Of a stretch of 58,884 bases of DNA, positions 1 through 58,884 are shown piece by piece. A program made the position numbers and the translations under genes. Each line of letters opens with the position of its first letter. Within the stretch, counting starts at the first letter, position 1. The notes under the pieces are model-generated. The model searched no databases. It saw nothing but the letters and a program-made list of their open reading frames with translations, and was not told the origin of the DNA. The stretch comes from Candidatus Merdinaster equi (GTDB taxonomy: Bacteria > Bacillota > Clostridia > Lachnospirales > Lachnospiraceae). The stretch lies in NCBI GenBank assembly GCA_018064935.1, contig JAGHUF010000008.1, forward strand, positions 1 to 58,884, given 5' to 3'.

Positions 1-133
1 TGAAATTGAAGAGGCAAACAGCCTTTGTCACGGAAACTGGATTGAAATCCAACGCAAAGAAAGATATATCAACCTTTTGCAGAAGCTCTTAGCTGATAAT
101 CGAATTGATTATCCAAACGAATTTGACGCTTAA
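1..133 (+). CDS. C-terminal fragment of an unidentified protein
   Basis: Reading from base 2, an open frame of 43 codons ends at TAA 131-133; the 5' part lies outside the window. The fragment is charged and contains HGNWIEIQRKERY followed by a leucine-rich stretch and ends NEFDA. I do not recognise the family. It is one of only three plus-strand genes I support here, and it is convergent to the diguanylate cyclase gene that ends at 306. A strong hairpin follows 20 bases after the stop codon. The frame is short and cut, so its reality rests on uninterrupted reading and the hairpin after it. Confidence 0.55.
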   Translation, partial: EIEEANSLCHGNWIEIQRKERYINLLQKLLADNRIDYPNEFDA

Positions 134-153
134 TAACGCTCTATAAATTCAAT

Positions 154-177
154 GGGTCTGGGAGCAATCCCAGACCC
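154..177. other. Perfect 10-bp stem hairpin after the left-edge gene
   Basis: GGGTCTGGGA and its exact reverse complement flank a four-base loop (GCAA). It sits just behind the stop codon of the left-edge gene, where a terminator is expected, but neither strand has a T-run after the stem, so intrinsic termination is uncertain. It adjoins a C-rich stretch with repeated CCCTCACGA units. Confidence 0.5.
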
Positions 178-301
178 TCACGAACGCCCCTCACGACAGA
201 CCCTCACGAAGAACCCTCAAAAACTCCCACTAAAATAGGGGCAAGCCCCTCACGACTGCCCCTCATAAACTTTGGCAAACCCTCAAAAAGTTTGATTATC
301 C
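177..301. repeat. CCCTCACGA-rich repeat tract, left copy of repeat family B
   Basis: The tract carries five copies of CCCTCACGA or CCCCTCACGA plus weaker CCCTCAAAAA and CCCCTCATAA variants. Its right-hand 58 bases (244-301) match 57997-58054 near the other end of the window in the same orientation, with one visible mismatch. The repeat contains an inverted pair AAACTTT / AAAGTTT. Read on the minus strand, it lies immediately after the stop codon of the diguanylate cyclase gene. This is one of two dispersed intergenic repeat families in the window. Confidence 0.85.
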
Positions 302-305
302 TGCC

Positions 306-2288
306 TTAGGCCTGACGTTTTTTACTTCTTCCTCTCATCAGCTTGTGATGTTCTAATTTGTCATCATACATTTTCTCATCAGCAATATTTAATAGCTGAT
401 CGATATTGATTGTATCACTCAATTCTCCAATTGCCACTCCGCACGAGGCATTAATCGGATAGCTCTTGCCGGCAGTCAGATTCACATTATCTATATAATC
501 ATAGAACTTCTTTTTGCCCTCCTGAACGAGTCTGTCAATTGTATCTGAATCCTCAGCAAAAATTGCCGCAGAGAATTCATCTCCACCGAATCTGGCACAT
601 AATCCAAATCCTTCGACAGAACTTTTCAGTGCCATTGCAATTGTCTTAATAGCAAAATCGCCTTCTGAATGTCCGTAATTATCATTGATCTGTTTAAGAA
701 GGTCAAGATCTACAGATATCATACAGACATAGCCCTTTTTCTTCTTAATCCAGCCCTTTATTTCTGCAAAGAATCCGCGTCTGTTAAATATACCTGTGAG
801 TGGGTCGGTTACATACAGTTCTTCAAGCTTATCATTTGCAAGCTTAAGCTTACCCTTAACCTTTTCAGCCTTCTGATCTCTTCTCAAATCATCTGCCATG
901 TTTGAGAGAAGTCTCGCCATATAATTAATTGTGTAGAACCTGCTGTCATCTGATTTGTAATCAATATCTACACACATATAACCAATTACATAATCCTGAA
1001 CATGAAGCGGAACAAAGCAGAGCTTATCGCCAAATTTATCCTGTCTCGCATAATCCGGAAGAATCTGCTTCCGATCAAATACTGTTATTGGGAAAACCAT
1101 TCCCCTTCCATCATCATTGTACTGGGCAACAACAATCAGCTTGTCCTTATCCTTGTCTCTGACAACTCCAGATTGCTCTTTTTCCGCCAAAATCTTAAGA
1201 ATCTTCTCATCATTTTCAAGAACCCTTGGTTCAAAAATTACATACATGCTTCTGACATTATTCATCAGATACATGTTCTCGCCCCAGTTTCTAATCATAT
1301 CCAGGAAGGTCTTTTCAGCATTCATTGTGACCTGTGTCTCAAATATGTGCTTAAAATAAATCTCCATATCCGTCAGATTACAATATAACTGATGAACCTG
1401 CTTGGCTGAATTTATTTGCGGAATACTTTCGCACCCACACGACATGGAATATCTGACTGAGAAAGGCACCTCCTCCAGACGCTCCTTCTCTTCTTCTCCA
1501 CGACAGGCAGCATCTATATATTCAACTGCTCTCTTCATTCCTCCAGGAATATCTTGCTGAGCGGTGGTGAGTCTTGGCAGAACATATTTCTCCATCTCAA
1601 TTCCATCGAAGCCTGTTACAATGACATCTTCCGGAACTCTATACCCAGCCTTCATAAGCTCAGTGATTATAGTTATTGCCATTGCATCATTTGCCGCAAT
1701 GAATGCATCTGGAAGTGGGCGACCACTATCCAGAAATTGTAATATATTCTCTCTTGTAGGTATCTCCCAGAAATCTCCGTAACCGACATCCTGTGGGCGC
1801 AGCTTTAACCCGTGTCTCTCTATCACCCTTCTGGCAGCATCAATTCTCTCTTCCGAAAAAGAATTATTCCTAATTCCGGCCATCATGTAGAAGGTCTTGC
1901 AGTCATGTACCGTAATTAGATGCTCAACTATCTGCTCAAATGACTCCTCATATCCAAATGTCACCGAATGGCAATCTGGTACATTCCTGTCAACACACAC
2001 AATAGGGATGTTCTTCTCTTTGCAGAAATCTATTATTTTCCGATTAGTCTTGTCGTCTTTAATTGTTTCAGGAAATAAGATTACGCCGCAGATTAGTTCC
2101 GGGTTCAGTAATCCGAAAATGCTTTTTTCACCCTCATCATACAGATTATGGAGTCCCAAATCTTCAAATGTATTAAGAAGCTGTATACCGTATCCCAAAT
2201 CATCAGCTATTTTGCAGATAGAACAAAGTGCTTCACCTGGAATCGACTCCTCAATTCGTGCCATACATACTGCTATTCTTTTTTCCAT
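306..2288 (-). CDS. Soluble sugar-sensor-like diguanylate cyclase (LacI-type ligand domain + GGDEF)
   Basis: Predicted 660-residue cytoplasmic protein. Residues about 4-275 resemble the periplasmic-binding-protein fold of LacI regulators (ANDAMA and GFDGIE are typical), but there is no DNA-binding helix-turn-helix before it and no membrane segment. A middle part (about 300-470) may be GAF-like, followed by a short coiled coil and a GGDEF domain with the signature FGGDEF at about 568-572 and DPLTGIFNRRGF at its start. Expected activity is c-di-GMP synthesis from two GTP, gated by a small ligand, probably a sugar; the ligand is inferred. No RxxD inhibitory site is seen just before GGDEF. The start at 2288 is chosen because AAGGAGGTG lies six bases upstream; an upstream in-frame ATG at 2327 lacks such a site. 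Confidence 0.88.
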   Translation of the reverse strand: MEKRIAVCMARIEESIPGEALCSICKIADDLGYGIQLLNTFEDLGLHNLYDEGEKSIFGLLNPELICGVILFPETIKDDKTNRKIIDFCKEKNIPIVCVDRNVPDCHSVTFGYEESFEQIVEHLITVHDCKTFYMMAGIRNNSFSEERIDAARRVIERHGLKLRPQDVGYGDFWEIPTRENILQFLDSGRPLPDAFIAANDAMAITIITELMKAGYRVPEDVIVTGFDGIEMEKYVLPRLTTAQQDIPGGMKRAVEYIDAACRGEEEKERLEEVPFSVRYSMSCGCESIPQINSAKQVHQLYCNLTDMEIYFKHIFETQVTMNAEKTFLDMIRNWGENMYLMNNVRSMYVIFEPRVLENDEKILKILAEKEQSGVVRDKDKDKLIVVAQYNDDGRGMVFPITVFDRKQILPDYARQDKFGDKLCFVPLHVQDYVIGYMCVDIDYKSDDSRFYTINYMARLLSNMADDLRRDQKAEKVKGKLKLANDKLEELYVTDPLTGIFNRRGFFAEIKGWIKKKKGYVCMISVDLDLLKQINDNYGHSEGDFAIKTIAMALKSSVEGFGLCARFGGDEFSAAIFAEDSDTIDRLVQEGKKKFYDYIDNVNLTAGKSYPINASCGVAIGELSDTINIDQLLNIADEKMYDDKLEHHKLMRGRSKKRQA

Positions 2289-2390
2289 ATGACACCTCCT
2301 TCGTAAATCGTTTAAATCTGTATACATAAACTATGCGCGACATATTACCATTTCGTATATGCCCAAAACATATATCCATAATATCACAAA

Positions 2391-2429
2391 GGGAGCAGTA
2401 AAAATAAGTTTCTTATTTCTGCCACTCCC
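2391..2429 (-). terminator. Probable terminator of xerD
   Basis: A long imperfect hairpin with GGGAGTGGCAG on one arm, a T/A-rich upper stem and CTGCTCCC on the other arm lies 45 bases behind the xerD stop codon on the minus strand. Only three T residues follow, so it may be weak. Confidence 0.55.
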
Positions 2430-2474
2430 CAATAATTCACAATATTAAACTATGTAATCCCAAACTGTCAGACA

Positions 2475-3359
2475 TCAGCTTCTTGGATGTGCTTTTTCAT
2501 ATACATCTCTTAAATGTCTACGATTCATATTCGCATAAATCTGTGTTGTTGAAATATCCGAATGTCCAAGCATCTCCTGAACTGCGTGCAAATCAGCTCC
2601 GTTTTCAACAAGATGCGCCGCAAAAGAATGACGAAGCGTATGCGGTGTAATATCTGCTTCTATTCCAGCCTTTTTCGTGTAATACTTGATAATCTTCCAG
2701 AATCCCTGACGGCTCATTGTACTTCCGGAACAGTTCACAAATAATGTATCAACAACATTATTCTCCAGAAGAACTTCTCTTGCCTGCTTCATGTAATTGG
2801 CAAGGGCTTCCTTTGCTGCGCTTCCATATGGAATTGCACGCTCTTTATTTCTATCTCTGCAGATTATGTAATTCATCGCAAAGTTCACATCTGATACCTT
2901 AAGAGTAATCAGCTCTGTAACTCTAATTCCAGTAGCATACAAGAGTTCAAGCATAGCTTTATCTCTTATATCCTTTGGTGAATCACCTGAAGGCTGTTCC
3001 AAGAGTCTTACCACCTCTTCCATACTCATAATGGAAGGCATCTTCTTCTCCAGCTTTGGTGCCTTGAGCGCAGAAGATACATCCTCCTTAATAAGTCCCT
3101 CATGGAAAAGATAATGACAAAAAGCTTTCGCAGAAGCTACAGTTCGGGAAATTGAAGCTGGTGCGAAATTATTCTCCTCCATGTACGTAACGTATGAAAC
3201 CAGACTCTCGCCTGTCATCTCATTCACGCCCGTAATCCCCTGACCATTCAGATACACGATAAGCTTATTCAGATCACGCCTGTATGAGCTCTCCGTATTC
3301 TGGGAGGTTTTCTTCACATTATGCAAATATGTAAGGAATTCATCCAAGTGATTTTGCAT
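2475..3359 (-). CDS. xerD: Tyrosine site-specific recombinase XerD
   Basis: 294 residues, the usual length for XerC/XerD. The N-terminal SAM-like core-binding domain (about 1-90) is followed by the catalytic domain. Catalytic residues are visible: Arg146 in ATGIRVTE, Lys172, His240 and Arg243 in TPHTLRHSFAAHL, His266 in LGHSDISTTQIY, and the nucleophile Tyr275. The C-terminal RDVYEKAHPRS is typical of XerD. XerD acts with XerC at the dif site to resolve chromosome dimers. The ribosome-binding site is weak. It lies downstream of a NudF-like gene, as in Bacillus, where nudF and ripX/xerD are also close. The absence of other integrase or phage genes argues for the housekeeping role rather than an integrase. 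Confidence 0.93.
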   Translation of the reverse strand: MQNHLDEFLTYLHNVKKTSQNTESSYRRDLNKLIVYLNGQGITGVNEMTGESLVSYVTYMEENNFAPASISRTVASAKAFCHYLFHEGLIKEDVSSALKAPKLEKKMPSIMSMEEVVRLLEQPSGDSPKDIRDKAMLELLYATGIRVTELITLKVSDVNFAMNYIICRDRNKERAIPYGSAAKEALANYMKQAREVLLENNVVDTLFVNCSGSTMSRQGFWKIIKYYTKKAGIEADITPHTLRHSFAAHLVENGADLHAVQEMLGHSDISTTQIYANMNRRHLRDVYEKAHPRS

Positions 3360-3562
3360 ACTTTGAGTTTACTCTTTCAACAGATTATGTCACCTAAAAA
3401 AATGACTTAGCCCATATTATAAGTAAGTAAAAAGCTAAAATCAAGCCTATTTTTCAGCATTTTTCTGTGCTTTTTTTGTGCAAAAAAGTATGGCTACAAT
3501 ATCTCGTCTTTGTTCCTTTATGTCTACCATATCTTGAACTTAGCCTATTTGCAACGAGAAAG

Positions 3563-3594
3563 AAAAAACCCATATTTTCTCATATACTGGGTAA
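3563..3594 (-). terminator. Terminator of the NUDIX gene
   Basis: On the minus strand ACCCA-G-TAT pairs with ATATGGGT and is followed by six T residues, about 20 bases behind the stop codon at 3614. The other side also carries a T-run, so it may work in both directions. The rest of 3360-3613 holds no gene I can support. Confidence 0.75.
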
Positions 3595-3613
3595 TTTTTT
3601 CTCTACGATTTTG

Positions 3614-4153
3614 CTAATTTTTTTCTACATACTTGTTCTTATAGGCAAGAATAGCCGATATCGTCTTGCCGTCTTTAATCTTTGCCTCGTAAATCATGTT
3701 GCAAAGTTCCTCAACATCCATCGCTACAACGTCAATGTATTCATCCTCGTCAAGTCTTTGCTCACTCTTCACAAGATTTCTTGCAACATATATTCCTATT
3801 TCCTCATTACAGAATGCAACCGTAGTATTAACTTTGATAAGGAACTCCAATTCATCACTTTTATATCCAGTCTCCTCCTCAAGTTCACGCGCTGCAGCCA
3901 CCTTATAATCCTCGCCCGGATTCATTCCTCCTGCAGGAATCTCAAGTGTATATCTGTCCAGTGCATTTCTATATTGCCTGACCATTAGAAGCTTGCCATC
4001 ATCCGTAACTGGAACGACAGCTGCCGCCCCATGATGATCAATGAAGTCCCACTTTACAGTATTGCCGTTTGCTACCTCTATTGTATCCTTGTAATAGTCA
4101 ATTATTGAACCTTTGTATACTAAGTCTCTTCCTATTCTCTTATATTCGTGCAT
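3614..4153 (-). CDS. NUDIX hydrolase, ADP-ribose pyrophosphatase type
   Basis: 179 residues. The full Nudix box G-x5-E-x7-REL-x-EE-x-G is seen at about 75-97 (GGMNPGE then RELEEETGY), preceded by the beta-rich substrate platform with VRQYRNA, typical of the NudF/ADP-ribose pyrophosphatase group, which splits ADP-ribose to AMP and ribose 5-phosphate with a divalent metal. The start at 4153 follows GGAGG nine bases upstream; the in-frame extension to 4276 is discarded because it runs through dispersed repeat DNA. An intergenic repeat lies in the presumed leader (4191-4241). The gene sits between an aminotransferase and xerD, each with its own terminator. Confidence 0.9.
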   Translation of the reverse strand: MHEYKRIGRDLVYKGSIIDYYKDTIEVANGNTVKWDFIDHHGAAAVVPVTDDGKLLMVRQYRNALDRYTLEIPAGGMNPGEDYKVAAARELEEETGYKSDELEFLIKVNTTVAFCNEEIGIYVARNLVKSEQRLDEDEYIDVVAMDVEELCNMIYEAKIKDGKTISAILAYKNKYVEKN

Positions 4154-4190
4154 ATCTACCTCCAGATTTTTTTCAAGTATTCCTCTTACC

Positions 4191-4241
4191 GGCTCATCGT
4201 GTATAAGTCGAGTATGCTGACACCTACTCGATATACACTCG
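4191..4241. repeat. Family A intergenic repeat, shortened module 1/2 hybrid
   Basis: Contains GGCTCATCGTGTATAA followed by TCGAGTA and CACCTACTCG, the same order as modules 1 and 2 of the longer copy at 14985-15109, but with the interior of module 2 replaced. Lies about 40 bases upstream of the NUDIX start codon, within the likely leader. Confidence 0.7.
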
Positions 4242-4288
4242 TATATCATTCGGAATACGCTTCGCTTCTTCCTCATGATTATACGTTC

Positions 4289-4352
4289 GCCAAATACAGA
4301 TTAACATGCAAGCATGTATCTGTACTTGGCTCATCGTGTATAACAAAAAACC
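4289..4352. repeat. Family A intergenic repeat, module 1
   Basis: A 64-base copy nearly identical to 9678-9741 (one visible mismatch). It forms a long hairpin: GCCAA pairs with TTGGC, TACAGAT with ATCTGTA, and ACATGC with GCATGT, then CTCATCGTGTATAA leads into the A-run that is the U-tract of the neighbouring minus-strand terminator. Confidence 0.9.
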
Positions 4353-4373
4353 TGCACCTATCCAGTGCAGGTT
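4345..4373 (-). terminator. Terminator of the aminotransferase gene
   Basis: On the minus strand ACCTGCACTGGATAGGTGCAGGT folds into an ACCTGCAC / GTGCAGGT stem, followed by six T residues. It directly abuts a family A repeat. Confidence 0.88.
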
Positions 4374-4397
4374 TCAATACTAGCTTAACTATCACTC

Positions 4398-4472
4398 ATT
4401 TCTCTGCAAGATATTTCTCTGCAGGATATTACTCTACAGGATATTACTCCGCAATAAATTACTCTGCAAGAA
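4398..4472. repeat. Five 15-bp tandem repeats spanning the aminotransferase stop codon
   Basis: Five consecutive units of 15 bp, based on ATTACTCTGCAAGAA, cover the last codons and the 3' flank of the aminotransferase. Read on the minus strand in the gene's own frame, the units encode LLAE-stop, FIAE-stop, YPVE-stop, YPAEK and YLAEK, then a stop. The coding phase is kept because the unit is divisible by three. Confidence 0.9.
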
Positions 4473-5748
4473 GCTTCTCAACAGTAACAAGCTTCACACA
4501 CAGAACAAATAAATCTGCTGCTGCAGCCATTTCTTCAGGTGTTGGGAATGAAGGCGCAATACGGATATTGGTATCCTTAGGGTCCTTACCATAAGGGAAT
4601 GTCGCACCTGCACCTGTAAGCGTCACTCCAGCCTCTTTACACTTCTCAACAACTGCCTTAGCACATCCTGGAAGTGTATCAAAGGAAATGAAGTAACCTC
4701 CTCTTGGTCTTGTATAGGTACCAATCTCAAGTCCTGAAAGTTCTCTGTCAAATACATCAAGAACCGCCTCAAACTTAGGTCTCATAAGCTCTGCATGTCT
4801 CATCATATGCTTCTCAACCCCTGCAAGGTTCTTAAGATATCTCACATGACGGAGCATATTCATCTTGTCGTATCCAATAGTCTGGACTGTCATTGTCTTC
4901 TTAATCCATGCAATATTGGCATCAGAAGCTCCAACAGCACCAATTCCAGCACCAGCAAATGTAACTTTTGAAGTAGAAGCAAATTCTAACAGAAGGTCTT
5001 CCTTGCCATTCTTCTTAAGTTCTTCATACAGATTAAGAAGCTGATCCTGCTTATCCTTCTCCTCATACAGATGATGTACTGCATATGCATTATCCCAGTA
5101 TATTCTAAAATCATCAGCAGCTGGATTTAATGCCGCAAATCTTCTTACAGTTTCATCAGAGTATGTTGTTCCAAGTGGATTAGAATACTTAGGAACGCAC
5201 CATATTCCCTTTACAGTAGGATCATTATTGACATACTCCTCAACCATGTCCATATCTGGACCACCCTCTACCATAGGGATTGTTATCATCTCAAAGCCAA
5301 AGGTTTCTGTAATTCTGAAATGTCTGTCATATCCTGGCGCAGGGCATAAAAACTTGAGCTTCTCCTGCTTCATAAATGGAGTCTTACCACATACTCCAAA
5401 TACCATTGAACGGCTTACGCAATCATACATAATAGGAAGTGATGCATTTCCACATACAATTACATTATCTGCAGGAATTCCCATAATTTCTCCCATAAGG
5501 CTCTTTGCTTCAGGAATTCCATCTAATACTCCATAATTTCTGGTATCTGTTCCGGCTTCTGTTTTGTAATCACAATCAGAAGGTAAAATATCCAGCATCT
5601 CCATTGACAAATCAAGCTGCTTAGGGGTTGGCTTTCCTCTAGACATATCAAGCTTGAGACCCTTTCCCTTTGCGTCCTCGAATGCCTTTGTCAATTCTTC
5701 TTTAAGTGCAAGTAATTCATCCTTGCTCATATTCTTATATGCTTTCAT
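4459..5748 (-). CDS. Class I/II PLP-dependent aminotransferase (aspartate-type, MocR-like group)
   Basis: 429 residues. Fold-type I aminotransferase with the PLP-binding lysine in EFASTSKVTFAGAG (Lys about 261), the RNYG and GIPEAK motifs of the N-terminal lobe, NPLGTTYS before the substrate pocket, DNAYAVHH, and TRPRGGYFIS near the C-terminus. The N-terminal DMSRGKPTPKQLDLS fits the aspartate aminotransferase group annotated as Aminotran_MocR, here without any regulator domain. It probably transfers the amino group between an acidic amino acid and a 2-oxo acid; the exact substrate is not readable. The start at 5748 follows GGAGGAG with suitable spacing; a 24-codon upstream extension lacks one. 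The last codons lie in a 15-bp tandem array that continues beyond the stop. Confidence 0.9.
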   Translation of the reverse strand: MKAYKNMSKDELLALKEELTKAFEDAKGKGLKLDMSRGKPTPKQLDLSMEMLDILPSDCDYKTEAGTDTRNYGVLDGIPEAKSLMGEIMGIPADNVIVCGNASLPIMYDCVSRSMVFGVCGKTPFMKQEKLKFLCPAPGYDRHFRITETFGFEMITIPMVEGGPDMDMVEEYVNNDPTVKGIWCVPKYSNPLGTTYSDETVRRFAALNPAADDFRIYWDNAYAVHHLYEEKDKQDQLLNLYEELKKNGKEDLLLEFASTSKVTFAGAGIGAVGASDANIAWIKKTMTVQTIGYDKMNMLRHVRYLKNLAGVEKHMMRHAELMRPKFEAVLDVFDRELSGLEIGTYTRPRGGYFISFDTLPGCAKAVVEKCKEAGVTLTGAGATFPYGKDPKDTNIRIAPSFPTPEEMAAAADLFVLCVKLVTVEKLLAE

Positions 5749-5858
5749 CTTCTCCTCCACACGAAATTGTATACAATCATACAATGTGTTAATAATACTA
5801 CATGAGACATATTCTTGCAACCTATACTTCTTTGTGTTATGTAAACCAAACTATCCGC

Positions 5859-7253
5859 CTACCTATACCTCTCTCTTTTAAGTTCAATCAACACCATAAG
5901 TATGCTTACTGCCGCTGCCAGTCCATCTGCAATAGGACCTGCATACATAATTCCATCTATTCCCACAAACAATGGAAGTATAAATATGAGTGGCAATAAA
6001 AATATAATCTGTCTTGTGAGCGATAAAAATGCACCCTTTCCCGGTCTGGCTATCGAAGTGAAGAAGCTTGACGAAATCGGCTGAATAAAGTTAACAATAG
6101 TCAGCATAAGGAAGAAATGGAAATAATTCTCAGCGAAGATATAATATGTTTCTGTTTCAGTTCCATCGCCAAAGATGGATATAATCTGCCTTGGGAAAAT
6201 TTGAAATGCCGCCATGGCTACAAGCGCAATAATCGCACCAACTCTAAGTGTCTTAAGAAGTGCTTCCTTTACTCTTGCATAATTCTGAGCTCCACAGTTA
6301 AAGCTTGCAATTGGCTGCATTCCCTGACTAAGACCAATGACAAACGACATGAAAACCATGTTCACTTTAGCAACAATTCCAGAAACTGCTATAGGTATTA
6401 CCTCACCATAATTAGACAAGCCTCCGTAATATGCGAGCGATTTGTTCATTATTATCTGAACAATCATCATAGCAATCATATTGAAACAGTTTGCAAAGCC
6501 AAGTGATATATCCTTCCAGATAGCTGACCACTTTGGAATAATATCTGTGAATTTCAGCTTAATTGATCTACACCTTGCCAGACATATAAGCGCCATTCCA
6601 CCCTGGATTGCCTGACCAATTACAGTTGCAACGGCCGCTCCGCAAATTCCATAATCAAAAACAAATACAAACAGATAATCAAGAATTGTGTTAACAATAG
6701 CTCCCGTCAGATTTATAGCCATTGTCATCATTGGTCTGCCATCTGCTCTTACGAGGTGACAGCCACCAATACCCAATATTAACAATGGGAATCCGAACGA
6801 GGTAATTCCTGTGTAATCCATAGCAAGCGGAAGTATCGCATCACCTGCGCCAAAAAAAGCAAGCATATCACCAAGCGCAAATCTTGTTGCCAGCATAAGA
6901 ACAACACCACAGATCACAAGCATTGATATGGCATTACCCATATATTTAGCTGCAAGCTTCTCTTCCTTTTTACCAAGCGATATATTGAACGCAGAAGCAC
7001 CACCTATACCAAACAGAAGTCCAATAGATGTACACAGTGTAGATAATGGGAAGGCTATATTTGTCGCCGCATTCCCAAGCTCTCCAACTTTTTGTCCAAT
7101 AAAGAACTGGTCTACAATGTTATATAGTGAGCCAACCAGCATCGCAATGATGCTCGGAATAGCAAATTTGCGTATCAATGCCCAAATACTACGTGTTCCA
7201 AGCGGATTTTCATAAGGTTTATTATTATCTTTTACTTCAGCTTCGTTATTCAT
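5859..7253 (-). CDS. MATE family multidrug/sodium antiporter
   Basis: 464 residues with about twelve hydrophobic helices and the typical MatE features: PSIIAMLVGSLYNIVDQFFIG in helix 1, TNIAFP, and IGGASAFN, with a pseudo-repeat in the second half (PIAVSGIVAKVN). MATE proteins export cationic drugs or metabolites using a sodium or proton gradient. The start is ambiguous: ATG at 7253 or an in-frame TTG at 7256 that is nine bases behind GAGG. It is upstream of the aminotransferase with a 110-base gap and no terminator seen between them, so both may be cotranscribed. Confidence 0.9.
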   Translation of the reverse strand: MNNEAEVKDNNKPYENPLGTRSIWALIRKFAIPSIIAMLVGSLYNIVDQFFIGQKVGELGNAATNIAFPLSTLCTSIGLLFGIGGASAFNISLGKKEEKLAAKYMGNAISMLVICGVVLMLATRFALGDMLAFFGAGDAILPLAMDYTGITSFGFPLLILGIGGCHLVRADGRPMMTMAINLTGAIVNTILDYLFVFVFDYGICGAAVATVIGQAIQGGMALICLARCRSIKLKFTDIIPKWSAIWKDISLGFANCFNMIAMMIVQIIMNKSLAYYGGLSNYGEVIPIAVSGIVAKVNMVFMSFVIGLSQGMQPIASFNCGAQNYARVKEALLKTLRVGAIIALVAMAAFQIFPRQIISIFGDGTETETYYIFAENYFHFFLMLTIVNFIQPISSSFFTSIARPGKGAFLSLTRQIIFLLPLIFILPLFVGIDGIMYAGPIADGLAAAVSILMVLIELKRERYR

Positions 7254-7394
7254 CAAATACTAATTCCTCATGCTTCTTATTCTTGCCCTAATCCTTATTC
7301 TCATCACACTTCTATAAACTAGGTCATCTGGCTTAAGCTACCCTTCACGCCTTAATATTGTTCACGATAAATTCAAGCCGTTAAGCATTATACC

Positions 7395-7426
7395 ACAAAA
7401 AGAGGACACAGCAAGCTGCGTCCTCT
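7395..7426 (-). terminator. Terminator of the CUT1 importer permease genes
   Basis: Twelve-base stem AGAGGACGCAGC / GCTGTGTCCTCT with one mismatch, a two-base loop, and four T residues on the minus strand, 33 bases behind the permease stop codon. The rest of 7254-7458 shows no gene; an imperfect copy of the operator-like palindrome (ATTGTTCACGAT) is at 7357-7368. Confidence 0.85.
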
Positions 7427-7458
7427 CTCTATTGCTATAACCCCAGATAAAAATCTTA

Positions 7459-8388
7459 TTAACCCTTTACAGCACCTGATGTTACACCACCAACGATTGC
7501 CTTTGACAGAACAAGGTAGATAACAATTACAGGGAGAATTGCTAACAGGATGAACATGTAAACAAGTCCCAAATCGAAATCCTTTGAGTTCTGCATGCTT
7601 CGAAGGTAAGCAATCATGATAGGAAGTGTATTAACACCATCCTTCATATTTACATCAGTAACCTTTGTTGCTAACAGAGCAGGTGTGAAGTAGTTGTTCC
7701 ATGAACCAACGAACTGGAAGATTGCCTGTACAGCCATAGCGGGCTTCATAATAGGAAGCACGATTCTGTTGAAGGTCATGAACTCTCCAGATCCATCTAC
7801 TCTTGCTGACTCTACGATTTCCAGTGGAAGAACTGAATCCATGTACTGCTTCATATAGAAGAATACTACAGGAGCAGCTATAGAAGGAATAATCATTGAG
7901 AAATAGAACCAGTTTCCTAATCCTAAATCACCAACCAACTGGATGTAACCAAGTGAAGAAACCTGTGTAGGAATCATCATAATTGCAAGAATGAATACAA
8001 ATGCTGCATTCTTAAGCTTGAAATCATATACATGAATTGCATATGCGGTAAGTGCTGAGAAATAGCAGCTAAGTAATGCAACTCCTGAAGAAATAATCAG
8101 TGAGTTCAGAAGACCTCTTCCAATACTAAGTGCATTATAGGTCTGATCAATAAACCATGCATTCTTCAAGTTCTCCCAGAAATGACCACTGGGAATTAAT
8201 GTAAATCCAGCCTGTAACTCTGAGTTAGATCTACTTGCGTTAATGATAAGCAGGTAGAAAGAGAACAGACAAAGGATTGTAAGGAATGCAAGAATAAAGT
8301 AAACTACGAATCTGCTGATGAACAGCATGAGTCTTGCTCTTACATTCTCTTTTGACATATCTTTAACTTTATTATTATATGCTGCCAT
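7459..8388 (-). CDS. CUT1 sugar ABC transporter permease, MalG type
   Basis: 309 residues, six predicted membrane helices, and the cytoplasmic EAA loop ESARVDGSGEFMTF with G-x9-LP (NRIVLPIMKP), which contacts the ATPase. Belongs to the carbohydrate uptake family 1 inner-membrane permeases. The gene begins three bases behind the previous permease gene, with GGAGG in the end of that gene as ribosome-binding site. No ATPase gene is present in this cluster; the import ATPase is probably a shared one such as the MsmX/UgpC-like protein at 31859-32968 (inference). Confidence 0.92.
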   Translation of the reverse strand: MAAYNNKVKDMSKENVRARLMLFISRFVVYFILAFLTILCLFSFYLLIINASRSNSELQAGFTLIPSGHFWENLKNAWFIDQTYNALSIGRGLLNSLIISSGVALLSCYFSALTAYAIHVYDFKLKNAAFVFILAIMMIPTQVSSLGYIQLVGDLGLGNWFYFSMIIPSIAAPVVFFYMKQYMDSVLPLEIVESARVDGSGEFMTFNRIVLPIMKPAMAVQAIFQFVGSWNNYFTPALLATKVTDVNMKDGVNTLPIMIAYLRSMQNSKDFDLGLVYMFILLAILPVIVIYLVLSKAIVGGVTSGAVKG

Positions 8389-8391
8389 TAC

Positions 8392-9336
8392 TTATCCCTC
8401 CTTCTTCTTAACTAAGAATCTGAATACAAACAAACTCAGAACAACAGAGACGATAAACAGCACCATACTGAGGGCACCACCCATACCATAGTTCTTACTC
8501 TCACCGATGAATCTCTGTAACCACATCATAAGTGTGTATGATGTCTCGTTAGGAGAACCGTTTCCTGCAGTAAGGACCTGAGGAACGTCGTACATCTGGA
8601 TACCACCGATCATAGCGGTGATTACACAGTAGATAAGAATTGGTTTAAGGAGCGGAAGTGTTACCTTAAAGAATACTTTAAGTGAACTTGCTCCATCGAT
8701 TGAAGCAGCTTCAAACAAGCTTGCATCAATTCCCATGATACCTGACATAAGTACCAGGGTACTGTTACCAAACCACATCAGGAAGTTCATCAGAGCTACC
8801 AGTGAACGGCTCGATACAGTGATAAACAGGAAATCTACAGTGTCGATACCCATTGAGTTAAGAATCTGGTTTACAGGACCTACATTAGAGAAGATGTTAT
8901 AGAATAACATCGCAAATGCAGATGCCATGATCAGGTTAGGCATGTAGATAACTGTCTTGAAGAATCTCTGTCCTTTGATATTCAATCTGTAGCTTGTAAA
9001 GAATACCGCAAGAAGAAGAGCGATGAGGATCTGAGGTACAGCACCCATAATCCACATAATAAGGGTATTTCCAAGATATTTGAAGAACTGGATAATACCA
9101 CCAGCACTGGGGGCAAATAAATCACCATAGTTCTTAAAGCCAACCCAGGTAGGTCCGACAATCTTAAGTCCAGACTTGTAGTAATCACAGAAGCTGTAAT
9201 AGAAAGTCATGACCTGAGGAATAATTACGCAGCAAAGGAATACAATAAGGAAGGGTATCAGAAAAATATAGCCCCACTTGTTGTAGCTGACAACTTTTCC
9301 CCTTTTGATTTTGATTTTTTTTGCATCTTTACTCAT
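8392..9336 (-). CDS. CUT1 sugar ABC transporter permease, MalF/UgpA type
   Basis: 314 residues with six membrane helices and the EAA loop EAASIDGASSLKVF followed by KVTLPLLKP. Starts with a basic cytoplasmic N-terminus (KKIKIKRGK). A strong GGGAGG lies before the ATG. It has its own sigma-A-like promoter at 9486-9514 and is separated from the upstream binding-protein gene by a strong terminator, so permeases and binding protein can be made in different amounts although both promoters share the same operator-like sequence. Confidence 0.93.
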   Translation of the reverse strand: MSKDAKKIKIKRGKVVSYNKWGYIFLIPFLIVFLCCVIIPQVMTFYYSFCDYYKSGLKIVGPTWVGFKNYGDLFAPSAGGIIQFFKYLGNTLIMWIMGAVPQILIALLLAVFFTSYRLNIKGQRFFKTVIYMPNLIMASAFAMLFYNIFSNVGPVNQILNSMGIDTVDFLFITVSSRSLVALMNFLMWFGNSTLVLMSGIMGIDASLFEAASIDGASSLKVFFKVTLPLLKPILIYCVITAMIGGIQMYDVPQVLTAGNGSPNETSYTLMMWLQRFIGESKNYGMGGALSMVLFIVSVVLSLFVFRFLVKKKEG

Positions 9337-9485
9337 TACTTATCCTCCCAAAGATTTTTTTTCCTTTATGAGTAAGACTCCGTAGACACATATCATGTCT
9401 TCAGAGGCTTAATCACAAAGCCTTTTTGATAGAATTAAAATCGCCAAGAATGAGCATAATTCACGACATATTTATCGCAATTTTT

Positions 9486-9514
9486 ATTATAATTTCCATA
9501 GCCCAAAACTTCAA
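9486..9514 (-). promoter_or_regulatory. Sigma-A-like promoter for the two permease genes
   Basis: Minus-strand TTGAAG (9509-9514) and TATAAT (9486-9491) are separated by exactly 17 bases; the start codon is about 140 bases downstream. Of the 470-base gap 9337-9806, this, the operator, a repeat and a terminator are the only features I see. Confidence 0.7.
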
Positions 9515-9525
9515 TTGTGAACAAT
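9514..9525. promoter_or_regulatory. Operator-like palindrome at the permease promoter
   Basis: ATTGTTCACAAT (minus strand), a perfect 5-2-5 inverted repeat abutting the -35 element. The same 16-base string ACATTGTTCACAATTG occurs at the same position relative to the -35 of the binding-protein promoter (11298-11309), pointing to one regulator for both. Confidence 0.6.
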
Positions 9526-9677
9526 GTCGAATTTTGCGTACTCTCTTTGTTGTTTATGCACAATTAATAAATTTTTTACAGTATTTTTTCTTGTTGCTTT
9601 TTACCACTCTCCCAATCTTCCCTTCTGAAAACGTACATTATTTAGATAGATATGTATACAAGGTGCACATTTGTACT

Positions 9678-9741
9678 GCCAAATACAGATTAACATGCAA
9701 GCATGTATCTGTACTTGACTCATCGTGTATAACAAAAAACC
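9678..9741. repeat. Family A intergenic repeat, module 1
   Basis: Near-identical partner of 4289-4352: the same long hairpin with CATGCAAGCATG at its tip, then CTCATCGTGTATAA and the A-run that serves as U-tract of the adjoining terminator on the minus strand. Confidence 0.9.
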
Positions 9742-9765
9742 AGGACGAGATTTCTCCCGTCCCGG
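9734..9765 (-). terminator. Strong terminator behind the sugar-binding lipoprotein gene
   Basis: Eleven-pair stem with two G-U pairs closing a GAAA tetraloop (CCGGGACGGGA / TCTCGTCCTGG), followed by six T residues on the minus strand. It separates the highly expressed binding protein gene from the permease genes. Confidence 0.9.
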
Positions 9766-9806
9766 CTTTTGTCAACAAGAACAAAATCCTTATTTAATTA
9801 CTTAAA

Positions 9807-11210
9807 TTAGAAGTTTGCGTTGTTTACGTTAACCTCAGGATATGTCTGAGCGATGTATGTCTTGAAGTTAGCAAGAGCTTCCTCTTCTGAACATGCACCC
9901 TTCCAAGCTTCCTGGAGGTATGTCTGAAGACCTTCGTTGCAGAGCTGATCATAAATGGTCATGTTCTCGAACTTGATGTTCTTAGCAAGCTCGCAGAAGA
10001 TTGCAGTATCGTTCTGTCCACCAAGGAAATCGTTTCCGTAAGACTCGTCATTACCGAACTTAGCGTTAACTGCCTTGTTGTTAGAGAACTGCATCTGCTC
10101 TGAAACAAGCTTAGAGCATACGTCTTCGTCGTTGATGAATGTGTTCATTACATCAGCAAGCATTGTAGGGTTGTCTGATCCAGTAGGAGCAAGTAACCAT
10201 GTACCACCCCAGAAGTGAGCCATAGGTCCTTCTACGATAGCCCAGTCACCAAAGCATCCCTTATCAGGATCCATTGCGTTACCCATACAGAAGTTGTAGT
10301 ACCAAGCTGGTCCGAAGTAGCACATTGTCTTACCATCAGCGAACATCTGAGCGTTTGACTCATCATCCCAGATACCAGATGTTAAGCAGTAGCCGTTAGC
10401 TACGTACTCACTTGTCTGAGCCATCCAAGCTTTGATGTTGTCGTCCATCTGGAGATTTCCAGCAGCGTCAACCCAAGGAGTCTTTACGTTGTTGCTGTAA
10501 GGTCTGTAGCAAGATGCGAAAGAAGCGATCATGTAGTATCCCTTCTCCTTAGCTGTTGCAGCTACTGCATCGAACTTGTCCCAATCAGAAAGAGCAGCCT
10601 GTACTTCAGCAGGATCATCTGTTCCAAGAACGTCCTGAGCGATTGATCTTCTGTAGATCAGAGCTGAAGGACAGCACTGGAAAGAAACACCCTTAACTAC
10701 ACCGTTAGAATCTGAAGCAGCCTGAACAGTGTACTCGTAAGTATTGCTCATATCTGTTACGCCGAGAGCCTTAACGTCCTGAGTAAGATCTGTATCAGCA
10801 TACTTAAGGATGTAATCAGCCTCTGCGAGGAACATATCAACCTTGCTGTCTGCATCTGCAGATTCCTGTGCCATAAGAGCCTCATCAAGAGCGTTCTGGT
10901 AAGCACCACCGTCAGAAGGGTTGATAATCCAGTTTACAGTAATTCCTTCGGGAACATTGTAATATGCCTCGAAGAATCCCTTGAACTCCTCATTCCAAGC
11001 GTAGATGTTGAATACTGAACCTTCTTCAACAGCTGGAGCGTCAGGAGTCTCAGTTGCAGGAGTCTCTGTTGCAGGAGTCTCTGTAGCAGGTGTTTCTGTT
11101 GCAGGTGTCTCTGTAGCAGGAGTCTCTGTTGTTGCGTTGTTTCCACAAGCTGCAAGTCCGAGAACCATAGCTGCAGAAAGAACAAGTGCTAAAACTTTTG
11201 ACTTTTTCAT
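9807..11210 (-). CDS. Sugar-binding lipoprotein of a CUT1 ABC importer
   Basis: 467 residues. Signal peptide with lipobox LGLAAC (lipidated Cys at about 22), then a linker of about five TPATE repeats (residues about 28-50) that is likely exposed and flexible, then an extracellular solute-binding domain of the MalE/UgpB type (WNEEFKGFF near the start, GGTWLLAPTGSDNP near the middle). It captures an oligosaccharide outside the cell and delivers it to the permeases encoded downstream; the sugar is unknown. The start at 11210 has AGGAGG eight bases upstream; an 18-codon extension upstream is rejected. Codons are those of a highly expressed gene. The TPATE linker comes from 15-bp tandem DNA repeats. 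Confidence 0.93.
   Translation of the reverse strand: MKKSKVLALVLSAAMVLGLAACGNNATTETPATETPATETPATETPATETPATETPDAPAVEEGSVFNIYAWNEEFKGFFEAYYNVPEGITVNWIINPSDGGAYQNALDEALMAQESADADSKVDMFLAEADYILKYADTDLTQDVKALGVTDMSNTYEYTVQAASDSNGVVKGVSFQCCPSALIYRRSIAQDVLGTDDPAEVQAALSDWDKFDAVAATAKEKGYYMIASFASCYRPYSNNVKTPWVDAAGNLQMDDNIKAWMAQTSEYVANGYCLTSGIWDDESNAQMFADGKTMCYFGPAWYYNFCMGNAMDPDKGCFGDWAIVEGPMAHFWGGTWLLAPTGSDNPTMLADVMNTFINDEDVCSKLVSEQMQFSNNKAVNAKFGNDESYGNDFLGGQNDTAIFCELAKNIKFENMTIYDQLCNEGLQTYLQEAWKGACSEEEALANFKTYIAQTYPEVNVNNANF
11049..11123. repeat. 15-bp tandem repeats coding the TPATE linker
   Basis: About five units of GCAGGAGTCTCTGTT with small changes inside the binding-lipoprotein gene. The period equals five codons, so copy-number change would only lengthen or shorten the surface linker. 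Confidence 0.88.
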
Positions 11211-11269
11211 TTTTTTCCTCCTATTAAATTTTGAAAAGTCTGCGAAGTCACAAGAACTCCGCATGGTCT

Positions 11270-11298
11270 ATTGTAAATTTGTGTACAAGAAAAAGCAA
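11270..11298 (-). promoter_or_regulatory. Sigma-A-like promoter of the binding-protein gene
   Basis: Minus-strand TTGCTT (11293-11298) and TACAAT (11270-11275) with a 17-base spacer, giving a leader of roughly 50 bases before the start codon. Confidence 0.65.
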
Positions 11299-11309
11299 TT
11301 GTGAACAAT
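11298..11309. promoter_or_regulatory. Operator-like palindrome at the binding-protein promoter
   Basis: ATTGTTCACAAT on the minus strand, identical to 9514-9525 and overlapping the -35 region in the same way. Binding of a repressor here would block RNA polymerase. A related but different palindromic stretch (TTGTTAACAA) lies at 11464-11473. Confidence 0.6.
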
Positions 11310-11390
11310 GTGTAAATATTCCTCTTGGTTTTTGTGTATTTTTACTAATTTTCTCCTTGTTTTTTGTTAATCATTTTTTAATTAAATAAT

Positions 11391-11433
11391 AAAAAACCGC
11401 CATTTTACGCACTTTTCAGGCGTTTTATGGCGG
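11391..11433 (-). terminator. Terminator of the prfA operon
   Basis: On the minus strand CCGCCATAAAACGC pairs with GCGTAAAATGGCGG around a nine-base loop and is followed by six T residues. It ends the transcript of the small PAS-like gene. Confidence 0.9.
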
Positions 11434-11512
11434 TGTGCACTCACGTTCCAAAATGTGAACAAATTGTTAACAACTGTTCATATTTTCATCAATTTTATAC
11501 ATATTTAATAAT

Positions 11513-11878
11513 TTATTCCTTGAAAATAAGAAGAGCATACATAAGTTCTTCATCATTCTCACTTTTTACAATATTGCCTCTATATTCGCAGAGGCAACAT
11601 CTTCCCTCAGGCTCGGCAAGTCTCATGTTAAGTGTAATGCAATGAAGAAACTCAAGTTGGGAATTCATCATATCCAGAACTCTCTCCCTCTCTCTGTCAG
11701 GAATTAGTGAATAGAAATTATCCAATGGCTTAACTTCATCGTCTATATCCTGGGGATCCTCAAACAGATTCTCGAGGCGTTTTGAATACAGGATTTTTCC
11801 ATCCTCTTTTCTATATTTAACTATCGCTCCCGGAACCAGATCCTCAATAATCTGCATTTCCTCTGCTGTCATGCTCAT
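11513..11878 (-). CDS. Small PAS-like protein, function unknown
   Basis: 121 residues. The sequence VPGAIVKYRKEDGKILYSKRLENLF followed by helices and a C-terminal strand pair (CLCEYRGNIV, LMYALLIFKE) is suggestive of a single PAS domain without any output domain; I call this by pattern only. Two Cys pairs lie in RCCLC. The start chosen at 11878 (MSMTAEE) is eight bases behind AAGGG; GTG at 11887 and ATG at 11884 are alternatives. It is the last gene after prfA and immediately before a strong terminator, so it is probably cotranscribed with the release-factor genes. Its role there is not known to me. Confidence 0.7.
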   Translation of the reverse strand: MSMTAEEMQIIEDLVPGAIVKYRKEDGKILYSKRLENLFEDPQDIDDEVKPLDNFYSLIPDRERERVLDMMNSQLEFLHCITLNMRLAEPEGRCCLCEYRGNIVKSENDEELMYALLIFKE

Positions 11879-11892
11879 CTTCATCACCCTTT

Positions 11893-12972
11893 TTACGCAT
11901 TTTCATTCATCTTAAGAAGCTTAGCCGCCTGATCTGCTGCTATACATGCATCAATAATTTCCTGAATATCTCCGTTCATTACTTTATCGAGCTTATAAAT
12001 AGTCAGGCCAATTCTATGGTCTGTTACTCTTCCCTGTGGGAAATTGTAGGTTCTAATCTTCTCTGATCTGTCTCCAGTTCCAATCTGGCTCTTTCTCAGA
12101 TCCGCCTCTGCATCATGTCTCTTCTGCTCCTCCAAATCGTACAGTTTAGATTTGAGGAGTGCAAATGCCTTGGCTCTGTTCTGAATCTGGCTCTTTTCAG
12201 TCTGAGAATAAACAACAATTCCTGTAGGATAATGAGTAAGACGAACAGCTGAGTCTGTTGTATTTACGCACTGACCACCGTTTCCGGATGCTCTCATTAC
12301 ATCAATACGAATATCCTTATCCTCAATTACAATATCTATATCCTCAGTAACCTCCGGCATAGCGGCAACTGAAATAGTTGATGTATGAATTCTTCCGCCA
12401 CTCTCAGTCTCTGGTACTCTCTGAACACGATGAACTCCACTCTCATACTTCATTACTGAATATGCGCCCTGACCTGAGATAGAGAACTGAACTTCCTTCA
12501 TTCCACCGATGCCAATCTCATCAACATTGATAAGTTCGCATCTCCACCTGCGGCTCTCGGCATAGTGCACGTACATTCTGTATATCTCTGCAGCAAACAA
12601 TGCGGCTTCATCTCCGCCTGCACCTGCTCTGATTTCAACGATTACGTTCTTATCATCATTAGGATCCTTGGGAAGAAGCAGAATCTTAAGTTCCTCCTCC
12701 AGCTCTTCGACACGCTTCTTAGCAGTGTTCAATTCTTCCTTGAGCATTTCCCTCATATCTTCATCTGATTCATCGCCAAGCATTGCAAGTGAATCTTCTA
12801 TATCCTGCTTGCATTTCTTATACTCTTTATAAGCATCAACGATTGGCTGTAAGTCGCTCTGCTCTTTCATGAGCTTTTTGAATCTCGTCTGGTCATTGGT
12901 AACTGACGGTTCAGCTAATTCATTCAGAATTTCTTCAAACCTTCTTAAGAGATCATCTAACTTGTCAAACAT
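11893..12972 (-). CDS. prfA: Peptide chain release factor 1
   Basis: 359 residues, the normal length. The GGQ motif that triggers peptidyl-tRNA hydrolysis is at about 232-234 ([20 protein letters not shown]), and the stop-codon recognition region [18 protein letters not shown] carries the RF1-type P-x-T tripeptide (PET, about 187-189), which reads UAA and UAG. N-terminal coiled helices are present. AGGAG lies eight bases before the ATG. It is preceded by prmC, whose product methylates the GGQ glutamine of this protein, the usual arrangement. Confidence 0.96.
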
Positions 12973-13036
12973 TTCTGTGTCTCCTATAGTATTTATCCAA
13001 TACTACTAAATTTCTATTATTTCTATCAGTTCTATT

Positions 13037-13076
13037 GTTTTATTTCTATTACTATCGTTTTATTTCTATTACTATC
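13037..13076. repeat. 20-bp perfect tandem duplication at the prmC stop codon
   Basis: The 20-mer GTTTTATTTCTATTACTATC occurs twice in a row; the second copy contains the complement of the prmC TAG stop codon. More TTTCTATT units continue to about 13010. Confidence 0.85.
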
Positions 13077-13917
13077 CCTCATAGACAGCGCATGCCACGC
13101 GGTCTAAGCCTGCATAGTCTTTAACAATTCTAATCTGAGAGAATCCATTACACTTGAGTATTCTCTCAAGCGCTTCACCCTGATCATAGCCAATTTCCAA
13201 AAAAACAAATGCGCCATGATTCAAATACTTATGAGCGTCCATGATAATGCGCTCATAGAAATCCAGTCCACTCTCTCCGCCATCAAGTGCGATCAGCGGC
13301 TCGTGATCCCGCACCTCGGGCATGAGTTTACATAACTCTCTTTGGGCTATATATGGAGGATTGGATACGAGTATATCAAATCTACCCAATTCCGCTCCTT
13401 CAACATCATACAGGTCACCCAGTTCGAAAATAACATTTGGTATTTTTAAATCTTCCTGATTTCTCTTAGCTACAGCTAGTGCCTTATCTGAAATATCAAT
13501 GCCAACTCCTGTGCATTCATTCATGTAATGAAGAAGCGATAAAAGGATACAACCAGAGCCTGTGCACAAATCGAGTATTCTGGCGCCAGTAATCCCTGTC
13601 CTCATAACTTCTTCAACAAGAATCTCTGTGTCCTGCCTTGGAGTTAGTACATTTTCATTGACATAGAACTCGAGCCCCATGAACTCCTGCATATGAATGA
13701 GCTGTGCAAGTGGAATGTGCGATGCTCTTTTGTCTACATACGCAAAATACAATTGTTCTATCGGCTCATCTATTTCCCTGTCACCATGTACCAGTAAATC
13801 ATTGTATGAGACATGGGCAAAATATTGAAGAAGCAGCCTCGCATCCAGCTTGGCTTCAGCTATATTCGCTGCCTGCAGCCTATCCATCGCCTGCCTCCAG
13901 GCATCTTGTAACGTCAT
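13072..13917 (-). CDS. prmC: Release factor glutamine N5-methyltransferase
   Basis: 281 residues. SAM-binding motif I is DLCTGSGC (about 116-123), and the substrate-glutamine motif NPPY is at about 186-189, diagnostic for PrmC/HemK; an N-terminal helical domain binds the release factor. The enzyme methylates the Gln of GGQ in RF1 and RF2. The start at 13917 overlaps the stop of the upstream gene as ATGA, implying translational coupling, with AAGGA nine bases upstream. The gene just downstream encodes RF1, its substrate. Confidence 0.94.
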   Translation of the reverse strand: MTLQDAWRQAMDRLQAANIAEAKLDARLLLQYFAHVSYNDLLVHGDREIDEPIEQLYFAYVDKRASHIPLAQLIHMQEFMGLEFYVNENVLTPRQDTEILVEEVMRTGITGARILDLCTGSGCILLSLLHYMNECTGVGIDISDKALAVAKRNQEDLKIPNVIFELGDLYDVEGAELGRFDILVSNPPYIAQRELCKLMPEVRDHEPLIALDGGESGLDFYERIIMDAHKYLNHGAFVFLEIGYDQGEALERILKCNGFSQIRIVKDYAGLDRVACAVYEG

Positions 13918-14939
13918 AGATTCAAATCCTTCGGATCCCACTGTGTTGTATATGACAGATTAGGATCGTCTGAAACATCCGGATCAACCTCAAACTCTGT
14001 TTTAAGGAATCTCTTCCAATCGAAAACTGCTTCTACAGATGCAATCGCAACCTCTATCATATCTTCGTCTGGTTCTTTGGTTGTTATCTTCTGGAGAAGA
14101 AAACCAGGTGCAGACAAAATCTTGGTGAAGATATTATCAGTTTTTCCTGCCAATCTGATAAGTTCATAAGATATACCGGCAACAACCGGAATCAGCGCAA
14201 CTCTGAGAAGAAGCTTATAAACCTGATTATCAATTCTTATAAAGAAGAACAATACGACACTCACCAGCATTACAAACAACAGGAAGCTGGTTCCACATCT
14301 TTTGTGAAGTCTTGAGCTTCTACGAACATTGCTTACAGTAAGTGCTCTTCCCCTCTCAAGACAGTTGATGCACTTATGTTCAGCGCCGTGATACATATAG
14401 GTTCTCCTGATATCCTTCATAAGCGAAATCAGTAATACATATATCAGGAATATAACTATTCGTATTACACCCTCTAACACGTTTACAACTGATTCATTGC
14501 GAATCACTCCCGACAAAAGTCCAGATAAATAAAAAGGAAGGAAGATGAATAAGCCTACGCATAACGCAATAGCAATAATGATTGTAAGTATAGAAGAAAT
14601 CTTATCAAGAGTTTTCTTTTTCTTCTCCTGGCCAGGCTTCTTATTCTCGTCCTTGGTCTGATCCTCTTCTTCCTCAAAATACTCAGCAGACTTATTAAGT
14701 GCCTGCACTCCCAGAGCAAGAGAATCTATAAAATTAAAAATTCCCCTTACAAAAGGAATTTTTGTCACAAGATGATCATGCAGAATTCCTGCATACTCCT
14801 TCGTCTGGACTGCAATTTCTCCATTAGGTCTTCTTACAGCGACAGCATAAAGGTCCTTATTCTTCATCATAATTCCCTCTAAGACTGCCTGGCCGCCTAT
14901 TCCAGAATATACTCTTTTCTTTTTCTTTTTATTAGCCAC
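13914..14939 (-). CDS. DUF1385 membrane protein (YqhQ-like)
   Basis: 341 residues. Begins with a basic patch, then YSGIGGQAVLEGIMMKN, the signature opening of DUF1385 proteins, and contains YHGAEHK (residues about 180) and several membrane helices. It starts with GTG, eight bases behind GAGG. The family often sits between rpmE and prmC in Firmicutes; the biochemical function is not established. Stop overlaps the prmC start. Confidence 0.9.
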   Translation of the reverse strand: MANKKKKKRVYSGIGGQAVLEGIMMKNKDLYAVAVRRPNGEIAVQTKEYAGILHDHLVTKIPFVRGIFNFIDSLALGVQALNKSAEYFEEEEDQTKDENKKPGQEKKKKTLDKISSILTIIIAIALCVGLFIFLPFYLSGLLSGVIRNESVVNVLEGVIRIVIFLIYVLLISLMKDIRRTYMYHGAEHKCINCLERGRALTVSNVRRSSRLHKRCGTSFLLFVMLVSVVLFFFIRIDNQVYKLLLRVALIPVVAGISYELIRLAGKTDNIFTKILSAPGFLLQKITTKEPDEDMIEVAIASVEAVFDWKRFLKTEFEVDPDVSDDPNLSYTTQWDPKDLNL

Positions 14940-14984
14940 GGGTTATACCTCACGCTATTTTATACTTTTACCAACTAAACCTAC

Positions 14985-15109
14985 ACATGCAAGCATGTAT
15001 CTGTCCTTGGCTCATCGTGTATAATCGAGTAGGTGGTGGATTTATCCACACTACTCGCCTCGCCGAGCCCGTACTGCATAGCAGCAATTTTCATTGCAGG
15101 CTCGTGTGA
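14985..15109. repeat. Family A intergenic repeat, composite of modules 1, 2 and 3
   Basis: Longest copy. Module 1 (partial, CATGCAAGCATGTATCTGT then CTCATCGTGTATAA), module 2 (TCGAGTAGGTGGTGGAT paired with ATCCACACTACTCG), and module 3 (CCGAGCCCG, an inner hairpin, then GGCTCGTGTG). It runs into the A-run of the rpmE terminator. Confidence 0.92.
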
Positions 15110-15142
15110 AAAAAATAAGGTTGGGATAAATCCCAACCTTAT
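15108..15142 (-). terminator. Terminator of rpmE
   Basis: A 12-base stem ATAAGGTTGGGA / TCCCAACCTTAT followed by seven T residues on the minus strand, beginning twelve bases behind the rpmE stop codon. Confidence 0.92.
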
Positions 15143-15153
15143 CCATAATCATC

Positions 15154-15360
15154 TTAGTTTCCCTGAACGCCGTACTTCTTATTGAACTTATCAATACGTC
15201 CACGTGCCTGGGTAGCTTTCTGCTGACCTGTATAGAATGAATGGCACTTAGAGCAAACTTCTACGTGGATTTCAGACTTGGTTGAACCTGTTACGAATGT
15301 ATTTCCGCAGTTGCAGGTTACTGTTGCCTGATAATACTCAGGATGGATTCCTTCTCTCAT
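15154..15360 (-). CDS. rpmE: Ribosomal protein bL31, zinc-binding form
   Basis: 68 residues starting [10 protein letters not shown]. The four zinc-ligand cysteines are present (CNCG and CSKC), so this is the C+ form made in zinc-sufficient cells. AGAGGTG lies seven bases before the ATG at 15360. The gene follows rho, as in many Firmicutes, and ends in a strong terminator. Confidence 0.96.
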
Positions 15361-15473
15361 GATAATCACCTCTCTATATATAGAATATACCGCTTAGAAT
15401 TCATTAGTATTCTTACAAACAGCTTTTTTACTATATCACAGTTGTATTTCGGTTGCAACTGCAAATTTAATAT

Positions 15474-16991
15474 TTATCTAAAGCGTTTCTTAGCGATTTC
15501 TACAAATTCATTATTGTTTCTTGTTTTCGCAAACAGATCAACAACATGGTCAACCGTTTCCTCGGGTTTGAGTCCAGAGAAGTTCTTGCGGATGATATTC
15601 ATTGCCTCCTGCTCATCAGGTGTAAGCAACAGGTCATCTCTTCTGGTGCTTGATTTAGCGATATCAATAGCAGGGAATATTCTCTTTTCAGACAGTTTTC
15701 TGTCGAGAACCATTTCCATGTTACCGGTTCCCTTAAACTCCTCATATACAACATCATCCATCTTGGATCCAGTTTCAACAAGTGCTGTTGCCAGAATTGT
15801 GAGTGAACCGCCCTCGCGCATATTACGCGCTGCGCCGAAGAATCTTTTAGGCATATGGAGGGCAGCTGGATCAAGTCCACCTGACAATGTTCTTCCTGAG
15901 GGAGGAACAGTCATATTATATGCTCTGGTAAGTCTGGTAATTGAATCGAGCAGAATCATTACATCCTTTTTGCTCTCAACAAGACGTTTTGCTCTCTCTA
16001 TTACCATCTCCGATACTCGCTTATGATGTTCTGGAAGTTCGTCAAAGGTAGAATAGATTACTTCAACGTTTGGACCCTCTACCTCTTCCTTCATATCCGT
16101 TACTTCCTCTGGTCTCTCATCTATAAGAAGAATAATCAGATGAACCTCCGGATTATTTTTCTTTACAGATTTTGCAACCTCCTTGAGAAGTGTTGTCTTT
16201 CCCGCCTTAGGAGGAGAGACTATCATTCCTCTCTGTCCCTTACCAACAGGGCTCATCAGATCCATTATTCGCATTGATAATGATGACCCTGATCCTGCCA
16301 GAGGCAATCTCTGATCCGGAAAAATAGGTGTCATGTCTTCAAATGGTTTTCTCTTTGCCACAAATTCGGGAGGCATACCATTTACTTTTTTTACGAATAA
16401 AAGAGCACTGAATTTCTCATTCATTGTCTTTACTCTGGTATTGCCCTCAATGATATCACCCGTTTTTAATAAGAATCTTCTAATCTGGCTTGGTGAAACA
16501 TATACATCATTTTCACCAGGCAGGTAGTTCTCTGAACGGATAAATCCATATCCGTCTGACATAACCTCAAGAATGCCGCACACACCTACTCCGCTGTCCA
16601 GCTCCTGACCGCCTGCTTCCTTCTGCTGCGCATCTGCCGCTCCGGCATCTGCTCCATTCTGCGAAGTTTCATTTGCGGCAGTCTCCTGTGAACCCTCAGT
16701 TCTTTCATCTGAATTAGCAGTTTCTGCCTGTTTTTCCTTTTTCGCAGCAGCATTTTTTTTGCCAGTTCTGGTAGCTGGTGCATCCCCAGACACCTTTTCT
16801 TCTTTTGCTTCCACTTTTGATGCTGCCTTGGCTGCGTTGTTTTCAGCCTCACTCTCCGCATCCATAGCAAGCATAGCTTCAATAAGCTGTGGCTTCTTTA
16901 ATTTTGTCACAGCCTCTACGCCGCGCTGCTTCGCAATTGCTCTAAGATCTGTGATTGCCAGACTCTCATACTGTTCTCTGGTCATTGTCAT
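15474..16991 (-). CDS. rho: Transcription termination factor Rho
   Basis: 505 residues, longer than the usual 420 because of an insert. Rho_N helical domain at 1-43, then a charged, Ala/Glu/Gln-rich disordered insert (about 45-135), the RNA-binding cold-shock domain (about 136-205, with DGYGFIRSENYLPGENDVYVS), and the hexameric RecA-like ATPase: Walker A SPPKAGKTTLLK (about 259-270), Walker B ILLLDSITRLTRAYN, Q-loop and R-loop regions intact. It releases RNA polymerase from untranslated RNA. Insertions between the N-terminal and RNA-binding parts are common in Clostridia and may modulate RNA binding or phase behaviour. The leader is about 168 bases long. Confidence 0.96.
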   Translation of the reverse strand: MTMTREQYESLAITDLRAIAKQRGVEAVTKLKKPQLIEAMLAMDAESEAENNAAKAASKVEAKEEKVSGDAPATRTGKKNAAAKKEKQAETANSDERTEGSQETAANETSQNGADAGAADAQQKEAGGQELDSGVGVCGILEVMSDGYGFIRSENYLPGENDVYVSPSQIRRFLLKTGDIIEGNTRVKTMNEKFSALLFVKKVNGMPPEFVAKRKPFEDMTPIFPDQRLPLAGSGSSLSMRIMDLMSPVGKGQRGMIVSPPKAGKTTLLKEVAKSVKKNNPEVHLIILLIDERPEEVTDMKEEVEGPNVEVIYSTFDELPEHHKRVSEMVIERAKRLVESKKDVMILLDSITRLTRAYNMTVPPSGRTLSGGLDPAALHMPKRFFGAARNMREGGSLTILATALVETGSKMDDVVYEEFKGTGNMEMVLDRKLSEKRIFPAIDIAKSSTRRDDLLLTPDEQEAMNIIRKNFSGLKPEETVDHVVDLFAKTRNNNEFVEIAKKRFR

Positions 16992-17165
16992 AAACTATTA
17001 CCTCTGTCTTGGAACAAACTCCAATAAAACTCTATGCTTTGAATAATACTCTGGTGAAAACATATTATTCTGCACAATTAATAATGAACTGAAATCTTGC
17101 AGGAACTCTGCCAGATTAATCATACTTAACATAAGAAGCGGTCTTCACTCCGCCAAGATGTGTTC

Positions 17166-17195
17166 ATTATATCTGTATCCAAGTTCAGTTGTAAA
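17166..17195 (-). promoter_or_regulatory. Probable rho promoter
   Basis: Minus-strand TTTACA (17190-17195) and TATAAT (17166-17171), 18-base spacer. It implies an RNA leader of about 168 bases, which includes a small GCGG / CCGC hairpin. No gene is seen in 16992-17360 apart from divergent promoters. Confidence 0.55.
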
Positions 17196-17360
17196 GCACT
17201 ATTTTATCGATATATAGTGTTAATCAGATTAATCTCAGAAAAGTAATCTCCCTCACATTAGCTAATATTCGCAATGTGTTTCGTAAGATAATTAATGTTT
17301 ATAAACCACAAGTAAGAGTAAACTAAAGAAAAAAAACATATAGTATTGGAGATGATGTAA

Positions 17361-18314
17361 ATGAAAAGACAAGTAATAGGAATCGTACTTGCCAGCATAT
17401 TGGCTCTTTCACTAGTCGGATGTGGCTCCACCCCAACTAGTAGCACTGAGTCTGGCAATAATGTACAGGAAGAGCATGTAACCGAGCCCCAAACCGATAT
17501 AGAATCAGGAGTATCTCAGGACTATATTGAGCCAGACAATGGCAACTCTACACAAAATGATGCTGATGAACCAGCTCAGAGTGTGAACACCGATTCAGCG
17601 CCCGACAATGAAGCAATCAATTTCTTCATTGATAGAAATATAAGTAACAATGACCGTCTAATCGATCTATTGTTTACTGACAAAGACGAAGCAGGAAACC
17701 CCTCGATGCTTTATGCAAAAGGTGGCAACCACAGCGAGATAACGCTTTGTAATTATCAGATTGTATCGGGATCCATTGATAACTGCAGCAAAGAGAATTC
17801 AATTATCATATACGCAGATTGTTTGTACAACGACAACGATTCCGATCCGCTATGCATCAATATGTACCCTTCCGGAGAAGGCAACACATGGGAGATGATG
17901 ATTACCAGTCCTTCGGACCTGGAAGGTTTCTATTCAATCGGTGGTGATGGTCCAGCTGTCACAGCATCAAACAATTCATCTTCTGTTAATCTCGATAATC
18001 CTTCATATTGGTTCGTTAACTACACTTTTACAAGCGACGATGAGGAATCTTCTTTCAAACTGATAAGTGATAATGGTGGTGATCCTACCAAAATAGAAAT
18101 CGTTCTTGGTGATCCATATTATGTGAATAATACATTCGACATAGACAGCTTCTCAGTGCAACAGCATGGTTCCATGTACACTGTCACACTATCGTATATG
18201 AATTATGATTCCAGTGGCGAACCCCTTCTGTCGGCTTTAGATTTCGATTGTCAGGACGGCGAAGCACAGGTAAGTGCTCCGGGCAACATGGTTGGACATT
18301 ATAAAGGATTTTAA
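17361..18314 (+). CDS. Lipoprotein of unknown function
   Basis: 317 residues. Signal peptide and lipobox LSLVGC (Cys21), a Ser/Thr/Asp/Glu-rich linker (about 24-85), then a globular part with many aromatic and acidic residues (about 88-317). I do not recognise the domain. GGAG lies nine bases before the ATG. It is transcribed divergently from rho and runs into the three-gene surface operon from the opposite side, with only 29 bases between the two stop codons. Confidence 0.85.
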   Translation: MKRQVIGIVLASILALSLVGCGSTPTSSTESGNNVQEEHVTEPQTDIESGVSQDYIEPDNGNSTQNDADEPAQSVNTDSAPDNEAINFFIDRNISNNDRLIDLLFTDKDEAGNPSMLYAKGGNHSEITLCNYQIVSGSIDNCSKENSIIIYADCLYNDNDSDPLCINMYPSGEGNTWEMMITSPSDLEGFYSIGGDGPAVTASNNSSSVNLDNPSYWFVNYTFTSDDEESSFKLISDNGGDPTKIEIVLGDPYYVNNTFDIDSFSVQQHGSMYTVTLSYMNYDSSGEPLLSALDFDCQDGEAQVSAPGNMVGHYKGF

Positions 18315-18343
18315 GAAACTTTTTTAGATATTTTCTACATTGC

Positions 18344-19636
18344 CTATGGAACAGTAAGAAATCCAATTTCACTTATGCAGATATCATCATATTTTGTACC
18401 TTTCTCTGCACTATATATTACGAAGGATACTTTCTTTACCACATGAACCTTACCGAAGCGAACATAATTGCTGAATGCATAGTCACTCACACTAAAATTC
18501 GTAGTCCCAGCGACAAGACCATATTCAAATAAGTCAAACATTTCTTCCGTTCCATCATCCAGCATAACATTTATCCATCTGACTTTTCCATTCTGCTTAT
18601 AATGGTCATTGCTCTTGAAATAACCATTAGCAATATAGAAACCTGCTAGCGGAACTGCTTCATAGAATTCAAAGGTTACTGTCTCTCCAACTCCTTCTCC
18701 AGAAATCCCCTCTACCCACGCCGTTTTAGAATTATTATCAATCAGATTCTTTGGTGCATATTTGCCACTTCCGGGTTCAAGTTCTGAAGTTGCAGTGACA
18801 CTCTTAATTTTCGAGTTTGGTATATCATCCAGTTCCATATCCGACAGATCAATATTTTCATATTTGCCTGCTATATCAGAATAGCCCTTTTCTTCGTCAT
18901 CCTGAGAGTCATTCACATCCATATTTTCACCCTCAGGATAGTCTTCATAATAATCTTCCATTGGAATTTCGGTATACTGAGTTTCCCCATCATCAAAAGC
19001 TTCATCTTCTATGAGTACTTCTGGCTGTTGCTCTTCGCTAGTCTCATACGCATTATTAAATCCCATTTCCAACTCGTTCTGCTGAGCAGAATATGGTTGC
19101 ATTGCCAAGTCTTCTATTCCATCTGAACCTGCATATGGATTAAAGGAATGCTGAGCCGCATAGCGGTCGCCTTCCGGAAACTTAATGATACCCGTGAGGA
19201 ATAAGACAGCAACTGACGCTATCAGAATACCTATTGTAGATATTATCCCAAACAGGTATTTACTCTTATTCTTGGCACCAGCGCCAGCAGCCAAAACCTG
19301 CTGGACATTCTGTTGCATAGTTTCTATCGGCTGAACCTGCTGCTCATTTTGCTGCACTGCTTCCATAGGCTGAACCTGCTGCTCATTTTGCTGCACTGCT
19401 TCCATAGGCTGAACCTGCTGTTCATTTTGCTGCACTGCTTCCATAGGCTGAACCTGCTGCCCGCTCGGCTGCGCGGCTGCCGTATACACTGACTGCGATG
19501 TCTGACCAGTTTCTGGATTAAACCAGTTAACAACCGTTACAGGTTGACCATTGTCATCAGTAGCATCAAACTGTTTAAAATACAAACCCGAATTATTATC
19601 CCACTGATAATCCTCCGGCGGATTAAAATTAGCCAT
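18344..19636 (-). CDS. Single-pass surface protein: WFN/TG N-domain, Q-rich repeats, discoidin-like C-domain
   Basis: 430 residues. Residues 1-50 form a short domain with SGLYFKQ and VVNWFNPETGQTSQSVY that is also found in the first gene of this operon. Three exact copies plus remnants of QVQPMEAVQQNEQ follow, then one membrane helix (about 130-150), an acidic linker, and a C-terminal domain (about 290-430) with ATSELEP, KNLIDNNSKTAWVEG and a terminal beta strand set, resembling the discoidin-type carbohydrate-binding fold sometimes annotated as NADase-type glycan-binding. The N-domain would be cytoplasmic and the glycan-binding-like domain outside. The start at 19636 lies ten bases behind AGGAGAGG; TTG at 19645 is too close to it. 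Confidence 0.82.
   Translation of the reverse strand: MANFNPPEDYQWDNNSGLYFKQFDATDDNGQPVTVVNWFNPETGQTSQSVYTAAAQPSGQQVQPMEAVQQNEQQVQPMEAVQQNEQQVQPMEAVQQNEQQVQPIETMQQNVQQVLAAGAGAKNKSKYLFGIISTIGILIASVAVLFLTGIIKFPEGDRYAAQHSFNPYAGSDGIEDLAMQPYSAQQNELEMGFNNAYETSEEQQPEVLIEDEAFDDGETQYTEIPMEDYYEDYPEGENMDVNDSQDDEEKGYSDIAGKYENIDLSDMELDDIPNSKIKSVTATSELEPGSGKYAPKNLIDNNSKTAWVEGISGEGVGETVTFEFYEAVPLAGFYIANGYFKSNDHYKQNGKVRWINVMLDDGTEEMFDLFEYGLVAGTTNFSVSDYAFSNYVRFGKVHVVKKVSFVIYSAEKGTKYDDICISEIGFLTVP
19292..19468. repeat. 39-bp tandem repeats coding Q-rich segment
   Basis: Three identical 39-bp units (19331-19369, 19370-19408, 19409-19447, the third differing at one base) encode QVQPMEAVQQNEQ, with a degenerate unit on each side. 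The period is 13 codons, so the frame is preserved. Confidence 0.9.
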
Positions 19637-19667
19637 ATTCTTCAATCCTCTCCTAAGCTTTTCACCT

Positions 19668-22556
19668 TTAGATTTCTATCTTTTTATAATAGTATTTACT
19701 GTAGTCATGATCGCTGTAGTCTCCCGTCTGGTAGCCACCGAAATGCTTATAATAGACAACCTCGACCATAGCTGGAAGAAGCCAATTATTTGCTACATCT
19801 CTCATATGCGCTTCCTTTGCTTCTCGCTCCATATCTCTACCAGCTTTAAGCAAATCCTTCTTGCCCGCCAATACGTTTGGTGCATCAGCAATTGCGCCAA
19901 AGATACCCGGAATTCCCTCAGTTACAATAGACCTCATGCCAGCCGAGAAGTTTCCTTCCGACTTCTCAATCTGATATTTAGCCCACTTTAAGCATTCCAG
20001 TTCCTCCTTCGCCTCCTGACCAAGATCACTGGTATCCTTCTGAACAGTTTCCTCAAGTTGCCTTATACTCTCATTAAGTCTATAACTAATTTCCTCTCGT
20101 CCGCTTTTATTCAACAACTGATACAGAGTTTGGAAACTTACATTATTATTAGAAAGATAGTGATAATATTCCTCAGGAGTCATACTTGTTAGCACATTTT
20201 TGAATGAGTGGTAATATGGATTCTTTTTAACCGCCTCATCATCAAAAACCATCACCTGCTTTTTAGCCGGTGCCTGCACCAGCTCTGGTCCCTGCATATT
20301 GTTTTGCCCAGCATCTTGATTCTGGTCATCTGACGAACTCGAATCACCATTTTCCTGGTCGACATTATTCTGTTCATCATCTTCCTCAAGTTCACGAAGA
20401 GCGGCCTCCAATGGAGAAAGAGGCTTGAGACTATCTGTATTAATGTCGCCCTTGAATTTTGAACTTTCTTCAGGCAGAAAGACCTGCTCAACAGAATAAT
20501 AATCAACATCCAGCGACAACTCCCATATTCCAGCCACATCATTATAGATAAGAAGAACATCATAGGTATAATCACAGGGTTCTAACTCCATCAGTTGTTC
20601 AAGAACATAAACACCTGCTTTTGCTTTATACATAGCTTCATCAGAAGTCCAATCCGTTATGTTATAACGCCCTGAATTCTTAAAATCCCTCGACAGCTGA
20701 TCTATTTCAGCACTAGTTGCTGTATGCATATGCGCATAGGTTGTCTGATGGACGCGGACAATAGCTACACTGTTATCATTCGCAATCTGATTAACCTGAT
20801 ATGTTGCCTCAATACCTGAGTAGATAGTACCGAGAATATAATCAGCTGAATTCTCTCTGATATATTCAACCGCTCCGTCCACGTCTCCTTTGTATTTCTT
20901 GAAGTCACTAACGTCAACATAGGCATCCATCATTGCTTCACGAATTGTCTGACCATAAAAATACCGGTTATTGAAGTCCGCTGTTCCCTTCGCTGAATAT
21001 ACTGGTTCTGATCTAAACGAACCACCATGTGTAATATAGTAGAAATATTCATCCATCGCCGGAATGATATTATCGACAGGAATACTGCTGCCGGACGATA
21101 CGCTATTATTGTCTGGGCTATTGCCATCCACATTATTATCTACTCCGCTAGCATCTCCATTTGCCTTATCCCCTGCGTCGGTGTTACTATCGCCTTCTGA
21201 ACTTACATCAGAATCTATAACTGCGTTTCCATTCGTATCTACACTGGTATCTGTTCCGTCAGCTGATGAATCAGACAAATATGGATCTCTTCTCAATCTG
21301 AACGGAGCTTTCTGAATATTCCGAGCAGGAATACTAGCCGCATAGCTCTCTTCCATTGTGAAGGCCGCTCTGTCAAATGTTCCTGTAACCGCAGGAGATA
21401 CATCCACCATATTACCCCAGTCACCAACATACAGAAGCGAAGTTTCCTCGAAAGGACTATCTGGTAGGCGGTCAGTTATACGGAAATTCACAGCAAGATC
21501 ATTCGCTGCAATTGCATCAATATATCCATTCTGCGTCACAAATGATGCTACCGGATACTGCGAGATAACTTTCGCCTTAGTTCCTGATTCATCCATCGCA
21601 TATAAATACATATCCTCTGTGCTCTGGAACACCACCTTTCCATCACAGGTACTAAGTCCTGTTCCATTCATGCACCTGGTGTCCTCAATTCTTCCACTTT
21701 TATCAATACAAAGAATCTGGTTGGTATTATATGAGCTGTCATCCATATGGCAAACTTCAAGATACAAGTGCGTAGCCGTTGTTGCTGATGCCACAAATGT
21801 ATCTCTATCTCCCATAGGGCGAATCGTTCCTACACTCTGCGCATCCGCATCCAGGCGGAAGTACTCTCCGACATATCTCCCCTGCTCATTCTGGCACAGG
21901 GTGAGTGCATATATATCGCTCCCATCTGTTTCAACCTGAAATACGCGATATGTATCATTTCCAAAACGATGATACTGCGGATTAGTTGTGAGCTTATCAA
22001 GTGAATCGATATTGGAAATGCGATAGAAAGCTCCTCCAACTTTTCGATCTGATGGAAGCTGATAATCCTTATAATCTGAATACAACTCATAATTGGTATC
22101 GGTAAAATATAGCGAGTTATCAAAAATAATTATGTTGGCAGCATAGAAATCAGCAAGTGGTATGACTTTATCTGTTTTTTTGCTGGTAGCCACCAAAAAA
22201 CCAGTCTCATCATCCGCCGGTCCAAAAATCCAGTCTTCGTTTTCTGCAAAGAACTTATTTGGATCAGAATTATATGCAAGTACCTCCGACTCATTGTACT
22301 TTTTCTCGCTACTGTCAAATGTACTCAGAAGATTTGCCTCAAGTAACTCTCCATTATAAGGATATGCCTCCTTAACCATTACCGGCTCTTTATCAAGACC
22401 ATAGGTCTCCACAATCGCATCATCCAGGAGATGCGGCTGCTCAACATAATTCTTATTCGTTTCTATTACTACAAACATGAAAAAGAGTAATATCATGTTC
22501 AAAAGAATAAGTGGAAACAGGAATTTTGTATTTATTTTTCTCGACCTATTTTTCAT
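19668..22556 (-). CDS. Large secreted/membrane-anchored protein of unknown function
   Basis: 962 residues. One N-terminal membrane helix (about 15-33) and no cleavage site I can argue for, so probably anchored with its bulk outside the cell. Residues about 80-430 hold repeated beta-type segments (for example GSDIYALTLCQNEQGRYV, GNDTYRVFQ, EDMYLYAMDESG) that look like a propeller of the DUF5050 kind; this is pattern reading only. A Ser/Asp/Gly/Asn-rich linker (about 435-500) follows, then an all-alpha/beta part, an acidic Asn/Gln linker (about 715-745), and a helical C-terminal region. It is the middle gene of a three-gene operon: its start is one base behind the stop of the first gene. Confidence 0.85.
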   Translation of the reverse strand: MKNRSRKINTKFLFPLILLNMILLFFMFVVIETNKNYVEQPHLLDDAIVETYGLDKEPVMVKEAYPYNGELLEANLLSTFDSSEKKYNESEVLAYNSDPNKFFAENEDWIFGPADDETGFLVATSKKTDKVIPLADFYAANIIIFDNSLYFTDTNYELYSDYKDYQLPSDRKVGGAFYRISNIDSLDKLTTNPQYHRFGNDTYRVFQVETDGSDIYALTLCQNEQGRYVGEYFRLDADAQSVGTIRPMGDRDTFVASATTATHLYLEVCHMDDSSYNTNQILCIDKSGRIEDTRCMNGTGLSTCDGKVVFQSTEDMYLYAMDESGTKAKVISQYPVASFVTQNGYIDAIAANDLAVNFRITDRLPDSPFEETSLLYVGDWGNMVDVSPAVTGTFDRAAFTMEESYAASIPARNIQKAPFRLRRDPYLSDSSADGTDTSVDTNGNAVIDSDVSSEGDSNTDAGDKANGDASGVDNNVDGNSPDNNSVSSGSSIPVDNIIPAMDEYFYYITHGGSFRSEPVYSAKGTADFNNRYFYGQTIREAMMDAYVDVSDFKKYKGDVDGAVEYIRENSADYILGTIYSGIEATYQVNQIANDNSVAIVRVHQTTYAHMHTATSAEIDQLSRDFKNSGRYNITDWTSDEAMYKAKAGVYVLEQLMELEPCDYTYDVLLIYNDVAGIWELSLDVDYYSVEQVFLPEESSKFKGDINTDSLKPLSPLEAALRELEEDDEQNNVDQENGDSSSSDDQNQDAGQNNMQGPELVQAPAKKQVMVFDDEAVKKNPYYHSFKNVLTSMTPEEYYHYLSNNNVSFQTLYQLLNKSGREEISYRLNESIRQLEETVQKDTSDLGQEAKEELECLKWAKYQIEKSEGNFSAGMRSIVTEGIPGIFGAIADAPNVLAGKKDLLKAGRDMEREAKEAHMRDVANNWLLPAMVEVVYYKHFGGYQTGDYSDHDYSKYYYKKIEI

Positions 22557-22557
22557 A

Positions 22558-23418
22558 TCAATTATCCTCTGCATCCATTCGCTGCTTATCTACGACAAAT
22601 TCAATCATCTTTGAACCGGTATCCGGCCAATACTCAATATCTTTAAAATTCGCTTCGATCATCAGATCTCCTCTTTCACCTTTGGAGGTGTACACATGAA
22701 ACCAGGTTTCTTCCTTCGTTGTTGTTCCACCAATAGCCAATTCAGCTCTGCAAGCTTCACCATTCACCTCAATAATTGTTGATGATACAATATGAAGCGT
22801 TATGAGCTCCGATTCCGATTTCTTGCTATCCTTCTCGACGAACCAATATCCATCGTATACACACGGAACTGACTCTTCGTTTGAAACATCCTGATTGCCC
22901 TGTGTTTCGCCATACTCATTAGTGCCTGTGGATTCATTTGAACCAGCGCCTTCATTCGAGCTACCATTTCCATTTGAACCTGTATCTATTGTATATTCTA
23001 ATGTACGACCCGAATCCATACTCTCTGCTTCAGCAAGCTCTGTCCCGTCATTTTGTGGTTCCTCAAGCTGAGCCAGATTATTCCCCCCGCTATCGTTGTC
23101 ACTAGTAACATCTGTAGCCTGAGTATTTGAGTAAATCTCACTCTTAGCTGAACGTCTCACCTGAAGCGCAATCAGTCCGACAATAATAACAATAGCCATG
23201 ACACATGCACCATACAGCATTACCCAGGTCAATCCCCTTTTGATTTTGCCAGGCTTCTTCACCGGATAAACGCTTGTGGTGCACTCTCCTGTATCTGCGT
23301 TAAACCAATTTACAATCTGACTCTTAGTGCCGTCAGCATTCTCCTCAATATGCTGGTCATAGAAAAGTCCTGACTTTTCATCATACATATATCCGTTTGG
23401 TGGAAGATATTTCGCCAT
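22558..23418 (-). CDS. Single-pass surface protein with WFN/TG N-domain, first gene of operon
   Basis: 286 residues. Residues 1-52 (PPNGYMYDEKSGLFYDQ, then QIVNWFNADTGECTTSVYP) match the N-terminal domain of the third gene product. A basic stretch (KKPGKIKRG) and one membrane helix (about 62-83) place this domain inside. After a Gly/Asn/Ser/Glu linker comes a C-terminal beta-rich domain (about 170-280) with YDGYWFVEKDSKKSE and an immunoglobulin- or lipocalin-like strand pattern that I cannot assign. The start at 23418 uses AGAGGG or AGGAG immediately upstream. Operon with the two following genes. Confidence 0.84.
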   Translation of the reverse strand: MAKYLPPNGYMYDEKSGLFYDQHIEENADGTKSQIVNWFNADTGECTTSVYPVKKPGKIKRGLTWVMLYGACVMAIVIIVGLIALQVRRSAKSEIYSNTQATDVTSDNDSGGNNLAQLEEPQNDGTELAEAESMDSGRTLEYTIDTGSNGNGSSNEGAGSNESTGTNEYGETQGNQDVSNEESVPCVYDGYWFVEKDSKKSESELITLHIVSSTIIEVNGEACRAELAIGGTTTKEETWFHVYTSKGERGDLMIEANFKDIEYWPDTGSKMIEFVVDKQRMDAEDN

Positions 23419-23485
23419 ACTCCTGTCCCTCTTCTGTTCGTAAATTCTACAAATCAATTATGTGGATATTTATTCCCTTCTTCAT

Positions 23486-23536
23486 GCCGAGCCCATGCTT
23501 CATAACAGCAATATTCACTACCGGCTCGTGTGTATA
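23486..23536. repeat. Family A intergenic repeat, module 3
   Basis: GCCGAGCCCATGCTTCAT and CCGGCTCGTGTGTATAA correspond to module 3 of the copies at 15063-15109 and 34044-34093, more diverged in the middle. It abuts the terminator of the sensor-kinase operon. Confidence 0.8.
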
Positions 23537-23570
23537 AAAATAAGTGGGTACACAGTCATACCCACTTATA
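23535..23570 (-). terminator. Terminator of the sugar-transport/two-component operon
   Basis: Stem ATAAGTGGGTA / TACCCACTTAT with a ten-base loop and five T residues on the minus strand, about 65 bases behind the sensor-kinase stop codon. Confidence 0.88.
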
Positions 23571-23634
23571 CATTATCAGTTCTATTTTTGTTACAACATT
23601 CTATATATTACGATACACATTGCATATCTTCACA

Positions 23635-25173
23635 TTATCCTAATCTCACTACCTTAAGATGACTAATCACTGTAGTTCCAACTCCTGCTTCAGATTCAAT
23701 ACGTATTCCGTACCCTGGTCCACAGGCGATGCGAATTCTCTTTTGTATATTGGCAAGAGCAATTCCTTTAATTCCTCCCTCGCTAGGACTTTCTTCTTTT
23801 TCTATTTTATCCATAATTTCAGATAGACGATTCTTATCAATTCCACATCCATCATCAGATATGTATATATACAAATCATCCTCTATACATGTTTTTATTG
23901 AGATATTTATTTTCTTTTTTCCACTCAGACCATGAGCAATTGCGTTCTCTATCAGCGGTTGCAAAATCATCCTGGGGATATAGATATCTTCAAAATAATC
24001 CTCCACATCATAAGAATACTCAATTTTCCCTGGATACCTGACCTTCATAATTCCTACATATTGCTCAAGAATATGAAATTCTTCCATGAGGGTAATCAAT
24101 TCGTCAGGAGAATTCGAATATCTGAGAAGCCATGACAACTCATCACACATGTGTGTTGCTTCGTTTTTTTCACCCTTATTAATCAACGAACGAACCGCAG
24201 TCAAAGTATTAACCGTAAAATGCGAGCTAATCTGCTTTTTGAGCAGACTCGTCATTGTTCGCTCATTTTCAAGCTGTGCCTCCTGAACCTGCATCTTGCT
24301 TTCCATAAGCTGCCGCTCCTGTGGACCAAGTGCCGTCTTATTCCAATAGAAAGTATAGAAGGCGATAATACCAACTAAAATAATGAGCATTATCGGTAGG
24401 GCAATATAAAAATAACCACTCAGTTCCTGGGACATGGTATTGTCGCAGTATACTAATAAAGTAAGTCCGGTAAGCCCTATGCTCTGCTCCTTGTATATCA
24501 CACTATCATTTTTTATTGCCTCAATATCTTCGTATCTGATATCCCTGTTGGCACACAGTATCTGTTCTCCGGATATTAGCACGATTCCCATGTAATCTAT
24601 TTCTGAGTAGTCCGTGAAAATATATTCTAGTTTCGCTTTGTCCAATAGCAATACAACATAGCCAAGCTCCTCTGACATATCAGTAATTTCTCTGGCAGTT
24701 CCGATTACCGCGACACCATTTGCATTAACTAGAAAATTATTCAGTTGTCCCTTTTCAAGCAGAATTTTCACTCTGGTTAGAACCGTATTCGAGCATTTTC
24801 CCTTTAATCTATAACACAAGCCTTCTCTTCCAATCACTATGATATCACTCACCGGATTGTCAGTTCGAATAATAGCTAGAACATCTTCCGACACTTCACC
24901 ACCATAATCGTAGAATTCCTTTGTCTCTACGATACCAGCAAGTTTCACGACTCTACTGTTATATGCGAGGAAATAACTAATCTCTTCTATCGATCTGAGT
25001 TCATCCTCAACCCTTGAAAGAATTGCCTCAGATTGAACCTGCGCCTGAACAGATGCGTTTTCACGAACATTCTGAATCGTAAGAAAATAGAAAGCACACC
25101 AAATAAACACCAGGCTTATACCAAGTGATGCCATGGCAATTATGAATTTTCTAAGTGTTCTCTCTTCCTTCAT
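23635..25173 (-). CDS. Sensor histidine kinase, YesM/LytS type
   Basis: 512 residues. Two membrane helices (about 11-33 and 256-275) flank an extracellular sensor of about 220 residues that looks like a Cache domain. The cytoplasmic part has the His_kinase block with the phosphoacceptor His318 in LKKQISSHFTVNTLTAV, a changed version of the usual QINPHFLYNTL, and an ATPase with MILQPLIENAIAHGL (N box) and DDGCGI (G1). It should phosphorylate the AraC-type regulator encoded three genes upstream in the same operon. The ribosome-binding site is weak. Last gene of the operon. Confidence 0.9.
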   Translation of the reverse strand: MKEERTLRKFIIAMASLGISLVFIWCAFYFLTIQNVRENASVQAQVQSEAILSRVEDELRSIEEISYFLAYNSRVVKLAGIVETKEFYDYGGEVSEDVLAIIRTDNPVSDIIVIGREGLCYRLKGKCSNTVLTRVKILLEKGQLNNFLVNANGVAVIGTAREITDMSEELGYVVLLLDKAKLEYIFTDYSEIDYMGIVLISGEQILCANRDIRYEDIEAIKNDSVIYKEQSIGLTGLTLLVYCDNTMSQELSGYFYIALPIMLIILVGIIAFYTFYWNKTALGPQERQLMESKMQVQEAQLENERTMTSLLKKQISSHFTVNTLTAVRSLINKGEKNEATHMCDELSWLLRYSNSPDELITLMEEFHILEQYVGIMKVRYPGKIEYSYDVEDYFEDIYIPRMILQPLIENAIAHGLSGKKKINISIKTCIEDDLYIYISDDGCGIDKNRLSEIMDKIEKEESPSEGGIKGIALANIQKRIRIACGPGYGIRIESEAGVGTTVISHLKVVRLG

Positions 25174-25217
25174 CTGCTACTGCACTATATCCGCTGATTC
25201 CCTCTTGTGGTAGTAAT

Positions 25218-26369
25218 CTATTTCTTAATTATTCTTTCAAAGAATTCGTCCATCTGTGCACTCTTTGCACTTAGTTCCAGTGGATCAGGAATAAGAAGCT
25301 GATTGTCCGGAACATACATTGCATCCTCATTTATTACATCTGTTCTTGCCGACCAGGTTCCCTTTGTAAGAAATGGCTTATACCCTTCTCCTGTTCCATC
25401 ACTTCCACCAAGCAGAAACCAAATGAATAACTTTGCAGCATTCACATTTTTGGATCTGGATGCAAGCATAACCGAGTAGGAACTCTTACATCCGCAAAAC
25501 GGTTCGAGGTTCGTAATCGCTTCAAAGGAATAACCATAATCCTGCATTCTCAATTTGCTTGAAACCATAATTCCAAAGTCAGCTTTACCTTCAGTAGTGC
25601 CAAGTGCTTCATACACCTCATCACTACTGTTGGTAAATACAACATTTTTACTCAACTCTCCCAAGAATAATTCTGATGCTGAATTGTATTCCCCTAAATT
25701 CAGCTCTCTTCCATACAATTTTGTGTACGCTTCTTCCACAACCTGCGACTGATCCAATATGCTTCCGAATAGCGCATAAGTAGAAAATGACCGAAGTGGA
25801 TTAGGTACATATATTTTTCCCTCATATTTGGGGTCTGTAAGTTCCCAGATATTTGATATCGGACATGCCTCATACTTCTCTGTATTATAGAAAAATAAAT
25901 CCGCCTCTATTAAGAAACTTATCGTATCTCCCACACAATCTGGCTCCATGTTAGTTCTGATATCATCCGGAACATATGGCACCACAGCTCCCGTTTTTAC
26001 CAACCTATCATAAAAGCTGCCACTATTATCGTTACACACAACCACATCGCATTCGCCTGAGCCACTATCATAATTGGTCCACACAGCCTCAACAAGATCC
26101 GGACTTCTCAAATCTCTGACCTCGACACTGAGTCCTGGATAGGCTTTCTCAAAGGCCTCTTTCACCTTCGTAATTCTGGTAGAGACAGTATATACAATCA
26201 ATGTATCCTCCTTGAGTGCGGCTTCATAGAGTTCCGCCTCATTTTTCACCTCTGCCAACTGCTCTTTGCTCGACATATTATCAGCTGTATTAGCTGTACT
26301 AGCGCACCCCGTCAAAATTAATGCCGAGGCAAGAACTAGTCCCATTACCGCACTACTTATTCTATTCAT
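25218..26369 (-). CDS. Extracellular solute-binding lipoprotein (Fe3+/PgtC-like binding-protein family 1)
   Basis: 383 residues with signal peptide and lipobox LTGC (Cys22). The mature part starts LIVYTVSTRITKVKEAFEKAYPG, typical of family 1/6 binding proteins (AfuA, PgtC, FutA), with EADLFFYNTEKYEA and YALFGSILDQ later. Such proteins bind ferric iron, organophosphates or small acids. No matching permease is next to it, and it sits directly before a sensor-kinase gene, so it may deliver a ligand signal to that kinase (inference). The start overlaps the preceding gene by eight bases. Confidence 0.88.
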   Translation of the reverse strand: MNRISSAVMGLVLASALILTGCASTANTADNMSSKEQLAEVKNEAELYEAALKEDTLIVYTVSTRITKVKEAFEKAYPGLSVEVRDLRSPDLVEAVWTNYDSGSGECDVVVCNDNSGSFYDRLVKTGAVVPYVPDDIRTNMEPDCVGDTISFLIEADLFFYNTEKYEACPISNIWELTDPKYEGKIYVPNPLRSFSTYALFGSILDQSQVVEEAYTKLYGRELNLGEYNSASELFLGELSKNVVFTNSSDEVYEALGTTEGKADFGIMVSSKLRMQDYGYSFEAITNLEPFCGCKSSYSVMLASRSKNVNAAKLFIWFLLGGSDGTGEGYKPFLTKGTWSARTDVINEDAMYVPDNQLLIPDPLELSAKSAQMDEFFERIIKK

Positions 26370-27732
26370 CTGTTCCCTCTTCTCCTTTTATCAGGCTAAT
26401 CCATTCCTGCTCGTATTCTTTTACTATTTTCTCATCATATACACGAGACGACCTATCCACCGGCAGGTATGGCTGGTAACTCATCTTGGCTCTTGCATCT
26501 ATATATTCCATGTCAGAATTAATACCATTCCATGTCACTCCTAGAAATAACTCTTCTGGAACATGCTTAGGGCCAATTCCATTCAAATGCTTATTCTGAG
26601 GGCTGTTCCAAATGTAGTTGATTGTTGATATTTTCGCTTTTTCACCATATATACTTACATCCAGCCCATCAGAGTATCCCCAGTCCACCCCTGGTTCACC
26701 AAATCTAGCAATCAAAGAAGCCTCTGGCGACATCATAATATCAAGCAGTTTCTCGCATTCAGCCTCCTTGCCGGTTCCATTAATAATCACCGCTCCCGGA
26801 CTTGGTTCTCTTGAGACATATAATGTGTTTCTTTCACCCTCTGGTCCCTTTAAAGGCAATACACAGATATACTTCGCCATAATTTCTGGATTACCCTGAT
26901 ATATAACCTCTCCAATAGAATCCGACGTGAAAGCTCCTACTATATTCTCCGGACTATTTACCATTTCTGTCAGCTGACTTGTCGAATAAGTAAACAATCT
27001 GTCATCAATCAGTCCATCCCTATACAGCTTTCTGCAATACTCTACTCCACACGCGAACTCAGGTGTTTCCGGAACGAAGGTCTCCTCACCATTTTCCAGA
27101 CTGAATAAGCTGTGATACGGATCGCAGTAAATATACGCATTCATCATATAGTACAGTGGATTCAAGGCATATTCATCCATACTTCCAAGCAGCGGAATCT
27201 CATCTTTAAGCCCATTTCCATTCGGGTCCCTTTCCTTGAATGCCCTAAGCATATCCTCAAACTCGTCCGTCGTTTGCGGTATTTCAAGCGATAACGCACT
27301 CAAATAGTCCGAATTAATCCACAGAACCTGCCCACATCCACTAGAAACTGAGTCACCATAATCTCGATAGACATAATCGCCATTTGATGCTGTGTATATA
27401 TAGCCATTCTCATGATATTGATCAAGGTATTCCTCTGAGGGCACAAAAGAATTACCAAACAACACAATATCAATTTCTGTGTCTGACGATGCTAAGTTCT
27501 CCAAATATTCCTCGCATCTGGTCTGTCGTATTTCAACAGGTATGATGTCCACTCCTGATTTTTCCTCTATCCAGTTCAGGTAATAATTGGATTCCAGATT
27601 CTGTACATTATCTGAATAAGGTATTCCCAAACGTAAAGAAAGAGGTGCGCTTTCCTTTGCACACCCCGGCAAAAAACATATTCCAATCACTAGGCCTACA
27701 AGCCAGCCCAATCTGCTCTTCCACCCGTTCAT
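26362..27732 (-). CDS. Extracellular solute-binding lipoprotein, sugar type
   Basis: 456 residues. Signal peptide and lipobox LPGC (Cys24). The fold is that of CUT1 binding proteins of the LplA kind: RDPNGNGLKDEIPL is a typical calcium-like loop, and NYYLNWIEEKSGVDI stands near the start. It lacks its own permeases and lies between the response-regulator and the second extra binding-protein gene. GAGG lies eleven bases upstream. It could be an alternative binding protein for the importer encoded upstream or a co-sensor for the kinase. Confidence 0.87.
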   Translation of the reverse strand: MNGWKSRLGWLVGLVIGICFLPGCAKESAPLSLRLGIPYSDNVQNLESNYYLNWIEEKSGVDIIPVEIRQTRCEEYLENLASSDTEIDIVLFGNSFVPSEEYLDQYHENGYIYTASNGDYVYRDYGDSVSSGCGQVLWINSDYLSALSLEIPQTTDEFEDMLRAFKERDPNGNGLKDEIPLLGSMDEYALNPLYYMMNAYIYCDPYHSLFSLENGEETFVPETPEFACGVEYCRKLYRDGLIDDRLFTYSTSQLTEMVNSPENIVGAFTSDSIGEVIYQGNPEIMAKYICVLPLKGPEGERNTLYVSREPSPGAVIINGTGKEAECEKLLDIMMSPEASLIARFGEPGVDWGYSDGLDVSIYGEKAKISTINYIWNSPQNKHLNGIGPKHVPEELFLGVTWNGINSDMEYIDARAKMSYQPYLPVDRSSRVYDEKIVKEYEQEWISLIKGEEGTDE

Positions 27733-27747
27733 AATAGTCTTTCCTCG

Positions 27748-28476
27748 CTACTGCCTCTCAATCATCTCCTTGGGTGAAGATTTATAAAACTCTTTAAATA
27801 CTTTGTAAAACTGCACATACTCCCTGTAACCACATTCAATCGCAATATCCTTGAGGAGTTTGTTCTTATCAGCAAGGAGTTCCTTGGCATGAATCATTCT
27901 CTTTTCCGTCAAATAGCAAGTCAAAGACGTATTGTAATATTTAGAGAAAAGGTTGCAGATATAATTCTTGCTAAAGCCAAACTTCTTGGACAACAAATCC
28001 AACGTGATTCTCGAAGAAAAATTATCGTCTATATAATTAATCAGCTCGTCAAAGCATGCGTTCTTTGAGCCCTCTTTGTCCTGATTCTTCTCCGGCTTTA
28101 TTTCCTTAAGTCTAAGCACAAGCCGCTCAAGCACCATCTGAATATCATCTAATTGAACTGGTTTGAGTATATAATCGAACCCGGACTGCTGGAAAAAAGT
28201 TCTGACATTGTCAAAATTATCATAGGCGCTGATCATCACGAATTCGCAATCCACGCCACTTTCCTTCAAAGTCTTAATCAAGTCGTTACCACTCATCCCA
28301 ATCATCTTCAAATCACAGAAAACGACGTCTGGCTTAAGACTCTTGATTTCACTGCAGGCAACTTCCGGATTAACATTGCTTCCTACTACCTCAAAGCCAT
28401 TATCCATCCATGGTATTGTCCGAATAAACTCATCTAAAATTAATTCTTCATCATCCACTAAATATGCTGAGAACAT
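27748..28476 (-). CDS. Response regulator, YesN/AraC type
   Basis: 242 residues, shorter than most YesN proteins. N-terminal receiver with DDE at 8-10, phosphoacceptor Asp55 (VVFCDLKMIG) and the Lys of the KPVQ loop, followed by a short linker and an AraC-type double helix-turn-helix (about 135-240; FGFSKNYICNLFSKYYN, IAIECGYREYVQFYKVFKEFY). It is expected to be phosphorylated by the kinase encoded at 23635-25173 and to activate sugar-uptake genes, probably including this operon. GGAGG sits just upstream of the ATG. Confidence 0.92.
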   Translation of the reverse strand: MFSAYLVDDEELILDEFIRTIPWMDNGFEVVGSNVNPEVACSEIKSLKPDVVFCDLKMIGMSGNDLIKTLKESGVDCEFVMISAYDNFDNVRTFFQQSGFDYILKPVQLDDIQMVLERLVLRLKEIKPEKNQDKEGSKNACFDELINYIDDNFSSRITLDLLSKKFGFSKNYICNLFSKYYNTSLTCYLTEKRMIHAKELLADKNKLLKDIAIECGYREYVQFYKVFKEFYKSSPKEMIERQ

Positions 28477-28487
28477 ATTCCTCCAAT

Positions 28488-30083
28488 TTATCTCTTATTC
28501 TCTTTCCTCTTCTGCAATACAAAGCATACAGCAATCACTACCCATACACTTCCTATCACAATAAGCAGCCATACAGATTCCACCGGCAAAGGTCCAAGAT
28601 CAGACACACTCGCCGCACCTGAATTAATCTGATCCAGGTGATAAAGCGCTGTCACATCATCGAAATTGCTCTCCATGAATGCCTCATCCACCTTCTGCTT
28701 ACGTCTGGTTGCTTTTGCAGTATTCTCTATAAGCTGTCCTGCCGCACTTCTAAGGGAAGCCGAGCCATTGAATACAGGAGTAACAAAAGTATGTTCCTGA
28801 TTATCTAACAACAGTTTTGTAGCATCAATCTTAACATAGTAGTGTTCGTCTTCATCGATGCCTCTGCCGCCAAGATATGCCTTATACTCATCGCTCTGCT
28901 GCGCCTTGTAAGTAACAGGTACATACCCTTCAGTTGATGAGTATCCCAGCTGCACCTCATTGGTAAGCAGGAACTGGGTGAACAGCCATGATGCCAGAAC
29001 CTCCTGTGTATTAGACTTGTTGAAGATACATATTGAGGGTCCCTGCGAAATCATGTAGGGATTCTCCACATCATACTGTGGTATTGGCATAACTAACGTC
29101 TCAACCTCAACTTTGTTCTCTTCTGCAATATCGGAATGAGGCGATCCGTTACCCATCCAAGTAGCTCCAGCAGTTGAATCAATCGCAAATATACACTGCC
29201 CGGCATTAAAATAATTACCTGGATAGCTTGATATCTGGAAAGTAGAAAAGGCACCAGATTTAACATGCTCTGAAACACTGAACAGAATATCCTTAGTATC
29301 ATCATTTCTGATGAGTATATCTCCCTGAGGCGTCGAATATCCTGCTCCCCTTTGCTTTAGCATTGTGATTAACATATTGTCGGTTGATTTATAGATAAAT
29401 GGAATAAGTACATTCTGACCATTTATCCAATATGTGCCATCAGCATTCTTCTTAAGTGCAGCCTCCGATACTTCCCAAATAAAATCCCAGGTCATAATAT
29501 CCGGAATCTCATAGCCAAGCATTTCTACTGCCTTCTTATTAACGTAAAGTGCTTCAGTAGACCTCATATATGGAACTGCATAATGCTCACCCTGAAGAAT
29601 ACATTCGTCCAGAAAAGAAGGAACCATCTCGTCCATACCTGGACCGTCAAATCTAAGCTCACTTCCACCAAAACCATATTTCGAGTCAGCGAACAAATCA
29701 TCCAGCGGAACCACCGTATCCTGTCCTGTCATATATGTTGCTATGTGATCAGGATAAGTAATACATACATTTGGAGTTGTATCTGTAGAAATATTGGTGA
29801 TTACATCATTGTAGATTCGCCCGTAATCAGTATACAATTTTATGTTAACCGACACGTTAGGATAGAGCTTCTCAAAATCCTCAATCGCCTTCTCATAAAC
29901 GTTCGTCTGGCTCTTGTTGGTATCATTCTTTGCCCAGAAATTAATCTCAATCTTAGCACTGTCATCAAAGCTTTCCGGTATTTCAAAGGATTTAGACTTC
30001 TGCTGACCATGACATCCGGTTAGTGCAAGAGCCGAGGTTAACATAATAATCCCAAATAGAATTCCGTTTTTCTTTTTTCTCAT
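28488..30083 (-). CDS. Sugar-binding lipoprotein with extra C-terminal membrane helix
   Basis: 531 residues, about 90 longer than usual binding proteins. Signal peptide and lipobox LTGC (Cys24); binding domain with INFWAKNDTNKSQTNVYEKA at the start and CITYPDHIATYMTGQD further on. After the binding domain comes a second hydrophobic segment near the C-terminus (SVWLLIVIGSVWVVIAVCFV) followed by positive KRKENKR, so the protein is predicted to be tied to the membrane at both ends. The start overlaps the stop of the permease gene as ATGA. It is the cognate binding protein of the two permeases upstream. Confidence 0.9.
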   Translation of the reverse strand: MRKKKNGILFGIIMLTSALALTGCHGQQKSKSFEIPESFDDSAKIEINFWAKNDTNKSQTNVYEKAIEDFEKLYPNVSVNIKLYTDYGRIYNDVITNISTDTTPNVCITYPDHIATYMTGQDTVVPLDDLFADSKYGFGGSELRFDGPGMDEMVPSFLDECILQGEHYAVPYMRSTEALYVNKKAVEMLGYEIPDIMTWDFIWEVSEAALKKNADGTYWINGQNVLIPFIYKSTDNMLITMLKQRGAGYSTPQGDILIRNDDTKDILFSVSEHVKSGAFSTFQISSYPGNYFNAGQCIFAIDSTAGATWMGNGSPHSDIAEENKVEVETLVMPIPQYDVENPYMISQGPSICIFNKSNTQEVLASWLFTQFLLTNEVQLGYSSTEGYVPVTYKAQQSDEYKAYLGGRGIDEDEHYYVKIDATKLLLDNQEHTFVTPVFNGSASLRSAAGQLIENTAKATRRKQKVDEAFMESNFDDVTALYHLDQINSGAASVSDLGPLPVESVWLLIVIGSVWVVIAVCFVLQKRKENKR

Positions 30084-30955
30084 CCCTTGGTACCTCCTCT
30101 GGAAACACCTTCCATAATCTTCTTACGGAAAATAAGGAATAGAATAATAAGCGGGATAGATATAATAACCACCGCTGCCATCATCGCAGGTATGTTTTCA
30201 CGGCCGAATCCACTCTCGCGAATTGCCTGAATACCACTTGAAACCAGGTAGTAATCAGGATTGTCTGTAACAAGTCTTGGCCATACGTACGAATTCCAGC
30301 ACTCGATAACCTTCAAAATCAAAATTGTGATAATTGTTGGCCTACAAATTGGCACCATAACTCGTAGCAGATATTTGAGATCTGACGTGCCATCTACTTT
30401 GGCTGCTTTATATAATTCGTCAGGAATCTGCTCGAAATTCTCCTTCAATAAATATATGTAGAAAACAGATGTCACAGAGGGCAGGATAAGACCAATGAAG
30501 GTATTTCTCATGTCCCAGTTGGTGATAGTCACATAATTGGTTATAACAACAAGCTCGTTAGGAATCATCATGAGCGCCAACAAGAGTGCAAATGTAACAT
30601 TCTTTCCTTTAAACTTAAGTCTTGCAAATGCAAATGCTGCAAGCACAGTCACCACGAGCATAACTCCCGTAGTTATAACTGTAAAAATGATAGTATTTAA
30701 GAAATATCTTCCCAGATTGACACCTGTAAATGCATCCGCATAATTCTGAAGTGTAGGATTAGTCGCGATGAACTGAGGTATGTATTCTGCATTGTATGAG
30801 CCATAGCTCTTAATTGAGGTCAGTATCATCCAGTAAAATGGGAACAAAACAATTATTCCCCATATAACCAGGAAGAAATATGTGAAGCTCTTGCCAACTA
30901 TTCTCTTTGTTCGAGCAGAACGGGTTATCTTATCATATTCAGACATATTTGACAT
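30080..30955 (-). CDS. CUT1 sugar ABC transporter permease, MalG type
   Basis: 291 residues, six membrane helices, EAA loop KAAKVDGTSDLKYL with VMVPICRPT. AGGAGGAG lies before the start. Partner of the permease encoded just upstream (13-base gap) and of the ATPase at the start of the operon. Confidence 0.92.
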   Translation of the reverse strand: MSNMSEYDKITRSARTKRIVGKSFTYFFLVIWGIIVLFPFYWMILTSIKSYGSYNAEYIPQFIATNPTLQNYADAFTGVNLGRYFLNTIIFTVITTGVMLVVTVLAAFAFARLKFKGKNVTFALLLALMMIPNELVVITNYVTITNWDMRNTFIGLILPSVTSVFYIYLLKENFEQIPDELYKAAKVDGTSDLKYLLRVMVPICRPTIITILILKVIECWNSYVWPRLVTDNPDYYLVSSGIQAIRESGFGRENIPAMMAAVVIISIPLIILFLIFRKKIMEGVSRGGTKG

Positions 30956-30968
30956 GTTCGTTCTCCTC

Positions 30969-31859
30969 CTAATATTGTACTTTTTTATTACTTATCATCA
31001 GGTTAATAACCGTGATGGTAAATACTATTACAAACAGAATAAGTGCCGCTGCGGACGCATAAGATGGGTAGCCACCGCTATCGCCATAGAGCATATCGTA
31101 TACATATCCAACTATCGTATTCATGCCCGCGGCATTAAGATTAGTTCCAAAAATAGCAACTTCATCCGAATATGCCTTAAATGCACCAATAAATCCAGTG
31201 ATAACGAGATAGAAAATCATTGGCGAAATCATTGGAAGTGTAATCTTGTAAAATGTTCTGAATTTTGAAGTTCCGTCAATTTTAGCCGCATTATAATAAT
31301 CTTTTTTTACAGACGCCAGTGCGCTCGTAAGAATAAGAACCTTAAATGGCATTACAATCCAGATAGTGTAAATGCACATAACCAGCATCTTAGCCCAGTA
31401 CGGTCCATCAATGAAATCGACGCTCTCTCCACCAAAAAAATTAATAAGAAGATTTATAAGTCCGTCTGAGTACGCTGTCTTCTTAAACAAAATCATAAAT
31501 ACAAGACCAACTGCCAGCGTATTGGTTACATATGGCAGGAAGTAAACTGTTTCAAACAGGTTCTTAAGTGGCTTGATTGAATTGAGTGCAAGGGCAATAA
31601 GCAGCGACAAGCCTGTTGACACCGGCACAGTTATTATTACCAGAATAAAGGTATTCTTAAGTGCCTGGAGAAAATATGTATCATGCAGTACATATGAGAA
31701 ATTGAACAGTCCTCTCCCTGAATATGTCTGTGAAGCAAAATTGTAGGCCTGCTCTGTCGAGTAGAACATTACATCAACAAGAGGATAGACCATAAAAAAT
31801 ATAAGAAACAGTAGCGCAGGCAACAGGTACAGCCACGCTTTCATATTGTTATCTTTCAT
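30969..31859 (-). CDS. CUT1 sugar ABC transporter permease, MalF type
   Basis: 296 residues, six membrane helices, EAA loop NAAKIDGTSKFRTF followed by KITLPMISPM. Its start codon overlaps the ATPase stop codon by one base (TAATG), so translation is likely coupled. Confidence 0.92.
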   Translation of the reverse strand: MKDNNMKAWLYLLPALLFLIFFMVYPLVDVMFYSTEQAYNFASQTYSGRGLFNFSYVLHDTYFLQALKNTFILVIITVPVSTGLSLLIALALNSIKPLKNLFETVYFLPYVTNTLAVGLVFMILFKKTAYSDGLINLLINFFGGESVDFIDGPYWAKMLVMCIYTIWIVMPFKVLILTSALASVKKDYYNAAKIDGTSKFRTFYKITLPMISPMIFYLVITGFIGAFKAYSDEVAIFGTNLNAAGMNTIVGYVYDMLYGDSGGYPSYASAAALILFVIVFTITVINLMISNKKVQY

Positions 31860-32968
31860 TATCTTACCTGTCCCTCAAAATAAATTCGTTTCTCTGAAAT
31901 CTCTTCAAACAAATGCACTTTTCCTGGCTTAAGTGAAAAAGAAACCACATTACCCTCATTAGCAATCTTGCTGTCAGAGCTTATGATAGCTCGCACAGAC
32001 ACACCAGTCATTGCCGGATGTTCAGATATCACTGATGTATCTCTTCCCATTACCTCAATTCCCTTGAGATTACACTTAAACAGACCATTTTCATCAGGTA
32101 CAAACCCTTCTGGTCTAATACCGACATGCACCTTGCCATCTGGTGCACCAGGTGTATCAAGAACTGCTGTACCATCAAGGTAGAGTTTTTCTCCTTTGAC
32201 CTCTCCCTCGAAAGTATTTATTGCTGGTGTTCCAAGGAATTTTGCGACAAACAGGTTCACCGGATTATCATACACATCCTGAGGTCTTCCAATCTGCTGA
32301 AGTACACCGTCTTTCATAACAACTATGCTGTCGGAGATACTCATCGCCTCCTCCTGATCATGTGTAACGAAAATCGTAGTGATTCCGGTTTCCCTCTGAA
32401 TTCTTCTTATCTCTTCCCTTGTCTGAAGACGAAGTCTTGCATCAAGATTGGACAATGGCTCATCGAGCAGAAGTACACGTGGCATTTTCACAAGAGCTCT
32501 CGCAATAGCAACTCTCTGCTGCTGTCCTCCTGATAATTCCGAGGGCTTTCTGTCCATATACTCTCCAATTTGAACCAGATCAGCGACCTCTTTAGCCTTC
32601 CTATCCATCTCCTCCTTGCTCAGTTTCTTATCCTTCTTGAAGTTCTGAAGTGGAAAAATAATATTCTGGCGAACAGTGAGATGTGGATACAGAGCATAAT
32701 TCTGGAATACAAGTCCCACCCCCCTGTTTTCAGCCGGAAGATTCGTAACATCATCCTCACCGAAGAAAATCTGCCCCTCGGTTGGACTCTCAAGTCCACT
32801 TATCATATTAAGAGTTGTACTCTTTCCACAACCGGACGGACCAAGAAGTCCTATAAGTTTGCCGTCTGGAATCTCAAAAGAAAAATTATCTACTGCGGTA
32901 ACTTCCTCTTTAATCTTCTTGTTACGGTTTGGAAATCTCTTTGTCAGATTTTTAAGAACAACCTTCAT
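31859..32968 (-). CDS. Sugar ABC transporter ATPase, MsmX/UgpC type
   Basis: 369 residues, full length. Walker A GPSGCGKST, Q-loop VFQNYALYPH, signature LSGGQQQRVA, Walker B VLLLDEPLSNLD and switch histidine in TIFVTHDQEEAM are intact, followed by the regulatory OB-type C-terminal domain (about 240-369) typical of MalK/MsmX. This is the only CUT1 ATPase in the window and may energise both importers here, since MsmX-like ATPases often serve several systems. First gene of an eight-gene operon with a clear promoter. Confidence 0.94.
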   Translation of the reverse strand: MKVVLKNLTKRFPNRNKKIKEEVTAVDNFSFEIPDGKLIGLLGPSGCGKSTTLNMISGLESPTEGQIFFGEDDVTNLPAENRGVGLVFQNYALYPHLTVRQNIIFPLQNFKKDKKLSKEEMDRKAKEVADLVQIGEYMDRKPSELSGGQQQRVAIARALVKMPRVLLLDEPLSNLDARLRLQTREEIRRIQRETGITTIFVTHDQEEAMSISDSIVVMKDGVLQQIGRPQDVYDNPVNLFVAKFLGTPAINTFEGEVKGEKLYLDGTAVLDTPGAPDGKVHVGIRPEGFVPDENGLFKCNLKGIEVMGRDTSVISEHPAMTGVSVRAIISSDSKIANEGNVVSFSLKPGKVHLFEEISEKRIYFEGQVR

Positions 32969-33001
32969 TCTTCTTTCCTCATTTCTTTAATATAAAAATA
33001 A

Positions 33002-33030
33002 ATTATAGAGTAAGGTTTTGGGCTTTGCAA
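33002..33030 (-). promoter_or_regulatory. Promoter of the ATPase-led operon
   Basis: TTGCAA (33025-33030) and TATAAT (33002-33007) on the minus strand with a 17-base spacer, start codon about 34 bases after the -10 element. Confidence 0.75.
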
Positions 33031-33040
33031 CAAAAAGCCC
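33020..33040. promoter_or_regulatory. Inverted repeat overlapping the -35 element, operator candidate
   Basis: GGGCTTT and AAAGCCC flank a seven-base centre that contains the -35 hexamer of the minus-strand promoter. Its position suits an operator; it is not related to the ATTGTTCACAAT palindrome at the other importer. Confidence 0.45.
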
Positions 33041-33071
33041 GAGCCGTTCCGTCATTTCTACCAATTATTGC

Positions 33072-33099
33072 TTGATTTTTTGTGCAAATTGAGTATAAT
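33072..33099 (+). promoter_or_regulatory. Promoter of the plus-strand lipoprotein
   Basis: TTGATT (33072-33077) and TATAAT (33094-33099) with a 16-base spacer, about 48 bases before the start codon. Confidence 0.7.
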
Positions 33100-33146
33100 G
33101 AAATCGTTTTAGTTATACTTTTTCTTTATTACATTAGGAGGAGATT

Positions 33147-33989
33147 ATGAAAAAGTTCGTAGCAATCGCACTTGGTTTATCTATGGCTCTTGCACTTGTA
33201 GCCTGCGGAAATAACCAGACACAGACAACAAATGAAGTTACTCCTGAAGCTCAGGAAGTAACTGAGACACCTGCAACAGAGACACCTGATGTTGACGTTG
33301 AGGGAGAAACCCCTGAAGCAACCACTTCTGAGGTTACCGCTATGACACATGCAGAGTTTGATGCAGCTGAGATGGATTCACCTGTAGTAATTGAGACTTA
33401 TGTTCAGGCAACACAGTCTTGGTGGCAGGATGCAATCAAGGTTTATGCACAGTCAGAAGATGGTGCTTATTTCATCTATGATATGGCTTGTGCTGAAGAT
33501 CAGGCAGCTCTTCTTGTTCCTGGAACAAAGATTCGTGTAACAGGTTACAAGACTGAGTGGTCAGGCGAAGTTGAAATCGGTGACGGTACATTCGAGATCG
33601 TTGATGATGGTACTTCATTCATCGCATCAGCTACTGATGTTACTGCTCTTCTTGCTTCAGATGATCTTAGCGCACACATGAACGAGTTCGTAAGCTTCAA
33701 GGGACTTACCGTTGCTGCTTCAGAAGATGCTGAAGGCAATGAGGTAGCTTTCCTTTACAGCTATGATGGTTCAGGTACACATGATGATAACTCAGACCTT
33801 TACTTCAAGGTTGCAGACGCTGATGGTAACGTATATACCTTCACTGTAGAGTCTTACCTTTGCAACAACTCAACTGATGTTTATGCTGCAGTAGAAGCAT
33901 TAAACGTTGGTGATGTTATTGATCTCGAGGGATTCCTTTACTGGTATAACGGAGTTAATCCACACATCACATCTGTTACTGTAAAATAA
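33147..33989 (+). CDS. Abundant acidic lipoprotein with OB-fold-like domains
   Basis: 280 residues. Signal peptide with lipobox LALVAC (Cys20), an ETPATETP-type acidic linker like that of the binding protein at 9807-11210, then two beta-rich segments (about 65-155 and 160-280) with VVIETYVQATQSWWQDAIKVYAQSEDGAYFIYD and the pattern PGTKIRVTGYKTEWSG, which reads like an OB-fold (tRNA-anticodon/YhcR type). I infer this fold only from the pattern. Codon usage is that of a highly expressed gene, and AGGAGGAG lies upstream. It is divergent from the ABC operon and ends in a bidirectional terminator. Confidence 0.85.
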   Translation: MKKFVAIALGLSMALALVACGNNQTQTTNEVTPEAQEVTETPATETPDVDVEGETPEATTSEVTAMTHAEFDAAEMDSPVVIETYVQATQSWWQDAIKVYAQSEDGAYFIYDMACAEDQAALLVPGTKIRVTGYKTEWSGEVEIGDGTFEIVDDGTSFIASATDVTALLASDDLSAHMNEFVSFKGLTVAASEDAEGNEVAFLYSYDGSGTHDDNSDLYFKVADADGNVYTFTVESYLCNNSTDVYAAVEALNVGDVIDLEGFLYWYNGVNPHITSVTVK

Positions 33990-34004
33990 TGAATCTAACT
34001 ACAA

Positions 34005-34093
34005 TCGAGTAGGTGGTGGATTTATCCCCACTACTCGCCTCGCCGAGCCCGTGCTGCATAGCAGCAATTTTCATTGCGGGCTCGTGTGAATAT
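34005..34093. repeat. Family A intergenic repeat, modules 2 and 3
   Basis: Nearly identical to 15025-15109: TCGAGTAGGTGGTGGAT and CCACTACTCGCCTCG form module 2, and GAGCCCG / CGGGCTC enclosing a TGCTG / CAGCA hairpin form module 3. It lies between the lipoprotein stop codon and the shared terminator. Confidence 0.92.
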
Positions 34094-34128
34094 AAAAAGA
34101 CACGTGTCAATGGCACGTGTCTTTTTTT
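34094..34128. terminator. Bidirectional terminator
   Basis: AGACACGTG / CACGTGTCT stem with five A before and seven T behind it, serving both the plus-strand lipoprotein and the minus-strand FRG gene and its operon. Confidence 0.93.
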
Positions 34129-34133
34129 GTGGG

Positions 34134-34934
34134 TTACACTACAAAATAATGTCTTCCCAGCCAGAGTGATAATCCATCAAGTCCCTGATAGAGAATTCGT
34201 TCACTGATATTCTGCTGATCAAGCATATCCCTAACTCTCCAGCGTAATTCCTTCTTTATCACATATTTCACTGTGTTATTGGTATTTGCATCAAGGAAAC
34301 CTTCTATATCATTAACAGCATCAGGCACGATTGAGAAGAAGGAATACTGATTAACTATTCTTGGATCAATCGACGGAGGCTCTATTACTACCATTGATTT
34401 ATCACTCATGTCTGAATCATACTGTGACAGAGAGCCTGTAATCTCATTAAGCATATCAACCGTGAAAACTGAAGTCTGCTTACTGTTTAACTTATCCTGG
34501 TAAGCCTTTGGCAGAAGTGAATGCATCTCCTTAATATCAATACGCCATATCATACAATCACGCGTATTCATCTTATTCAGATCTCTCTCAGTAGTCGCAA
34601 AATGAAGAGCGATAAGTGGTGAATGTGACCAGTCTAATAACCTTGTAGGCAAACCATGATGCTGTCCCAGAATCATCTGTCTCCAGACGCTCCTCTCAAT
34701 CGCAGGATCTTCCAGAACTCCATACTTGGTAAAATTCATCAGAATACATGGTTCCAATTCCTTCTTATTATTCTTGCAGTTTCTATACAGAGATGTCTGC
34801 AATTGAAAATCAACATTTGGCATTCCTCTATATACATACAGACTTCTGTTTCTTCCCAAATCCTCTCTGTATTCTTGCTCAGTAATAAGTGGAAGAACAT
34901 CATCTATGGAATCAATAATTACTTCTTTAACCAT
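34134..34934 (-). CDS. FRG-domain protein
   Basis: 266 residues. The FRG signature is clear: YVYRGMPN (about 33-40) and LGQHHGLPTRLLDWSHSPLIALHFA (a strongly conserved block, about 88-112), with later conserved VIEPPSIDPRIVNQYSFFSI. FRG domains are widespread in bacteria, some of them in defence-type or toxin contexts, but their activity is not established to my knowledge. The start overlaps the previous gene by 16 bases and AGGAG is within that gene, so it belongs to the signalling operon and is its last member. This company with histidine kinases is unusual and suggests a regulated effector (inference). Confidence 0.88.
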   Translation of the reverse strand: MVKEVIIDSIDDVLPLITEQEYREDLGRNRSLYVYRGMPNVDFQLQTSLYRNCKNNKKELEPCILMNFTKYGVLEDPAIERSVWRQMILGQHHGLPTRLLDWSHSPLIALHFATTERDLNKMNTRDCMIWRIDIKEMHSLLPKAYQDKLNSKQTSVFTVDMLNEITGSLSQYDSDMSDKSMVVIEPPSIDPRIVNQYSFFSIVPDAVNDIEGFLDANTNNTVKYVIKKELRWRVRDMLDQQNISERILYQGLDGLSLWLGRHYFVV

Positions 34935-36988
34935 ATCTGCAATTTCTCCTCTTCTTTTCTAATTGCCGCCACGTCCAGATTGAGAACATGCTTCTCGACC
35001 TCACTGATTACTGCTGCCATCTCAGACGGATAACTATATTCCTTTAGCTGGGCTACCGCCAAATCGGCTGTCTCCATATCAAATTCCTGAAGAGCATTCT
35101 CAATTGTCTTAATTCCTGACTGAACAACATCTGGATCAAATGGCTTAAGCTTCTCTTCTTCCTTGGAAACAACACCCGGAACAAGTTCAAGATTTCTCAA
35201 AAACTCCTCATAGTCCGCGATGAAGTTTTCAGTCTGATTAAGTATATATTCCCTGTCATTATCCCTTGCAGCGAACTCAAGCGCCTTAGCCTTGTCAGAC
35301 AATTCCATTGCACCAATTGTCTTACTTGTTCCCTTGAGCGCATGGACCTTAATTCTATAATCTTCCCTAGATCTATCAGTATCTGATGTCTTATATTCAT
35401 AGAACAGATCACTCACCTCGCGGACAGTCTCTGCTCCCTTTTTATACAGCTGAATAGCGGTCTGAATAATAACATCCTTCGTCGGTAGATACAGGTATGT
35501 CTGCGACCAGTCAATTCCCGGAACATCAGGAAGTGGTGCATCTGCGGCTGCGCTATCTTCTACAGAAGCAGTATCATTAACCTCTTCTTCAACAGCAGTC
35601 TTCACAGCCTTTTGCGCCCGTTTTGCCATTTCCTTCTCAGCCTTCATCTTTTCTTCAATCTGCTCTATACACTTCTGCGCGGCATCATGCAGACTTAAAG
35701 ATTCATCGGCATTACGTGATACAGGCACGAAGAAATTGGTCTTTGCAACAGTCCCAGTTCCATACTCGGAAGACAAAATAAGATTACCACCCATTAGTGA
35801 TACAATCTTCTTTGCGCGATACAGTCCAAGTCCGGCTCCGCCATGACTACGTGGTCCCTTTTCCTCATGCTGGTAGAATGCCTCAAATACGTTATCTATA
35901 TCAACACTCCTGATTCCTGAACCAGTATCCGATATCTCGCAGGTAATCTCCTCGTTTCCCACTCTTGCGCCTGTCTGATACATTGTAAGGCACACGCTTC
36001 CACTATTGGTATATCGAATCGCATTATCTAATAGCGCCGACAGAACCGTATAAATACGATCTTCATCTCCCACAAAAAAAGTATTCCCTTTCTCTGGCAG
36101 ACGAATCTCTAATTTAAGTTTCTTTTCCTTTGCTATAGGAATATAGGTACTAAGCAACTTCTCAAGGACTTTTCGTAAATCAAGTTCCTCCTCCCTGAGC
36201 ACCATTTTTCCTTTTTCAAGAGAAGTATAATCCATCAAGGCTTCTGAGAGTCCTAATAAATAGCGTGAATTGCCCTCTATTCTCTTAAGCAGTTCTCTCT
36301 TTTGCTTCTCGTCTATCTCATCATTTTTGAGGCTCTCCCCTGACATAAGGATAGTTCTTGCAGGTGCACGAAGATTCTTGGCCATACGGAGAATTGAATC
36401 CATATTAGTGCTGGTAGAATCCTTGGCCTCATCATACATAGCTTCAACAACCACCAGCATATCCTGGCTCGCTCTCTCCTGCTGAAGATTCTTATCTTCC
36501 TTATCCTTCAGGGTTCCAACAAGCAGAAGTACAAACCACATGCATATTATGATTGCTCCAGTGCAGGTTATGTACTGATAGATACTCATAAGCTGTTCCC
36601 CAGAGGATATGAATAAGAACAACAATCCTGACTCCTCAACAAGCGCAGTTACACCACTTGCTAGCCTGCTCTGAAAGAAAGCAACTACAGGCCACTGAAG
36701 AAGGCACACTATTTGAAACATCAGAGGGCTTTCCGTTGCTATCGACATCTGGTATGCCAGAATTGCAGTTATTAATGCAAAAGTGCAACAGAATACCCGA
36801 CCATGAGTTCTTTTCTTAGTCATGATAATAAAAACTATTATCGACAAAGTTATCTCACCAAGCAGGATAAATACTTCCTGCGAGGGAAAAGAGTACCATC
36901 CAATATAAAATACAATAGTGAGGAAAGCCTCAATGCCAAAGACCAGTACTGCGAGAGTTTTTCCATAATGTTCCATTCTATTATCCAT
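34919..36988 (-). CDS. Membrane histidine-kinase-like protein with HPt domain, phospho-His of DHp replaced
   Basis: 689 residues. About five to six N-terminal membrane helices (10-160), a DHp-like helix pair, an HATPase domain (N box LLDNAIRYTNSG, G1 DTGSGI, G2 GGAGLGLYRAK) and a C-terminal HPt domain with His549 in VHALKGTSKTIGAME. The DHp H-box reads MAKNLRAPARTIL where active kinases have MSHEIRTPLNAIL: the phosphoacceptor His is Lys204. Autophosphorylation in the classical way is therefore unlikely; the HPt histidine can still accept phosphate from receiver domains of the neighbouring hybrid kinases. An Ala/Glu-rich linker (about 440-490) joins ATPase and HPt. The start overlaps the preceding gene by eight bases; AAGGGGG precedes it. 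Confidence 0.9.
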   Translation of the reverse strand: MDNRMEHYGKTLAVLVFGIEAFLTIVFYIGWYSFPSQEVFILLGEITLSIIVFIIMTKKRTHGRVFCCTFALITAILAYQMSIATESPLMFQIVCLLQWPVVAFFQSRLASGVTALVEESGLLFLFISSGEQLMSIYQYITCTGAIIICMWFVLLLVGTLKDKEDKNLQQERASQDMLVVVEAMYDEAKDSTSTNMDSILRMAKNLRAPARTILMSGESLKNDEIDEKQKRELLKRIEGNSRYLLGLSEALMDYTSLEKGKMVLREEELDLRKVLEKLLSTYIPIAKEKKLKLEIRLPEKGNTFFVGDEDRIYTVLSALLDNAIRYTNSGSVCLTMYQTGARVGNEEITCEISDTGSGIRSVDIDNVFEAFYQHEEKGPRSHGGAGLGLYRAKKIVSLMGGNLILSSEYGTGTVAKTNFFVPVSRNADESLSLHDAAQKCIEQIEEKMKAEKEMAKRAQKAVKTAVEEEVNDTASVEDSAAADAPLPDVPGIDWSQTYLYLPTKDVIIQTAIQLYKKGAETVREVSDLFYEYKTSDTDRSREDYRIKVHALKGTSKTIGAMELSDKAKALEFAARDNDREYILNQTENFIADYEEFLRNLELVPGVVSKEEEKLKPFDPDVVQSGIKTIENALQEFDMETADLAVAQLKEYSYPSEMAAVISEVEKHVLNLDVAAIRKEEEKLQIWLKK

Positions 36989-39900
36989 GGATTGTTACCC
37001 CCTTCGGCAATACAAAATCAAGACCCTGTTTAATGATCTCCGCCTTCCATTCTGTGACATCCTTAACAAGCTCACCATCAAAATTCATTTCAACTGGCTT
37101 GTCATCTTTTCTTCTTATTCGAATAGAACGGCATTCTCCATATATTGAATACTTTTCAAATTTTTCTTTTCTGCCTTTTATTGTATGAGACACAAGTGGC
37201 AATGCTGTAATACCCTGATAATCTCCACCAAGCATGAACACTGCTCGTCCATCAGCAACCATTGCCTCCTTGTCGAAGTGCATCATTCCTCCCAGAACAA
37301 CGCCATTTCCGAAGAATATCTCACCCATCTTGCCTTCATACAGTCTGTTGTCTATATATACCTCATAATCGAGTGGCGTTGCCTTGAAGATTGTGTTAAG
37401 GAAAGCGAGCACATACGGTGCCATTCGGCCAAACACTCTTAAGTTTCTATAGTTCTCAACCTTATTAACAATTCTCGAATCAAGACCTGTCGAAAACGTA
37501 TTCAGCGCCAGGCCATGATTAGTTCTGATGTAATCAATCTTCTGAGTCTCACCATCTATAAGGTTTTCTATATTCTTGAAGTACTCCTCATCACTTCCAA
37601 AGGTCTTCATGAAGTCATTGGTCATGCCACCTGGACATATAGCGAGCTCAACTCTGCCAAAGTCCTCAATACCATTTAAGATATTTCTTGCTGTTCCAGA
37701 ACCTCCGCAGCTGTAGATTCTGAGTCTTCCCTTATCAAAATAGTTCTGAACCTTTCGAACAATCTCAGTCTCATCGCCTGCACCTGCCGAAGTGAAGATA
37801 AATGATCTGATATCTGTTCTTCTATCAAGAATATCTCGAAGACCAGACATATAATCCCTGTTTCCTACTGTCGGATTGATAATGAAAATGTGCGTAAGCT
37901 GATTATCATCATCCCTGCCAGATGCCACATTGTTATCTTTAACATCCCTGTTAAACTGTCGTCTGAGCTTGGCCTTCTCCTCATTGTCCAGAGTATCAAG
38001 AACAACCGTTCCTTCATCCTCATATTCTTCGTTATTTTCAGAGTTTGCCCTGTCCTTTTCAATTAGGTAGGCTGGCAAGTACTGAAGCAGTGTCTTTTCA
38101 AGCGCCCTACCCAAAATAGGCTTTGCCATATAATCAGTAAAACCATAATCAAGGTACATCTCCTTAGCACCAGAAACTGCATTTGCTGTAAGTGCAATAA
38201 TCGGTGTCCCCTCTGCCAAACCCTTTTCATTTATCTGCTTAAGAGTTTCAACACCATCTAGTTCAGGCATAAGGTGATCCAGGAAGATTACGTGGTATTC
38301 CTTCTTATCGATAAGTTCCAGTGCCTCCCTGCCATTTACCGCAGTATCAATCTGAATCTGGGTTCTGTGAAGAAGCAGGCTCGCAACCTTAAGATTCATA
38401 TCATTGTCATCTGCAATAAGAATTCTAGCCCCAGGCGCCCTGAAGGTCTGCTGCTCGTTCCTGTCTCGCTCCTGCTGGAACATCTTGAAACGAGTTTCAA
38501 AATCTCCGATTGGATCAAAAGAGACTACTCTCTGGGTCAGTCTTAATGTGAATACCGATCCTTTACCATACGTACTCTTAAGAGAAATATTACCTCTCAT
38601 CATACGGACATACTGGCCGACGATAGCAAGACCTAATCCACTTCCTTCAACATTCTTACTTCGCTTCTGGTCCGCCCATTCAAAAGCATCGAATATGTGT
38701 CTCTGCTCATCTGGCTGAATTCCCTTACCAGTATCCGCAACCTCTACAATAAGAACAATCTCTTCCTCATCTCGTCTCGCATAGTTGGCCTTTACTGTGA
38801 TGCTGCCCTTGTTAGTATACTGGCAGGCATTATTAAGCAGGTTGCGTAGTATTTGTGCAACCTTTATCTCATCCCCATACAGAAAATCTGGAATCTCCGG
38901 ATCAACCTGAGTAATCAGCTCAATTCCTTTTTTTCTAGTCTCATCATAGGTATCCTGCATAAGCTCATTGAGAATTGAGCTAAGTCTGTACTCAACAGGA
39001 ATTATGTCCATCTTGCCGGACTCAAGTTTCGAGTAATCCAGAATATCATTAACTGTGGACAGAAGCTTCTTACCTGACTCCTGCATGCTCATTGCATAGT
39101 TCTTAACCTGAGCATCACTACTCTCCCTGTAGATCATCTCATTCATTCCGAGAATAGCATTGATAGGTGTTCTGATTTCATGCGACATATTTGCAAGGAA
39201 ACTACTCTTTGCATCACTCGCCTCTATCAGCTCGTTGATCATCTTACCTTCTTCTGTCATGTCAAAGACTGTGCAGATATAACAGTAATTCTCGTCGTTT
39301 TCATCCTTTGCAACATTGAGATAAACCGTGCATTTTCTGTCCTGCTCGCGGCTCTGGAATCTGAAGCAGTCCTCACCTGCTGCCGCTCTTTCAAAAAGAG
39401 TCTTTTCCGACATTCCATTGAGTTCAAACAGCTCCGAGATTCTCTGCCCTCTGACATTGGTTATACCAAGCATCCTTGAAGCGGCAGGATTCATAACAAG
39501 CAGATGTCTGTCCATATCAAATGCCATAAATGCAGTCTTAACATTCTCATACATAAATGTAGACAGATTATCCTCACATATGTCATAAGTATGGAATCTG
39601 TTTGCAATGTATACCATGAACAGATAGGTCAGTGCTCCACCAATAGGAGCAGTTGATACTATCTCAATCCCAAGCCTCGGGAAAAGAAAATCCGGCACTG
39701 TAGCAAGGAACATGAATATATTAGTCAGCGTCAACAGGAATCTGAATCTTCTGTCTCTCGCATATATCGTCTTCATCTTCCATCTGATGATAAGTGCAAT
39801 AAGCATAACAATAACTATGCCAAGATATATTACATGCGCAATTTCTCCAACTGTATCTGCGCTCAGATAGAAGGTGATTCCGTCGACAATCACAAAACTC

Positions 39901-40253
39901 TTATCTTCACCAACTGCAAACATCACCAGGTCTGCAATGGATATTCCTCCCATCACAAGCCCCATGAAGAATCTGGCAGTCTTATTGATATCTCCCTTAT
40001 ATGCAAACCACATCATCTCCCCGATAAGGAAACAATCCGCGCCAAAAAGTCCAATAAATCTCCATACCTTCGCCTGTGCAATAACCTCGGAAAAACCAAG
40101 AAATGCATAGCCAATATTCCACAGGGTACATGCAATACCCATCACAATCAGATATTTATTGATATCACTCGATTTTTTACACTTTCTGTAATAGTCCTGC
40201 GCAACAAAGAAGACCACGGATGCGCATATGACTAAGGCCATACTGATAATCAT
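36981..40253 (-). CDS. Hybrid histidine kinase fused to a diacylglycerol-kinase-like domain
   Basis: 1090 residues. Seven membrane helices (1-220), a PAS-like segment (about 230-335), DHp with His358 (NMSHEIRTPINAILGM), HATPase (NLLNNACQYTNKG, ADTGKGI, GSGLGLAIV), a receiver with Asp659 (VIFLDHLMPELDG) and, after an acidic linker, a 300-residue DAGK/YegS-like lipid-kinase domain (about 786-1090). The latter has THIFIINPTVGNRD at its start, CGGSGTARNIL at about 849 where GGDGT is standard, CPGGMTNDFMKTFG at about 873, and a beta-rich C-terminal lobe ending in NFDGELV. The Asp-to-Ser change in GGDGT leaves catalysis uncertain. From residue 1 to the receiver Asp it aligns with the next kinase without length change. 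Start coupled (ATGA) to that gene. Confidence 0.93.
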   Translation of the reverse strand: MIISMALVICASVVFFVAQDYYRKCKKSSDINKYLIVMGIACTLWNIGYAFLGFSEVIAQAKVWRFIGLFGADCFLIGEMMWFAYKGDINKTARFFMGLVMGGISIADLVMFAVGEDKSFVIVDGITFYLSADTVGEIAHVIYLGIVIVMLIALIIRWKMKTIYARDRRFRFLLTLTNIFMFLATVPDFLFPRLGIEIVSTAPIGGALTYLFMVYIANRFHTYDICEDNLSTFMYENVKTAFMAFDMDRHLLVMNPAASRMLGITNVRGQRISELFELNGMSEKTLFERAAAGEDCFRFQSREQDRKCTVYLNVAKDENDENYCYICTVFDMTEEGKMINELIEASDAKSSFLANMSHEIRTPINAILGMNEMIYRESSDAQVKNYAMSMQESGKKLLSTVNDILDYSKLESGKMDIIPVEYRLSSILNELMQDTYDETRKKGIELITQVDPEIPDFLYGDEIKVAQILRNLLNNACQYTNKGSITVKANYARRDEEEIVLIVEVADTGKGIQPDEQRHIFDAFEWADQKRSKNVEGSGLGLAIVGQYVRMMRGNISLKSTYGKGSVFTLRLTQRVVSFDPIGDFETRFKMFQQERDRNEQQTFRAPGARILIADDNDMNLKVASLLLHRTQIQIDTAVNGREALELIDKKEYHVIFLDHLMPELDGVETLKQINEKGLAEGTPIIALTANAVSGAKEMYLDYGFTDYMAKPILGRALEKTLLQYLPAYLIEKDRANSENNEEYEDEGTVVLDTLDNEEKAKLRRQFNRDVKDNNVASGRDDDNQLTHIFIINPTVGNRDYMSGLRDILDRRTDIRSFIFTSAGAGDETEIVRKVQNYFDKGRLRIYSCGGSGTARNILNGIEDFGRVELAICPGGMTNDFMKTFGSDEEYFKNIENLIDGETQKIDYIRTNHGLALNTFSTGLDSRIVNKVENYRNLRVFGRMAPYVLAFLNTIFKATPLDYEVYIDNRLYEGKMGEIFFGNGVVLGGMMHFDKEAMVADGRAVFMLGGDYQGITALPLVSHTIKGRKEKFEKYSIYGECRSIRIRRKDDKPVEMNFDGELVKDVTEWKAEIIKQGLDFVLPKGVTIHG

Positions 40254-42463
40254 TCCTGATCCTCCTCTCTGATGGTAAGATTCTTCGGCAGATGCTTAAA
40301 TAACATCTCCTCCAGTTCCCTTCCAACAATAGGTTTACTAATATAATCTGTGAATCCCTTCTCGATATACATATCCTTCGCGCCAGCAATTGCATTGGCC
40401 GTAAGCACTATTACCGGAGCGTCTGTGAGATGCTGCTGCTTAATGCAAGATAATACCTCGAGTCCATCCATTCCTGGCATCATATGATCCAAAAGAATAA
40501 GATCATACTGATTATCCTTGAGCTTCACCAGCGCCTCTGCACCAGACATGCATGTATCGATAGTTACTCCGGTCTCACCTAGCAGAAGGCCTAGAACCTG
40601 GAGATTGGTATCGTTATCATCAACTGCCAGAATTCGTGCCTCCGGAGCGATAAACAGCCTGTGATACTCAGGCTGAACCTTTCTTCTCTTGGCTTCATAA
40701 GATTCCTTACTGATCTTATCCCATGAAACAACCTGCTGAGGAAGTGAGAAATAGAAGTCGGAGCCTTTTCCGTATTCACTGGAAACCTTAAGTTCTCCCT
40801 CCATCAGCTTTACAAGATGAGACGAAATAGCAAGGCCAAGACCTGTACCCTCGATTCGTCTGTTCTTAGTCTCATCAACTCGCTCAAACGCGCTAAATAA
40901 TCTTCTGATATCTTCCTGCTTAATACCTTTTCCTGTATCAGACACATGCACTTCAAGTTCAAGGCTGTCCGAATTCTTAGTGGCCATACCTACACTCAGC
41001 TGGATTGTTCCGTAATCCGTATACTTGATTGCATTAGTCAGAAGATTGGTGATGATCTGACGTATTCTTGTATCATCTCCAATTAGTTTATCAGGGAGAT
41101 TTTCATCTACAGATACATTTAATTTAAGGTCTTTCTTCTTTGCCCTGTCTTCAGACATGAGAATTAAGTCCTTTATCAGAGAACCCAGTGAATATTCCTT
41201 CTTCTGAATCTCAATCGTACCGTTCTCAATCTTGGAAACATCAAGAATTTCGCTAATGATAGACAGAAGAACTGCTCCGGAATTATCAATATTCTCAGCG
41301 TATTCCTGAATTCTTTCATCCTTGCTCTCACGCTGAATCATCTCGTTAAGGCCTAAGATAGCATGAATTGGCGTTCTGATCTCATGGCTCATATTTGAGA
41401 GGAATTCACTCTTCGACTGGTTGGCCACATCAAGCTTCTCAAGAATCTTCTCCTCATCACTATAGTCCATGACCGTGCAGGATATCATGTAGGGGTAATG
41501 CTTCTCATCATATGCCTCTTTTAAGGTAATCATTGTCGCAATCCCCGTTCTGCTTGCTTTGGCCTTAAAAGAAACTTCCTCACCAGATTTAAGCCTCTCA
41601 ATGAGCTTATCCCTATCTTCCATGGACACCTCGAAGATTTCTTCAATTCCTTTATCTCTCTCAACAGCTGAAAGACCAATCAAAGTTCTCGCATATGGAT
41701 TGGCCTCTTTTACCTTGAGTTCGAGATTAAATGCAATTATTCCAGACTGTGAGAAATTGTACACATAGTGCGAGATGTTCGCTCCCGTCAATCGCGAAGC
41801 ATTATATCTTTTTGTAATGTAAATGATAATCAGGAATGCCGCTCCAGCTCCAACAGCCGAAGATGACACAGAAGGCATACCAAACAATGCCATAACTATA
41901 TCCGGGATGTAGCCCAGAATTATAAGAAATGCAGACAGACCAATAAAACGTACATAATTACGCTCTCTGACATAACTTGTGCGTTTATACCATATCAGGC
42001 TGTATATGGAAACAATAATGATGACCAGGATGATAAAAAGGAAATGGACAACTGTCAGGGGATTATTCGTGATGTGATAAGTTGTTCTTCCACCAAAATG
42101 AACATAATCTCCTGTGGACAGATTAGTAATCATTCTGAAATCGACAACGTCCAGTGCGAGCATTATTATGTGCAGGAAAATCTTTCTACCCTTTGACTTG
42201 GACACCTGCTCCGCCAGATAAAAAATAGTTGCCGTGACAAATGTTTCAATACCCAAATTGGCAACTATTCTGGCAGCGTGAGCAAACCCGACATTTGCAG
42301 AAAAACCCATCACACCATATCCGCAGGTCCACAAAAAAGCGCCAAGACCAATCAGCAAAGTGTAACGGGCATAAGTATTTTTCAAGCCTTCTGTCTGGAA
42401 AAAGCGCACACACATAAGGCTCACAAGAACCGATATAATAATCAAAACAATATTAATATACAT
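40250..42463 (-). CDS. Hybrid histidine kinase with 7TM sensor and C-terminal receiver
   Basis: 737 residues: seven membrane helices (1-220), PAS-like segment, DHp with His360 (NMSHEIRTPIHAILGL), HATPase (NLLTNAIKYTDYG, SDTGKGI, GTGLGLAIS) and receiver with Asp659 (LILLDHMMPGMDG). It is a paralogue of the following kinase (WTCGYGVMGFS versus WNIGYAFLGFS in the second helix region). It has no DNA-binding output and no HPt of its own, so phosphate must pass to another protein; the HPt of the 34919-36988 product is the nearest candidate. The start is 27 bases behind the preceding gene. Confidence 0.93.
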   Translation of the reverse strand: MYINIVLIIISVLVSLMCVRFFQTEGLKNTYARYTLLIGLGAFLWTCGYGVMGFSANVGFAHAARIVANLGIETFVTATIFYLAEQVSKSKGRKIFLHIIMLALDVVDFRMITNLSTGDYVHFGGRTTYHITNNPLTVVHFLFIILVIIIVSIYSLIWYKRTSYVRERNYVRFIGLSAFLIILGYIPDIVMALFGMPSVSSSAVGAGAAFLIIIYITKRYNASRLTGANISHYVYNFSQSGIIAFNLELKVKEANPYARTLIGLSAVERDKGIEEIFEVSMEDRDKLIERLKSGEEVSFKAKASRTGIATMITLKEAYDEKHYPYMISCTVMDYSDEEKILEKLDVANQSKSEFLSNMSHEIRTPIHAILGLNEMIQRESKDERIQEYAENIDNSGAVLLSIISEILDVSKIENGTIEIQKKEYSLGSLIKDLILMSEDRAKKKDLKLNVSVDENLPDKLIGDDTRIRQIITNLLTNAIKYTDYGTIQLSVGMATKNSDSLELEVHVSDTGKGIKQEDIRRLFSAFERVDETKNRRIEGTGLGLAISSHLVKLMEGELKVSSEYGKGSDFYFSLPQQVVSWDKISKESYEAKRRKVQPEYHRLFIAPEARILAVDDNDTNLQVLGLLLGETGVTIDTCMSGAEALVKLKDNQYDLILLDHMMPGMDGLEVLSCIKQQHLTDAPVIVLTANAIAGAKDMYIEKGFTDYISKPIVGRELEEMLFKHLPKNLTIREEDQE

Positions 42464-42489
42464 ATTCCTAAGTTCTTTCTGCTATTGAA

Positions 42490-44538
42490 TTATTCTTGAT
42501 TTTTCTTGTAACCAGAATCAATACCCTCACTCGCATAGGATACTCTGATATTCCAATCTGCGTATGACTTGTAGAATCCATTAAAGATTCTCTCTGTTAT
42601 GATTGGAACTTCTTCTGCGTTGGTTCCCATGAGGATTACCAGGAACTGAAGGTTACTGTATCTGGTACATACATCAACAGTTCTGATTGTATTTCTGATT
42701 GAACGCTCCATAGCAGTTACTGCTTCTTCAATTCTCTCAATATAGATCGAGCCGACATCCTCTGTGTTCAAGGTAATCATAACAAGCTGAACTTCATGCT
42801 CATATCTCTTTTCCATATTGCGGATATATTCAAATATCTGAGCAAACTCATGGTAATCTACACTCATTGCTCCCTTGTATTCTCCATATACTCTGAAGTT
42901 CTCTACAAGGGCCTTTAAGTCGATATTCTCATTTCTTCCAGTATAATTGCCATGTCTCTGATAGAAATGATAATGTCTCTTACCCGTCTGCTTCGCATAA
43001 TATAGCGCATTATCTGCATGCGTGAAAATATCACTTGGCATGTCGGTTGGTTGACATAACACAACGCCTGCTGATATCGAATTCTCTTCAAATGCAGGTT
43101 CATCCTTTATTGACGCATCAAAATCTGCATATAACTTATCGAGAATAACCGCAGCGTCGGATGCTTTATTTACATGTCCAAAGATGAACATCTCATCTCC
43201 GCCGCTTCTACAACCATAAATTCCTTCGCCAAGACCTCTTATCGCATCTCCCAACTTCATTAGGAGATCATCTCCATATTTGTATCCATGAAGATCATTC
43301 ACCTTTTTGAGATTATCTACGTCCATGACTGCCAGGAAGCCGCTTCCTCTTAACATCTCATCTCCGACCATTCTCTCGCCCGCATTACGCATTAGAAGTC
43401 CTGTCATTGGATCTGTATCAGAGGTCTCTTTATCATCTGTTCCAAGATACTTGGAAACAAGCGAGCTACCATTTGTTCTGTTTCCTTCTTCATCTCTGGT
43501 ATCACCCTCGAGATTGAGTTTCCCATCATCAAACAGCTTTAAGAATACTTCAAGATATGATGGATCAAACTGGCTGCCACTTCCGTTCACCAGCTCCTCA
43601 CGTATAACCTGTGCTTTGAGAGCATTTCTGTAAACTCTCTTTGAGCTCATTGCATCATATGCATCTGCTATGCAGACAATTCTGGCAATTTCAGGTATTT
43701 CATCCCCCTTGAGGCCATTAGGGTATCCCTTTCCGTCATACCTCTCATGATGATATGCCGCAACAATATGTGCCTCCTCGACAGTCGTGATATTCTTCAG
43801 AATATCCGCACCAATTGTTGTATGCGCCTTGATTACATCGAACTCAATATCTGTAAGCTTCCCGGGTTTGTTAAGTACTACATCCGGAACGCCTATTTTT
43901 CCAACATCATGAAGAAGTGCAGCATATCGAAGTTCATTTACCTGGTCACTCTCCCAACCCAATGCCTCAGCCAGAATAGTGGCATATGCTGAAACACGTC
44001 CTGAATGTCCATTGGTGTATTTATCCTTGGCATCAATAGCATCTGCAAGGGCATGAACAGTCTGGAAGGACAATTCTTCCACCTGCATCCTTCTCTCTTC
44101 TGCCTTTCTTGTCTGTTTTTCAACCTCAGTCTGGAGCTGTTTCTGAAGATGATTAAGCTCAACCAGTCTTTTTACTCTCTGCTTAACAATCTCATCCAGG
44201 AAAGGTTTTGTAATAAAATCCAACGCCCCCCTCTTTAAGCCTTCTGCCTCTGTTCCCCGGTCATTGTCGGCTGTAAGAAGGACAATCGGTATCTCTGCCC
44301 ACTCTGGTGTCTTTTTCATAACATCAATAACATCAAAGCCATTCATCTCAGGCATGTGAAGATCAAGAAGAACCAGATCCGGCACCTCAGCACGCATCAG
44401 ATTAAGCGCTGCCTGACCTGACAATGCGAACATTATCTTATAGTCATCCTTAAGTATTCTCGACGCATTTCTGATGTTGATTGGGTCATCGTCGACAATC
44501 AGTATTTTTACATCATTTTTCATCTCAAATTTTTCCAT
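42490..44538 (-). CDS. Response regulator REC/HD-GYP/GGDEF with extra C-terminal domain
   Basis: 682 residues. Receiver with Asp59 (LVLLDLHMPEMNG); coiled coil; HD-GYP c-di-GMP phosphodiesterase with HDVGKIGVPD (HD at about 210) and HHERYDGKGYP (263-273); GGDEF domain with DVDNLKKVND and the signature GGDEM (446-450), a rare F-to-M change; and a C-terminal region (about 545-665) with RTVDVCTRYSNLQFLVIL that looks like a second, degenerate GGDEF fold. The protein thus holds both making and breaking activities for c-di-GMP under a receiver. First gene of the five-gene signalling operon and the natural end point of its phosphorelay. Confidence 0.92.
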   Translation of the reverse strand: MEKFEMKNDVKILIVDDDPINIRNASRILKDDYKIMFALSGQAALNLMRAEVPDLVLLDLHMPEMNGFDVIDVMKKTPEWAEIPIVLLTADNDRGTEAEGLKRGALDFITKPFLDEIVKQRVKRLVELNHLQKQLQTEVEKQTRKAEERRMQVEELSFQTVHALADAIDAKDKYTNGHSGRVSAYATILAEALGWESDQVNELRYAALLHDVGKIGVPDVVLNKPGKLTDIEFDVIKAHTTIGADILKNITTVEEAHIVAAYHHERYDGKGYPNGLKGDEIPEIARIVCIADAYDAMSSKRVYRNALKAQVIREELVNGSGSQFDPSYLEVFLKLFDDGKLNLEGDTRDEEGNRTNGSSLVSKYLGTDDKETSDTDPMTGLLMRNAGERMVGDEMLRGSGFLAVMDVDNLKKVNDLHGYKYGDDLLMKLGDAIRGLGEGIYGCRSGGDEMFIFGHVNKASDAAVILDKLYADFDASIKDEPAFEENSISAGVVLCQPTDMPSDIFTHADNALYYAKQTGKRHYHFYQRHGNYTGRNENIDLKALVENFRVYGEYKGAMSVDYHEFAQIFEYIRNMEKRYEHEVQLVMITLNTEDVGSIYIERIEEAVTAMERSIRNTIRTVDVCTRYSNLQFLVILMGTNAEEVPIITERIFNGFYKSYADWNIRVSYASEGIDSGYKKNQE

Positions 44539-44562
44539 AGTCTTCTCTAATCTCTAAAATCA

Positions 44563-44593
44563 CAAAAGGAACGGAATTACTCCCGTCCTTTTA
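44563..44593 (-). terminator. Terminator of the L,D-transpeptidase gene
   Basis: AAAAGGACGG / CCGTTCCTTTT stem with an eight-base loop; a T-rich tail follows on the minus strand. Only 24 bases separate it from the signalling operon's first start codon, so that operon's promoter must overlap it or the terminator must be leaky. Confidence 0.8.
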
Positions 44594-44603
44594 TGCTATC
44601 CTA

Positions 44604-45410
44604 TCAGTTCTTTATTGGCTTCGTTGACAGGCAGGTAGCCAGAATATACTTGCCCTTGACAGTCTTGTAGAATACCTTGCCGTCTCCCCTTGTACTATTA
44701 CAGGTTATAGCGCTCACGCGAACAGGATATCCTGCTGGAAGCTTCTTCTCTCTGTACTTGTCATGAGTAAATGGCTCAGACCATACTGAACACTCCTGGG
44801 TTGTGTACATTGTAACAAGCCATGGATTGTCTGCATCAAAGGTCGCTGATGGATCCCAGCCTCTATTTGGATGATCTGTAGGAATCGTGAACTTAATCGG
44901 AATTCCCAGCTTCTCTTTGGGATCATCATAAACTCTTACAGCAGTTCCTGACTTACAATTCTCATATACCCACTTTGCATCTGCGACAGACAATCTGATA
45001 CATCCAGCTGAAGCAGCGCGTCCAAGCTTATTGTACTCTTTGTATTCGATTCTTGATTTATCCTGAATGTAGTATGGAACAGAATGAATCAGCAGGCCCT
45101 GTCCCTGCGAAGAGAAGAGGCATGCATATCTTGCCCACACATCATGAATCATCTTCTTCCACTCAAACTTAGATGATATCTTATAGGTTCCAACAGGTGT
45201 TCCACCATATACTCCTGTAGAACATGCGAAGGTTTTCACCGTGACAGTCTTACCTGCAGAATTAATTCTTGTGATAGTCATTATCTGCTGAGATCTATTG
45301 ACATTAATTGTGTAATTATAATCACCTTTAGCAAAACTATCAGTTTTAGTAATATTTAGTGCCATAACAAGAAGCATTGCACTAAATATTGCGAGCATTA
45401 ATTTTTTCAT
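44604..45410 (-). CDS. Secreted L,D-transpeptidase (YkuD domain)
   Basis: 268 residues. Signal peptide (about 1-27), YkuD domain (about 30-165) with the catalytic block His109 (LLIHSVPY) and RAASAGCIRLS containing the nucleophile Cys137; the usual SHGC is SAGC here, as in many Firmicutes. A C-terminal SH3-like extension (about 195-268) probably binds the wall. These enzymes make 3-3 crosslinks or attach proteins to peptidoglycan. It has its own promoter and terminator between two signalling genes. Confidence 0.9.
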   Translation of the reverse strand: MKKLMLAIFSAMLLVMALNITKTDSFAKGDYNYTINVNRSQQIMTITRINSAGKTVTVKTFACSTGVYGGTPVGTYKISSKFEWKKMIHDVWARYACLFSSQGQGLLIHSVPYYIQDKSRIEYKEYNKLGRAASAGCIRLSVADAKWVYENCKSGTAVRVYDDPKEKLGIPIKFTIPTDHPNRGWDPSATFDADNPWLVTMYTTQECSVWSEPFTHDKYREKKLPAGYPVRVSAITCNSTRGDGKVFYKTVKGKYILATCLSTKPIKN

Positions 45411-45459
45411 TTCATAATATCCTTTTTTTCGTTTCCTACGTAAGCGTACAGCCTAGAAA

Positions 45460-45489
45460 ATTATACTATACAGCTTGTTTTTTGTCCAA
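45460..45489 (-). promoter_or_regulatory. Promoter of the L,D-transpeptidase gene
   Basis: TTGGAC (45484-45489) and TATAAT (45460-45465) on the minus strand, 18-base spacer, about 50 bases before the start codon. It begins right behind the terminator of the upstream gene. Confidence 0.7.
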
Positions 45490-45491
45490 TG

Positions 45492-45531
45492 GAAAGGCGT
45501 TTGGATTCATTCTTTATAATCTCCAAACGCC
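45492..45531 (-). terminator. Terminator behind the membrane HD-GYP/GGDEF gene
   Basis: GGCGTTTGGA / TCCAAACGCC perfect 10-base stem with a 16-base loop, then TTTCC on the minus strand. The T-run is short. Confidence 0.7.
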
Positions 45532-45559
45532 CTCTGCAAACTGACTATTCGTTAGGCAA

Positions 45560-47860
45560 CTACTTCTCATCCTTCTTATCCCTGACAAGAAGAGGACTCA
45601 CCTCATATCTTGGAATCAGGTCCGAATCAGAATTCATCTTGTAGAAAGAAGCAAAAATTCGGTTCATAATATCATCCACATTCGAGTTACCAGCCTCGAG
45701 CAGAACAATAAGGTACTGCATTGAAGAATAGCGTGTACAGATATCTACATTTCGAATTGTATTCTTAATTGCCATTCCCATATACTGCATGCTCTTCTCA
45801 ATGTCATCAATATACATTGTCTTATTCTGCCTTGAATCAAGCGTGACTAGAACAACGCTGCAGGAATGATTGTATCTCTCGCAGACTTTAAGAAGATAAT
45901 CATACATCTTGGCGAACTGTCTGTGTTCGACATCAAGTGCTCCATCATACTCTCCCACACCCTCTATGATTTTGGTTACCTGATTGATGTCAACATGATT
46001 ATTCACATTATCAGAATCTAATTCCTCATGATAAATATAGAATCCTGCTTTGCCAGCCTGTTTTACGTGATAGAGCGCTTTATCCGCCTTACTAAGCACA
46101 GTCGAATACAAATCATTAGGCGTAGTGAGACATACTCCTGAAGAGAGTGTAGCGATGCTTATTGAAGAATCATTCTCTATCGCTGCCTTGAAATCAGCCT
46201 TGATTGTTTCAAGTGTCTTAACTACAGTTTCCTCATTTACATCATCGAGATACAGAAGGAACTCGTCTCCACCCACTCTGCAGGCAACACCTTTCTCCGC
46301 ATATTTTCCAATAACCTCGCCCAGATATTTGAGCGCTTTATCTCCACATTTATGTCCATAGCGGTCATTAATGGTCTTGAGATTATCCATATCGCAGAAC
46401 ACCAGCGCTCCTGGCTTATTTTTCATAAGTTCAACGATTTTTTCCTCACCGCTACCTCTTAACATGAGTCCTGTAAGATAATCTGTAGATGTACCAGAAT
46501 TGCTTGATCTCATAGTATTAACGACAGCTGACAGAAGCCTTTCAGCCTCTTCATTTATTATGCTACCGCTATCAACAACCTCTTCCACTTCCTTCTTGGA
46601 TTCGACCTTATCAATTTCTCCAGCTTCTAACAATTCCAGGAATGCATCTGCCACATCCGGATCAAACTGAATGCCTCTGTTCTTGGTAATCTCATTTATT
46701 ATTATCTCTCTCGAGAGAGGCTTTCTATAGATTCTTTCAGAATTCATTGCGTCAAAAGAATCAGCAACCGCTACGATTCGTGCTCCAATAGAATTCTCAT
46801 CTCCCTTAAGTCCCTCGGGATAGCCTTTTCCGTCATATCGCTCGTGATGATGCCTTGCAATGTCAGCCGTGTATGAGATGACATCAATATTCTTGAGAAT
46901 GTCCGCACCAATACTGCTGTGTTTTTTGATAATCTCATATTCCTCATCTGTGAGCCTAAGTGGCTTATTCAGAATTGTATCTGGAACACCTATTTTACCA
47001 ATGTCATGAAGGGTGGCTGCATACTTAATATTCGACACCTCTTCCTCGGGAAGACCCATCTTACGGGCAATTAGTGCAGAATACTCACTCACTCGATTAG
47101 AATGACCTCTTGTGTATTCGTCCTTTGCTTCAATCGTGTCTGAGAGTGTCTTAATCAGAAGCAGCGTCATCTCCTCAGCCTGCTTCTTCTGCTGTTCCAT
47201 CTTCTCCTCTTTTACACGCAGCTCAACTACTTCCTTCTCATGGCGTATTACTTCCTGAGCCGATTTGTGATAATTGTACCTGGTCGCAAGAAGGAATCTG
47301 CTAACGATTGTCTGAATAATTGCAAATACAAGGTAATTATACAAATCAGCTGAATCACCACCTCCCGGTGCCCAGATGAGCATACTTAGCATCGTAAGAT
47401 TCGCAATTGTATTGAGTACAAAATAGAATCTGGCATTGACATACATGCACGCTGGTACACACAGAAGAATTGTCATTATTATTATCGGGCTGCACTTCTG
47501 AGATTTCAGACAGTCAAGGTATGTTATCGACAGCGCCCATGCAGTAATAAGTGTACTGTATATAGGGCTTAACCACTTCATAATGACATAGCGCTTATCA
47601 TAATCCCTATTGCAATATATAACCATAACCAGTGCTATTACACTCGCAATAAGCAGTGACAGGTAGCACGCTCTGTACCAGGGGCCTATCCACCCGAATC
47701 TCTGCGCATGATTCCAGCAGTTGATATAGAAAAATAACTCAAACAGAATTATGCACACCAAAACAACACATGTACTCTTGATACATGTCTTTACAATGTT
47801 TTTTACCAATTCATCCTGGTTAACTGTTACTTCACCAGTTTCTTTACTTCTTCCTATCAT
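45560..47860 (-). CDS. Membrane HD-GYP/GGDEF protein with extra C-terminal domain
   Basis: 766 residues. About six membrane helices (25-195), a coiled coil (200-232), HD-GYP with HDIGKIGVPD (HD at about 285) and HHERYDGKGYP (338-348), GGDEF with CDMDNLKTINDRYGH and an intact GGDEF (530-534), then a C-terminal region (about 630-745) with RNVDICTRYSSMQYLIVLL homologous to that of the 42490-44538 product. Likely a bifunctional c-di-GMP enzyme reporting on a membrane signal. It is the last gene of the protease cluster (30-base gap to the M4 gene), which suggests shared regulation. AAGGG precedes the start. Confidence 0.92.
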   Translation of the reverse strand: MIGRSKETGEVTVNQDELVKNIVKTCIKSTCVVLVCIILFELFFYINCWNHAQRFGWIGPWYRACYLSLLIASVIALVMVIYCNRDYDKRYVIMKWLSPIYSTLITAWALSITYLDCLKSQKCSPIIIMTILLCVPACMYVNARFYFVLNTIANLTMLSMLIWAPGGGDSADLYNYLVFAIIQTIVSRFLLATRYNYHKSAQEVIRHEKEVVELRVKEEKMEQQKKQAEEMTLLLIKTLSDTIEAKDEYTRGHSNRVSEYSALIARKMGLPEEEVSNIKYAATLHDIGKIGVPDTILNKPLRLTDEEYEIIKKHSSIGADILKNIDVISYTADIARHHHERYDGKGYPEGLKGDENSIGARIVAVADSFDAMNSERIYRKPLSREIIINEITKNRGIQFDPDVADAFLELLEAGEIDKVESKKEVEEVVDSGSIINEEAERLLSAVVNTMRSSNSGTSTDYLTGLMLRGSGEEKIVELMKNKPGALVFCDMDNLKTINDRYGHKCGDKALKYLGEVIGKYAEKGVACRVGGDEFLLYLDDVNEETVVKTLETIKADFKAAIENDSSISIATLSSGVCLTTPNDLYSTVLSKADKALYHVKQAGKAGFYIYHEELDSDNVNNHVDINQVTKIIEGVGEYDGALDVEHRQFAKMYDYLLKVCERYNHSCSVVLVTLDSRQNKTMYIDDIEKSMQYMGMAIKNTIRNVDICTRYSSMQYLIVLLEAGNSNVDDIMNRIFASFYKMNSDSDLIPRYEVSPLLVRDKKDEK

Positions 47861-47890
47861 ATGTAGCCCTTATAACAGCAATCATTGTTT

Positions 47891-50449
47891 TCAGTCGTTA
47901 GACACAACAACACAGATAAGATTATACTCACCTGCTTTCATAGAAGGTGTCTTTGTCGAGATATAGAAAACACCCTCCATATCAAATGATATTATTCCCT
48001 TCTCGCATACTTCAGGATGCGCGCTTCTAACGTATTCCTCTATTCCAACAACCGTCTCATTTGCATGAGGATAGAATGTCTGCCCAACCTGAACATGTTC
48101 CTCTCTTACATGTATCACAAAGTTCGTAGTCATCTGTATATTATCAAAATCGTCACTCAGGTATATGACGCTCTGCATCTGATTCTCTTCTCTATCAGCG
48201 ATAAACAGTTTTGGAATAATTGGCATATGCTGTGTCAGCGTCAGTTTATTCACGCCATTCCTATTCACCTCAAAAGGTGCCACACTGTTTACAGAGGTTT
48301 CACCTTCAGAAATGGCATTTCTAATTCCGATTCTATGGCTATCAAGGAAGTTCGAATCTCCGCAGTCAAAGGTATAATAATAATTGACCTGTTCAGAGGC
48401 ATCTATTTTATTCTGCAAAGTCTCATAATGACCTAAAAAGCCATATTCATCAACAACTCTCATAGCCAGTTTTCTCTGACCTTCGTTCAAACCTACTGCA
48501 GCACTGGCAAGCGCAAGATAATGCCCCATATCCACAAAATCTGTTCCCAGAGTGGTCATATACATCGTTTCAAACCACAAATCCAGATCCTTAGCGAAGG
48601 ACAATCTTTCTTCCCCTTCGCGGAGTTCGCTTTCCGGCATCTTATTCATAATATATGCCGCATAGGATGGAATTCCGCTGTTATAATGCACACCACCATT
48701 ATCAAGATATGGCATTAATACCGTGTTATCATTTTCAAAAGTCTGCGCGTAATTTGGACCGTATTTATACATTGGCTTATTCAGAAGCGTAGGATCATTC
48801 AAAATTCTAATTGGCTGCTCAGCTCTGCCTCCAAACGTCCAACCGTGGTCTTCGTATTGATTTACAAGCAAAATAGCAATGATATCTGCAAAGCCCTCCA
48901 CCATTGCTCCAGGTTCATTCGAGTAGTCAAATGTAGTCAGCTGAAAATTAATACCATGCGTGTATTCATGCGCCATTACCTCTGTTTCAATAGCACAACC
49001 GCTCGAAGGACTCGTGGTAATAACATTCCAGCCATTTAGTTTTCCGTCGTTCGCGGCATTACGTACAAAATCCATCTCGCTCTCAGGATATGCCCCATCG
49101 CACCAGTACACCTGCAAAAGGATTGGCAGACCATCTGAGCCGACAGAATTAAAACCATAGCAGTCTGCGAACATATCATATACCTGAATCAAAGTGTTAT
49201 ATGACCCAATCACATAGTTCGGATCCATGAAGTATTCTATTGTATAGCTTTCTTCTCCGTCCGATTCTTCCTTTGTCGGTATAACAAAATGCCAGCTATC
49301 TAAATCCGCCGGATTATCTGAAACCACGAAATTATATCCATAATCATAGAAATTGGTAACTGCAATCTCTCTGTTTACATCCGCCAGGTAATAGAGCTGC
49401 GTCTGAGGGTCATACATGACAGGAACTGTCACCTCGTATGACGCTTCCATCGGATAGTCCGGCGACAGCTTCTGTGCCCACTCTGTCGATAGAACATAGG
49501 TATACTCTCCGCCGCATTCCATTCCATCAAAAACACTATCCTGTGTAGGATACGAATTCATCGCATTATCAGAGAATGCCATATGATCTGTCAGATAGGT
49601 TGAAACTATATAATCTTCGTCATTCTCAAGACCTGCGGCCAGGGCATATACTACATATACCTTATATTTTCTTGTCCATGGAAGCTCTTGGTCCTCTTGC
49701 GTCGCATCCGTAATTATTTGATATGTTGGAATCTGATTTCCATAAGAATAATGTACTGCAGTCCCAATATCGTCCCAATACTTAAAGACGGTCATATCCT
49801 CATATATATGAACCCCATCTGCAGCACAGCTCTTTACAATTTCATGTGCTTCGTCTTTTGTAAGAAAATCATAGCCCATAGCCCGCAAATCATTATTTAG
49901 CGGCATCAAATAGGCAGATACTCCGCGGCTGATCCCACTTGCATCCACAATCACCTTTACCTGAGTAGGAAAGAATATTGCCGGTTCTTCCTTGCCGTCC
50001 TTTTCGAGCGTAAGCACCTGATCAAACAGATAATAGGTATATCCAGAAATAGGACTCACATCAACTCTTCGCAATGACAATTCAACATCATCCAGCATGA
50101 GAAGGCTGTTAAGGTGATCCAGACTTGCAAGAGCCTCCTCTCCATTTGTAATCTTATCATTACAATATGTATTTCCAAGAAAAGTTAGTCGTCCATTTGC
50201 ATCAAAACGTGTGATTAGATTTTCCACCGCAACATTGTTGAGAGCCGCGATATCTTCAAGCGAATAGTCCACCTCTTCAAGCTCTTCCCCTGCCTGAGTC
50301 GATGTCAAACCATAACTTTCCTTTTCACTTCCATAACCTTCCGCCTTTGCATTCAGAGAATATCCAAATAACATTCCGGATATCATAACCCCTGCTAGGC
50401 TACCTGCTAATAATCTACCCGTTAATAATCGATGTCCTAAAATACTCAT
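47891..50449 (-). CDS. Secreted M4 (thermolysin-family) metalloprotease
   Basis: 852 residues. Signal/anchor segment (about 12-35), propeptide with FTP/PepSY-like features, and an M4 catalytic domain: zinc site HEYTH (494-498), third ligand Glu518 in GAMVEGFADI exactly 20 residues after the second His, and the transition-state histidine in NGGVHYNSGIPSYAAY (about 588). About 260 residues follow the catalytic part and are beta-rich. All catalytic residues are present. The start at 50449 follows GGGG six bases upstream; other starts up to 50488 are possible. It is paired with a membrane protease gene and a second M4 gene. Confidence 0.9.
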   Translation of the reverse strand: MSILGHRLLTGRLLAGSLAGVMISGMLFGYSLNAKAEGYGSEKESYGLTSTQAGEELEEVDYSLEDIAALNNVAVENLITRFDANGRLTFLGNTYCNDKITNGEEALASLDHLNSLLMLDDVELSLRRVDVSPISGYTYYLFDQVLTLEKDGKEEPAIFFPTQVKVIVDASGISRGVSAYLMPLNNDLRAMGYDFLTKDEAHEIVKSCAADGVHIYEDMTVFKYWDDIGTAVHYSYGNQIPTYQIITDATQEDQELPWTRKYKVYVVYALAAGLENDEDYIVSTYLTDHMAFSDNAMNSYPTQDSVFDGMECGGEYTYVLSTEWAQKLSPDYPMEASYEVTVPVMYDPQTQLYYLADVNREIAVTNFYDYGYNFVVSDNPADLDSWHFVIPTKEESDGEESYTIEYFMDPNYVIGSYNTLIQVYDMFADCYGFNSVGSDGLPILLQVYWCDGAYPESEMDFVRNAANDGKLNGWNVITTSPSSGCAIETEVMAHEYTHGINFQLTTFDYSNEPGAMVEGFADIIAILLVNQYEDHGWTFGGRAEQPIRILNDPTLLNKPMYKYGPNYAQTFENDNTVLMPYLDNGGVHYNSGIPSYAAYIMNKMPESELREGEERLSFAKDLDLWFETMYMTTLGTDFVDMGHYLALASAAVGLNEGQRKLAMRVVDEYGFLGHYETLQNKIDASEQVNYYYTFDCGDSNFLDSHRIGIRNAISEGETSVNSVAPFEVNRNGVNKLTLTQHMPIIPKLFIADREENQMQSVIYLSDDFDNIQMTTNFVIHVREEHVQVGQTFYPHANETVVGIEEYVRSAHPEVCEKGIISFDMEGVFYISTKTPSMKAGEYNLICVVVSND

Positions 50450-50471
50450 ACTTATCCCCATTTCTAATCTT

Positions 50472-51383
50472 TTACAACATTGTATCATCTTTCCAAATGT
50501 TCGTCTCTTTTACACACTTCTTTTTTCCCAAAAAGTATATACCCACACATACTATACTGCATAAAATCAGGGCAAAAACTGTTCCTTCAACTCCCAAATT
50601 TACATCATAGGCAAAATTGTTTGTTCCCGCATCAAGTTTAAACATGCTTAATGGAACTACCATACCAGTGTTTGGAAGTCCGAAAATTATGTTTTGCGTA
50701 AAATTCCAGGTTGCATGCGCAACAATAGTAATCCAAATACTGTCAAAATAATATACAACAAGCGAATACATAATAGATATCGCTATAAGAACTAATATTA
50801 AAACAAGCGACATTCCCGGAACACCGATATGAATTATCACAAAGAATAACCCATTTCCAAATATGGCAATCGCGGGCCACTTGGGGAAATTCTTTCTAAG
50901 TCTCTGATATACAAAAACCCTGGTTACTAATTCCTCAGCACCGGATTGAACTAATACTGCTGTAAATAGTAATATAAACTCCCAGATGCCTAAGCCAACA
51001 TAATGTATCTGAATTGCTCCGCTACCAATAGCTGACAATACAAGTATCAGATTCAAGCCTACTCCCAACGAGAGCCCTCCTAAAAGAGTCGCCTTTATAT
51101 TATTCCCCTTCATTTTCGGTGAAAACACCTTAAACATGGGCCTATATTTCTTAAAAAGTGCAAAAATAATCAATCCTACAATCCATATATCAATAAACTC
51201 AAAATAAGCAGCCCAAGTAACAGCTAAGTCCTCTCCCATCAAAGTAAATAAATCAATTCCCCAAAAATTAGGAAGTGTAATTAACAGGAAATAACTCACA
51301 TACCAACTCTCATGAATTAATAGCCATCCAATAACTAATGTCAGAACAACATCAAACGCAGGATGCTGAATAATCTTCTTCAT
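50472..51383 (-). CDS. CPBP-family intramembrane metalloprotease (Abi/Rce1-like)
   Basis: 303 residues, about eight membrane helices. The three CPBP motifs are visible: GAEELVTRVFVYQRLR (EE-x3-R), FFVIIHIG (F-x3-H) and IVAHATWNF (H-x3-N). Members cleave membrane-embedded substrates or provide bacteriocin immunity. It lies between two M4 protease genes, so a part in their maturation or in self-protection is possible but unproven. The start at 51383 has GAGGGG ten bases upstream. Confidence 0.9.
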   Translation of the reverse strand: MKKIIQHPAFDVVLTLVIGWLLIHESWYVSYFLLITLPNFWGIDLFTLMGEDLAVTWAAYFEFIDIWIVGLIIFALFKKYRPMFKVFSPKMKGNNIKATLLGGLSLGVGLNLILVLSAIGSGAIQIHYVGLGIWEFILLFTAVLVQSGAEELVTRVFVYQRLRKNFPKWPAIAIFGNGLFFVIIHIGVPGMSLVLILVLIAISIMYSLVVYYFDSIWITIVAHATWNFTQNIIFGLPNTGMVVPLSMFKLDAGTNNFAYDVNLGVEGTVFALILCSIVCVGIYFLGKKKCVKETNIWKDDTML

Positions 51384-51429
51384 ACTCACGCTTCCCCTCT
51401 CACCTGTCGATTTATACATTCAATTGTTT

Positions 51430-53949
51430 TTATTCTACATATAAAAACAGAAGCTCGTAATTATCTTCCTCATTCAATAAAGAAACACAGTATAAGCCTG
51501 CATTCTCGAAGCAATATGAGGTATCACTTTCTTCGAAAACCAAACTAATCGTCTCTGGATCTTCATCTTCCAAATCGCAGTAGCTGATGCATGACAGCTT
51601 TTCCTCAAACTCAATGACCTCTCCCGGCTTCAGCGTATCGTATGCAATCGGAATCACATTGTTCTCATCCGCCTGCATATCCTCCGCAAAGAAAAATCCA
51701 AACGATTTCCTTTCCCCCTTTATTGAAATATAGATATATGCATCACAGCTTGCTTCCTCCGGTAGATAGTACGTAATCGACAGATTTTCATCGAGCATTC
51801 CCGCAAGATAATATTCATCTTCTTCATAGTTAATAAGCCACACACCGAAGGTGACATCATCTAATTCAGCCGCAGTGTCATCATCAGCAGGAGTCAGGCT
51901 GATCTGATACCCAACTGCACCCTCTTCTTCAATCAGCTTCTCCAAAGCAGAATAATCTCCTGTAAAACCAAGTGTCACGATTGTATCATGAACATACGCA
52001 TTAGTAGCATCATCCAGCCCGACACTATCAGCAGCAAAAAGAAGATATGCTCCCAGTTCTGTGTATCCTGTATTATAGTTGGCACAGTACAATGTCTCTA
52101 AGAACAAATCCACCATCTGCCCCATGGAGAGCGTGGCTGCATCCGGATTCTCATTATTAAACAGAGAATATGCCAGATAATTCACTACACTGCTATTCGA
52201 ATGTACACCACCATTATCAAATTCAGCAGCAAGCGAAGAATCCACTGGCCAGGCATAGTAAGGTCCACCGATATACTTGGCAAACTTAAAATCATATGGA
52301 TTCGCAAAAGATCGAATTGGACTCGAAAATTCACTGCCAACTACATCCTTATATGCCTCATCTTTGTAGCCATACATATATGCAAGAAACTCACCGATAG
52401 AATCTGCATAGCCCTCCATCACTGCGCCCTCTTCATTCGAATACTGAAAATTGGTCAGTGCTCCGTTTATTCCATGTGCAAACTCATGAGTCATAGTACC
52501 AACCTCTACGCAGCCTACAAAGGTGGGACTGGTACCGAATACCGCCCAATCATGCCATTGCCCCATACTGTTTGCATTCATCACCATATCTTCAACCTCT
52601 TCCGGATAATCCCCCCAGCAAAGGTAGGTCAGAAGCAAAATTGGCATTCCTGAGGTATCAATTGAGGTGTAACCATATCTTTCTTTATATATGTGGAATG
52701 CCTTTTCCATCGTAGCATATGCAGTTATCACATACTCTGGATTACAGAAATATTTCTGCCCATCCGGTCCTTCCATGGAAGCAAATCTCCAGCTGTACAA
52801 ATCAGAAGGATCCTCTGTTACCAGTGCATTAACTTCCTGCCCATCATTGAAATCATAACAGTTGGCAACAGCAATACGATCATTATAATCAGCAAGATAG
52901 TACAACTCCTGAGATGGGCTGTACATAATAGGAACTTTTACCTGCATAGTGTCGCCGGCTACGTAACCACCGTTTTCCACCTGTTTTGCCCACTCCATGT
53001 CGATTGTGTATTCGACATATCCACCATCCTCCATGCCTTCAAAAAAGATCTCGGAGGTATATTCATCACTCATAACCTTAAGTGTGGATGTCGCTACACG
53101 GTCCACGATAACCGCTTCATCATTCACCCTGCTGGCATAAACAAGATATATTGTATACGGTTTACCCTCTTTTACTTCATTCGTATATATCACCCATACC
53201 GGAGCAACTCGTACGGATATAATATTCCCCACTGAATTCAGGTCATCCCAGTAACTCAGTTCCGTCATGTCTGAGAAAATTTGTGCCCCGTCCGATAGTT
53301 CACTTTTTACAAGCTCCTCCGCTTCGATCTGATCCACGAAATTGGATTCATCTATTTTTTCCACATCGTCCACTGGGGAAACATCAGCCGAAAAGCCCAT
53401 AACATCCCCTTTATCATTCGCTATAACACGAATCTGTGCATTGGAATAACTGATTACCATATCATCGATATCAGATGACACAACCTGGTTAAATACATAA
53501 TAGGTATATCCACTCACCGGACTCACATCATCACGGAAATATACATACTCACAGCCCTCAGCTCCTGCTAATATTACCAGATCATCAATGCAAGCAAGCG
53601 CATCTTCAGCCGAAAAGACCTTCTTGTCAGTGAAATTAGCTCCCAGGAAATTGACATATCCCTTGTCATCAAGGCTATAGTTCAAATCTTCTACAGTGCA
53701 GGAATTTAGGTTGGCAACAACCTGCAATGCATCATCCACAGTCACAGCGTCACAATAAAGCCATTCATCTGCATCGCTCTGCTCTGCCCCATCTCCATCG
53801 TCTGAAGAATCAGACTGTGAACCATCTGCTGAGGTGTCATTTTGCACACTGCCGGTGTCTGTACTCTGTCCATCTGTTGTAGCACTGCAGCCTGCCATAG
53901 ACAGTACAAGCGCCATAGCCAGCATCATAGCAACGATTTTCTTCTTCAT
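51430..53949 (-). CDS. M4-family metalloprotease lipoprotein
   Basis: 839 residues. Signal peptide and lipobox SMAGC (Cys21), an acidic Ser/Asp linker (25-60), propeptide, then the catalytic domain with HEFAH (488-492), Glu512 in GAVMEGYADS and the catalytic-type histidine in NGGVHSNSSVVNYLAY (about 583). The spacing of zinc ligands is canonical. A C-terminal region of about 170 residues ends DNYELLFLYVE. It is a paralogue of the 47891-50449 product, with the same propeptide layout (ADVSPVSGYTYYVF versus VDVSPISGYTYYLF regions). The lipid anchor would hold the enzyme on the cell surface. Confidence 0.92.
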   Translation of the reverse strand: MKKKIVAMMLAMALVLSMAGCSATTDGQSTDTGSVQNDTSADGSQSDSSDDGDGAEQSDADEWLYCDAVTVDDALQVVANLNSCTVEDLNYSLDDKGYVNFLGANFTDKKVFSAEDALACIDDLVILAGAEGCEYVYFRDDVSPVSGYTYYVFNQVVSSDIDDMVISYSNAQIRVIANDKGDVMGFSADVSPVDDVEKIDESNFVDQIEAEELVKSELSDGAQIFSDMTELSYWDDLNSVGNIISVRVAPVWVIYTNEVKEGKPYTIYLVYASRVNDEAVIVDRVATSTLKVMSDEYTSEIFFEGMEDGGYVEYTIDMEWAKQVENGGYVAGDTMQVKVPIMYSPSQELYYLADYNDRIAVANCYDFNDGQEVNALVTEDPSDLYSWRFASMEGPDGQKYFCNPEYVITAYATMEKAFHIYKERYGYTSIDTSGMPILLLTYLCWGDYPEEVEDMVMNANSMGQWHDWAVFGTSPTFVGCVEVGTMTHEFAHGINGALTNFQYSNEEGAVMEGYADSIGEFLAYMYGYKDEAYKDVVGSEFSSPIRSFANPYDFKFAKYIGGPYYAWPVDSSLAAEFDNGGVHSNSSVVNYLAYSLFNNENPDAATLSMGQMVDLFLETLYCANYNTGYTELGAYLLFAADSVGLDDATNAYVHDTIVTLGFTGDYSALEKLIEEEGAVGYQISLTPADDDTAAELDDVTFGVWLINYEEDEYYLAGMLDENLSITYYLPEEASCDAYIYISIKGERKSFGFFFAEDMQADENNVIPIAYDTLKPGEVIEFEEKLSCISYCDLEDEDPETISLVFEESDTSYCFENAGLYCVSLLNEEDNYELLFLYVE

Positions 53950-53991
53950 AGTGTTCTCAACCTTTCCTGCTTTTCAAATCTTGTCTTTTTT

Positions 53992-54942
53992 CTATTTAAG
54001 AAATTCAATCACGGTATTCTGGAATTCATGATAATAAGGCTTTTCAATGTACGCACAGTGTGCTGCTCCTCCTATTATTTTTCTCATGGATTCATTGGGA
54101 AGTTCCTGATACATCTTATCAATCAACTCATAATTCAAATATGGATCCGCATCTCCATAAATAAGCATGGTCGGTACATCTATTTTGGACATATCAATAA
54201 GCGTAACAGACTCGTCAACACATATATCTCTTCTTGGTCCATTAGGGCTGCTCTCTCCATCGTATCTCCAGCAGCTTGACGCAAAATACTCCACTACGGC
54301 TGGTTCAACTATTGATTCATCAATCGCTCCATCGCCATTTAACTGAAAATCACCTACTGCATTTTCCCATGAGTTTTTATGATAACCTGTATCAACATTA
54401 CTCTCCCCTAAGCCACTTACTATCGGGGCATATAAAATGAGCTTATCAACCATTTCCGAATGATTTGATACAAATCTTGATGTAGTTACTGTTCCCCAGC
54501 TCCATCCCATAACATCAATTCTGTTTTTTCCTGTTAATTCACATATTTTCTTCACAGCACAATAAATATTGTCCGCCGCATAATCTGAATCAACGACAAA
54601 ACCATCATCCGGTCTATCAGACTGTCCGTATCCAGCAATATCGAGTCTCCATACTGTATATCCCTTATCCGCCAGAAAACGAACAAGACTGTAGTCTTTA
54701 TAATTAATATCAAACTCATGAGAAGAGTATGTCAGTCCATGCACAAGAATAATGTTATCTTCTCCAAAGGCTGATTTACAGGTGCTGTCCAAATGGAGGT
54801 TAACCTCCCCATAAGGCACTGCATATTCCTCATAAATATAATTATCATCTGGCTTATCTTTTATATCACAGCCACATAGGCATAAACACAACAAAAAACA
54901 TATAATTGACATATAATATGTTTTTCTAGCTATTTTCTTCAT
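53992..54942 (-). CDS. Alpha/beta-hydrolase lipoprotein
   Basis: 316 residues. Signal peptide with lipobox LCGC (Cys25), then an alpha/beta-hydrolase fold: oxyanion strand ILVHGLTYSSHEFD, DIAGYGQSDRP, nucleophile elbow GWSWGT, acid in IYGDADPYLNYE and the catalytic histidine in AAHCAYIEKP. The substrate is not readable; it is probably an ester or peptide outside the cell. The start at 54942 has GTGGA seven bases upstream. It is located between M4 and a small lipoprotein gene and carries in its upstream region a fragment of an M4-type gene end. Confidence 0.88.
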   Translation of the reverse strand: MKKIARKTYYMSIICFLLCLCLCGCDIKDKPDDNYIYEEYAVPYGEVNLHLDSTCKSAFGEDNIILVHGLTYSSHEFDINYKDYSLVRFLADKGYTVWRLDIAGYGQSDRPDDGFVVDSDYAADNIYCAVKKICELTGKNRIDVMGWSWGTVTTSRFVSNHSEMVDKLILYAPIVSGLGESNVDTGYHKNSWENAVGDFQLNGDGAIDESIVEPAVVEYFASSCWRYDGESSPNGPRRDICVDESVTLIDMSKIDVPTMLIYGDADPYLNYELIDKMYQELPNESMRKIIGGAAHCAYIEKPYYHEFQNTVIEFLK

Positions 54943-54957
54943 ATTAACATCCACATA

Positions 54958-54990
54958 TTATTTTACACATAAAATCAGAGGCTCGTAATT
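54958..54990 (-). pseudogene. Remnant of a third M4 lipoprotease 3' end
   Basis: Minus-strand codons read NYEPLILCVK-stop, matching NYELLFLYVE-stop, the last residues of the M4 lipoprotein gene (51430-53949). At DNA level 29 of 33 bases agree, including the stop codon. Nothing upstream of it matches, so most of the copy is lost. Confidence 0.65.
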
Positions 54991-54995
54991 TATAA

Positions 54996-55027
54996 GAAAA
55001 AAAGGATATCCAATTTGGATATCCTTT
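54996..55027 (-). terminator. Terminator of the small lipoprotein gene
   Basis: AAAGGATATCCAA / TTGGATATCCTTT stem of 13 bases around a one-base centre, followed by a T-run on the minus strand. Confidence 0.88.
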
Positions 55028-55049
55028 CTGTTCTTCAGTGTTATTTGCT

Positions 55050-55619
55050 TTAATCTTCAATGAATAACTTCATTCCCATTTCCTGTGAAATAGTTATATC
55101 GAATCCAGATGTCATTCTGTCACCTACATATACAGCTGGATACATAATTGAATATCCGTTATCAAATACAAAGTACATATTATAGTTGACCGCACATCCA
55201 TAAATAAACATATTAATTGTTCCATATGAATAATTGATGATACCAAATTCTCCAAGCAAATCTTTTCCCCAACTTGGATCATCTTCTGCAGCTATATATA
55301 CTTTCATCAAGTTGTAATCAGTCAGATTGTAGATGGTCACAGGCATCTCAAAGGCTATTCCTGCATGCGCGATATCCTGTACCATGCATCCTGCACCTTT
55401 GTCCATTTCAGCTAACTCAGCGCCAGATACATCCTCCATATAATCTCCTTCTTTCTTGTCAATAATGGCTGATTCATATGAAGTAGCATTTTCAGAAATA
55501 ACATATCCCTTTGCATCATTATCAATTAACACAGATTTACCATCGGTCTTATTATCCCCACAGGCGCACAGGCTAAGTATCATGGCACTTGCCAATAACA
55601 GACTAACTATTTTCTTCAT
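55050..55619 (-). CDS. Small lipoprotein of unknown function
   Basis: 189 residues. Signal peptide and lipobox LSLCAC (Cys20), short polar linker, then one globular domain (about 45-189) with alternating strands (IAFEMPVTIYNLTDYNLMKVYI, MYFVFDNGYSIMYPAVYVGD). I do not recognise the family. GGAGGG lies seven bases before the start, and the start is one base behind the C11 protease stop, so the two are coupled. It may be a partner or inhibitor of that protease (inference from position only). Confidence 0.82.
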   Translation of the reverse strand: MKKIVSLLLASAMILSLCACGDNKTDGKSVLIDNDAKGYVISENATSYESAIIDKKEGDYMEDVSGAELAEMDKGAGCMVQDIAHAGIAFEMPVTIYNLTDYNLMKVYIAAEDDPSWGKDLLGEFGIINYSYGTINMFIYGCAVNYNMYFVFDNGYSIMYPAVYVGDRMTSGFDITISQEMGMKLFIED

Positions 55620-55620
55620 C

Positions 55621-57666
55621 TTAATTCCCTCCTTCAAATAATACTGATTCTGTCCAGTATTCATTCTGATAAATATCTTTTATATAGATATTGACCTGTG
55701 CATCACTATTACCTACCTCATCGTAATACACAAACACGTCATCCTTGCCATTATACACGAATCCATTGCCTTTGAGAAGATATGAATCCTCAAAAATGCC
55801 ATCATATGTATAAAAATCAAATAAAAAGTCGATTGAATCGCCGTCTTCAAACTGGAAATATCCTTTGGCTGAGACATCATCATATGTCGGCGTATAGCCC
55901 AGAAGCTCACAACTATCTTCGGTCCACATCACCCAGATATCAATATACTCGTTCTGATTAAGCAATGCCGGCATATATCCTACACTGTAATCAGAGCTAT
56001 TCTCCTTTTCCACTGCATAATAGGATGCTATACAGCCGTTCATATGTAACCAATTACAGTCGTAAGCAATCACTAAATCGCCATCGTCTGTAGTCTCAAC
56101 ATAATCGTCGCTTCCTAGCATTAAATAACCATCATCATACAGGAGATAGACCTGTGATTCCAAACTTGATATGATATCCCAATCACTATCCTTAAGCCGA
56201 ACTAAATATGAATTCTCATCCTCGATTACCTTAAGAGAATCCTCACTGATGCTCGTATAGAGATTCCCATATTGGTTGACAAGTCTTTCATTATACCAGC
56301 TTTGTTCTTTTAAATCTGAATAATCGGTTATTTCATCCTCATCCTTAATATACGGATTGTTTCCTTCACCCCGTCCACCGACTTCTATAGAGACAAAATC
56401 ATCATAGAAACGAGTATAGTTCTCATCCACAAAACCGGCTGCATAGGTCATATCTCTGCATGCTGTATACTGGTCCAGCATATAGTACGGAAAATACATT
56501 GCGAGTCCATTTGCATCATTACTTCGTGATTCTCTGTATAGAACTGCATTTTCTATTGCCGATATCAACTCATCCTTATACGCAGCACCTTCAATTCTAT
56601 TCACATAGTCAATGATATCAATCTGTTCAAATTTATCTTTTCCGAAACTTCTTGCTTCAATTCTCGCTTTGGCAATCTCATCATATCTGCCATCAATCAG
56701 CATTTGATCCATGCTGTCCATAAATTGACTAAGTGCATTTGTCACTTCATCCATCCGGCTTAAGTCAATCAGGGCAAGCGTCGTATCTCCTGCTGTTTCG
56801 GTATATTGTGGTGAGTTGAAATCACTGATAAACTGCTTTGCAATTGTTTTAATCGAGGCTCCCGGATTATCCTCTACTATATTAAGTGCATCCGTATAAT
56901 ACCAGCTACTTCCAGGCTCTGTCTCTTCAGAAGCAATCAGGTAGTCCGCATTGTCTTTTAAGGCGTTTGCAATCTCAACGGTAGACATCAGACAGCAGTC
57001 GAATCCAACAAAATCGAAATGAATACCGGCATCCGCAAAGCCTTTCTGGATTGAACGAATATCCATGCTTTGAGAATCGAATAATTTATCCTGCCCATAG
57101 CCGCCAATTGTTCCACCGCCATGATCCCAAAATACAAAGCCATATCGATCGGCAGGTTTTTCTTTCGCAGCAAATTGAATAAAATCGCTCAGCTGCGTTA
57201 CATCAGTAATCGGATGATTGCCGGCTTCACCTATCAGCTGAAGTTTGTTATTGCTTACTTCATATCTGTATAATGCATCGTTTTTTACAATTTCATTTTT
57301 CCAGAATTTTGATCCTCCGGTTTCGATGACAATCTGCAGCTTCTGACCTGCATGAGAAGCAAGTATCTGGTTGATGCTATTGGTTGCGTATGCTCTCTTA
57401 CTCTCCAAATCAGACCCACACATATATACCATCAGAGTAAAACTCTCAGCATCTACTTCACTATCCGCTGTAGCATCACTTACCTCTTTTGTAACCACTT
57501 TAACATTCTGATTAACAGGTTGGGTTACTGCAGCATCTGCCTGATTCTTATTACCAGAATTATTATTTACAATAATGATTGCAATAATAATAGCGGCCAC
57601 TATAACAACAGCAGCCATTATAAAAAGTATTACCTTTTTATTTATTCGACTTTTTGCATCTTTCAT
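55621..57666 (-). CDS. Clostripain-family (C11) cysteine protease, membrane-anchored
   Basis: 681 residues. N-terminal membrane helix (about 10-33) then a linker and the C11 domain: LMVYMCGSDLES at about 78, catalytic His182 in FVFWDHGGG, catalytic Cys225 in GFDCCLMSTVE. C11 enzymes cleave after Arg or Lys and often self-process. The C-terminal half (about 400-681) is beta-rich and acidic and may be a substrate-binding or calcium-binding part. The start at 57666 is eight bases behind GGGGG; an in-frame ATG at 57687 lacks such a site. A 13-codon reading frame with a much better ribosome-binding site stands in its leader. Confidence 0.91.
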   Translation of the reverse strand: MKDAKSRINKKVILFIMAAVVIVAAIIIAIIIVNNNSGNKNQADAAVTQPVNQNVKVVTKEVSDATADSEVDAESFTLMVYMCGSDLESKRAYATNSINQILASHAGQKLQIVIETGGSKFWKNEIVKNDALYRYEVSNNKLQLIGEAGNHPITDVTQLSDFIQFAAKEKPADRYGFVFWDHGGGTIGGYGQDKLFDSQSMDIRSIQKGFADAGIHFDFVGFDCCLMSTVEIANALKDNADYLIASEETEPGSSWYYTDALNIVEDNPGASIKTIAKQFISDFNSPQYTETAGDTTLALIDLSRMDEVTNALSQFMDSMDQMLIDGRYDEIAKARIEARSFGKDKFEQIDIIDYVNRIEGAAYKDELISAIENAVLYRESRSNDANGLAMYFPYYMLDQYTACRDMTYAAGFVDENYTRFYDDFVSIEVGGRGEGNNPYIKDEDEITDYSDLKEQSWYNERLVNQYGNLYTSISEDSLKVIEDENSYLVRLKDSDWDIISSLESQVYLLYDDGYLMLGSDDYVETTDDGDLVIAYDCNWLHMNGCIASYYAVEKENSSDYSVGYMPALLNQNEYIDIWVMWTEDSCELLGYTPTYDDVSAKGYFQFEDGDSIDFLFDFYTYDGIFEDSYLLKGNGFVYNGKDDVFVYYDEVGNSDAQVNIYIKDIYQNEYWTESVLFEGGN

Positions 57667-57708
57667 GAACCATGCCCCCGTTTGCATTTGTTCCTAATTG
57701 ATTCCCGA

Positions 57709-57750
57709 TTATTCATAATCTCTCTTTTCTTTATTATCTTTTCCAAACAT
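57709..57750 (-). CDS. Possible 13-residue leader peptide before the C11 gene
   Basis: ATG at 57750 is seven bases behind AAAGGAG, the best ribosome-binding site in this region. The frame MFGKDNKEKRDYE ends at TAA, 42 bases before the protease start codon. It may be a translated leader or the relic of an earlier start. Confidence 0.35.
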   Translation of the reverse strand: MFGKDNKEKRDYE

Positions 57751-57850
57751 ATCTAATCTCCTTTATTATCATTTGCTCTTCACTGACAAGCGCTTTCAAA
57801 TTTCGCTTTATTCCAACAGCGTTCTAACTCTTATCTATAAGCTTTTTCTA

Positions 57851-57880
57851 AATATAGCATATGGCAACAAATTCAAACAA
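57851..57880 (-). promoter_or_regulatory. Promoter of the C11 protease gene pair
   Basis: TTGTTT (57875-57880) and TATATT (57851-57856) on the minus strand with an 18-base spacer and a TG just before the -10 element. A sequence similar to a catabolite-response element (TGAAAGCGCTTGTCA, minus strand, 57784-57798) lies about 50 bases downstream of the expected start point. The gap 57751-58055 shows no other gene. Confidence 0.55.
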
Positions 57881-57996
57881 GTGAATTGCCCAAGAATGAA
57901 TCCTGCTTGTCAATCTCAGAATCTTCGCCCCGAACTAATCGCAAAAAGCCACTTTTTTTGCATTCCTCATATTTTTGACGCCCTGCTCGACTCGGC

Positions 57997-58054
57997 AGCC
58001 CCTCACGACTGCCCCTCATAAACTTTGGCAAACCCCCAAAAAGTTTGATTATCC
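57997..58054. repeat. Family B repeat, right copy
   Basis: Direct copy of 244-301 with one visible difference (CCCC instead of CCCT). It lies directly behind the terminator of the JAB-like gene pair on the minus strand, as the left copy lies directly behind a minus-strand gene. Confidence 0.9.
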
Positions 58055-58055
58055 A

Positions 58056-58085
58056 ATAAATAAAGGTGACCCCGAAGGATCACCT
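58056..58085 (-). terminator. Terminator of the JAB-like gene pair
   Basis: AGGTGATCC-TTCG-GGGTCACCT hairpin with one bulge and a TTTATTT tail on the minus strand, three bases behind the stop codon of the small gene. Confidence 0.8.
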
Positions 58086-58087
58086 CT

Positions 58088-58258
58088 TTAGCCAAAATTA
58101 AATACTATACTTTTTTTACAGCCAGTCTTTTTAACTCGCTTCTCTGTTGGCTTGCTTTTGATTTCCTGAAATAATCTTTGTTTTTCAGCCGCTATTTCGG
58201 AGGCTGACATTTTTTTATATTTTTCAGGAATTTCATATACATCATTTTCCATCATCAT
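58088..58258 (-). CDS. 56-residue protein paired with the JAB-like gene
   Basis: The frame starts at ATG 58258 inside the stop of the previous gene (ATGA overlap) and encodes a basic helical protein with VYEIPEKYKKMSASEIAAEK and FQEIKSKPTEKRVKK. Two more ATG codons follow immediately. The ribosome-binding site GGAGGTAG lies within the end of the JAB-like gene, eight bases upstream, and a terminator follows the stop. I do not know its function; translational coupling suggests it works with the JAB-like protein, perhaps as antidote or partner. Confidence 0.75.
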   Translation of the reverse strand: MMMENDVYEIPEKYKKMSASEIAAEKQRLFQEIKSKPTEKRVKKTGCKKSIVFNFG

Positions 58259-58869
58259 AATGCAACTACCTCCTTAAATATTATATCGAAATTCTTCTGA
58301 AGTTCATTAATAGCTTTTATTTGAGCTTCATAGTCATTATATCCATCCTTAATGTAATCCGCAACAACCAAATTATAGTAATCACTGTTAATAGCCTCGC
58401 TTGCAGCATACATAAATATTGACCCATTATGACAAACCACCACTCCAAGAGTATAGTCATTATCATAATTAGCCATAAAGTCATCAATACTTGGTGGAAA
58501 ACTACTAGGATGAGAATGGATTGTTATTAATGTCTTGTCTGGAAATTTCTTATATGCTTCTATAACTTTCTTTGTAGCATCTGAGTAAATAATTTTTCTC
58601 TCAATTCTAGAATCTATCTCCTTAGCTACAACCTCGCACTCATCATAATCTATCCAATACATATCCTCATAAAGAGTTCCGCTTCTATGGATAAGCATTT
58701 GCTTTGCAAGAGTATAAATTAGTTTATTTAACTCCTTATCATCAGAAATACTATCAAACTTTTTTCTAAACTCACCACCTTCAATGTAGGTATGATTAAT
58801 AGATGTTTCTTTATTTCTTCCTGTTCGCTGTTCCTCAGCTTCAATGCCTTTTGATAAAAGATTACCCAC
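58255..58869 (-). CDS. JAB/MPN-like metal-site protein, phage-associated type
   Basis: 204 residues, starting with GTG (GGAGG six bases upstream) near the right edge. The C-terminal half has ITIHSHPSSFPPSIDDF (about 115-131) followed by YTLGVVVCHNGSIFMYAA, the pattern of JAB-type domains (H-x-H...S-x-x-D; His118, His120, Ser127, Asp130) found at the end of phage minor head (MuF-like) proteins and in related toxin-like proteins. The spacing between the second His and the Ser is one residue shorter than in RadC. The N-terminal 60 residues are charged and polar. Metallo-isopeptidase or nuclease-like activity is possible but not shown. An earlier gene, cut by the window end, may precede it. Confidence 0.75.
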   Translation of the reverse strand: MGNLLSKGIEAEEQRTGRNKETSINHTYIEGGEFRKKFDSISDDKELNKLIYTLAKQMLIHRSGTLYEDMYWIDYDECEVVAKEIDSRIERKIIYSDATKKVIEAYKKFPDKTLITIHSHPSSFPPSIDDFMANYDNDYTLGVVVCHNGSIFMYAASEAINSDYYNLVVADYIKDGYNDYEAQIKAINELQKNFDIIFKEVVAL

Positions 58870-58884
58870 TGCATTCCTCCATAA

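Follow-up and report, generated by a model that had tools for sequence, protein, structure and literature searches.

A stretch of DNA of 58,884 nucleotides from Candidatus Merdinaster equi, a member of the Lachnospiraceae (hereafter the window), contains three closely spaced genes, P1, P2, and P3. They raise a simple question: why do two membrane proteins with unlike outer parts begin with the same small domain, and what might that domain do?

The P1-P2-P3 operon

The genes and the features within and next to them are as follows.

22558..23418, minus strand: P1, 286 aa; its ATG at 23418 is preceded by an AGGAG-type ribosome site
23257..23418, minus strand: N-domain copy 1 (WFN/TG domain) of P1, residues 1-54, by profile match
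19668..22556, minus strand: P2, 962 aa
21402..22232, minus strand: propeller-type region of P2, residues ~109-385, from Foldseek matches of the model
18344..19636, minus strand: P3, 430 aa
19475..19636, minus strand: N-domain copy 2 of P3, residues 1-54, by profile match
19295..19460, minus strand: 39-bp tandem repeat, 4.3 copies, encoding the QPMEAVQQNEQQV-type 13-residue repeat spacer from the N-domain to the TM of P3
18359..18808, minus strand: NADase-type discoidin / NADase_transloc domain of P3 (PF25302, E 4.7e-31; NF047619, E 4e-31)
23540..23569, minus strand: intrinsic-terminator-like hairpin (13-pair stem) and T run, between a kinase gene and P1

A single base separates P1 from P2 (the P1 stop ends at 22558 and the P2 ATG is at 22556), and 31 bases separate P2 from P3 (P2 ends at 19668 and the P3 ATG is at 19636). 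These coordinates, the gene order, and both gaps are identical on remeasurement to those in the preliminary description of the locus. The terminator-like site, which is to be read as a consensus match only because 5.8 sites of this kind are expected in the region and 11 are present, suggests that P1-P2-P3 have a transcript of their own. Joint transcription with the sensor genes that lie beyond it (discussed later) is unlikely in the window.

The preliminary description also called the operon unrecognised. The operon layout stands, but the architecture of P3 turns out to be a variant of a widespread plan consisting of a zinc ribbon, a transmembrane helix (TM), and an outer domain. Co-conservation of the three genes holds in part: four lineages have an N-domain protein paired with P2, but the full trio with a discoidin P3 is found only here. 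PADLOC assigns no defence family to P1-P3, its single weak stray match falling on a protease of another lineage, SZUA-378, and a search of viral contigs and plasmids found no relatives. A gene for a 317-residue lipoprotein with no Pfam match (17361-18314, plus strand) is convergent with P3.

The shared N-domain

Residues 1-55 of P1 and P3 align without gaps and are identical at 21 of 55 positions, giving a local BLOSUM62 score of 120; 5000 shuffles yield a mean of 23, a standard deviation of 4.6, and a maximum of 58. The common N-terminal domain proposed earlier is therefore upheld, at a length of about 54 residues. So is the claim that each protein has a single membrane helix and a different outer domain: one helix is predicted in each, and the outer parts show no convincing likeness, their alignment score being reached by 27 of 500 shuffles. 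In P1, the N-domain (1-54) and the TM (66-84) are followed by an acidic/Ser-Gly linker and a small beta-rich C-terminal domain, and no Pfam or NCBIfam family matches the protein above cutoff. In P3, the N-domain (1-54), the repeat spacer, and the TM (128-146) precede an acidic linker and the discoidin domain (277-426). The length of the spacer repeat may vary between strains. Both proteins have positive charge on the N side of the helix, and by the positive-inside rule the N-domain is most likely cytoplasmic (N-in).

The consensus of the N-domain is MAxYxAPEGYxxDxNxGLYYxQxxAxDxxGxxxxVVTWFNADTGEYxQxxYP. An AlphaFold2 model based on 20 sequences is a confident four-stranded beta-meander (mean pLDDT 89.5), with predicted strands at residues 11-13, 18-26, 32-39, and 46-52. 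A search of Pfam and NCBIfam with the N-domain gives no family above cutoff, and for this reason the N-domain was no longer considered a known signal for export or anchoring, one of the two refuting conditions named in the preliminary description. Foldseek and VIA-align searches of solved structures give no confident match (best Z of 4.6, to unrelated entries), and so no fold family is claimed; PTP1B, EF-P, and Pur-alpha were set aside as fold kin, since they appear as weak, unrelated rows.

Two known families were compared, and neither fits by profile score or motif. WW domains have two conserved tryptophans about 20 residues apart and an LPxGW start, whereas the N-domain has one conserved tryptophan (W38), Y or F in the place of the first, and no Pfam WW match. 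OCRE (PF17780) is weakly matched by 16 of the 20 N-domain members (best E of 1.9e-4, below cutoff), and the OCRE chains of RBM5 and RBM10 surface at E values of 0.7-0.9. The match of the first member scores 21.8 bits against a gathering cutoff of 24.7 and covers 17 of the 52 profile positions, running through a Y-x-x-D-x-x-T/S-G-L-Y-Y hairpin motif that is also matched by unrelated repeat families. The likeness thus lies in a hairpin motif of the type aromatic-x-D/N-xx-T/S-G-x-aromatic. OCRE domains consist of five imperfect aromatic octamers in tandem (PMC5127646), but the alignment of the N-domain shows at most two hairpin motifs. Both WW and OCRE are absent among the listed Foldseek and VIA-align rows. 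Judged from its profile and alignments, the N-domain is a real domain family and, going by Pfam and NCBIfam, one not curated before.

Distribution of the N-domain family

The profile search that the preliminary description had proposed as a check finds more than 20 copies of the N-domain, spread over Lachnospiraceae, a single Oscillospiraceae MAG, and other Clostridia, six resolvable lineages in all. Outside the window, the domain is present in 6 further lineages, in one of them merely as a contig-end fragment. The genomes are as follows.

G313 (Lachnospiraceae bacterium G11): seven copies in one cluster, a diverged 69-codon copy included
G421 (buffalo rumen MAG RGIG8061), a genus-mate of G313: N-domain present
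G192 (red deer MAG): contig-end fragment
SZUA-378 (L052), a Clostridia MAG: N-domain present
G409/Pal332_bin6 (L053): N-domain present
Pal332_bin16 (L054), an Oscillospiraceae MAG: N-domain present
G506, from another family of the order: a 73-aa soluble stand-alone protein

The domain is rare. It is clear in 4 of the 397 genomes sampled from the family and in 3 of the 392 in the order sample; the class sample yields only the window's genome and a marginal 22-residue match in G819 (6.5e-4). This match and one in G141 (E 5.7e-4), which lies in a frame of 4946 aa, were judged to be chance or short-motif matches. Few lineages are known to carry the domain.

Domain architectures and the zinc-ribbon plan

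Proteins built of a zinc ribbon, a TM, and an outer domain are common in Clostridia. P1 and P3 share this architecture: like the zinc-ribbon (DZR/Zn_Ribbon_1) membrane proteins of Firmicutes, they have a short cytoplasmic N-module, one TM, a disordered linker, and a variable outer domain. Unlike them, they carry an unrelated beta-meander; P1 and P3 have no zinc-ribbon family match and no N-terminal CxxC zinc ribbon. Some relatives carry both modules. In G409 and Pal332_bin16, the N-domain is preceded by zinc ribbons in the same chain, and G409 also encodes a 150-residue protein of zinc ribbon and N-domain that lacks a helix. Among zinc-ribbon proteins, one that bears a name is TcaA of staphylococci (PMC10611510).

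P3 has its outer domain in common with the NADase-type discoidin zinc-ribbon proteins. The domain scores 108.4 bits against a cutoff of 27 for PF25302 and 107.8 against 38 for NF047619, in agreement with the earlier assignment of a discoidin-like outer domain of glycan-binding type; glycan binding by P3 is putative, and no NADase catalytic domain was found on the protein. A search of its own genome with the domain gives a match at E 3.5e-32, and the domain was found in 10 of the 79 related genomes searched. At least five of the discoidin proteins read (L087, L090, L091, L092, and L096) consist of an N-terminal zinc ribbon, a helix, and the discoidin domain, suggesting that P3 is such a protein with the ribbon replaced by the N-domain. 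P3 differs from the NADase_transloc/discoidin family in being membrane-anchored with a new N-domain, and the combination of N-domain and discoidin is seen only in the window.

In members that have a membrane helix, the N-domain is N-terminal to the first predicted helix, and the outer parts are unlike in length and family. Behind the N-domain of relatives come single helices with varied outer parts: a DUF5050-type propeller in SZUA-378 (2.2e-5, just under cutoff), an RCC1-type propeller in G409, and beta domains of unknown kind elsewhere. One paralogue in G313/G421 has five membrane helices instead. From these architectures, the N-domain appears to replace, or elsewhere to accompany, the zinc ribbon. 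It would then be a second, unrelated module at the zinc-ribbon position, sharing clusters and some chains with zinc ribbons, and this common position argues for a docking site for common inner-face machinery. In the G409 cluster (L035:4606-14664), many zinc-ribbon proteins with proline-rich stretches adjoin two N-domain proteins, and a Band-7/SPFH protein with a zinc ribbon is a possible inner-face scaffold.

A candidate partner of the N-domain

What might dock to such a domain? The OCRE domain of RBM5 binds polyproline motifs via exposed tyrosines (PMC5127646), which makes the N-domain as a reader of proline-rich motifs an attractive idea. It would work like OCRE, WW, and GYF domains and dock to a Tudor/Agenet-like scaffold, fused in one lineage to an HtpX-like protease, for inner-face scaffolding or proteolytic control. 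Besides the weak OCRE matches, the idea draws on the clusters of G313/G421 and SZUA-378, which hold a gene for a protein with Tudor/Agenet-like tails and recurring motifs of the PPPPP-hydrophobic-P type, a candidate ligand of the N-domain that the preliminary description does not mention. The G313/G421 and SZUA-378 versions are 34% identical (E 9e-34), their profile matches include Agenet (1.5e-6) and M48 (4e-22), and the SZUA-378 version is fused to an M48 (HtpX-like) protease. In the whole genome of G313, two of the four DNA matches to a PPPP-hydrophobic-P motif fall within this gene, and of the remaining two, one at most is in a sizeable frame; G409 encodes a remote Tudor-like relative that carries a zinc ribbon. 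Against this stand the brevity of the OCRE match, a hairpin motif not peculiar to OCRE, the lack of a confident match by Foldseek and VIA-align, and searches of the window genome that found neither the gene nor the motif. This genome is 75% complete, and so the missing Agenet/proline-rich gene is not decisive. Proline-motif reading by the N-domain is, in our estimate, unlikely. The larger proposal, that a polyproline-reading adaptor plugs interchangeable outer-domain proteins into a Tudor-like/HtpX-protease scaffold with a dedicated solute sensor, is very doubtful; if true, it would make surface assembly a modular system in which docking relies on linear motifs, in a eukaryote-like way. As a domain combination, the M48 protease with a proline-rich part and a Tudor-like tail (L052:11582-13306) is unusual.

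The N-domain might instead be a mere topogenic, folding, or export-assembly element of N-in proteins with no specific partner. Its small size, its restriction to certain lineages, and, in most members, a place close to or at the N-terminal end and ahead of the first membrane helix are consistent with such a role. However, the 73-residue soluble copy of G506 and the 69-codon diverged copy of G313/G421 have no evident membrane helix, the N-domain of G409 follows zinc ribbons, also in the helix-free 150-residue protein, and the conservation of W38, F39, and T-G probably exceeds what a topogenic signal needs. A purely topogenic element is thus quite improbable, and a docking domain is the reading followed below.

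P2 and its pairing with N-domain proteins

The window P2 has no match to DUF5050 (PF16472), and its structural model is poor (mean pLDDT 40.5). Nearly all the leading Foldseek rows of this low-confidence model are beta-propellers, among them 3s25 from Eubacterium rectale, and one P2 homologue matches DUF5050 at 4.9e-9. The propeller-like part that had been ascribed to this anchored 962-residue protein is putative, with support through homologues, and its membrane helix is predicted at residues 13-31. Behind this anchor, P2 has the propeller-type region (~109-385), a disordered linker, an alpha+beta region (~504-680), and a helical C-terminal region; the DUF5050 propeller proteins differ from P2 in that P2 bears long extra C-terminal regions. 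The P2 homologues (G313/G421, SZUA-378, and Pal332_bin16) diverge rapidly, with 16-24% identity to the window P2 over their length. P2 as a query finds nothing in 61 relatives and one clear homologue in the 397 family genomes. The N-terminus of the homologues, read by eye, resembles a signal peptide, from which P2 is taken to be exported; the window version seems to be held in the membrane.

In the window, G313/G421, and SZUA-378, the gene for an N-domain protein lies directly before that for P2 or its homologue; in Pal332_bin16, it lies directly after.

The neighbouring sensor set

Four genes for a predicted sensor, which the preliminary description had missed, lie upstream of P1.

23635..25173, minus strand: histidine kinase (HK) of LytS/YesM type (PF06580, 1.1e-17; HATPase_c, 4.7e-13)
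25218..26369, minus strand: SBP2, solute-binding lipoprotein (PF13531, 6.4e-9; PF01547, 8e-8)
26362..27732, minus strand: SBP1, solute-binding-like lipoprotein (34-50% identical between lineages; not matched by any Pfam family above cutoff)
27748..28476, minus strand: response regulator (RR), receiver and AraC HTH (PF00072, 3.8e-17; PF12833, 7.4e-17)

The set has, in one cluster, the kinase, AraC-type regulator, and secreted binding protein of HptASR-type systems, a works-like comparison only; HptASR has one binding protein and the window has two. Several Lachnospiraceae genera conserve SBP1 along with RR, SBP2, and HK, giving two binding proteins per kinase, and SBP1 looks like a sensor-specific binding protein family. 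In G308, large secreted lipoproteins unrelated to P2 adjoin the set (L078:1192-5350 and L081:3298-5301), which suggests that the set tends to adjoin fast-evolving surface proteins.

The sensor set lies beside N-domain genes in four lineages (the window, G313/G421, SZUA-378, and G506), with differing gene orders; in the minimal locus of G506, the N-domain protein is just upstream of SBP1, and RR and HK are present but SBP2 is not. This adjacency recurs although both are scarce, a clear N-domain being present in 4 of the 397 family genomes and close relatives of SBP1 in about 10. Each partner also occurs alone: at least 6 genomes of other genera have the sensor set without an N-domain in the region examined, and G409 and Pal332_bin16 have the N-domain with no sensor set nearby. 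The linkage is therefore recurrent, not obligatory.

This linkage, and the precedent of HptA, a secreted binding protein that switches the kinase HptS (PMC8774646), could mean that P1 and P3 serve the adjacent two-component sensor as accessory membrane subunits, relaying binding by their outer domains to the kinase; given that the set is more often found without N-domain genes, that two lineages have the domain and no sensor nearby, and that a terminator-like site divides the kinase from P1, such a role is distinctly unlikely.

A proposed docking model for P1, P2, and P3

The explanation that we prefer, and hold to be evenly balanced between right and wrong, combines a cytoplasmic docking N-domain, an envelope assembly of P1, P2, and P3, and a functional tie to the sensor set. 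It builds on the observed family and its architectures, the predicted fold of the N-domain, the recurrent gene pair, and the sensor linkage. The glycan-binding complex with a shared inner partner that the preliminary description envisaged likewise has the standing of a proposal. P1 and P3 would belong to a small family of N-in membrane proteins, mostly single-pass, with a cytoplasmic beta-meander as docking domain. This domain would do the job presumed for zinc ribbons in the related plan and tether proteins whose outer domains differ (small beta domain, discoidin, propellers) to a single partner on the inner face. Together with the large, apparently exported propeller protein P2, P1 and P3 may form one envelope assembly with a ligand of its own, in which P1 would pair with P2, matching the recurrent gene pair, and P3 would contribute a discoidin-type domain facing glycans or the wall. 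The RR/SBP1/SBP2/HK set probably senses an extracellular solute, and may control, or be informed by, the assembly.

The N-domain family, found in a small set of Clostridia, is of interest for Firmicute envelopes, although not categorically new. With a candidate ligand in the proline-rich/Tudor-like protein and a candidate input in the solute sensor, the matter is open to experiment with a single small domain that is well folded.

Other features of the window

A dense signalling run on the minus strand (34134-50488) encodes an FRG-domain protein, a kinase, two hybrid kinases, and two HD/GGDEF proteins, together with an L,D-transpeptidase (YkuD) and a thermolysin-like M4 protease. At 36981-40253, also on the minus strand, a protein of 1090 residues combines the HisKA, HATPase, and receiver domains of a hybrid histidine kinase with a C-terminal domain of the diacylglycerol-kinase/YegS type (DAGK_cat, 3.5e-13; YegS_C, 5.5e-6), an unusual fusion of a two-component protein with a lipid-kinase domain.
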